DNA of 35,650 bases, from the NCBI GenBank assembly GCA_937958685.1, contig CALGNF010000017.1, positions 1-35,650 on the forward strand, written 5' to 3'. Positions 1 to 35,650 of the stretch are shown here, one piece after another. Both the position numbers and the translations under genes were made by a program. This DNA comes from an uncultured Caryophanales bacterium. GTDB taxonomy: Bacteria; Bacillota_I; Bacilli_A; Izemoplasmatales; Hujiaoplasmataceae. The notes under the pieces were generated by a model, which had not been told where the DNA came from, did not search any database, and saw only the letters and a list, made by a program, of their open reading frames with translations. Position 1 is the first letter of the stretch. Each line of letters opens with the position of its first letter.

Positions 1-528
1 TTCGGTTTCAATCAGTTCCGGCATTACCTCTTGTACAACCCTTACGCCACCGCCAAGGCAATCCGCTTTATCGGCAGCGATACGGCCTATGACTTGTTCG
101 ACCTGGCGACCAACACCCTGATCGCCAAGAATGTCAGCGGTACGGTAAATGTGGAGTTAGCAGCTGGGAGCGCCAGCGTTTTGGTGCTACTTCCGGCAAA
201 TTCAAGTTACAATGTAGTTGATGACATGATATTGGCCAATGACATATTGATCAATCGCATCAAACCGGCTGTCAACATCAGTCTTCCCTCCCGCGTTGAA
301 CTAACCGAAGCCAGTGTGATCGCGATTGATACGATTGCTCCCAAGAAAGATCAAGTGGTCCAGATGCAGATCTATTTCAACGAGATCCTCGCCTATTCCG
401 GCCCCCCTTTGGCTGAATTCTCGTATGACAAAAGTCTGCTTCCCGACACCGATTATGAACTCAAAATCATCATCACGACCCAAAACGGCTTGCAGGACTA
501 TGTGACCAAACGGGTCATCTGCCGGTAG
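1..528 (+). CDS. C-terminal part of a large exported or glycan-related protein (5' end outside window)
   Basis: The reading frame is open from the first base, so this is the last 175 residues of a gene that starts upstream of the window. The visible part is beta-rich with no recognisable catalytic motif. It has a segment rich in small hydrophobic residues (SASVLVLLPANS, around nt 169-198) of the kind seen in the C-terminal beta domains of glycoside hydrolases, followed by an Ig-like tail ending in VICR. It stops 16 bases before the next lipoprotein gene, so it probably belongs to the same operon. The function cannot be decided from this fragment; a carbohydrate-active enzyme or surface protein is the best guess from context. 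Confidence 0.6.
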   Translation, partial: FGFNQFRHYLLYNPYATAKAIRFIGSDTAYDLFDLATNTLIAKNVSGTVNVELAAGSASVLVLLPANSSYNVVDDMILANDILINRIKPAVNISLPSRVELTEASVIAIDTIAPKKDQVVQMQIYFNEILAYSGPPLAEFSYDKSLLPDTDYELKIIITTQNGLQDYVTKRVICR

Positions 529-544
529 AAAGGACACCTACATC

Positions 545-2443
545 ATGCTCAAAAGATTGATTGTCTTGCCTGTGCTCGTCCTTTTCGGTTTCGGACTGGC
601 CGCCTGTAAGGAAGCTACAACCACATCTGTGATCACGACAGCGCAACCAACAACGACGAATGTGACGACAACTTCAGGTGTGCCGACAACCACGTTACAA
701 AGTGGGAGCTTCATCTATACCCCCTCCCAGATCCGCACCTTCGGTTCGGGGACACCCGCCGGTACTGTCAACTACGATGCCATCAATGACCAGGCGGTGA
801 TCTGGAACATCGACGCTTCCCTGGACAATTACGGGGGCATCCAAACGCCGATGCTCACGCTCGATTTCTCCAAGGCCGTCATCTTCCAGATGGAAGTCGT
901 CGATGTCTACAGCGAATACATCGTCAAACTCGCCGTCCAGGGCGAAAGCGAATACTATTACGTATTGTCTGACGCTCCCACGCTCGGCTTCGTCTCAGTC
1001 AATGTCGTCGATGCGATGCTTTCCACCAAATATCAAACCAGAAACACCCAACCCGATCCCGGTTATGCCACCGGCTGGAAATATGCCGACCAGATCAAGA
1101 ACTGCTCGTTCCACATCCTGGCCAAAGGCCCCGATGGCGAACAACAGACCGCCGAGTTGGTGATCAAGAGCATCGCCATCCATAACAACCAAACCGCTCT
1201 TAGGAGTTTGGCAATCGTATCCGGAGCAATCGAAGCCGGCACGATCGCCCGCCTGAAAGGCGCGGACCCAATCAGTTTGACAACCGCTTTCGATCCAGCC
1301 GAGGGCTTCGATGATGCGATCATCTGGTCATCAGACGATGAGAGCATCGCCACTGTGTCACCTGAAGGATTACTGAATTTTGTCGGCGTTGGCCGGACAA
1401 GCATCAGGGCGACAGCCCTGATCGATCAAAGCAAGTCCGATGCGATTTCGGTCGATGTCCTGAGCGGTTATGAGGATCCAATCGACCTCAAGATCCGGTT
1501 GGCGGAATTGACTTATGATGAAAGCGAAACCGACTATTCTGCCTTCATGGATCTGTTCCAGACCATCTGGGGGACCGACATCATCCAGGATGTCACCGTT
1601 CCTTCACATCTTTTCATCGATCATCTTCAACAACCAGATACGCTCTTCCTCTATAATTATTTTGATTTTGCGGATGCTGATCATCTGGCGCTTGCCCAGA
1701 GCGAACTGACCGGCACCCATGCGAACATCACCTTGGGACTCACGCCATCCCCGGCGATGGTCTATGGTGCCATTGGCGGCAATCTATACAAATACACTGA
1801 CACCACCAATCTGCTCATTGCCTACGCCGGCGGCACCGATCACCTGGTCAAATACGGCACCTATACCGGACAATTGATCATCGTCCATGAAAACGGCGAT
1901 GTCAAAAAGCTCCAGATCGAAATGGTCGCCTCGACGCTTGTGGCTGATTATCAACCCACTGACTTTCTCAATACCGCGCTCTGGACGATTCCCGACCGGA
2001 CGCTGCAAGGCCAAAACCCCGTTGTCCATCAACTGAGCCCGGCTCTGGCCTGGATCGATGCGGGCAAGCTCCGCCTCAAGCAGAACAAGTATCCCGAAGC
2101 GAAGTATTGCTTCGGCGGCATCGTCTCGAACATCTATGAGGTTCCTTCAGGCAAGGATGTCGAATTGATCATCGATGTTTCTGACTTGAACCAAATGAAC
2201 GATTTCGTGAGGACGATGTGGGAACTGAAGATCATCTATTACCATACTGACGGAGCGACCGTCGTCAGCGCCAACCCCTTGAAACTCGCCTCCGGCAACA
2301 CCAGCGGCACCCACACCCATGTCTTCACCCCCGCCTACACCGATTTTCGCATCTATCTGGTGGTAAACGGCAGCGACATCGGCGCCCAGTTCGCCGATGC
2401 GGAAATGGCTGTCGCCAGTCTCAAGCTCCAAGTCTTGGATTAG
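545..2443 (+). CDS. Surface lipoprotein with Thr-rich linker and Ig-like (Big_2) domain
   Basis: This 632-residue protein starts with a lipoprotein signal peptide and lipobox LAAC (C21). A threonine-rich linker of about 30 residues follows, so the mature protein should be tethered to the outer face of the membrane. Residues of about 55-210 form a beta-rich module. Around 220-305 is a bacterial Ig-like (Big_2) domain with the typical pattern of WSSDDESIATVSPEGLL. The rest (about 310-632) includes a second beta-sandwich-like region and has no catalytic motif that I recognise. An AGAAAGGA ribosome site lies about ten bases before the ATG. Its place ahead of a GH130 gene and a sugar importer suggests glycan binding at the surface, which is inference. 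Confidence 0.85.
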   Translation: MLKRLIVLPVLVLFGFGLAACKEATTTSVITTAQPTTTNVTTTSGVPTTTLQSGSFIYTPSQIRTFGSGTPAGTVNYDAINDQAVIWNIDASLDNYGGIQTPMLTLDFSKAVIFQMEVVDVYSEYIVKLAVQGESEYYYVLSDAPTLGFVSVNVVDAMLSTKYQTRNTQPDPGYATGWKYADQIKNCSFHILAKGPDGEQQTAELVIKSIAIHNNQTALRSLAIVSGAIEAGTIARLKGADPISLTTAFDPAEGFDDAIIWSSDDESIATVSPEGLLNFVGVGRTSIRATALIDQSKSDAISVDVLSGYEDPIDLKIRLAELTYDESETDYSAFMDLFQTIWGTDIIQDVTVPSHLFIDHLQQPDTLFLYNYFDFADADHLALAQSELTGTHANITLGLTPSPAMVYGAIGGNLYKYTDTTNLLIAYAGGTDHLVKYGTYTGQLIIVHENGDVKKLQIEMVASTLVADYQPTDFLNTALWTIPDRTLQGQNPVVHQLSPALAWIDAGKLRLKQNKYPEAKYCFGGIVSNIYEVPSGKDVELIIDVSDLNQMNDFVRTMWELKIIYYHTDGATVVSANPLKLASGNTSGTHTHVFTPAYTDFRIYLVVNGSDIGAQFADAEMAVASLKLQVLD

Positions 2444-2453
2444 GAGGATGTTC

Positions 2454-3497
2454 GTGGAGAAACGGCTCATCATCGACACCAAATCACTGACACCCACCCG
2501 ACCTGATTTCGAGATCATCGGGGTTTTCAACCCGGCTGTCACGGAATATGCCGGCAAATTCCTGATGATTGCCAGGGTCGCCGAAAAGGTGATCCAGACC
2601 GATCCCGACTATTTCCTGATCCCGCAGTATTCCCAAGGCAACGGGATCCATATTCGCAAGGTGCCCAAGGACAGCCCGGACTACGATTTTTCCGACCTTA
2701 GGCTGATCAAAAACCATGAAACGACATTCTTGACCTCCGTCTCGCATTTTCGCATCGGCCATAGCGATGATGGCGTCAACTTCACCTTTGCATCTCAAGA
2801 TATCATCTTCCCCGACAACATCTATGAGGAATACGGTATCGAGGATCCCCGGATCGCCAAAATCGACGATACCTACTATGTCACCTTCACCGCCGTCAGT
2901 TCCAACGGCATCAATGTGCGCCTGATGCGCACGCTTGACTTCAAGAAATACAAACGCATGGGCAACATCCTCCACTGCGACAACAAGGACTGCGTCATCT
3001 TCCCGGAGAAGATCAACGGCCGCTACTTTTGTCTCCACCGGCCATCGATCTCCCAATTCGGCAAACTCGATATCTGGCTTGCCGAAAGCGACAACCTCCG
3101 CGACTGGGGCAACCATCAAGTCATGCTCCAGGCGCGCATCGACTATCAGGAATCAGTCCGTGTCGGCGCCGGCGCGACCCCGTTTCTCACCGACAAGGGC
3201 TGGATCGTGATCTACCACAGCGCCGACGCCAAGCACAACTATCACCTGACGGCGATGCTTCTGGATAAGAACGATCCCACCAGGGTGCTCGCCAAGAGCC
3301 GGGAACCTTTGGTCATCCCCACCGAAACGTATGAAAAAAGCGGCTTCATGAACAATGTCGTCTTCACCTGCGGGCTCATCAACAAGCCCGAGGAAGTCTG
3401 GATCTATTATGGTGTCTGTGATGAGAACATCGCTCTCTGCAAATTATCCTTGGCAGAAGTCTACCGCAATCTGGGGGTGGAGACCTCATGGGCCTGA
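2454..3497 (+). CDS. GH130-family beta-mannoside phosphorylase or hydrolase (cytoplasmic)
   Basis: This 347-residue protein has no signal peptide and matches the five-bladed beta-propeller GH130 family, which cleaves beta-mannosides by phosphorolysis (giving mannose 1-phosphate) or, in some members, by hydrolysis. Visible family motifs are GVFNPAV (residues 23-29), GIEDPR (128-133, with Asp131 at the position of the general acid), a central FPEKINGRYFCLHRP segment and RVGAGATPF further on. I chose the GTG at 2454 because AGGAGG (2442-2447) ends six bases before it; the in-frame ATG at 2448 touches that ribosome site. It lies directly before the importer genes, whose oligosaccharides it probably degrades. 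The exact linkage (beta-1,2 or beta-1,4) cannot be settled by eye. Confidence 0.85.
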   Translation: MEKRLIIDTKSLTPTRPDFEIIGVFNPAVTEYAGKFLMIARVAEKVIQTDPDYFLIPQYSQGNGIHIRKVPKDSPDYDFSDLRLIKNHETTFLTSVSHFRIGHSDDGVNFTFASQDIIFPDNIYEEYGIEDPRIAKIDDTYYVTFTAVSSNGINVRLMRTLDFKKYKRMGNILHCDNKDCVIFPEKINGRYFCLHRPSISQFGKLDIWLAESDNLRDWGNHQVMLQARIDYQESVRVGAGATPFLTDKGWIVIYHSADAKHNYHLTAMLLDKNDPTRVLAKSREPLVIPTETYEKSGFMNNVVFTCGLINKPEEVWIYYGVCDENIALCKLSLAEVYRNLGVETSWA

Positions 3498-4813
3498 TGC
3501 GGAAGGTTCTGCAGGTCTTGGCACTGTTCATGCTGGCCTTCAGTTTTATCGCCTGCAAGAACAACCGGGCGGCTTCCTTGCAGATCGCTCTCGATATCGA
3601 GGATGAAGGCCGCTACGACGAGTTGTTCGCCTACTTCGAGGCCGAGACCGGCATCAAAGTCAAGGCCACCTACGGCCAGGACATCTCGAAACTCGTGGGG
3701 ACCGCCCAGGAACCCGACATCATCAAGACCAGCACGGTCCTGATCGAGGCGATGCAGGCGAGCCTCTACGACCTCACGGAGATGATCGCCTCTGATGCGG
3801 ATGTCTCGCCGGAGCTCTATCTCGATGAGATCATCGAAGCCCTGATGATCGATGGCAGGATCTATGCCCTGCCGACCTCGATCAACACCTCGCTGCTCTA
3901 CTATAACAAAGACCTATTCGACGCCAGTGCGACCGAACTGCGCGCAGCCTTCGGGCTTTCGGAAGCAGAAAGCGTCTATCCCAGGGCAGACTGGACCTAT
4001 GACGATTATCAGCTTGCCGGCGTCACCCTGTCGAAATATACCCTGAATGCCGAACTGAAACCGGTCTACACCCAGTTCGGGGCGGAAACGCAGCTCACCT
4101 GGTGGGGCGAGTGGCTGGTCTATGTCAACCAGATGGGCGGCAGTTTCTATGAAGCAGATTCCGCCAATCACGTGACAGCCCTCACATCGCCGGCAGTGAT
4201 CGCGGCGACCACCTTCTTCCGCAACAAATCGATGGGTGGCATCGATGTGAAGTTCGCCCCCGATGCCGTCGAGGCAGCCTCCTCGTTCTCCTTCGTCGGC
4301 GGCAACATCGCAATGATCTTCGGCGGCCACATGGGCGATTGGTACAGCTATGACGCGCTGCAGCTGAACTGGGACATCCAGAGCCTGCCCAAGCCGGTCG
4401 GACGCCCCGATGCTCCAGGCGGCGAGATCGCCGCCGATGCCTTCGGCATCTCGGTTAGATCCGCCAAGAAGACGGAAGCGTTTTTGTTCTTGAAACTCTT
4501 GGCCGGCGAAGCCGGAGCCCTGGAAATGTACAAACATGGCAAGGTCGGCGCCCTCAAGAACATGCAAGCCTTGATCGAAGCGCTTCCGGAAGCGGACCAG
4601 AAGGATATCGATGTCGCGGCGCTCTTCCGCGCCGCGGGAGAAGCAGTGACGCTTCCCCGCGAGAAGGACTTTGCCAAAGTCATGCGTGAACTCGTGATGA
4701 GCGAACTCTACAAACTGATGTATTCCGGGAGGGGTTCGGAGTCCGATGTGGCCTTGGTCCTTGCCCGTATCAAACAAAGCGTCGACACATACTACCAGGG
4801 ACTCTACGGTTAA
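3488..4813 (+). CDS. ABC sugar transporter, substrate-binding lipoprotein (family 1)
   Basis: This 441-residue extracellular solute-binding protein of the maltose/oligosaccharide type has a signal peptide ending in lipobox FIAC (C23). The mature part shows the family layout: a first lobe with the YFEAETGIKVKATYG segment, the hinge region LPTSINTSLLYYNKDLFD (about residues 123-140), then aromatic residues and the AADAFGISVRSAKKTEAFLFLKLL segment typical of sugar-binding proteins. It overlaps the end of the GH130 gene by ten bases. A purine-rich GGGGGTGGAG precedes the ATG at 3488; a second in-frame ATG lies at 3497. Together with the next two permease genes it forms an importer, probably for manno-oligosaccharides judging by the neighbouring enzymes. 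Confidence 0.93.
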   Translation: MGLMRKVLQVLALFMLAFSFIACKNNRAASLQIALDIEDEGRYDELFAYFEAETGIKVKATYGQDISKLVGTAQEPDIIKTSTVLIEAMQASLYDLTEMIASDADVSPELYLDEIIEALMIDGRIYALPTSINTSLLYYNKDLFDASATELRAAFGLSEAESVYPRADWTYDDYQLAGVTLSKYTLNAELKPVYTQFGAETQLTWWGEWLVYVNQMGGSFYEADSANHVTALTSPAVIAATTFFRNKSMGGIDVKFAPDAVEAASSFSFVGGNIAMIFGGHMGDWYSYDALQLNWDIQSLPKPVGRPDAPGGEIAADAFGISVRSAKKTEAFLFLKLLAGEAGALEMYKHGKVGALKNMQALIEALPEADQKDIDVAALFRAAGEAVTLPREKDFAKVMRELVMSELYKLMYSGRGSESDVALVLARIKQSVDTYYQGLYG

Positions 4814-4830
4814 GATCGGAGACTTGAGCA

Positions 4831-5751
4831 ATGCAGATGGCAAGAAGCAAGAAAAGGAGTGAGTTTCACAGCCAGCACAAATACTTTCTGATGTTTGCGG
4901 GAATCGCCCTTCTCGGCTTTTTGCTTTTCTATCTTTATCCGATCATCCGTACGATCATGCTCAGCTTCACCGACAAGACGATCTTTGCCTTGGAGACATC
5001 GATTGTCGGCTGGGACAACTACCTGTACGCCCTGACGAAGGATCCGCTCTTCTTCAAATCGATCCAGTTGTCGCTCATCTTCGCCAGCATCAGCGGGTTC
5101 TTCGTGCTGATCACCTCGCTGATGCTCGCGCTGCTCTTGAACCAGAAAGTGAAATTCATCGGTGTCTTCCGGACGATCTACTTCCTGCCCTTCATCATTC
5201 CCTCGTTTGCGGTCGGCGCCGTCTACAAGAACATCTTCAATCCGACAACCGGCATCATCAACCGGATCTTGGAGGGACTGGGCTTTGCCGATCTGCCGTT
5301 ATGGTACATTTCTCCCGATTCCGCCCTGGCGACGATGATCATCATCTCCGCCTTCGGCTTCGGCGTGAAGATGCTCGTCTTCCTGGCGGCCTTGCAGGGC
5401 ATCCCCCGGGATCTTTATGAGATTGCCAGGATCGAAGGCGCTTCGCGCATCCAGCAATTCCGCAAGATCACCCTGCCCCTGATCACGCCGATGCTCTTCT
5501 TCAATGTGATCCTGATCACGATCGACGGCCTTAAGGCTTTCAACCTCGCCTTCGTGATGGGCAACGGCCAGGGTTTCCCGGCCAATTCGACCTTGCTTTT
5601 CCCAATCTACATGTTCATGACCGCCTTCAACATGCCCTTCCGCCTCGGCTACGCCGCGGCGATGGCCTGGCTGTTCTTCATCATCATCCTCGCGCTCACC
5701 GGACTCAACTTTCTCTTCTCCCGGTATTACGTGCAGAAGGATGTGACCTAA
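4831..5751 (+). CDS. ABC sugar transporter permease, MalF/UgpA-like
   Basis: This 306-residue integral membrane protein has about six hydrophobic segments and the binding-protein-dependent transport inner membrane domain. The EAA loop that contacts the ATPase is visible as EIARIEGASRIQQFRKITLP (about residues 197-216). The N-terminus carries a short basic cytoplasmic stretch before the first helix (FLMFAGIALLGFLLFYLYPI). CGGAG at 4817-4821 precedes the ATG at 4831, and a second ATG at 4837 is possible. It is followed after one base by the second permease gene. The ATPase subunit is not in this window; in many Gram-positive bacteria a shared MsmK/UgpC-type ATPase is encoded elsewhere. Confidence 0.94.
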   Translation: MQMARSKKRSEFHSQHKYFLMFAGIALLGFLLFYLYPIIRTIMLSFTDKTIFALETSIVGWDNYLYALTKDPLFFKSIQLSLIFASISGFFVLITSLMLALLLNQKVKFIGVFRTIYFLPFIIPSFAVGAVYKNIFNPTTGIINRILEGLGFADLPLWYISPDSALATMIIISAFGFGVKMLVFLAALQGIPRDLYEIARIEGASRIQQFRKITLPLITPMLFFNVILITIDGLKAFNLAFVMGNGQGFPANSTLLFPIYMFMTAFNMPFRLGYAAAMAWLFFIIILALTGLNFLFSRYYVQKDVT

Positions 5752-5752
5752 G

Positions 5753-6634
5753 ATGGCACAGCTCCTTTTAAAGCGCAAACCCAAACTGAACGCCAACCCC
5801 AAGTGGGTCTACATCCCGCTCGTCCTCTTCGCCCTCGTGGCGCTGTTGCCCTTGTATTATTTAGTCATCACCGCCTTCAAGAACCTGGATGAGGCCTCGA
5901 CCTTGGCAACGATGTGGCCACGCTCCAACGAGTTGTTGGCAAACATCCGCTTCGTCGTCAATTATCCCGATTACCGGGTTGTGCGGATGTTTGCCAACAC
6001 GATGCTCATCTTCGCGCTCAAGACCCTGGGAACGGTGCTCACCTGTTCGCTGGCGGCATACGGCTTCGCGATGTATCGCTTCCCCGGCAAAAAAATCATC
6101 TTCTTCGTCTTGTTGTCGACGATGATGATTCCCGGAGAAATTCTCGGGATCCCGATCTATGAGTTCATGGTCAACACCGGCCTCAAGGACATCGCCTACA
6201 TTCCCCTGTGGATCGCTTGCTGGTTTGCGACCGATGTCTTCATGATCTTCCTGTTCCGCCAGTTCTTCCAGGGAATCCCCAAAGCCTATATCGAGGCCGC
6301 CCGAATGGACGGCTACAGCGAGATGGGCATCTTCTTCAAGATTGTCGTGCCGCTGAATGTCCCTGTGTTCGTCACCGTCATCCTCTTGTATTTCGTGGGC
6401 ACCTACAACGATCTTTACGGACCCGCGCTCTATATCTCCGAGAAAGCCAACTGGGTCATGGCCAACTCGATCACCATCTTCGAAAATCTCTATCGAAGCG
6501 GCTCGGGCTCCTATATCGTGCCGTGGAACTATGTCTCCGTCGCCAGTTTGATCGCGATGGTTCCCGTCGTCTTGGTCTTTGCCTTCATGCAAAAACGGTT
6601 TATGGAAAGCGTCTCCGGAACGGGGTTGAAATAA
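5753..6634 (+). CDS. ABC sugar transporter permease, MalG/UgpE-like
   Basis: This 293-residue inner-membrane permease of the MalG type is the partner of the preceding permease. It begins with a short lysine-rich stretch, then a first transmembrane helix (YIPLVLFALVALLPLYYLVI) and the ITAFKN motif common in this family. The EAA loop appears as EAARMDGYSEMGIFFKIVVP (about residues 181-200). It starts two bases after the stop of the first permease, and its stop codon overlaps the next start as TAATG at 6632-6636. This is the arrangement expected for a translationally coupled operon. The substrate is inferred from the neighbours, not from the permease itself. Confidence 0.94.
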   Translation: MAQLLLKRKPKLNANPKWVYIPLVLFALVALLPLYYLVITAFKNLDEASTLATMWPRSNELLANIRFVVNYPDYRVVRMFANTMLIFALKTLGTVLTCSLAAYGFAMYRFPGKKIIFFVLLSTMMIPGEILGIPIYEFMVNTGLKDIAYIPLWIACWFATDVFMIFLFRQFFQGIPKAYIEAARMDGYSEMGIFFKIVVPLNVPVFVTVILLYFVGTYNDLYGPALYISEKANWVMANSITIFENLYRSGSGSYIVPWNYVSVASLIAMVPVVLVFAFMQKRFMESVSGTGLK

Positions 6635-7575
6635 TGCCATTCAGCAAGGCCGAACAACCAGTCCCGATTGCCAAACTATTAGAGGCAAAACGGGCCATGC
6701 CAGTTCCAAAAACATCCGCGAAACTCGCGTTTTTCGGCGTTGAAGGCCAAGATGTCTACAATATCTCCCAACCCTTCAAGTTCAAAGACAGACTCTGGCT
6801 GGCGGGAAGAGTCGAAGCCAGAGGCAGTGAGATATCAAGGATCGTCATCTTCCACTATGAATGCGACCATGTCTCTATCGCCACCGATCATGAATATCCC
6901 GCGATGCAGGATCCGTTCGTGGTCGTCAAGGACGAACTGCTCTATCTGGGCGGGACGAGGATCATTATGGACGGCTTGGGCAACATCACCGACTACTATA
7001 CGGAGATCCTCTGCGGCACGGACTTTGACAATCTCAAGCCGCTGATCAAGGCACCCGACCGGATGAAGGATGTCCGGATCCTCGAGACCGACAAGATCCA
7101 TCTCTTCTCCCGCCCCCAGGGCGGCGAAGCCGCCTTCGGCAAGATCGGTTACCGCAGTTTTGCAAAGTATCAAGAAATCACCCCGAAAAAAATCGCTGGG
7201 GCCGTTCTGCTCAAGGAACACTTCCAGGATCCCGAATGGGGCGGCGCCAACCAGATCATCCCGCTTAAAAACGGCTATCTGGGCGTCGTCGGCCATATCG
7301 CCGCCATGGCTTACGGAAACATCCGCCATTATTATGGCATGGTGTTCTGTTTCGATCCCCGGACGATGGCTTCCAGCCCGGTGAAGATCATTGCGGAAAG
7401 AAGTGACTTCCCCCAAGGTCCCAGCAAGCGCAAGGACCTCGAGGATGTCATCTTCGCCGGCGGCATCATCCGCCATGAAGATGGAACAGCCTCCTTCTAT
7501 GCCGGTCTTTCTGATTGCGAGGCGGGCGTGATCGTCATCGACGATCCTTTCCAAGAATGCGAGGAGGGAGTCTGA
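6634..7575 (+). CDS. DUF1861 family protein, predicted glycoside-processing beta-propeller
   Basis: This 313-residue cytoplasmic protein has no signal peptide. It matches the DUF1861 (PF08950) pattern throughout: KLAFFGVEGQDVYNIS near residue 30, AGRVEARGSEIS, MQDPFVVV, MKDVRI, LFSRPQGG, EWGGANQI, GVVGHIA and the final AERSDFPQG...KRKDLEDVIF. Members are thought to resemble the GH130/GH43 propeller enzymes and are often encoded next to mannoside-degrading enzymes, but I know of no firm activity. The ATG overlaps the permease stop (TAATG). An open frame continues upstream in this frame, but it runs inside the permease gene, so the overlapping ATG is the sensible start. Its place directly behind the importer suggests work on imported manno-oligosaccharides. 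Confidence 0.85.
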   Translation: MPFSKAEQPVPIAKLLEAKRAMPVPKTSAKLAFFGVEGQDVYNISQPFKFKDRLWLAGRVEARGSEISRIVIFHYECDHVSIATDHEYPAMQDPFVVVKDELLYLGGTRIIMDGLGNITDYYTEILCGTDFDNLKPLIKAPDRMKDVRILETDKIHLFSRPQGGEAAFGKIGYRSFAKYQEITPKKIAGAVLLKEHFQDPEWGGANQIIPLKNGYLGVVGHIAAMAYGNIRHYYGMVFCFDPRTMASSPVKIIAERSDFPQGPSKRKDLEDVIFAGGIIRHEDGTASFYAGLSDCEAGVIVIDDPFQECEEGV

Positions 7576-7576
7576 G

Positions 7577-9001
7577 ATGAAAAAATTGCTGGTTCTTGTC
7601 ATCTTGCTTCTGGTTCTTGCCATCAGCGGCTGCACCGATGTTGCGACGACCACCACGACCATGCCTCTCTCGACAACCACGGAACAACCAACGACGACCA
7701 TGTTGCCGATCGAATGGCTGATCTATGATTTCGACTTGCCGGCGGATGTTTCGTTTTCCAGTGCTCTTGCATCAGAAGCGGTGATCATAAGCGGCCACAA
7801 CATCGCCGCCGCCGATTACACGATCGACCAAGAAAACGAAAACATCACCATCAAGAATACCTTTCTGGCATTGCTCATGCCCGGCGATTATGGCTTCACC
7901 ATCCACACAACTTCTACAAGTGAAGCAGTCCATCTCCGGGTGGTGGAGCGCTTCCAGCAATACCGGATCGTCAATGAAAGTTTTGAAACCGGCGATCTGC
8001 TCGGCTGGACGGCCACAACCGTTTTCAAGGGTGAGCGGAACCTGCTTGCCTTCACCGGCACCGGTGTCGTGGCCAACGGCGCGATCGACGCGCTGGAATT
8101 CAACTACGACGGTAGCGGCAATCATGTTTTCGGGATTGACGACAGTATAGCCTTTAGCCTTTACCTTGAAAGAATCGGCCGGTTGCGCTCAACCGACTTC
8201 ATCCTGGGAGGCACCGGCTTCATCACTTTCCGCCTCGGTGGGGGAACCAATCCCGCTTTGGCATATCTCTCGGTGCGAAGAAGCGACGATGATGTGGAGA
8301 TTGCCCGGTTCGCAAATCATGAACCAAATCAAGACCACCCGGCGATCCTGACGCCGTACAAGGCCGACCTGTCGGCCTACCTTGGCGAGACCTTATACCT
8401 GGAACTCTGCGATTATGGCGGCCATGCGGGCGATTATCTCGTCTTCGATGACTTCCTGACCTATCACGAAAGCGAACCAGTTGAATTTCTGATTGCCGTG
8501 GACAGCAAACCGACCTTCCCCCAGCTCTTCTATCCCAATCAGGTGCCCAACGGCGATTTCAACCTGGGACTCGCCAATTGGCATGAGATCCAAGGCTCGG
8601 CGTTCCGCGTTGATGCGGGCAGCTTGAAAAGCAACGAAGGCGGCGACGCCGCGACCGGCGTCATCCGCTCGGAGCTCTTCCGCGTCGACGGTAGCGGCAT
8701 CATCACCCTGGAGATCGGCGCCGCCCAAGGCGAGCGCTACGACAAGGACACCTATGTCGTGATCAAAGAACACCTGACGAACCGCGAACTGGTCCGCTTT
8801 GCGAACCGGAACCACAATGGCATCTTCATGGTCACCTATTATGTCGACTTAAGCGCCCACCTGGGCAAGAAATGCTACTTCGAGATCGTCGACAACGCAC
8901 AGGGGAGTTACGATACGATCTTCATCGGCAACATCCGCACCTTTTATGCGGAAGCACCGTTCTTCACCTTTGCGGATGTGGCCGTCAATCTCAATGAATA
9001 G
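7577..9001 (+). CDS. Lipoprotein with X2-like domain and paired beta-sandwich (carbohydrate-binding-like) modules
   Basis: This 474-residue lipoprotein has lipobox ISGC (C19) and a Thr-rich linker to about residue 38. Around 45-120 is an X2/Ig-like module with the hallmark DYTIDQENENITIKNTFL and a closing G-D-Y-G-F-T-I. It is followed by a tandem pair seen again in three other proteins here: module A (about 130-300; FETGDLLGW, LRSTDFILGGTGFITFRLGGG, FDDFLTYH) and module B (about 315-470; NGDFNLGLANW, GVIRSELF, EIVDNAQGSYDTIFIGN). No catalytic residues are evident, so a glycan-binding surface role is likely. The start is supported by GAGGAGGGAG, which ends about eight bases upstream. Confidence 0.85.
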   Translation: MKKLLVLVILLLVLAISGCTDVATTTTTMPLSTTTEQPTTTMLPIEWLIYDFDLPADVSFSSALASEAVIISGHNIAAADYTIDQENENITIKNTFLALLMPGDYGFTIHTTSTSEAVHLRVVERFQQYRIVNESFETGDLLGWTATTVFKGERNLLAFTGTGVVANGAIDALEFNYDGSGNHVFGIDDSIAFSLYLERIGRLRSTDFILGGTGFITFRLGGGTNPALAYLSVRRSDDDVEIARFANHEPNQDHPAILTPYKADLSAYLGETLYLELCDYGGHAGDYLVFDDFLTYHESEPVEFLIAVDSKPTFPQLFYPNQVPNGDFNLGLANWHEIQGSAFRVDAGSLKSNEGGDAATGVIRSELFRVDGSGIITLEIGAAQGERYDKDTYVVIKEHLTNRELVRFANRNHNGIFMVTYYVDLSAHLGKKCYFEIVDNAQGSYDTIFIGNIRTFYAEAPFFTFADVAVNLNE

Positions 9002-9004
9002 GAT

Positions 9005-12000
9005 GTGAAAGCGATCAAAAAGCTCATCTGGCTGCTTGTCTTGACAATTGTTGCTTCGGGATTCATCCTCGGCTGCGAGGATCTTTCGACAACGACGATG
9101 GTCGCGACGACGTCCCTTTCCGCAACCGACACCAATACGGCATCGACCACAGCATATACCACCCAAACAGGGATCACGACCCAGTCAACGGTGGAAACGA
9201 TCACGGGATGGACGGACACAACCACCACGAGCATCACGACAACACTTCCTACCACCTCCTTAACGACCACCAGTTCAGCACAAGTCACCACCTTGTCGAC
9301 AACCGCGGTGACGATTACAACCACCGTGACCACGACTTTAGTTCCAACCACAACCACCACAGCCACGACACTGCCGATGACGACCACGACAACCGCTTCG
9401 CCTTATCCCGAACCGCTTGTCTACTTCCCGGGCGGCATCAACCATCATACGATCGGACTTACCCCGTCGCTTGCTGTGTTCGTCGACCTTGGCGGTGCGC
9501 CGCTTATGGCGATCAGGATCAACGATAACCTTCTTTCCGGATCCGACTACACGCTTGAGGGCACCAGCCTGAGCATTCATCAAGCCTATGTCGATCTGGT
9601 GCCACTTGGCTTGGCCAATGAATTGAAAGTCACGACATCAGGCGGCCAAGCCATCGTCTATTTCATCGTCAACGACATTCCCCAGATCGCCGACAAGACC
9701 GATTTCATCAAATATCCCGGGGAAGCCATCCACAACGAGAACTTCCGGTGGCTCATCACCAATCAGATCGGCTCGCTGACCTACGAGATCACGACCACTC
9801 CCTCCGAGCACACCCTGATCGACCACGGTGACGGCACCTTCGATTTTCTCCCCGCCTTTGTCTTCACCGGGGATGTGACAATCTCCGTCTCCGTCACCGA
9901 CGAATACGGCGCCACCGCCCAAAGAGACATCAACCTGAACTACAAGGTTGTGAATCCCTATATCTATGACGCCCAGGGCGAGAAGACCGTCGACAAGAAA
10001 ACAGCGGCGACCGATCTCGTGATGACTGCCGATACTTACGGCAGCGAACCGGCCAACTTGTATTATGAGATGACTGACATCCTACTTGGTGATACTTCCA
10101 TCGGCAGCGACAACTACATCTTCAAGACGGACGCCAATCCCCGGTACTTCTCCCTGAAACTTGCCTACTTGATGCAACTGCCGGTCGGTGAACATCATTT
10201 CACGCTCACGACAACAGCCGGAGCGGCCACCTTCATCGTGAACATCACCGACACAAGGACAATTGTGGCGGTTCCGAATGCGATCCAGTTCACCATCGAT
10301 GTTTCCACCGAAGACATCCCCATCGCGCTCACGCTCTACGCCAACGTGATCGGTGCTTCAAGTTTCGCGCTTGGCGAGACGACATTGACTGAGGATCACT
10401 GCACCTATCTCGATGGTCTTTTGACGCTCAAGGCAAGTTATTTGGATACCTTGTCTCCCGGAATCCATGACTTGATGGCCAACGGCATGAAAATCGTCAC
10501 CGTGACGATCCTGACGCCGCAGACACCAGAAGTCGGGGAGATTCCCGTACCCGTAATCTTTGCCAAGGCGACCTCGGGAGACCTTGAGATTCCCATCGCG
10601 CTTTTCGGTTTCGCGAGTGAAACAGAGATCTTCCGTTTCCAGGTCAAACTGACCGCGACGGATTATACGATCACCGACGCTGCCCTGACGCTCAAGGCGG
10701 ACTATCTTGGCACCCTGCCCTACGGAGTCCACGAATACTTCATCATCAACTCCCAGGGCGCCACCTCGTTCTTCGTCGCCGTGACGGACAAACCCCAGGC
10801 AACGACCACCGACCAGAACGTGACCAAGTTCACCTATGAGACGATTCCCGCCGAAGCCTTGCGGGTCCAAGCCGCCACCACTTTCAACCTGACCGGTTTC
10901 GCCCTGACAGAAGTGGCCTTCTATGACTATCTCGAAACGCCTTCCGGCACGGCGCAGCTGGCGACCATCGCCGAAGGAGAGCTTTCCGCAAGCGGCGCTT
11001 TCGGCTCGCTCACCCTCAACCCCTTGACCAAGACCTTCGCCTTCCTGAGAAATCCCGGCTGGTTCGGGGTTGTCGTCTTCACCTACACCGCAACCGATGA
11101 ACTGGGGTTGGTGAGCGATGCGATCACGATGGATGTCGTTTATAAGGAAATGCCGCCAGCAATCGCCGACAACAACACCAAACACCATATGCAGGGTGAT
11201 GCCATCGACATCGTCTATACGATCACCAACATGGCCGGCAATTCCCTCTTCCCGATCTATAGGATTATTCATGATGATCATGCCCTGCTTTTGGGAACCG
11301 ACTATACTGTCGGTCCCCAGGAAGGCAGTTACCTCTATTTCACGATCAAAAGCGCTTATCTGGAAACACTTCCGCTCGGGATTGCCGACTTCATGCTCTA
11401 TACCGAAGGCGGACGAGACGCCTTCTCGCTCACCGTCTATTCCCGGTTGCTGGTAGCCGATCCCACAGAGGAATTCGACAAGAATGCTCCGGCTGATGTG
11501 CTGTTCACGATCACCGGATCGCCGCTTGTCCTCACCAGTCTCAAACACGGGACGGTGACGGTGGCTGCGGAAAACTATACCTTCGCGGATGGTTTGCTTA
11601 CACTCAAGTCGGCTTATCTCTCCAGTCTGCCCTATGGAGTGCAGAACTTCACCATCGACAATGGTTATGGGTCGACGCCAATCAGCGTCACGATCGGGGA
11701 TTCCCGGCTGCCGGCGCTGATCTTTGCGACAATCACCTATTATCAGGGCACAGAAGCAGATGTGGAAGTCAGTTTCACTCTTTATGACAAAACTGTGACC
11801 GGTCTCTTGCTGAACGATGATCCGGTCGCCGGCGGGAATTATTCGCTCTTTGGCGGCATCCTCGTCCTGTCCGGCAGTTACCTTGAAACAGTGAGCGGAA
11901 GTGAAACGACGCTTGCCTTCACCTTGGTCTGTTCGACGGGTACGGTGCCCTTCACCATCATCATCGAACCGGAAACGATCACCCCGACTTTGGAACAGAC

Positions 12001-14575
12001 TTCCGCCGATTTCCGGATCGACCTGATGGCGGATGTGACGTTCACCATCAATCTCTATGACAACACCTTCACCGCCCTCAAGCATGACGGGATCACCCTG
12101 GTCAGAAACGTCGACTACACCTTGAACGAAACCACGGGAGCGCTCGCGCTCAAAGGCAGTCTCCTTGTCAGACTCTATGATTTTGACCGCACCAGCTACG
12201 AGTTCAAACTTCACACCGCCGAAGCTCCCGCCGCCGCTTTCAGCGTTACCTACACCCATGCCAACAATCTGGTGATAAACGGCGGATTCGAGACCGGCGA
12301 CCTCTTCGGGTGGATGCCCTATGCCTTGTGGAAGGATGAGCCGGTGCTTGTGGCTTTCCGCAATGAAAGAGTCGTCTCGACGCTCTCCTACGGCTCCGCC
12401 AGCACCGATCCGTACAACCGGGACGGCGCCTATCATTATGGTCTCTACACCTACCCCTATGACAACAGCAACAAGGATCTCAACCAGGAACGGATGGGGA
12501 TGCTGCGCTCAAGCAACTTCCGCCTTGCCGGCTCGGGCGTCATCTCCTTCAAGTTGGGCGGTGGGAAGAACACCGGCACGGCCTATGTCTCCATCCGTGA
12601 CGCCACCACCCACGAGGAGCTCGCCCGCTTCGGCAACCGCCATTTTGGCAACACCTCGTTGAGTGGTACGAGCAACGCGGAAGGCTATCTCTTCCAGTAC
12701 TATTTCGATCTTTCGGCACAGCTTGGCAAAGAACTGTATATTCTAATCGTTGATGCGGCCTCCCACGAGTGGAGCGTGCTCGCCTTTGACAGTTTCATCA
12801 CCTATTACGCCGTGGCGCCTTCTTTCAACGCCGATCAGACGGCGCACAACATCGTTCCGGTCATCTACAGCGCTGGGAGCGCCACCAACGCCATCATCAA
12901 CGGCGCTCTGACCAGCAACCTCAACAACTGGGAAAACCCGCAAGGCGTCTTCCAGATCGCCAACGGCGGCGCCATCAGCAGCGTCGGCGGCGATCCCGCC
13001 CTGGGCGTCCTCCGTTCGCCGGCTTTCACCATCAACGGCGCCAACGTCTATTTGACTTTCGATTTCGCCGGGGCGATCCAACGCGACAAGCAAGTTTTCG
13101 TGCTCGTCAAGGAAGTCGGCACGAACCTGGAAGTCCTGAGACTCACCCGCCGGGCCGATCAGGCCTCCACAGAAGATTCCGGGGATTTCAAGACCCATTG
13201 GTACGACCTCTTTGGACTTGATCCGACCAAGGAGTACTATCTGGAGGTCGTGGACAACCGCAACGGCAGTTGGGGCGTGGCGCTGATCCGCAATGTCAGT
13301 TTGACAGCCACACCAGGCCTTGATTACCGGCTGGCCGTCAATGCCTTCTACGGGCTCATGACCCATGATCCCGAGGATGGCAGGCACTGGCTGCCGGCAA
13401 CCCTCGCTCAACCGGCCCTGGCCCAACCCGACTTCGTCTTCGCAACTCTCGGTGAGGATTCAGCAACCGAAATCAATCTCAACTACCATTCTGCATATCA
13501 GACAACCTATCTTGAATACACCCTGGCCACCGATCCTGACTTCACGAATGCCCAGGTCATCACCGTGACTGGAAGTCTGTATGAAGCGACGATCACCGCC
13601 ACCGGCAACGTCGTCTACGGCTTCTTGCCCCGCTATGTCCACAAAGTCGCCCTTGATGGATTGCTTCCGGGCACGGACTACATCTACCGGATCCGGGAGG
13701 GCTTCGCCTATTCCGAAGTGCGAAGCATCAAAACAGCGCCCGTCTCGGGCGGATTCAGTTTCCTCTACTATACCGACACCCAGGCCGACTACTGGTATCA
13801 GTCCCAGATCACCGCCAGTCTCCTCGAACAGGCATACCTGCTCGAGGATGACTACCTCTTTGCCCTTTTGACCGGCGATCTTGTCGAGACGGGCAGTTCG
13901 GAAACCCATTGGGACTGGTTTGCCGGCGTGGCGCCGGCTCTGCCCCTGATGACGGTACCCGGCAACCACGATTATCAGAACCAGGCCGCCGAGATCGTTT
14001 CCGCCGGTTACTACAACAGCATGTTCCTCAATCCGCAAAACGGCAGCACCAGTTATCTCAACTCATCCTACTTCTTCATCGTCGACAATGTGCTCTTCGT
14101 GATGCTCGATGTCGTCACGGGCAATGACCTGGCTTTGCAACAGGCTTGGTTCGCCGACATCGTCGCCGCCAACCGGCAGGACTTCCTGGTGGTTAGTACC
14201 CACTACAGCATGTACGGCACTTATCATGAATCAGCGGCGGCAGCGATGATCGCCGACTGGCTGGACGTCTTCGATGCGGCTGATGTCGATCTTGTCCTTT
14301 CCGGACATGATCACATCTACGCCCGCACACCCGCGATGTACCAGGATGAACCGGCGACCTTGCCGAATACCGGCACCTACTATCTGATCGGCGGCACCGC
14401 CGGCCACAAGTTCCGCGAGGTGGGCGAGGGCGAAGACGGCAATTTCGCTTTCTACCTCGAGGAAACGATTTCCACGATCTCGATCATCACCGTCAGTGAC
14501 ACCGCCATCAGCATCCAAACCATCGATCTGGAGGGAAATACTGTTGATACATTCCAGATTCCGGTCAAAGCCTGA
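9005..14575 (+). CDS. Giant surface lipoprotein: X2-like repeats, paired binding modules, purple-acid-phosphatase-like phosphoesterase
   Basis: This 1856-residue lipoprotein starts at GTG and has lipobox ILGC (C24). A Thr-rich linker of about 105 residues follows. Residues of about 135-1085 are tandem Ig-like units: about eight X2-like repeats sharing the LTLKxxYLxxLPxGxHxF pattern and two cadherin/Big_9-like units (for example GDGTFDFLPAFVFTGDV). Next come modules A and B (nt about 12261-13300) as in the previous gene. The C-terminus has an N-terminal FN3-like purple acid phosphatase domain and then a calcineurin-type metallophosphatase domain with metal-ligand motifs DTQ (about nt 13770), GDLVETG (13871), GNHDY (13960), THYS (14199) and GHDHIYAR (14302). 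It should remove phosphate from an extracellular substrate, perhaps a phosphorylated glycan. Confidence 0.88.
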   Translation: MKAIKKLIWLLVLTIVASGFILGCEDLSTTTMVATTSLSATDTNTASTTAYTTQTGITTQSTVETITGWTDTTTTSITTTLPTTSLTTTSSAQVTTLSTTAVTITTTVTTTLVPTTTTTATTLPMTTTTTASPYPEPLVYFPGGINHHTIGLTPSLAVFVDLGGAPLMAIRINDNLLSGSDYTLEGTSLSIHQAYVDLVPLGLANELKVTTSGGQAIVYFIVNDIPQIADKTDFIKYPGEAIHNENFRWLITNQIGSLTYEITTTPSEHTLIDHGDGTFDFLPAFVFTGDVTISVSVTDEYGATAQRDINLNYKVVNPYIYDAQGEKTVDKKTAATDLVMTADTYGSEPANLYYEMTDILLGDTSIGSDNYIFKTDANPRYFSLKLAYLMQLPVGEHHFTLTTTAGAATFIVNITDTRTIVAVPNAIQFTIDVSTEDIPIALTLYANVIGASSFALGETTLTEDHCTYLDGLLTLKASYLDTLSPGIHDLMANGMKIVTVTILTPQTPEVGEIPVPVIFAKATSGDLEIPIALFGFASETEIFRFQVKLTATDYTITDAALTLKADYLGTLPYGVHEYFIINSQGATSFFVAVTDKPQATTTDQNVTKFTYETIPAEALRVQAATTFNLTGFALTEVAFYDYLETPSGTAQLATIAEGELSASGAFGSLTLNPLTKTFAFLRNPGWFGVVVFTYTATDELGLVSDAITMDVVYKEMPPAIADNNTKHHMQGDAIDIVYTITNMAGNSLFPIYRIIHDDHALLLGTDYTVGPQEGSYLYFTIKSAYLETLPLGIADFMLYTEGGRDAFSLTVYSRLLVADPTEEFDKNAPADVLFTITGSPLVLTSLKHGTVTVAAENYTFADGLLTLKSAYLSSLPYGVQNFTIDNGYGSTPISVTIGDSRLPALIFATITYYQGTEADVEVSFTLYDKTVTGLLLNDDPVAGGNYSLFGGILVLSGSYLETVSGSETTLAFTLVCSTGTVPFTIIIEPETITPTLEQTSADFRIDLMADVTFTINLYDNTFTALKHDGITLVRNVDYTLNETTGALALKGSLLVRLYDFDRTSYEFKLHTAEAPAAAFSVTYTHANNLVINGGFETGDLFGWMPYALWKDEPVLVAFRNERVVSTLSYGSASTDPYNRDGAYHYGLYTYPYDNSNKDLNQERMGMLRSSNFRLAGSGVISFKLGGGKNTGTAYVSIRDATTHEELARFGNRHFGNTSLSGTSNAEGYLFQYYFDLSAQLGKELYILIVDAASHEWSVLAFDSFITYYAVAPSFNADQTAHNIVPVIYSAGSATNAIINGALTSNLNNWENPQGVFQIANGGAISSVGGDPALGVLRSPAFTINGANVYLTFDFAGAIQRDKQVFVLVKEVGTNLEVLRLTRRADQASTEDSGDFKTHWYDLFGLDPTKEYYLEVVDNRNGSWGVALIRNVSLTATPGLDYRLAVNAFYGLMTHDPEDGRHWLPATLAQPALAQPDFVFATLGEDSATEINLNYHSAYQTTYLEYTLATDPDFTNAQVITVTGSLYEATITATGNVVYGFLPRYVHKVALDGLLPGTDYIYRIREGFAYSEVRSIKTAPVSGGFSFLYYTDTQADYWYQSQITASLLEQAYLLEDDYLFALLTGDLVETGSSETHWDWFAGVAPALPLMTVPGNHDYQNQAAEIVSAGYYNSMFLNPQNGSTSYLNSSYFFIVDNVLFVMLDVVTGNDLALQQAWFADIVAANRQDFLVVSTHYSMYGTYHESAAAAMIADWLDVFDAADVDLVLSGHDHIYARTPAMYQDEPATLPNTGTYYLIGGTAGHKFREVGEGEDGNFAFYLEETISTISIITVSDTAISIQTIDLEGNTVDTFQIPVKA
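9099..9405 (+). repeat. Low-complexity ACC/ACG/ACA repeat coding a Thr-rich linker
   Basis: About 300 bases dominated by ACN codons encode a spacer made mostly of Thr, Ser and a few Pro, Ala and Val, between the lipid anchor and the first folded domain. Shorter linkers of the same kind occur at the start of the genes at 545, 7577, 14606, 19676 and 34765. The antisense frames read as valine-rich and should not be called genes. Confidence 0.8.
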
Positions 14576-14605
14576 TCATGAGAAAATCCTAGAAGGGGAG
14601 GAACA

Positions 14606-17134
14606 ATGATGAAACCAAGACCACTTCTGCTCATCGCGACCGTCATCTCCTTGTTCTTTCTGCTGGCCTGTCGGGAGGATACGACGACAGCCACCACGCA
14701 TCAATCGCCGACCACGGCTATGTCCGTCACGACTTTGCCACTGACAACTTTGACAAGTTCGGCAGTCAGCACCACTTCAGGAACTGTGACAACGACCGAC
14801 AATCCCTATTTCATCAGCAACCCCGGTTTCGAAGCAGGCGTCCTGAGCGATTGGACGGTCCTTTCCGGCAATGCCTTCAGCGACGCTACCGTCACCTCCA
14901 GTTCCGAAGTCACCCTGGGCATCCCCTACAACAAGGTAGGCAACTACTTTCTCGGGGGCGCTCCGGAAGCCTACACCGGCCGCGTGCGCTCGGAGAGTTT
15001 CATCCTCCAGGGGTCTGGTTATGTCTCATTCCTCTTGGGGGGCGGCTATTTGTCAACGCTTTGCTACGTCGCGATTGTTGAAGAGGATACCAATCTCGAA
15101 CTTTTCCGCATCGGCAACGAAGCCTATGCCGAGATAAGCGAGACCACGCATCCCGCCCAAATGACGCGTCATTATATCGACTTGCGGGCACATCTGGGCA
15201 AGAATATCTATTATCTCATCGTCGATGAAGCCACCGCAAACGGCGGCTACATCAACGTCGATGAGTTCATCAGTTTCTACTACACCGTTCCAGACATGAC
15301 CGACGGCATCATAGCGACCAACATCCGTCCGGTGTTTCCACCCCTATCGGGGATTCCCAACGTGCTCTATAACGGCGCTTTCCAGAGCGGCACCTTGGCC
15401 GGTTGGACCGTGATCGGCGAGACCGGTGTCTTCCGGGACAGCCACATCAATTTGGACAAGCGGCTCTCCAACCGGCCCGACGAGACCAAAATCGGCGTTC
15501 TGCGCTCCTCGGCCTTCAAGGTGGCGGGCAAGAACATCATCTCTTTCCGCCTGGGAGCGACGAAGCATGCCGACCTCACCTATCTTTCCCTCAAGCTTGT
15601 CGGCACCAACGAGGAGATCTTCAGGACCTACAGCGACCGCTGGCGGGATGCGCATGAGGAGGCGACCCATCTCTATTATGTCGATCTGCGCGCTTATGCC
15701 GGCGAGGCGGTCTATCTCGAACTCGTGGACAACGCCCGCGGCGACTGGGGCCTCATCACCCTGGAACAGGTGGTTACCTATTACGAGACCGATCCCGTGA
15801 TCAATGACGAGATCGCCTGGAATCTCCTGTGGGAAACAAGCGCCACCAGGGATTATGCCGCGATGCGCGCCTATGTCGATCCGCTGATCGCAGGCATCGC
15901 CGATGAGACTGAGAGGCTCACGTTCCAGAAGACATTCTACGCCACCATCGACGGCATCCAGAACTTCAAGGGCTCATGGCCTGGCGTTCTCGACTATAAA
16001 GACAATGGCATGACCTTCGTCTATACCGGCGACATCCAGGCGATGTGGCTGCGCGACTCGAGCGCCCAGGTTCTGCCCTATCTGCAGTTTCTAAAGATTG
16101 ATGACGATGTCAAACACATGGTCAGGGGCTTGCTCTTGCAGCAGTTCGAACAGATCCGCCGCGACCCCTACGCCAACGCCTTCAACCCCGATGGGAGCGT
16201 CTTCGAACGCAAGTTCGAGATCGACTCGCTCTGTTACCCGCTGTGGCTGGCAAGCGAATATTACCAAAGGACCGGCGATGACACGATCTTCGACTATTTC
16301 TTCGAACTCACCGTCAAAAAGGTCGTTGCGACCCTCAAACAAGAACAAGACCACAGTGATGCCAACTACCGGATCGAAAACGAACACGACCGCTCAATCG
16401 GCTCCCACGCCTTCAATCCAGAGAGCAAACTGATCTGGAGCGGCTACCGCCCCTCCGATGATGTCTGTTACTACAAGTACTTCATCCCCGGAAACATGTT
16501 CGCGGTCGCCACGCTCGAGAAAATGGTTCACCTTTTCGAAGCTTTGAATCTCGATCCCAACCTGAAAACAGAAATGAGCGAACTCGCCGCCGAAGTTCGC
16601 GAAGCGATCGAAACCTACGGGGTTTACGATCATCCCGAACATGGGCGCATCTATGTCTTCGAGACGACCGGCGCCACCAGCGAGGCGGCCTCAAGCCAGG
16701 AGAAACTCCTGGCGGATGCGGCGAACATCCCCTCGCTCCTGGCCATCCCCTGGCTGGGCTATGCGGATAAGGACGATCCCCTTTACCTGAACACCCGGGC
16801 TTTCATCTTAAGCGAGGACAATCCCTACTATCACGAAGGCACCTATGCCGAAGGCGTCGGCGATCCCCATGACAGCATCTACCAAAACAACCCGTCGCTG
16901 CCCGTCGTCTGGCACATGGCCTTGGCAATGCAAGGCTTGACCACCGACGATCCCGAGGAGATCCGCCTGATGATCGACTACATGACAAATACCACCGCGG
17001 GCACCTATGTGATGCATGAGGCTTTCAATGCCAACAACCCCTCAGAGTACACCCGTGATTACTTCACCTGGCCTTGCGCCCTCTATGCCGAGTTGTACCT
17101 AAGAGATATCCTCGGCATCAACCTGGACTATTAG
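14606..17134 (+). CDS. Exported GH125 exo-alpha-1,6-mannosidase lipoprotein with paired binding modules
   Basis: This 842-residue lipoprotein has lipobox LLAC (C22) and a Thr/Ser-rich linker to about residue 68. Module A (about 69-230; NPGFEAGVLSDW, RSESFILQGSGYVSF) and module B (about 250-395; NGAFQSGTLAGWTV, GVLRSSAF, ELVDNARGDWGLITLE) follow. The C-terminal 440 residues match GH125, an (alpha/alpha)6 family of inverting exo-alpha-1,6-mannosidases. Signatures are TGDIQAMWLRDSSAQV (nt about 16026-16073), the RKFEIDSLCYPLWLA segment, DAANIPSLLAIPWLGY and WHMALAMQGLT. GH125 enzymes are commonly cytoplasmic; the lipid anchor here puts the activity on the cell surface. AGGGGAGGA precedes the ATG pair. 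Confidence 0.9.
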   Translation: MMKPRPLLLIATVISLFFLLACREDTTTATTHQSPTTAMSVTTLPLTTLTSSAVSTTSGTVTTTDNPYFISNPGFEAGVLSDWTVLSGNAFSDATVTSSSEVTLGIPYNKVGNYFLGGAPEAYTGRVRSESFILQGSGYVSFLLGGGYLSTLCYVAIVEEDTNLELFRIGNEAYAEISETTHPAQMTRHYIDLRAHLGKNIYYLIVDEATANGGYINVDEFISFYYTVPDMTDGIIATNIRPVFPPLSGIPNVLYNGAFQSGTLAGWTVIGETGVFRDSHINLDKRLSNRPDETKIGVLRSSAFKVAGKNIISFRLGATKHADLTYLSLKLVGTNEEIFRTYSDRWRDAHEEATHLYYVDLRAYAGEAVYLELVDNARGDWGLITLEQVVTYYETDPVINDEIAWNLLWETSATRDYAAMRAYVDPLIAGIADETERLTFQKTFYATIDGIQNFKGSWPGVLDYKDNGMTFVYTGDIQAMWLRDSSAQVLPYLQFLKIDDDVKHMVRGLLLQQFEQIRRDPYANAFNPDGSVFERKFEIDSLCYPLWLASEYYQRTGDDTIFDYFFELTVKKVVATLKQEQDHSDANYRIENEHDRSIGSHAFNPESKLIWSGYRPSDDVCYYKYFIPGNMFAVATLEKMVHLFEALNLDPNLKTEMSELAAEVREAIETYGVYDHPEHGRIYVFETTGATSEAASSQEKLLADAANIPSLLAIPWLGYADKDDPLYLNTRAFILSEDNPYYHEGTYAEGVGDPHDSIYQNNPSLPVVWHMALAMQGLTTDDPEEIRLMIDYMTNTTAGTYVMHEAFNANNPSEYTRDYFTWPCALYAELYLRDILGINLDY

Positions 17135-17143
17135 GAGATCACC

Positions 17144-19666
17144 ATGAAGAAAAAACTTGCGATCCTGATCCTTTCCACCCTGCTTTTGTTCATCGCCACC
17201 CCGCTCTTGCTCCCCAAGGTGAGCGCGGAGATCCCGGCGCGGGAATACGGCGCGGATTTGGCCTTCGGCCGGCGCGTCGTCTCGACCGCGAACACCGATG
17301 AACATCAGAACATCCGCGCCGTGGACGGCAATCCCCTAACCCGTTATGCCGCCCAAGCGGACCATAATGCCTACTTTTACGTCGATCTCGGTTCCATCGA
17401 AAAGATCGGTAAAGTCGTGATCGACTTCGAGGCCGCCTATGCCGGCGAATATCAGCTCCAACTCTCAAACGATGCTTTGACCTGGACGACGGTCGCCACG
17501 ATCCAAAACACCGGACCGACCGTCGATGAGATCGAATTCCCCGAGTTCCTGGAAGCCCAGTTCGTGCGCTTCCAAGGCGTCGAACGCGGCACCGATTGGG
17601 GCTATTCGTTCTGGAGTTTCGAGGTCTACGGTCCGGCGAGCCTGGCGAAGGGCGCCGATGTCGTCTTTGTCTCCTCAAACGAGAACGAAACCGTCCATAA
17701 CCGCCAACACATGACCGATGGCGATGCCTCGACCCGCTGGGCATCGAGCGTCGCCGACAACCAATACGTGATCATCGACCTCCTGGATGCCAAAACCTTC
17801 GACATGATCAAGATCCGCTGGGAAGTCTCCTTCGCCAGGCGCTTCGCGATCTACGGATTCACAGGCACGCCTAGCGGCGCTTATCCCGAAAGAAGCGCTA
17901 CTGGCTGGTATCTGCTCCAAAAGTCCGATGTCGGTCTCGGCGAAGTCGACACTTTCCAACTTGACGGCTACCAGACCACCCGGTTCATCAAGATCGAGCT
18001 GATCCAAAGGGAAACGAGCGAAGAAACGAAGAAGACCGGCCGCCTGCCGTGGGAATCAACCTTCTCGATCTATGAATTCGAGCTCTACGACTGGGCTTCG
18101 ATCCACGCCGCCAAACTCGGGAGCGTGATGGAATTCTCCAAGGCCGCGCCCGCTTGGACGGCGATGGCCAACATCACCTTGAATCCATCCGGACTGCTTC
18201 TCGCTCCGATCGGCTATCCGATCGCGGCCGACGGCGTCGTCACCAACCTGGCAAGCATCGCTGATGGTGACATCCCCGGTTTCGAGTCCTACGCGGTTTA
18301 CAATCCCGCGATCATCTACGACAACGAACGGGAGCTGTTCCACATGATCTACCGCGCCGAATTACCCGACAACTTCCGCTATTATTTCCAGAACCATGAC
18401 CTTGGCCGCTATAAATACGATCTTGGCCACATGTCCTCACTCGCTTATGCGTATTCATATGATGGCATCAACTGGGAACGGGGCGTCGACAATCCGATCG
18501 CCTGGGCTACCTCCACCGACGAACAGGGTGGCGGGCTGGAAGACCCGCGGATGTTCAAGATTGAAAACGATCCCAACCGCGGCGGGCTTACGACCTACTA
18601 CATCACCTATACGATGTATGACAACACGATGACCCGCGAGGGCATCATCTACACCCATGACTTCATCACTTTCCATAAGGAAGGTCGCCTCGCCCCCGAC
18701 TATCCCCACAACAACAAATCCGGAACCTTCCTCACCGATCCCGAAGGCAATGCCGTGATGATCAACGATCCCCGTCCCGGCAAGACGGGCAAGGTCTACA
18801 TCATCTACATGAAAGATGGCGGCTACACCCGCATCGGCTTCACAACGGATGTCCTCCGCATCGAAGCAGAAGACATCATCGACATCGATTCTACCGGCTT
18901 CGGCGCCAACGACATCGAAGCCCTGACCAAGGGCAACGAATCGTGCATGGCCCTCACCAACATCTACGGACCCGACGACGAGGATATCTATCTGATGTAT
19001 GGCGGCGGCATCTTGAGCAATCCCGAGATCAAGAACCAGCAACCCAACTCCACCGATTGGTTCTACGCGCTCGGCGTCCTCAAGACGACAAAGACGAACC
19101 CCTTCGAACTCACGCACTTCACCTATGATCTCAGCGAACCGACGATGTATCCCACCAACACCAACAAGATCGACTACGGCCTCTTCAACAAGTGCATGTT
19201 CGCCGACTCGATGATCCGCCACGACAACCAGTGGTATCTCTACTACGGCGCCGGCGACATGTATGTGGGCCTGGCGCTTTCCCGGGGCGATTTCGGCGCC
19301 CCGGCGGCCACTTACGAAGTCGATGGCGCGACCCTGATCGCCAGGACCAAAGCCCTGAACAAGACCTATGGCACCGACAAGCGCGCCCGCCAGGTCGAAT
19401 TCGTCGCCGAAATCCATGCCCTTGACGGCACGCTCCTCGACATCGCGGTCAACGGCTATGCGATCGAGCACTTCACCCACTCCCTCACCGGCAAGTATTC
19501 CACCGGGGACCAGATCACCGTCAGCCTTGATCCATCGCTTGTTGAAGGCATCACGGACAACTACTACGTCGTTGCTTACATCCGCGATTTCGCGACCAAG
19601 GAAGTCTTGAACAATCCGTCCGCCTACCTCGTCGTCACGCCCGTCGTGACCAAGACGGGAAAGTAG
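17144..19666 (+). CDS. Secreted GH130-type enzyme with two discoidin (F5/8 type C, CBM32-like) domains
   Basis: This 840-residue protein has a classical signal peptide (KKKLAILILSTLLLFIATPLLL, cleavage likely after VSA near residue 28) and no lipobox, so it is secreted rather than lipid-anchored. Two discoidin-like domains follow (about 35-165 and 168-320) with DGNPLTRYAAQ and DGDASTRWASS, the usual asparagine/aspartate-rich W loops, and FVRFQ / FIKIEL edge strands. From about 365 to 715 is a GH130-like propeller with YNPAIIYD, GLEDPRMFKIE (the EDPR acid motif) and YLYYGAGDMYVGLA. The last 120 residues form an Ig-like domain. AGGAG precedes the ATG. It probably cleaves terminal mannosides outside the cell. 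Confidence 0.87.
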   Translation: MKKKLAILILSTLLLFIATPLLLPKVSAEIPAREYGADLAFGRRVVSTANTDEHQNIRAVDGNPLTRYAAQADHNAYFYVDLGSIEKIGKVVIDFEAAYAGEYQLQLSNDALTWTTVATIQNTGPTVDEIEFPEFLEAQFVRFQGVERGTDWGYSFWSFEVYGPASLAKGADVVFVSSNENETVHNRQHMTDGDASTRWASSVADNQYVIIDLLDAKTFDMIKIRWEVSFARRFAIYGFTGTPSGAYPERSATGWYLLQKSDVGLGEVDTFQLDGYQTTRFIKIELIQRETSEETKKTGRLPWESTFSIYEFELYDWASIHAAKLGSVMEFSKAAPAWTAMANITLNPSGLLLAPIGYPIAADGVVTNLASIADGDIPGFESYAVYNPAIIYDNERELFHMIYRAELPDNFRYYFQNHDLGRYKYDLGHMSSLAYAYSYDGINWERGVDNPIAWATSTDEQGGGLEDPRMFKIENDPNRGGLTTYYITYTMYDNTMTREGIIYTHDFITFHKEGRLAPDYPHNNKSGTFLTDPEGNAVMINDPRPGKTGKVYIIYMKDGGYTRIGFTTDVLRIEAEDIIDIDSTGFGANDIEALTKGNESCMALTNIYGPDDEDIYLMYGGGILSNPEIKNQQPNSTDWFYALGVLKTTKTNPFELTHFTYDLSEPTMYPTNTNKIDYGLFNKCMFADSMIRHDNQWYLYYGAGDMYVGLALSRGDFGAPAATYEVDGATLIARTKALNKTYGTDKRARQVEFVAEIHALDGTLLDIAVNGYAIEHFTHSLTGKYSTGDQITVSLDPSLVEGITDNYYVVAYIRDFATKEVLNNPSAYLVVTPVVTKTGK

Positions 19667-19675
19667 GTGATGACG

Positions 19676-21811
19676 ATGAAAAGAGTATTCTTCTTGACCT
19701 TGATCCTCGGTTTGGGATTGACGCTTGCAGCCTGCAAAGATGAAACGACCACCACAAGCACCACACCCACGCAAACCACCACCCAGGCGACAACGGTTTC
19801 GACGACGACCATCTTGGCGGCTCCCGAAAATCTCGCCTTGAATGGGCGCACGCTCACCTGGAGCCCCGTGACCGGGGCAACCAACTACACCGTCAAAATC
19901 AACGACACGGAAACGACGATCACGAATGCGACCTACCAGATCCCGGAGACTTTCTTCGGCACGCTCACGATCAGCGTCAAGGCCGGAGCCGTCACCACTG
20001 ATTCACCGTATTCCACCGCCATTGTGCGACTCATCACGAAGACGCTTCCCTATCCCGCCAACTTGGCGCAAGCCGGATCCACCGTTTCCTGGTCGCCGGT
20101 CGCGGATGCGAGCGGCTACGTCATCAAGATCAACGGCGTCGAATACTTCACCATGGAAACAACCTACGCCATCAATCCCGCCACCGCGACCACCATCCAG
20201 GTCCTCGCGGTCGGCAACGAAACCGCAGGCGTCTTGACCAGCGCCTATTCACCCGCGCTCACGATCAAGGTGCCGCTTGCCGCGGTCACAAACATCCGTT
20301 ATGAGGCGGGCGTGCTGATGTGGAACCCCGTCACCCATGCGACCGGCTACATCCTCACGATCGGCACCAACCCGCCGGTGACGCTGTCGACCAATGTCTA
20401 TGACAACACTTCCGCCCATGCGGGCGCCTTGAGCGTCACCGTGACGGCCATCGATGCCAGCGGCACCTATCTGGATTCCAGCCCCGCCACGACCACCATC
20501 ACCTTCCCCACCCAGACGCTTGCCATCGTCACCAATCTGGCGATCAACGGCGGGGTGCTCACCTTTGACAGCGTGGCTTTGGCCGATGGCTACCACATCT
20601 ATCACAACGGGGAGTATCTGGCCCAGGTTACGACCAACCTCTATGCGATTCCCGCACCGATCCTGGCGGAAGCCACCGGCTTCCTGCAGGTGATGGCGGT
20701 TTCTCAGGCGCAGCTATCCTCACCCTTGTCCGAACGGATCTATCTCGCGGTCCAGGTGATCACAAGTTATCCGGAATTGTTGGCGATGACGACCCACGGC
20801 AGCTATGAGCTGGGCAACGATATCGTCGCCACCGGCAGTTGGACACCCAAAGACTTTTCAGGAAATTTCGATGGCAAAGGCTTTTCCATCAGCGGCCTCG
20901 CCATCGACACGCCCCATGATCACACCGGTTTCTTCGGCTTGGTGGCAGATGCGACAATTTCCAATCTGCGGCTTGCCGGCACGCTCAATGTCACGAGCGA
21001 CATCTATCAAATAGCCGTCGGCGGCCTTGCCGGGAGCGTTCTCAACTCAGCGATCACCGATGTGCAGGTGGAAATGGACATCATCCTGACCTCGACCAAC
21101 GGCATCGCCCGTTTGGGCGGTCTGGTTGGCATTCTGGAAAACACCGATGTCACCGGGGCGATCTATTCTGGGACGATCACTTCCACCAATGCGATCGCCG
21201 GCGGCCTGATCGGCATCGCCCGCAATCCCGAACAAACTTCACAAATATCGCAAAGCGGCACCAATGGCACCATCACCGCCACAGGCGGTGAACAGAGCCC
21301 CGCGGGCGGCTTCATCGGGATGTTCATAAACAATTCACTGACGGTCAGGGAAGCATATGCCAAGATGGACGTCACCGGAACCAATTACGTTGGCGGCTTC
21401 GTTGGCTACTTGGGATCCGGACAGATCGTCGACTGCTATGCGGAAGGCACGATCGCCGCAACCGGCGACAGTTTTGTGCACTTGGGCGGCTTCATCGGCC
21501 GGCTGGAAGGCTACAACGCCACCCTCACCAGGGCTTTGGCGCTCACGACGGTGACAGAAGCCTCCGGCAGCCTCGAAGTCTATACGGGCGGTTTCGTCGG
21601 CAGGACACCGGGTGGCGACTGGGCGACACTCTACATCGACTGCCACTACGACAATGTCTTGAGTCCCATCGACCGCATCGGCAATCCCGCAACCGGCCGG
21701 GGCAACGGCATCACCGGCATGGATCTCAATTCTGTTTCCGCTATTTCCAACTACAACGGCACCATCTGGGACTTTTCCGGGATGTGGCCGCGGCTGGCTT
21801 GGGAATCGTAG
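19676..21811 (+). CDS. Lipoprotein with FN3-like domains and GLUG repeats
   Basis: This 711-residue lipoprotein has lipobox LAAC (C20) and a short Thr-rich linker. About four fibronectin-III-like domains follow (from about residue 44 to 365), each with a W-S-P-V-x-x-A-x-x-Y pattern, as in TWSPVTGATNYTVKIN and SWSPVADASGYVIKIN. The C-terminal half holds GLUG-type repeats: FDGKGFSISGLAI, TGFFGLVADATISNLRL, GGLAGSVLNSAITDV, GGFVGYLGSGQIVDCYA and GGFIGRLEG. GLUG repeats are typical of adhesins and cell-surface proteins. I chose the ATG at 19676, five bases after AGGTGA, over the GTG at 19667 that directly follows the previous stop. It is the last gene of the glycan locus; no enzyme motif is visible. 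Confidence 0.85.
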   Translation: MKRVFFLTLILGLGLTLAACKDETTTTSTTPTQTTTQATTVSTTTILAAPENLALNGRTLTWSPVTGATNYTVKINDTETTITNATYQIPETFFGTLTISVKAGAVTTDSPYSTAIVRLITKTLPYPANLAQAGSTVSWSPVADASGYVIKINGVEYFTMETTYAINPATATTIQVLAVGNETAGVLTSAYSPALTIKVPLAAVTNIRYEAGVLMWNPVTHATGYILTIGTNPPVTLSTNVYDNTSAHAGALSVTVTAIDASGTYLDSSPATTTITFPTQTLAIVTNLAINGGVLTFDSVALADGYHIYHNGEYLAQVTTNLYAIPAPILAEATGFLQVMAVSQAQLSSPLSERIYLAVQVITSYPELLAMTTHGSYELGNDIVATGSWTPKDFSGNFDGKGFSISGLAIDTPHDHTGFFGLVADATISNLRLAGTLNVTSDIYQIAVGGLAGSVLNSAITDVQVEMDIILTSTNGIARLGGLVGILENTDVTGAIYSGTITSTNAIAGGLIGIARNPEQTSQISQSGTNGTITATGGEQSPAGGFIGMFINNSLTVREAYAKMDVTGTNYVGGFVGYLGSGQIVDCYAEGTIAATGDSFVHLGGFIGRLEGYNATLTRALALTTVTEASGSLEVYTGGFVGRTPGGDWATLYIDCHYDNVLSPIDRIGNPATGRGNGITGMDLNSVSAISNYNGTIWDFSGMWPRLAWES

Positions 21812-21842
21812 AATAAGGAAAGCTGGAAGATAATTTAAATAT

Positions 21843-21850
21843 AGGAGGTG
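21843..21850 (+). promoter_or_regulatory. Perfect Shine-Dalgarno sequence without an obvious large gene
   Basis: AGGAGGTG is a perfect anti-16S match. It is followed ten bases later by GTG at 21861, which opens a 41-codon frame ending in TGA at 21984-21986. That stop overlaps the ATG of the small peptide gene at 21983 as ATGA. It marks either a real leader ORF or a remnant of a displaced gene start. Confidence 0.45.
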
Positions 21851-21860
21851 GTGTCTTGAC

Positions 21861-21986
21861 GTGACCGGGACACTGGGACACAAACGTATCACTATCATTG
21901 CCAACAGGATATTGCAAAAGGATCACAGCGTTTTTACTCGCATTCATTGCTTTGCACCATCGATTTGCGAAGGAGGAAGAATATGA
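21861..21986 (+). CDS. Possible 41-residue leader ORF coupled to the first small peptide gene
   Basis: This short frame starts at GTG, ten bases after the AGGAGGTG at 21843-21850. It ends with TGA overlapping the next ATG, a layout typical of translational coupling. The encoded peptide is basic, with two cysteines (CFAPSICEGGRI at the end). It resembles nothing I recognise and has no counterpart upstream of the second peptide gene. It may be a chance frame: the last codons are shaped by the ribosome site of the following gene, because GGA GGA AGA reads as Gly-Gly-Arg. Confidence 0.25.
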   Translation: MTGTLGHKRITIIANRILQKDHSVFTRIHCFAPSICEGGRI

Positions 21987-22114
21987 AAGAAACAACCAAG
22001 AAACAAGAATACGAACGGCCGACGCTCGAGGTCATCGAATTCGATCTCGAGGACAGCATCGCGACCAGCATGGATTTCGGCCCGTCGACGATTTGCGGTG
22101 AGCAGACATGGTAA
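21983..22114 (+). CDS. Small peptide gene 1: predicted RiPP-type precursor (43 aa)
   Basis: This 43-codon gene has a strong AGGAGG site (21971-21976) six bases before the ATG. The peptide has a charged N-terminal part with the leader-like block YERPTLEVIEFDLED and a C-terminal part SIATSMDFGPSTICGEQTW with a single Cys. A near copy lies at 28585-28719. The layout (a charged leader with a hydrophobic VIEF patch that a PqqD-type domain could bind, then a small Ser/Thr/Gly/Cys-rich tail) is that of a ribosomally made, post-translationally modified peptide precursor. The next gene overlaps it by seven bases (ATG at 22108 inside ACATGGTAA), so the two are translated together. What the mature peptide does is unknown. 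Confidence 0.8.
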   Translation: MKETTKKQEYERPTLEVIEFDLEDSIATSMDFGPSTICGEQTW

Positions 22115-24525
22115 GCCTGAAAAAGGCGTTAGCCTCGTTTTTGGTTTTGACCTTGTCGCTTGCCTTCGTCGCCATCTTCACCAAAGGCTCGCAAGTAATG
22201 GCTGGCGGCACCCAGCAGACCCAGGAAAGCGTGGCCTTGACCCTCACGACCTACTTTGACTCGGAGAACACGATCGTCACCGAGTTCCCAATCCCCGAAG
22301 AAGGCAGCAAGTGGTTCAACGAATCGACGAACACGCTGTATACCTACACATCGGGGGATTGGGATGCCGGGACCGTTTTGCCTACTACCCAACCAGAATC
22401 GCCGGAAGAAGGCACGCGCTGGTTCAATGAGAGCACGAACAAACTCTTTACCTATACTAGCGGTTCTTGGGATGCGGGCGTGGTTCTGCCGACCGCCGAA
22501 CCCGATCTCAAGTACGGCCAGAAACTCTCGCTCAACAGCACGCTCGCGGACTATAGCGGCTATACCTTCCTGTTTTGGGAAGTCAACGGGTCGATCAGGT
22601 ATTATGCGATCGACTACGTGTTCCAATTGACCAAGACCAACGACATCAAGGCCGTCTTCAGTCCGTCTGATGAACATGCCGTGACTTTCGTGGATGCCAA
22701 CAGCAGGATCCTCAAGGTCGAATATGTCGCATACGAGGGTTCCGCAACACCGCCGGAGACACTGCCTTCAAAACCCGGATTTTCAACCAATGGCTGGAGT
22801 CTGGGATATACGGGAGTGACCGATGATGTCGTGACCGTCCTGCAGTACAGTGCCACCAACACCACCGAATACACAGTGTCGGTGGTAAACGGCACGATCA
22901 ACGACGCCGCCTCCGATGATATTACCTACAACACGGTCGCGACCGTTGTGGCAGCGGCCCCTGGTGAGGGAATGTATTTCCACCATTGGGAAATGGAGGA
23001 TCTGACTGTCAGTTACGAGTCGACCTATTCCTTCACCGTCGTCGAGGCCGTCACTTTGACAGCTTATTATGCGACATCCGCACCAGCGGATCTGCCAAGG
23101 GTCGCGATCACCAACGACCTCGAACTGAGAGCGGGACACAAGACCTTCATCGGCCAGTTCTATCTGCCATCAGGCTATACGCTGATCGAATATGGCATCG
23201 TCTCGACAGCCAGCGGCACGGCGCTCGTGGATCTTGGCTCGACATCGGTGATCAGAAACCAGGCCACCAAATACAATCCCACCACCAACGAGTTCGTCCT
23301 CAGTCTTGCGGACGCCAATTCGGAGAGTTATCGCGGTTACATGATTTGTGAAGATGACGAGGAAGAGATCGTGACCGTCTATAGCGAATCCGCATACAAC
23401 GTGTATAATGGCGGCTTTGAGATGGGTAACCTGACGGGATGGAACTACTATCGGATCTGGAAAGATGAAAGCGGAATGGATGCGTTTGATTCCTCGCTGG
23501 TCCATGGCGGAACCTATTTCAGCAGCTATCCCTATGGTCGAGATGGGAGTTACCAACTGGGGATTACCAGTGGATCAATCACTTGGGACCAAGCATCGGA
23601 AAGAATGGGACACCTGAGGTCTTCTGACTTCCTTCTGGGCGGCTCCGGCTGGATCAGTTTCAAACTTGGCGGCGGTAAAACAGCCTCGACTGCCTATGTT
23701 TCCGTAAGAAAGACGTCTGACAACACAGAAGTGGCCCGTTTTGGCAACGCCAACTATAACAACACCACGATCGCAACTGCTCAGTATGGCAGTACGATAA
23801 CCAATGCCGAGGCGTTTCTGTTCCAGTATTACTTCAATTTAGGAAGCGTTGGCAGCTTGGGCGAAAGTTACTATTTTGTCCTGACTGACTCGGCAGCCTA
23901 CGACTGGTGCATCTTGTCAGCGGACAGTTTCATCACCTATTACCCGTCGGCGCCTACTCCTGGCGAGAACCAATCCGCTACAAATATCGTTCCCGTGATC
24001 AACACCACATCAGCCGACAATACAATTAAAAACGGCAGTTTCGATACGGATCTCTCCAATTGGACGGTCGTTGATAACAACTGGTATTACTCTTCCAGCA
24101 ATTATGCGAAGAGTAATTCATCTGGCGATGGCGGCCTTGGCGTCATCAGATCGAGCGCCTTCTATGTGACGACAAACAAATATTTGGAGTTTGACTGGGC
24201 TGGCGGTCTGAAATACGATAAGCAGATCTATGTCTCCATCAAAGAGGAAGGCACGAACATCGAGGTTTTGCGTTACGTTAGAAGAGACAATCTGTCGGGT
24301 AAGGAGAGCGAGAGCTTTGACAATCATATGCTTGATCTTTCTTCTCTCGACACCTCGAAAATGTACTATCTTGAGTATGTGGACAACCGTTCGGGTGGTT
24401 GGGGTATCAGTTACATCGACAATATCGAGTTGGTATCCCAAACAAGATGGAACGAAGTCACCTCGGGCGATAGGGCTGTGCAGGTCATTACCTCGACTCC
24501 AAGCTACATTTACGAGAAACCATAA
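22108..24525 (+). CDS. Large exported protein paired with peptide 1: InlB-like N-module plus paired beta-sandwich modules
   Basis: This 805-residue protein has an N-terminal hydrophobic export signal (KKALASFLVLTLSLAFVAIF) and no lipobox. Residues of about 40-430 form a module shared with the genes at 28734 and 30533. Marks include FLFWEVNGS, AVTFVDANSRILKVEYV, LPSKPGF, NTVATVVA, HHWEM, GQFYLPSGYTLIEYGIVS and KYNPTTNEFVLSL; parts resemble InlB-type B repeats. A duplicated 36-residue unit is inserted at residues 63-134. The C-terminus is the module A (FEMGNLTGW, LRSSDFLLGGSGWISFKLGGGK, DSFITYYPSAP) and module B (NGSFDTDLSNWTV, YLEYVDNRSGGWGISYID) pair of the glycan-locus lipoproteins. Its start lies inside the peptide 1 gene; a GGTGAG at 22097-22102 may help. 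A terminator follows. Confidence 0.85.
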   Translation: MVSLKKALASFLVLTLSLAFVAIFTKGSQVMAGGTQQTQESVALTLTTYFDSENTIVTEFPIPEEGSKWFNESTNTLYTYTSGDWDAGTVLPTTQPESPEEGTRWFNESTNKLFTYTSGSWDAGVVLPTAEPDLKYGQKLSLNSTLADYSGYTFLFWEVNGSIRYYAIDYVFQLTKTNDIKAVFSPSDEHAVTFVDANSRILKVEYVAYEGSATPPETLPSKPGFSTNGWSLGYTGVTDDVVTVLQYSATNTTEYTVSVVNGTINDAASDDITYNTVATVVAAAPGEGMYFHHWEMEDLTVSYESTYSFTVVEAVTLTAYYATSAPADLPRVAITNDLELRAGHKTFIGQFYLPSGYTLIEYGIVSTASGTALVDLGSTSVIRNQATKYNPTTNEFVLSLADANSESYRGYMICEDDEEEIVTVYSESAYNVYNGGFEMGNLTGWNYYRIWKDESGMDAFDSSLVHGGTYFSSYPYGRDGSYQLGITSGSITWDQASERMGHLRSSDFLLGGSGWISFKLGGGKTASTAYVSVRKTSDNTEVARFGNANYNNTTIATAQYGSTITNAEAFLFQYYFNLGSVGSLGESYYFVLTDSAAYDWCILSADSFITYYPSAPTPGENQSATNIVPVINTTSADNTIKNGSFDTDLSNWTVVDNNWYYSSSNYAKSNSSGDGGLGVIRSSAFYVTTNKYLEFDWAGGLKYDKQIYVSIKEEGTNIEVLRYVRRDNLSGKESESFDNHMLDLSSLDTSKMYYLEYVDNRSGGWGISYIDNIELVSQTRWNEVTSGDRAVQVITSTPSYIYEKP
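22294..22509 (+). repeat. Tandem duplication of a 36-codon unit
   Basis: Two adjacent 108-base units (22294-22401 and 22402-22509) encode PEEG-x-x-WFNESTN-x-L-x-TYTSG-x-WDAG-x-VLPT twice with few changes. The unit resembles the W-x-N/D-x-x-T-N-x-L-Y-x-Y...W motif found in some phage tail and surface proteins. The related proteins at 28734 and 30533 lack it at the equivalent place, so it looks like an insertion followed by duplication. Confidence 0.75.
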
Positions 24526-24554
24526 TAACCATTGATGCTTTCTTGTTTTGTGAG

Positions 24555-24584
24555 AACCCTGATGAGAACCGTCATCGGGGTTTT
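24555..24584 (+). terminator. Rho-independent terminator after the peptide 1 / surface protein unit
   Basis: An 11-base stem AACCCTGATGA pairs with TCATCGGGGTT (one G-T pair) around a six-base loop and runs into TTTT. It lies 30 bases after the stop of the 805-residue protein and before the promoter of the maturation operon. Confidence 0.8.
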
Positions 24585-24636
24585 CGCATTCCTGGGACAT
24601 GATTTGCACATGATATGTATGAGTTACCTCTCAATA

Positions 24637-24645
24637 TGGTAAAAT
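24637..24645 (+). promoter_or_regulatory. Extended -10 promoter of the maturation operon
   Basis: TGGTAAAAT (TG-n-TAAAAT) lies in an AT-rich stretch just after a terminator and before the radical SAM gene. The expected transcription start is about 24651-24653, which almost coincides with the in-frame GTG at 24654. No good -35 box is visible. TATAGT at 24645-24650 is a competing -10 candidate. Confidence 0.5.
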
Positions 24646-24653
24646 ATAGTCAG

Positions 24654-25667
24654 GTGATCATTCTGAGTAGTTATCGCGAACTTAAAGCAAAAATCATCAA
24701 ACTGGGTGCCGTTCAGCGGATTCCGGTCCTGGGTGAATTCGAGCTCACCGCCAGATGCAACTTCCTCTGCCCGATGTGCTATGTCAGGGACAATGCGGTG
24801 AAAAACGAATTATCCACCGGGCAATGGCTGGCCATTTTCAATGAGGCGGTCAACGAAGGGTTGGTCTATGCGCTCCTTACCGGTGGCGAGCCATTGCTGA
24901 GGGCGGATTTTTCCCAACTCTACGAGCACCTCTATGACTATGGCGTGCGGATCAGCGTCTATACCAATGGCTATCAATTGACTGAAGAACATCTCGAGAC
25001 CTTTCGCAAACGCCCCCCGGAACTGATCGCCATCACGCTTTATGGTGGAAGCGATGCCACTTATACGACAGTCACTGGTATGCATGATGGTTTCACCAAA
25101 GTCAGGGGAACCATCAAGAAACTCAAAGCAAACAACCTTAATGTCGCCTGCAGGGTGATCCCGATTCCCGAGGTGTACAAAGACCTTGACGCCATTCTTG
25201 GATTCGTCAAGGAATCCCGGCTTGCGCTCGGATACTTCCTCTACCTTGCCCCATCACTGAATAAGGATTATCAAGGACGGCTATCGCCACCAGCTCTGGC
25301 CGATTTCGAAGCGAGGATCGTCGCTGCCCTACCGAAAACAAAACGCTCTGATGCCGCCGATTTCGACACTTCTACAACCTGCGCCGCCTTGAGAAGCGGC
25401 TATGCCGTAAATCACAAAGGATACATGCAGCCGTGCACGCTCATGAATCACCCAAGGAAGAAACTGGAGTTTGGAAAGCTGTTGGAAACCTTCCGCGAGC
25501 TTGGCGACAAATGGCTAAACATGGCTGCTTCCCAGGACTGCATGAGCTGCTCCATCCGCTCATCCTGCATTCCTTGTCCGGCCCGAAGACACCTTGAAGG
25601 CGATCATGCCAAGTGCGCGCCCTATCTGCGCGCCTTTGCTAAAGAGAGGAAGAAGACCGATGACTGA
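24654..25667 (+). CDS. Radical SAM/SPASM peptide-modifying enzyme
   Basis: This is a radical S-adenosylmethionine enzyme. Its CxxxCxxC cluster motif reads CNFLCPMCY, preceded by FELTAR as in the peptide-maturase subgroup. The GGEPLLRADF segment binds SAM. The C-terminal third is a SPASM-like auxiliary cluster domain with TTCAALRSGY, MQPCTLMNH, CMSCSIRSSCIPCPAR and a last Cys near the end. Such enzymes make thioether, C-C or epimerised links in ribosomal peptides. The frame is open from ATG 24615, but the promoter overlaps that start, so a start at GTG 24654 (337 residues, possibly leaderless) is preferred; ATG 24636 is another option. It overlaps the next gene by eight bases. The likely substrates are the two small peptides flanking the operon. 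Confidence 0.88.
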   Translation: MIILSSYRELKAKIIKLGAVQRIPVLGEFELTARCNFLCPMCYVRDNAVKNELSTGQWLAIFNEAVNEGLVYALLTGGEPLLRADFSQLYEHLYDYGVRISVYTNGYQLTEEHLETFRKRPPELIAITLYGGSDATYTTVTGMHDGFTKVRGTIKKLKANNLNVACRVIPIPEVYKDLDAILGFVKESRLALGYFLYLAPSLNKDYQGRLSPPALADFEARIVAALPKTKRSDAADFDTSTTCAALRSGYAVNHKGYMQPCTLMNHPRKKLEFGKLLETFRELGDKWLNMAASQDCMSCSIRSSCIPCPARRHLEGDHAKCAPYLRAFAKERKKTDD

Positions 25668-26511
25668 GGCCTACCGGATCGGCAACGTCATCCTGGAATT
25701 CACCCATCAGTTCGATGAGTATTTTTCCAGTCGGATTCCCGCCTACAAAACCACCGAGAAACCTGAATACCGGATGCGGGTCTTGGTCGAGGACAGACTG
25801 GACATACCCACCAAAAATATCAAATTCTCCTATCGGGATCGAACGATTCTTGAAGACGAATCCGGCGGGTGCATCGTCAAGCACAACGAACAAGGGGAAA
25901 TCACCCACCTCATCGATTACCGCCATGACTATCGGGAAATCACCATCCGGCTATCACGTTCCCTGGGAGCGCACCTGCCGGAAGTCGAATACCTGATCAC
26001 CGGCATGATGTTCTTCGAGATCGCGATCAAGAACGGGCTGATCCCGATCCATGCGTCCGCGATCGGCTATGACAAGGAGGCGATCCTCTTTTCCGGACCG
26101 TCCCGGGCCGGAAAGTCGACCCAGGCCGAGCTGTGGAAAACCAACCTCGAGGATGTCGTCTTCATCAACGACGACAAACCCCTGCTCTACCAGACTGATG
26201 CGGGACTCTTCGTCACCGGCTCGCCCTGGTCCGGCAAAACCCCGAAGAATGAGAACATCGCCCTCAAAGTCAAGGCGATCGTCTTCATCGAGCAAGCCCA
26301 GGTGAACAACCTGATCGCCCTGACGGTTTATGACAAGATCACGAATTTCCTGAGAAATGTCTATCGTCCCCGTGAGGAAGCGAAGCTGGACAATGTTCTC
26401 GATCTGATCGAGAAGCTGATCAAGGATCTTCCGGTCTACCGGTTCTACTGCACCAAGGACAACGAGGCGTTCGCCTATCTCTATCAGGCACTCTATAGAA
26501 GGGACTACTGA
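25660..26511 (+). CDS. HPr-kinase-like (HprK-related) P-loop kinase
   Basis: This 283-residue protein has a Walker A loop GPSRAGKST (residues 146-154) within ILFSGPSRAGKSTQAELW, and a VVFINDDKPLLY segment that matches the HprK catalytic NDD/SDD region. The LIPIHASAIGY lead-in is typical of HprK-related proteins in peptide-maturation clusters. Known relatives in lasso-peptide clusters of the paeninodin type phosphorylate a serine of the precursor, so phosphorylation of one of the peptides' Ser/Thr residues is a reasonable inference. The ATG at 25660 follows AGGAAG and overlaps the radical SAM stop by eight bases. An upstream ATG at 25594 lies inside the previous gene and has no ribosome site. 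Confidence 0.82.
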   Translation: MTEAYRIGNVILEFTHQFDEYFSSRIPAYKTTEKPEYRMRVLVEDRLDIPTKNIKFSYRDRTILEDESGGCIVKHNEQGEITHLIDYRHDYREITIRLSRSLGAHLPEVEYLITGMMFFEIAIKNGLIPIHASAIGYDKEAILFSGPSRAGKSTQAELWKTNLEDVVFINDDKPLLYQTDAGLFVTGSPWSGKTPKNENIALKVKAIVFIEQAQVNNLIALTVYDKITNFLRNVYRPREEAKLDNVLDLIEKLIKDLPVYRFYCTKDNEAFAYLYQALYRRDY

Positions 26512-26513
26512 AC

Positions 26514-26783
26514 ATGAAACGCAAACCGAACTACATCCTCCGCGAAGTCGCCGGCGAGAACATCGTCATCCCCGTCGATGAAGCCGCCATCAATTTCAAC
26601 GGCATCATGACCCTGAACTCAACCGGAAAGTTCCTTTGGAATCTCCTTGGGGAATCCACGACTCCTACTGAACTCATCGCAAGACTCGAGGAAAGCTATG
26701 ATGTCGACATGGAAACGGCAACCAGGGATGTTACCGATTTTCTCGCAAAACTAAGACATAACAAAATCTTGGAAGATGAATAA
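26514..26783 (+). CDS. PqqD-like peptide-binding (RRE) protein
   Basis: This 89-residue protein fits the PqqD family, whose winged-helix fold (RiPP recognition element) binds leader peptides and presents them to maturation enzymes. The sequence starts YILREVAGENIVIPV, then has the family core INFNGIMTLNSTGKFLWNLL and a C-terminal helix-loop part ELIARLEESYDVD...DVTDFLAKLRHNKIL. It begins three bases after the kinase stop and overlaps the next start by eight bases. Free-standing PqqD proteins next to radical SAM/SPASM enzymes are a strong mark of RiPP biosynthesis. Here the likely partner sequence is the EVIEF block of the two small peptides. Confidence 0.88.
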   Translation: MKRKPNYILREVAGENIVIPVDEAAINFNGIMTLNSTGKFLWNLLGESTTPTELIARLEESYDVDMETATRDVTDFLAKLRHNKILEDE

Positions 26784-27225
26784 AACGGCAGCCGAAAACA
26801 ACGGGATCCTCCCGCTGATCGAAGAGCAGCTGCTGTTGGGGAAACAGGTCACCTTCAAAGTCAAGGGTGGCAGCATGTTCCCGTTTTTGTTATCGGATGA
26901 AACCGATGTCACCCTGGAAAAACCAAACCGTCAATCTGCTAAATACGACATCATCCTCTATAAAACGAAAGATGGAAAATACGTCTTGCACCGGATCATC
27001 AAGATCAGGCAAGAAATGCTGATCCTCATGGGCGATGCCCTGAAGAGAAAAGAACAAGTTCTCCAGGAACAAGTCATCGGCGTCGTCACCACTATCAAGA
27101 ATGGAAATAGCACGACAAGTGCCACAAATCCAAGGTACCTAAGAAGAGTCAAACTTTGGGTGGGTTTGCGGTTTCTTAGACGCGGACTCCTGTTTGTCAT
27201 GCGACATTTCCGGAGGACGACCTGA
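26776..27225 (+). CDS. S24/S26-type peptidase-like protein (Ser-His arrangement)
   Basis: This 149-residue protein has the signal-peptidase/LexA-like fold pattern: VKGGSMFPFL with nucleophile Ser33, YDIILYKTKDGKYVLHRII with His72 where bacterial type I signal peptidases carry the catalytic lysine, and MGDAL (Asp87). A Ser-His dyad is the arrangement of the ER/archaeal signal peptidases. No N-terminal membrane anchor is seen; the C-terminus has a hydrophobic-basic stretch (LWVGLRFLRRGLLFVMRHF) that may bind the membrane. In this operon it may remove the leader of the modified peptide, which is inference. It overlaps the PqqD gene by eight bases and the next gene by one (TGATG). Confidence 0.8.
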   Translation: MNKTAAENNGILPLIEEQLLLGKQVTFKVKGGSMFPFLLSDETDVTLEKPNRQSAKYDIILYKTKDGKYVLHRIIKIRQEMLILMGDALKRKEQVLQEQVIGVVTTIKNGNSTTSATNPRYLRRVKLWVGLRFLRRGLLFVMRHFRRTT

Positions 27226-28415
27226 TGGAAAGACATATCGAGGAACTATTCGCGATCACCCGCTTCGCTTTGGCCAAGAAGCCGTATCTTGAACCGATAA
27301 CTGATTTCAAAAAACTCTTCACAGCCGCCAGGGAAAACGGCCTTTCCGGCCTGTTCTATCCCGTTCTCAAAGACAATGATTCCGTCGATGATGAGGAAAA
27401 ACTTCTACTCAAGGAATACTACCTTTATCAGACCAAGGATATCGCGCAGACGAAGACGGCACAACTCGTTTCCAAACTGTTTTCCGACATCCAGGCCGAC
27501 CATGCGTTCCTCAAGGGCATGGCGATCAAAAAATACTACCCTGAAACCTACATGCGTTCCATGGGCGACATCGACATCCTGATCCAGCCGGAAGCCCTGG
27601 CCGATTCCAAGAGCATCCTCCAGAAGCACGGGTTCAAACTCCATAGCGAAGGCTCGACCCACGATGTCTATTTCAAGGGCAAGGGCCTGATGCTTGAAGT
27701 CCATCCCGGGGTCGACCATCATCTTGATCCAAAACACGTCAGCGCCCTCGGCAGCGTCTTTGCGGACGCGATCAGTCTGGGTGACCATCAATATGAGCTG
27801 GCTCCGGAGAAGCAATTGCTCTATCTCCTGGCCCACCTGCACAAGCACTTCCTGTCCTCCGGCATCGGCTTGCGGCAAGTGCTGGATATCGGCGTGTTCC
27901 TCACAGCCAAGGAAAAGGAGATGGATATAGGTAAATTGCACTCACTCCTTGACCATGCGGGATTGACGAGATTCGCCAACTCGATGATTGCCTTCAACAA
28001 CAGAGCCGTTGGGTTCACCGCCGGCAAGGCGATCCTTGGCGACTTTGTCATAGACGAAAACCTCTTTGAAGATACGGCGGCATTCGTCATCAGCGCCGGC
28101 ATCCATGGAACCGCCGATGACTTCAACAAAAGCGTTCCGGCGCTCACCAAGCATTCGCTCAAAGCCAACAAGACCCGCGGCAGCAAACGCCGCTACCTCC
28201 TTCAAGTGCTCTTTCCCAAGCGGGATGATCTGATGGCTGGGGAGAAGTATCTCAAGAAACATGGATGGTTGTTGCCGTATGCCTGGGTGAAACGCTGGTT
28301 CCGTCTGGCATTCAAGAAAACGAAGAGAAGCATCTACAAACTGAAATCACTGAATGTTGAGAAAGAAGTTATAGAAGAACAAGTATCTCTATACCAACGA
28401 TTGGGGATCAAATGA
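27225..28415 (+). CDS. Nucleotidyltransferase family protein (NTP_transf_5-like)
   Basis: This 396-residue protein has the nucleotidyltransferase core LKGMAIKKYYPETYMRSMGDIDILI, with the G-D-I-D metal-binding pair near residue 114, followed by MLEVHPGVDHHLDPK and the helical APEKQLLYLLAHLHKHFL segment common in the NTP_transf_5 (PF14907) family. Members often accompany HprK-like and PqqD proteins in peptide clusters and are proposed to attach a nucleotide or another group to the precursor, but the chemistry is not settled. The ATG overlaps the previous stop as TGATG, after CGGAGGA. It is the last gene of the five-gene operon; a terminator follows within three bases. Confidence 0.84.
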   Translation: MERHIEELFAITRFALAKKPYLEPITDFKKLFTAARENGLSGLFYPVLKDNDSVDDEEKLLLKEYYLYQTKDIAQTKTAQLVSKLFSDIQADHAFLKGMAIKKYYPETYMRSMGDIDILIQPEALADSKSILQKHGFKLHSEGSTHDVYFKGKGLMLEVHPGVDHHLDPKHVSALGSVFADAISLGDHQYELAPEKQLLYLLAHLHKHFLSSGIGLRQVLDIGVFLTAKEKEMDIGKLHSLLDHAGLTRFANSMIAFNNRAVGFTAGKAILGDFVIDENLFEDTAAFVISAGIHGTADDFNKSVPALTKHSLKANKTRGSKRRYLLQVLFPKRDDLMAGEKYLKKHGWLLPYAWVKRWFRLAFKKTKRSIYKLKSLNVEKEVIEEQVSLYQRLGIK

Positions 28416-28440
28416 AGCAGCCTACGGGCTGTTTTTCTTT
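28416..28440 (+). terminator. Rho-independent terminator of the maturation operon
   Basis: CAGCC (28418-28422) pairs with GGCTG (28427-28431) around a TACG loop and is followed by TTTTTCTTT. It starts right behind the nucleotidyltransferase stop codon. Confidence 0.8.
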
Positions 28441-28529
28441 ATAACGGACCAATATAAGTAATCAAATTTATCATTATGAACGTTATTGAGAAAATATGAA
28501 AATATGTGTATGTTTTAATAACATATAAT

Positions 28530-28537
28530 GTTATAAT
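28530..28537 (+). promoter_or_regulatory. Extended -10 promoter of the peptide 2 unit
   Basis: The stretch 28441-28584 is far more AT-rich than its surroundings. It contains TATAATGTTATAAT at 28524-28537; the second box reads TG-T-TATAAT (28529-28537), an extended -10. A start of transcription near 28544 would leave about 40 bases before the peptide ATG. No strong -35 element is visible. Confidence 0.6.
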
Positions 28538-28584
28538 TTATCAAAATGTGTCAACAAGCCATTGTATCGGGGGATATATCGAGA

Positions 28585-28719
28585 ATGCATAAAAAACAAC
28601 ATGAGAAACTCGTTTATGAGCAACCAGTTATCGAAGTGATTGAGTTCACTCTCGAAGACAGCATCGCCACAAGCATGGACTTTGGGCCGTCGACAATTTG
28701 CGGCGAACAAACCTTCTAA
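28585..28719 (+). CDS. Small peptide gene 2: predicted RiPP-type precursor (44 aa)
   Basis: This 44-codon gene encodes a near copy of the peptide at 21983. Its N-terminal part is diverged (MHKKQHEKLVYEQPVIEVIEFT). The C-terminal part SIATSMDFGPSTICGEQTF is identical to peptide 1 except for the final residue (Phe here, Trp there). Over the 21 consecutive identical residues the two genes differ in 11 codons, all synonymous, so the peptide sequence is under selection and this is a real gene. The ribosome site is weaker (GGGGGA about eleven bases upstream). It is followed after 14 bases by a second large exported protein gene, as at the first copy. Confidence 0.85.
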   Translation: MHKKQHEKLVYEQPVIEVIEFTLEDSIATSMDFGPSTICGEQTF

Positions 28720-28733
28720 AGGAGATGGCGAAA

Positions 28734-30341
28734 ATGAAACGACTATTGTTTTCTGTTGTCATCACGCTTATCGGTGTTTTCTTTATCGGGATATCTCAGT
28801 TTGAAGTCAGTGCCGCATCACCGATCGGTCAAACATTTGATGTGACCATCAAATCCTATTTTGGTGACGACAATGATCTAAGTGATTCGTTGGCAAATCA
28901 GGCTTATGGTAGTAAAATTTCTGTTACTCCACCCACTGATGAAGGGTCATCAAACTATGAGTTTGCATTTTGGATTGTTAATGGGACCGTATATCAGTAT
29001 CCGGTTGATCATCAGTTCGTAGTAACCGAAGATTTGGAAATCCACGCAATCTTCAGACCAACAGATAAGTATGCTGTAGTCTTTCTGGATGCAAATGGAG
29101 ATCGGCTGAAAGTGGAATTCGTTACATCAGGCAATGATGCGACACCACCAGTCAGTCTACCAGCTAAATCGGGGATGGAGCATGCATCTTCAAATTGGTC
29201 CGCTTCATACACGAACATAACACAAAATACAGCAGTTATACTTCAGTATCAGTTGCTTGATGATGAAACAACGTACACTGTCACTGTTACAAACGGTAGC
29301 AGCGATGAAGCATCTTATGTCCTAAATGATGTTGCCACACTTACAAAAGGAACAGCTCCAGAAGGCAAAGAATTCAGCCATTGGTCGATTGGGACAAGAA
29401 TTGTCTCTTATGACGAAGCCTTTAGGGTTACCATTTTTGATGACGCTTATTATACTGCATGGTTCTTGGATGAAGCACTCACACCAGAACCACTAGTATA
29501 CATTTCTGATCCCCTAACTTTATCCGACGGTAAAGTATCCTTCAAGGGACAGTTTTATTTGCCTGAAGGATATGAGTTAATCGAATATGGCCTAATTACT
29601 TCTAATGATTACGAATATGAACTTGATTTTGATGATGTTGATGGTGTAAACGTTATCAAAAGGATGGGTCAGAAGTACAATCCCCATACCAACGAATTCC
29701 TGATGACTTTTGGAGCATCAAGCATTAAGTCCGTAATAGGTTATCTGATAGTCAAGTATGGGGAAACCATTTCGATCGAATACTCTGATATCGCTTTAAC
29801 AAACAATGATCATCTTGTAATTTTTGAAGTTTATGGTGGCGGAGGGAATTCTGGCGCAACATATACTCATGATTTCATTACTTTATATAATCCAACTAGC
29901 AAACCTATAAGTGTTAATGGATATTCTGTCCAATATGCTTCTGCAACAGGAAGCACATGGCAAGTCACAGTTTTGTCAGGCGATGTGGGGCCATATGGGT
30001 TCTATCTTATACAACAAGCTAAGGGATCGGGAGGATCCGTTTCTCTGCCAACTCCGGAAGCTATTGGTACAATTGCCATGTCTGCTACCGCGGGAAAAGT
30101 GGCCCTTAGAACTAACACGACCGCTTTGTCAGGAACCAATCCTATGCCTGATGTGACCATACTTGATTTTGTTGGTTTCGGTACCACAGCAAACGCATAT
30201 GAAGGAACTGGCCCAACTGCTGCCCCATCTAATACGAACTCTGTGGCAAGAAAATCATGGAATTTCGATACAAACAACAATAGCTCTGACTTCGCTGCAG
30301 GCGCACCAACTCCAAAAAACAGCAGTAGCCATAAGTGGTAG
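28734..30341 (+). CDS. Large exported protein paired with peptide 2: InlB-like N-module plus lamin-tail domain
   Basis: This 535-residue secreted protein has a signal peptide (KRLLFSVVITLIGVFFIGI, likely cleavage after VSA). Residues of about 30-355 form the same N-module as the protein at 22108 (FAFWIVNGTV, AVVFLDANGDRLKVEFV, HWSIGTRIVSY, GQFYLPEGYELIEYGLITS, KYNPHTNEFLMTF). The C-terminal part is a lamin-tail domain (FEVYGGGGNSGATYTHDFI, LYNPTSKPISVNGYSVQYA, LDFVGFGTTANAYEG). Lamin-tail domains often occur in secreted bacterial nucleases and surface proteins; here no catalytic domain follows. I chose ATG 28734, eleven bases after AAAGGAG; ATG 28725 touches that site, and an in-frame TTG lies inside the peptide gene. 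The gene is clearly AT-rich (for example 18 G+C in 60 bases at 29581-29640). Confidence 0.84.
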   Translation: MKRLLFSVVITLIGVFFIGISQFEVSAASPIGQTFDVTIKSYFGDDNDLSDSLANQAYGSKISVTPPTDEGSSNYEFAFWIVNGTVYQYPVDHQFVVTEDLEIHAIFRPTDKYAVVFLDANGDRLKVEFVTSGNDATPPVSLPAKSGMEHASSNWSASYTNITQNTAVILQYQLLDDETTYTVTVTNGSSDEASYVLNDVATLTKGTAPEGKEFSHWSIGTRIVSYDEAFRVTIFDDAYYTAWFLDEALTPEPLVYISDPLTLSDGKVSFKGQFYLPEGYELIEYGLITSNDYEYELDFDDVDGVNVIKRMGQKYNPHTNEFLMTFGASSIKSVIGYLIVKYGETISIEYSDIALTNNDHLVIFEVYGGGGNSGATYTHDFITLYNPTSKPISVNGYSVQYASATGSTWQVTVLSGDVGPYGFYLIQQAKGSGGSVSLPTPEAIGTIAMSATAGKVALRTNTTALSGTNPMPDVTILDFVGFGTTANAYEGTGPTAAPSNTNSVARKSWNFDTNNNSSDFAAGAPTPKNSSSHKW

Positions 30342-30362
30342 TATAGTAATACTATTAATCAT

Positions 30363-30402
30363 AGGCCAAATCGACAGAATCTATCAAACGATTTGGCCTT
30401 TT
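30363..30402 (+). terminator. Rho-independent terminator after the peptide 2 unit
   Basis: AGGCCAAATCG (30363-30373) pairs perfectly with CGATTTGGCCT (30389-30399), closing on a 15-base loop and followed by TTTT. It separates the peptide 2 unit from the nuclease gene. The remaining 130 bases up to the nuclease start contain no third copy of the small peptide. Confidence 0.82.
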
Positions 30403-30532
30403 CATCAATTTGAACGAAGAGATTGCCATTTGGATGATCCCACGAAAACGGTCGTTTTTGAATTAAAATCATCGTGTTATATGTAGCATAATAATGTCAC
30501 ATTCCTCATGTCTGATTGCCTTGGAGTAGTTT

Positions 30533-33500
30533 GTGAAACATAAATATCTATTTCAAACATCATTGGTTATTTTAATTTTATCGCTCTCTCTCTCAATTAT
30601 CCATGCATCTTCATCATACGAAGTAACGGTGAGCGTTACTTCGTATTTTGACCATACTAATATTATTACGAACGAAATCAATGATTTACCATATGGATCC
30701 AAAGTAACACTCTCTGATAGGCTTGAATATGAAAGCGGGTATGATTTTGTTTTTTGGGTTATCAATGGGACTGTCAGAATAAATATTTCCATCAACCATG
30801 ATTTTGTTATTCTTAATGATATGGAATTGATTGGTGTTTTTCGACCTTTTGACAAGTTTGCTACGGTATTCATGGATGCAAACGGGAAGATGCTTGATAT
30901 CCAGTATATATCTCCTGGAAGTAATGCTAGCGATCCAGAAATTGCGTTGCCGAGCAAGCCTGGTTATGTTGTTGCCAGTCCCGCTTGGGATAAGTCACTG
31001 AATAACATACAAGATAATACTGTCTTCATTCTTCAATATGAGAAAACTACATCAGATTCTTTCACTGTCTCAGTAACCAATGGAATTGGCAGTGGATCAT
31101 ATTCGTTCAACTCATATGCAACGGTTGTTGCTGATGAGCCGAAGGAAGGTTATCATTTCCAATACTGGAAATCCGGCAACGACATCGTGTCTTTGCAGCC
31201 AACTTATACCTTCACAGTTCTAGATGATATTTTTTTGGAGGCGGTCTATTCAGATACAGAATATCCGAGTATGCCATATGTATCGATCACTGATAATCTT
31301 GGTCTTCGAGAGGGATACATGTCCTATAAAGGCCAATTCTTCGTCCCTGACGGATATGAACTTATCGAACATGGTCTGATCACCTCTTCTAACGATGAAG
31401 TGATTGATCTTGGTTCTTCAGGTATCACAAGATACCAAAGCAACAAATACAATGGCCAAACCAACGAATTCCTGATAAGCATCCTCTCTGACACGATCGC
31501 CTCTGTCAGAGCCTATTTGGTTGTGAAAGACGACAAGGGGAACCTGAAAAACTTCTACAATGAACTTGTGGAAGGAGAAATTTCGGGAATATATGCTGAA
31601 GACCTGTTTTTCTCCTATTACATTGAAGGATCGAGTTTTAACAAGGCTGTTGCGATATTCAATGGAACAGGTGGCTCTGTCGATCTGAGCCAATATTCTG
31701 TGAAGTTGTACAGCAATGGCGCATCTTCAGCATCAGCTACAATGACTTTATCAGGCTCACTTGCGCACGGTGATGTCTATGTTATCGCACATGGAAGCGC
31801 AGTTTCAGATATTCTCACCGTCGCCGATGCCACGAACAATTCGGTGATCAATTTCAACGGTGACGATGCCCTCGAATTGGTCAAATCTGAAGCAGTTATT
31901 GACAGTATTGGCCAAGTGGGGTTTGATCCGGGAACAGAATGGGGATCTGGTCTGACCTCGACAGCTGACAATACACTGAAACGAAAAAGTTCGGTTACTT
32001 CAGGCAGAACAGCCTCTTCATCAGCCTTTGATCCTTCATTGGAATGGGACGGCTATGCCCAAGATCATTACACCAGTCTCAACACCCATACGATGACAGA
32101 CATGGGGCCAGAAGGCGGCTCATCCGCATCGGTATCGGCGATCGAGGCATTCATCCCGGATGCGGATTACGAACAAGGCGAGTCGTTGAATCTTGGTAAT
32201 AGTTACTTGAAAGCATATTATTCTGATGGAACCGCTTCGTTTGTCACGATAACCCCTGAGATGATCTCGGGTTTTTCCTCCGCCATCATCGGTGACTTCT
32301 CTCTCACAGTCACATATGGCGGGAAGACAACTTCGCTATTCTATGAGGTTGTCGCGCCGACATCATCACATTCCCTGATGATTTATGAGGCCTACGGCGG
32401 TGGCGGGAACTCGGGCGCGACTTACAACTATGATTATGTGATTCTTTACAATGGTTCTGCGACAGACATCAACATAAGCGGCTACTCCCTCCAGTATGCG
32501 GCGGCCACGTCTTCCACCTGGAGCGTCTTATCCCTAAGCGGCACCATTTATGCACACACATATTATATTGTCAGGCTTGCATCCAATAACCCAGCTATTG
32601 GCGCAGCATTGCCCATCACGCCCAACATTACGGGCAGTCTGAATCTCTCTGCCACCTCCGGCAAAATCGCGCTTGTGGGCAATACGCAAGGCATCACGGG
32701 ATCAAGCGATCCCGATGTTGTCGATTTCCTTGGCTACGGCACAGCGAACGATGCCGAGGGCACTGCTGTATCTGCATTAAGTAATACGACTTCTGCTAAA
32801 AGAACCAGTTTCATCGATAGCGACGACAACGCCGCTGATTTTGCGGTTGCTACCCCTTCCCTGCAATACGTGGCCGACAGCCTGGAAGTCGTCTCGATCA
32901 GCGCCATCAACCTCTCACGCTATTATGAGGTATCCGATCCATTGACGATCGGAAACGCCAAGGTCGTCCTCAACTACAACAACGGTTCCCAAAAACAGAT
33001 CGAGCTTACTTCGGGGATGGTCTCCGGCTTCGCAACGACCACACTTGGAACCTATGAGATGACGATCACCTATGAAACTTACACATGTACATACGAATAT
33101 TACGTGATCGATTATGGAGCGCTTGACGAGGTCGAAGTCCACTACATCGATCTCGGTTATCTGGGCGGCGGTCCCGGCGAGGCGGCCTTGATCAAGGTCG
33201 GCGGGATCGAGATCCTGGTCGATGCCGGCGAAACCAGCAGCGCGAGCGTCGATGCCCTGCTGGCTTTCCTGGAAGGAATCGTCACCGACGGCACGATCGA
33301 ATACGTCATCGCCACCCATCAGGATGCCGACCACATCGGTGGGATGGCGGATGTCTACGAGGCTTACATCATCGAAACGACGATCCTCTATTCGACATCG
33401 CCGTCGATCGCCACCGGCTTGCGCAACGATTATGAAGCAATCGTCGCGCTTGAAGAATGCGAAGTCTTCCATGTCTATGACATCGTCACCGGCATAGACA

Positions 33501-34768
33501 ACACCATGACTGTCGCGACCGGCGTCGAACTCGTCTTCTACGACACCGATTACCTGCAGGCGGCCGATGCCAACGCCTCCAGCATCGTGTTCGTCCTCGA
33601 GGCCTTCAATACCCGGATCCTTTTCAACGGCGATGCCGAAGGCAATCAGGAAAGCGTCTATGCCTCCCTTGTCGGCGATGTCGACATCTTCAAGCTCGGC
33701 CATCACGGCGCCGCAGCCGGAACGACCACTTATCTGCTCGAGACGATCACCCCCGAAGTCGGGATTGTGACCAACGGCGACTATCTGGGAAACGCCTACT
33801 CCCATCCCACCTATGCCGCACTTTCCCGCATCTATAGCTATTCCGATCTGGTGCCCGTTTACGCCGTCACCGGCGGAAACGGTTCCGGATCCGACCGGAT
33901 GATGGAGCGCAACGGTGATATCTCGGTCGCCATCAATGCTTCGGGTTATTCGATAACCTCGCAAGCCTATGGAACCAATCCTTTGGAACTCTCGAATACT
34001 GCCTACTGGAACGATCCGGCCAATCCGTATGCCGCTAGCATCTATTATTACGCGCCGGCAACCGGCATCACCGATGATGCGAATCTCAAGGCCGCGCTCA
34101 ACGACATCATCTCCGGCCATGGCTATCTATCATATGATGCGCTGTGGAACGCACTCGCGGTCACGGATGCCGATCCCGACATCGCCGGCAATGTGCTCCT
34201 GTTTTATACCAACAGAAGCCAGGACGCCGACGATCATGGCGGAAATCCCGACCAATGGAACCGCGAGCATGTCTGGGCGAACTCCCACGGGATCGACGAT
34301 GCTTATCCCGGATATTCCGATCTCCACCACATCCGGGCGACCGATGTCACCGTGAACAACGCCCGGGGCGACCTCGATTTTGGCAATGTCACGCCCCATG
34401 ACGGCTCGACCCTGGTTTCAACCGCCTATGGTTATGGCGACGTTTCCACCTATAACTACAAGTCATCCTCCTATTTCGAACCGCGCGACGAGATCAAGGG
34501 CGATGTCGCCCGGATGCTTTTCTATATGGCGACCCGCTATGAGGGCGAAGGCGGCGAACCCAATCTGGAGCTGGTGGATGGGACGACATCTTCCTCATCC
34601 AGCAACCTTGGCGATCTCGCCACCTTGCTGTTATGGCACGGGCAAGATCCCGTCGATGAGTGCGAACTTGCGCGCAACGAACTGGTTTACGGGATCCAGG
34701 GCAACCGAAATCCCTTTATCGACAACCCCGAATATGTTATAATCGTCTTCGGAGGTTCACCATCATGA
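30533..34768 (+). CDS. Giant secreted nuclease: shared N-module, two lamin-tail domains, Ig-like domains, metallo-beta-lactamase domain, endonuclease I domain
   Basis: This 1411-residue protein starts at GTG (GGAG six bases upstream) with a signal peptide (LVILILSLSLSIIHAS). The order is: shared N-module (about 25-350); lamin-tail domain 1 (about 353-520; SYYIEGSSFNKAVAIFNGTG, INFNGDDALELV); Ig-like Big_3 type (535-610); lamin-tail domain 2 (610-775; YEAYGGGGNSGATYNYD); a second Ig-like domain (785-860); a ComEC-type metallo-beta-lactamase domain (863-1130; ATHQDADHIGG, FNGDAEGN, LGHHGAAAG); and an endonuclease I (EndA/NucM type) domain (1165-1411; WNREHVWANSHG, DLHHIRATDVTVNNARGDLDFG). It should cut extracellular DNA. 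The stop overlaps the next gene by four bases (ATGA). Confidence 0.9.
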   Translation: MKHKYLFQTSLVILILSLSLSIIHASSSYEVTVSVTSYFDHTNIITNEINDLPYGSKVTLSDRLEYESGYDFVFWVINGTVRINISINHDFVILNDMELIGVFRPFDKFATVFMDANGKMLDIQYISPGSNASDPEIALPSKPGYVVASPAWDKSLNNIQDNTVFILQYEKTTSDSFTVSVTNGIGSGSYSFNSYATVVADEPKEGYHFQYWKSGNDIVSLQPTYTFTVLDDIFLEAVYSDTEYPSMPYVSITDNLGLREGYMSYKGQFFVPDGYELIEHGLITSSNDEVIDLGSSGITRYQSNKYNGQTNEFLISILSDTIASVRAYLVVKDDKGNLKNFYNELVEGEISGIYAEDLFFSYYIEGSSFNKAVAIFNGTGGSVDLSQYSVKLYSNGASSASATMTLSGSLAHGDVYVIAHGSAVSDILTVADATNNSVINFNGDDALELVKSEAVIDSIGQVGFDPGTEWGSGLTSTADNTLKRKSSVTSGRTASSSAFDPSLEWDGYAQDHYTSLNTHTMTDMGPEGGSSASVSAIEAFIPDADYEQGESLNLGNSYLKAYYSDGTASFVTITPEMISGFSSAIIGDFSLTVTYGGKTTSLFYEVVAPTSSHSLMIYEAYGGGGNSGATYNYDYVILYNGSATDINISGYSLQYAAATSSTWSVLSLSGTIYAHTYYIVRLASNNPAIGAALPITPNITGSLNLSATSGKIALVGNTQGITGSSDPDVVDFLGYGTANDAEGTAVSALSNTTSAKRTSFIDSDDNAADFAVATPSLQYVADSLEVVSISAINLSRYYEVSDPLTIGNAKVVLNYNNGSQKQIELTSGMVSGFATTTLGTYEMTITYETYTCTYEYYVIDYGALDEVEVHYIDLGYLGGGPGEAALIKVGGIEILVDAGETSSASVDALLAFLEGIVTDGTIEYVIATHQDADHIGGMADVYEAYIIETTILYSTSPSIATGLRNDYEAIVALEECEVFHVYDIVTGIDNTMTVATGVELVFYDTDYLQAADANASSIVFVLEAFNTRILFNGDAEGNQESVYASLVGDVDIFKLGHHGAAAGTTTYLLETITPEVGIVTNGDYLGNAYSHPTYAALSRIYSYSDLVPVYAVTGGNGSGSDRMMERNGDISVAINASGYSITSQAYGTNPLELSNTAYWNDPANPYAASIYYYAPATGITDDANLKAALNDIISGHGYLSYDALWNALAVTDADPDIAGNVLLFYTNRSQDADDHGGNPDQWNREHVWANSHGIDDAYPGYSDLHHIRATDVTVNNARGDLDFGNVTPHDGSTLVSTAYGYGDVSTYNYKSSSYFEPRDEIKGDVARMLFYMATRYEGEGGEPNLELVDGTTSSSSSNLGDLATLLLWHGQDPVDECELARNELVYGIQGNRNPFIDNPEYVIIVFGGSPS
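34735..34743 (+). promoter_or_regulatory. Extended -10 promoter inside the end of the nuclease gene
   Basis: TG-T-TATAAT (34735-34743) is an extended -10 box about 22 bases before the ATG of the next lipoprotein gene. The predicted transcription start near 34750 lies right at the CGGAGG ribosome site (34750-34755), so the lipoprotein may be transcribed independently of the nuclease. Confidence 0.5.
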
Positions 34769-35541
34769 AAAAAACGCCTGCCATCATCACTATCTTTTTG
34801 ATCTTCATGATCATGGGATGCAATGAACTATCAACGACAACCGCCGATATTCCCGTAACGACGACGGCCACAACGATCACTTCGACCGCCACCCAGCCAA
34901 CGACGCAAGTAACGACCACAGCGGTGACTACAACTTCCCAAACGACCACCACCATCCCGATCTCGACCGTGCCCCCGACGACCAATACCACTTTCCTGTA
35001 TACGGGCGAGCCATCGTTCAGTTTTGTCTATGACAAGGTCGTTGGCACAGGGCTCGAGATCGACTTAAAGGATAACGGCCTGGACATTTGGCTGATCATG
35101 ACCTACTCCGGAACCGAGTTCGCCCCGGAATGGGCAAGTTACGGCAACGATGTCGTCACGGTCGAATCCGCCTATCTGGTGGAACTCCCCCTTGGCGACA
35201 ACAACTTCCTGCTCTACACTTCCGGCGGGATAGTGGAACTTGTGATCGCGATCACAGACACCAGGAAACCGGCGATCACCAGTTTGACCTCGGTGACCTA
35301 CACCATGGATGAGGACTTGACTTTCACCTTTGAACCATATGCGGGCGCTTTTTGGAAAATCAGCGGCAACGACATCACCGAAGCCGATTATGTCTCCGAG
35401 GAAAACACCTTCACGGTCGACTTTGACTACATCCACGGCAAATTTGTCGAAAGCCCCTCCCGCACCACCCTGATCCTGCAGGTGTGGTTCACCTATCCCG
35501 AAGGGGCGGTCGCGAGTTTCGTTTTCATTTACAAACCCTGA
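34765..35541 (+). CDS. Small lipoprotein with Thr-rich linker and X2-like domains
   Basis: This 258-residue lipoprotein has lipobox IMGC (C19), a linker of about 55 Thr-rich residues, then two Ig/X2-like modules. The first has VVTVESAYLVELPLGDNNFLLYTSGG, the same pattern as the X2-like repeats of the giant phosphoesterase lipoprotein. The second covers residues of about 170-258. No enzyme motif is visible. GGAGG precedes the ATG, and the start overlaps the nuclease stop (ATGA at 34765-34768). The upstream ORF extension inside the nuclease gene has no signal sequence and is rejected. The close similarity to the first-region lipoproteins suggests the same surface-display family. Confidence 0.83.
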   Translation: MKKTPAIITIFLIFMIMGCNELSTTTADIPVTTTATTITSTATQPTTQVTTTAVTTTSQTTTTIPISTVPPTTNTTFLYTGEPSFSFVYDKVVGTGLEIDLKDNGLDIWLIMTYSGTEFAPEWASYGNDVVTVESAYLVELPLGDNNFLLYTSGGIVELVIAITDTRKPAITSLTSVTYTMDEDLTFTFEPYAGAFWKISGNDITEADYVSEENTFTVDFDYIHGKFVESPSRTTLILQVWFTYPEGAVASFVFIYKP

Positions 35542-35599
35542 TGATGCAAGTGAAAGGGGCTGTAATGAAATAAAGTCCCACACATAGGAGACAGAAAAA

Positions 35600-35627
35600 A
35601 CCGCTCTGGAGGCCAGGGCGGTTTTTT
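35600..35627 (+). terminator. Rho-independent terminator
   Basis: ACCGCTCTGG pairs with CCAGGGCGGT (one T-G pair) around an AGG loop and runs into TTTTTT. It ends the nuclease/lipoprotein unit. Confidence 0.85.
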
Positions 35628-35635
35628 GGTATAAT
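35627..35635 (+). promoter_or_regulatory. Extended -10 promoter for the next gene
   Basis: TG-G-TATAAT directly follows the terminator T-run. The predicted transcription start, seven bases after the box, coincides with the ATG at 35642-35644, so the next gene (only three codons visible) could be leaderless. The 108 bases between the last lipoprotein and the window end hold nothing else I can recognise. Confidence 0.5.
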
Positions 35636-35650
35636 AAGCGTATGACGAGT

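Follow-up and report, generated by a model that had tools for sequence, protein, structure and literature searches.

The closest described systems are the linear polyphosphorylated peptides (LPPs), a RiPP family published in 2026 (PMC13381572). According to that paper, their gene set and YxxP/Ser3 chemistry are known from the lpp cluster of Paenibacillus alginolyticus, the precursors follow the motif YxxPxVLxHQxIxFETxxS, the cluster includes an MsbA-like exporter, and what LPPs and paeninodins do is described as unknown. The LPP core set given there (PMC13381572) corresponds to four of the five operon enzymes in the DNA analysed here, a stretch of 35,650 nucleotides from an uncultured Caryophanales bacterium of the Izemoplasmatales (the window): an HprK-like kinase, a discrete RiPP recognition element (RRE), a SipW-like peptidase and an NTP transferase. 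Common to both are also the YxxP leader, the A-x-S start of the core and the lack of a cyclase. An earlier, sequence-only reading of the window had held that it matches no nameable class; the correspondence of four enzymes with the LPP core revises that statement. The window differs from the LPP cluster in an additional radical SAM/SPASM-type enzyme and a core cysteine, in its short and conserved core, in an adjoining secreted protein, and in that no ABC exporter was found by Pfam in 22 window proteins (the fragment 1-528 being set aside). Its leader is without the HQ and FET residues of the LPP motif, and the distance from Tyr to Ser is 19 residues, compared to 18 in the LPPs.

A second related class are the paeninodin-type lasso peptides, which, according to the same paper, combine an RRE and a [Y/W]xxP leader with an HprK-like kinase and a nucleotidyltransferase (PMC13381572). 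The kinship with these accessory enzymes, proposed previously, is supported, whereas an asparagine-synthetase-like (macrolactam) cyclase was not detected by Pfam in the same 22 proteins. The window RRE retains an Asn and an Asp at positions where PbaB1, of the paeninodin type, has other residues. The sactipeptide maturases, such as SkfB, share a SPASM-type radical SAM enzyme and a Cys-containing core with the window, which adds a kinase, an RRE, a peptidase and a nucleotidyltransferase and has a single core Cys. The best NCBIfam matches of the radical SAM enzyme and the kinase are ScmE and ScmC of the SynChlorMet cassette (ScmC/ScmD/ScmE), with scores far under the cut-offs (76 of 400, 27 of 125 and 14 of 100 bits); membership in this cassette was rejected, as the curated cut-offs of ScmC, ScmD and ScmE are all missed. 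A search of the open-access literature returned no paper on SynChlorMet and no description of the system as a whole; a single paper, on a Pelobacter genome, reportedly mentions both HprK and radical SAM. We regard the window as encoding a radical-SAM variant of an LPP-type RiPP system whose product would work with a co-translated secreted protein, and assign this reading a probability of about 0.7.

Two precursor genes around one operon

Precursor peptide A (21983..22114, + strand) comprises 43 residues with a YxxP leader and the predicted core ATSMDFGPSTICGEQTW; precursor peptide B (28585..28719, +) comprises 44 residues, with the same core except for F instead of W as the last residue. Both genes had been reported in the sequence-only reading, and their positions, lengths, the 21 consecutive identical residues (LEDSIATSMDFGPSTICGEQT) and the 11 differing codons among these 21 were all reproduced. 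Over the whole length, 32 of 44 positions are identical (the stop codon counted), and 18 codons differ at shared residues, every change being silent and at the third position; the residues are therefore kept by selection. A protein search with the precursor gave 8 matches, two of which are the window's own. The remaining six all retain the tail while the leader varies, which places the likeness of A and B above chance. The YxxP motif of the leader is followed by A-x-S, and among the precursors listed Y, P, F, I, A and S are invariant (120/120). Neither precursor of the window matched a family in Pfam or NCBIfam, ten precursors of relatives gave one weak match to an unrelated zinc-finger family, and a search of the PDB with the precursor profile returned no match. 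The products of A and B should be nearly identical.

The two genes flank an operon encoding, in this order, the radical SAM enzyme, the HprK-like kinase, the PqqD protein, the peptidase and the nucleotidyltransferase. All five are as previously described; for the kinase and the peptidase the identity rests on weak family matches together with folds and motifs. A strong hairpin between partner gene A and the operon (24540..24600, +; z -5.4) is a likely transcript boundary, and an intrinsic-terminator-like hairpin is located at the operon end (28414..28435, +). The gene order is kept in relatives, and in many of their stretches a precursor gene lies immediately 3' of the operon. The question raised earlier, whether such peptides occur without the five genes, was addressed with 90 genomes from the order. 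Of the 23 with a precursor, 15 have radical SAM, as compared to 2 of the 67 others; for HprK-like the figures are 17/23 versus 5/67, and for the nucleotidyltransferase 17/23 versus 4/67. These counts, like the others given below, ignore kinship and include many fragmented MAGs. This co-occurrence supports the proposal of a RiPP-like system with two precursors and one shared operon.

The PqqD protein (26514..26783, +; PF05402), a discrete RRE and the counterpart of LppB, would bind the YxxP leader. Its residues N35/D72/F76 align with the YxxP-binding residues N33/D70/F74 of LppB and are invariant in 8/8 sequences. In the profile comparison, lasso RREs score higher (TbiB1, E 5e-8) than LppB (E 0.003), and the best NCBIfam matches, under the cut-off, are lasso chaperones. 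The kinase (25660..26511, +; LppK counterpart) would phosphorylate the conserved Ser in the A-x-S with which the core begins. Its P-loop and N-x-D residues are conserved in 24 sequences, the family match is weak with ScmC below its cut-off, and the model (pLDDT 94.5) retrieves PEPCK at the first rank of Foldseek and HprK/P from rank 30. HprK reading frames are interrupted by stop codons in genomes G027 and G031 and in the matches of G184, G412, G133 and G353. In G021 the precursor Ser is kept, yet the locus is without HprK and PqqD, and a search across this genome found no HprK. The SipW-type peptidase (26776..27225, +; LppS counterpart) may remove the leader near I/A; its residues S33, H72 and D87 are invariant in 20/20 sequences, and Foldseek returns signal peptidase and LexA folds, weakly (best E 0.004). 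The nucleotidyltransferase (27225..28415, +; PF14907, E 8e-45; LppN counterpart), with D115/D117/E158 conserved in 6 sequences, possibly acts on the phosphate.

The radical SAM enzyme and the core cysteine

The first gene of the operon (24615..25667, +; with a possible alternative GTG start at 24654) encodes the radical SAM/SPASM-type enzyme, in which CxxxCxxC and seven C-terminal Cys are invariant (27 sequences). Genomes that encode it tend to have precursors with a single core Cys, an association that is new here: both occur in 15 genomes, neither in 17, the radical SAM gene only in two (G072 and G073, with Cys-less precursors) and Cys only in none. Against this link are five assemblies with Cys in which no operon gene was found, and one mixed genome. 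We infer that the enzyme would modify the core around the Cys, most likely forming a thioether, and the association predicts a peptide with both phosphate-based and radical-based modification, for which the relatives without radical SAM, such as G085, serve as natural controls.

A sactipeptide or ranthipeptide, with radical SAM chemistry as the main step and the kinase as an accessory, appears improbable. It would be in line with a sequence-profile comparison to solved structures, in which the sactisynthase SkfB comes first (E 1.8e-21), and with exactly one core Cys in 113 of the 120 precursors listed (none in the other 7). However, the kinase, RRE, peptidase and nucleotidyltransferase are also present in several relatives that lack radical SAM and whose precursors have no Cys. 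These four enzymes persist without radical SAM or Cys, and therefore the kinase branch seems to be the constant part of the system. A lanthionine from phospho-Ser and Cys is likewise not our main reading, since precursors that lack the Cys retain the Ser.

Secreted partner proteins

Directly 3' of precursor A lies the gene for secreted partner A (22108..24525, +; 805 residues), with a signal-peptide-like start and an N-terminal module that recurs in partner B (28725..30341, +), there joined to a lamin tail domain. The start codon of partner A overlaps the end of precursor A (gap -7 nt), the gap at B is +5 nt, and across the window and its relatives the gaps range from -8 to +14 nt. The position of the precursor directly 5' of a secreted-protein gene is new here: such a protein follows in 29/29 informative genes of the window and its order, and the same module is found next to the precursor in 17 of 22 matches from other Bacilli; it is absent directly 3' of one of the two precursors of G006 and of both of G007. 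In 395 genomes, the module occurs in 32 of 41 with a precursor and in 6 of 354 without. The partners are large multi-domain proteins with variable ends, and the domains carried with the module include DNase, lamin-tail, ice-binding-like, LRR and Ig-like domains.

The short gaps would also suit a role of the peptides as translational leaders, acting solely to couple or regulate translation of the secreted protein. We consider this very unlikely, given the conservation at the level of residues with only silent changes in the shared tail, the RRE-binding motif in the peptides, their co-occurrence with the modifying operon, and the many stretches that have a precursor directly 3' of the latter.

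A free signal or bacteriocin, exported as an LPP-like peptide, with the secreted protein being a receptor, an immunity or delivery factor or merely co-regulated, is a less remote alternative, although still rather unlikely. The LPP cluster has an exporter (PMC13381572), and a divergently oriented MsbA-type exporter adjoins the operon in relatives L003, L006, L125, L167, L169, L174 and L176. In the last four, which are without radical SAM, exporter, HprK, PqqD, peptidase, nucleotidyltransferase, precursor and module are consecutive. The lack of a cyclase and an exporter, as noted before, thus holds for the window, but for the exporter not as a rule. On the other hand, when the 16 best candidates of each genome were scored with a threshold of E <= 1e-70, 12 of the 13 genomes that have both radical SAM and Cys gave no match to such an exporter. 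The core moreover precedes different partners: near-identical, the last residue apart, ahead of two in the window, and identical ahead of two in L001 and in a third copy elsewhere in the same genome, G001. The size, domain number and variable ends of the partners also speak against a free peptide.

In the preferred reading of an LPP-type system, one product would arise from two precursor genes, each co-translated with a different module-bearing secreted protein, and the mature peptide and the N-terminal module of the partner most likely function jointly. As the precursor lies directly 5' of one secreted-protein family in the order and in other Bacilli, this partner is directly testable, and the adjacency provides a lead on the purpose of the recently described LPP family. 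Izemoplasmatales are wall-less bacteria, and one Izemoplasma strain, zrk13, is in culture (PMC8397711). Tentatively, and with more doubt, the modified peptide might serve a constant module, which bears varied secreted domains, as its dedicated ligand, as a cofactor or as an attached group; a phosphorylated RiPP would then take part in surface display or secretion in wall-less bacteria.

We note that the coupling to secreted proteins and the expected near-identity of the two gene products had been missed in the sequence-only reading. A third secreted protein (30533..34768, +), with no precursor ahead of it, carries the same N-terminal module together with lamin tail, MBL and endonuclease I domains.

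Precursor peptides and operon enzymes

The two small peptide genes, A (21983-22114) and B (28585-28719), are present in the window as described by the sequence-only reading, and a codon-by-codon comparison confirms its run of 21 consecutive identical residues, in which 11 of the 21 codons differ. Across the whole pair, all 18 codon differences that preserve the residue (18/18) affect the third position only. The two genes would yield nearly one product in two contexts, each gene adjoining a secreted partner. A protein search with peptide A yielded 8 matches, 2 of them the window's own peptides; the tail SIATSMDFGPSTICGEQT is kept in all six others (6/6), and the leaders vary. A third protein search, with a profile of 36 precursors as query, yielded 144 matches, including the window's two. 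Among the 120 listed, Tyr0, Pro3, Phe10, Ile16, Ala17 and Ser19 are invariant, and exactly one Cys follows Ala17 in 113 precursors and none in 7; since matches were picked by profile and shared words, this conservation is somewhat overstated.

The operon between the peptides (24615-28415) encodes a radical SAM enzyme (PF04055), an HprK-like kinase, a PqqD protein (PF05402), a SipW-type peptidase and a nucleotidyltransferase (NTP_transf_5, PF14907). In Pfam and NCBIfam, the peptidase is a weak signal-peptidase match and the kinase a weak HprK-like match (ScmC), both below the cut-off. An alignment of 27 radical SAM sequences retains the CxxxCxxC motif and seven C-terminal Cys in a SPASM-like spacing; by profile comparison the nearest solved structure is SkfB, and the closest named relative stems from a Candidatus Izemoplasmatales MAG (57% identity). 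The kinase model (24 sequences, pLDDT 94.5) retrieves PEPCK structures on top of the Foldseek results, with HprK/P structures from rank 30. The peptidase model (20 sequences, pLDDT 90.8) weakly matches SpsB, LexA and SipA (best E-value 0.004, none ≤0.001), and Ser33, His72 and Asp87 are invariant in 20/20 sequences. Hairpins 3' of partner A (the secreted protein following peptide A) and 3' of the operon suggest that peptide A, the operon and peptide B are separate transcripts; terminator-like sites overall are no commoner than in shuffled sequences.

Relationship to linear polyphosphorylated peptides

According to the main text of PMC13381572, linear polyphosphorylated peptides (LPPs) are associated with a kinase (LppK), an RRE (LppB), a SipW-like protein (LppS), an NTP transferase (LppN), an exporter (LppD) and a precursor (LppA) with the core A-Q-S, whose Ser3 is polyphosphorylated; the term radical SAM is absent from that text. 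The counterpart of A-Q-S in the window peptides is A-T-S, and a putative cleavage site can be placed by analogy with LPP. Residues N35, D72 and F76 of the window PqqD protein align with N33, D70 and F74 of LppB, whereas the paeninodin RRE PbaB1 has different residues at the positions of N35 and D72 (our reading of the printed alignment). However, the PqqD profile scores lasso RREs above LppB, which counts against close kinship. The window probably carries a RiPP system of the LPP type with a radical SAM enzyme in addition.

A form without radical SAM is found in four stretches (L167, L169, L174, L176), where an exporter is divergent from a row of HprK, PqqD, peptidase, nucleotidyltransferase, precursor and module, the latter being the N-terminal region common to the secreted partners. 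In gene content they match the LPP cluster, with the module added. In the window form, in contrast, the radical SAM gene heads the operon and no such exporter lies alongside.

Distribution and the core cysteine

Among 90 genomes of the order Izemoplasmatales, the precursor is found in 23, the radical SAM enzyme in 17, the HprK-like gene in 22, the nucleotidyltransferase in 21, the module in 23 and an LppD-type exporter in 10 (best 16 candidates per genome scored). The proposal that the peptides share a maturation operon is supported by co-occurrence: radical SAM is present in 15/23 precursor genomes versus 2/67 others, HprK in 17/23 versus 5/67, and the nucleotidyltransferase in 17/23 versus 4/67. 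For the module the counts are 21/23 and 2/67. This radical SAM is missing from eight precursor genomes; five of the eight (G036, G047, G071, G076, G080) have no HprK or nucleotidyltransferase match either and may be incomplete assemblies. The order radical SAM-HprK-PqqD-peptidase-nucleotidyltransferase-precursor is kept in nine stretches (the window, L001, L002, L114, L115, L116, L121, L123 and L128), and in L001 precursors flank the operon on both sides, as in the window.

In the order, 18 genomes combine a precursor with HprK or nucleotidyltransferase. Of these, radical SAM and Cys occur together in 13, radical SAM without Cys in 2 (G072, G073), Cys without radical SAM in none, and neither in 3 (G034, G046, G085). 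Cys-less cores occur in 4/5 of these genomes with an exporter versus 1/13 without (best 16 exporter candidates per genome scored). At the level of the class, 41/395 genomes have a precursor-like match. The class sample (20 stretches, 18 genomes) excludes the weaker genomes G114, G170, G265, G345 and G351. In two of the 18, G194 and G241, radical SAM adjoins a Cys-containing precursor in a different gene order (a second peptide in G241, more distant, lacks Cys), and 14 have neither; G144 and G387, with unclear or broken precursors, were excluded from the Cys table.

Pooling order and class gives 15 Cys and 2 Cys-less genomes with radical SAM, and 0 and 17 without (Fisher p = 1.5e-7). Counting the five incomplete assemblies against the association gives p = 7e-5, and additionally counting G006 (radical SAM, one precursor with Cys, one without) p = 3e-4; all three values ignore kinship. 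The 14 class genomes with neither entered this table without regard to HprK, which a separate search detects in 13, G120 being the exception. When only genomes whose fetched stretch contains HprK or nucleotidyltransferase are counted, the table becomes 15/2 versus 0/14, the 14 comprising 3 genomes of the order and 11 of the class (p = 5e-7; 2e-4 with the incomplete assemblies against, 8e-4 with G006 as well; all ignoring kinship). G007 (radical SAM, two atypical Cys peptides) was left out of all tables.

Secreted partners and wider occurrence

Adjacency was assessed for the window's 2 and 27 further precursor genes of the order with downstream sequence, excluding L130 and L132 (at the contig end) and L143 (weak match). 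In 29/29 cases the start of the following gene lies between -8 and +14 nt relative to the stop of the precursor, and by a simple pattern all 29 have a signal-peptide-like start. By our own count 28/29 contain the module (19 rows of the module alignment and 9 further matches), the sole exception being a fragment without module match (L151). In other Bacilli, the module follows 17 of 22 precursor matches in 20 stretches; two are followed by another signal-peptide-like protein and three by neither. It directly follows 1/2 precursors in G006 and 0/2 in G007. Across the class, which includes some genomes of the order, the module is found in 32/41 precursor genomes versus 6/354 others (best 5 candidates per genome scored). 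The C-terminal parts of the partners differ (lamin tail, ice-binding-like, LRR, Ig-like, endonuclease I). The best supported of the new inferences is a joint function of peptide and secreted partner, which may consist in binding, attachment or delivery. Module proteins without a precursor in front also occur, for example the window's third (30533-34768), which is predicted to be secreted, has a lamin tail, an MBL and an endonuclease I domain (Pfam) and is likely an extracellular DNase.

A radical SAM scan retained 80 of 459 genome contigs found, of which 71 do not belong to the Izemoplasma-like group. PqqD and HprK-like genes lie no more than 6 kb from the radical SAM gene in 42 of these 71, the peptidase as well in 14, and all four in 5; a wider radical SAM and kinase group therefore exists. 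Where a motif identifies a precursor in these contigs, Ala is often followed by Cys instead of Ser (by eye). Clostridia, Armatimonadota and gammaproteobacteria have loci that combine radical SAM, PqqD, HprK-like and peptidase genes (L010, L018, L055, L079, L065, L046), and the precursors identified there by motif likewise often carry Cys after Ala.

Several variant architectures were observed. A single 627-aa open frame in L004 (4946-6826), part of a second operon in that genome, combines radical SAM and HprK-like domains, and P0116 (544 aa) has a peptidase domain (PF00717) fused N-terminally to the radical SAM domain. HprK and PqqD are missing between radical SAM and peptidase in L120 (6933-9690; G021), whose genome's precursor retains Ser despite this. 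Upstream in the window lies a mannoside-type locus (545-21811) with two GH130 genes (2397-3497, 17144-19666), a solute-binding protein and two permeases (3488-6634), DUF1861 (6208-7575), a metallophosphoesterase with CBM_X2 (9005-14575) and GH125 (14606-17134); in L001 and L125/L126, precursors lie near genes resembling this locus (by eye).
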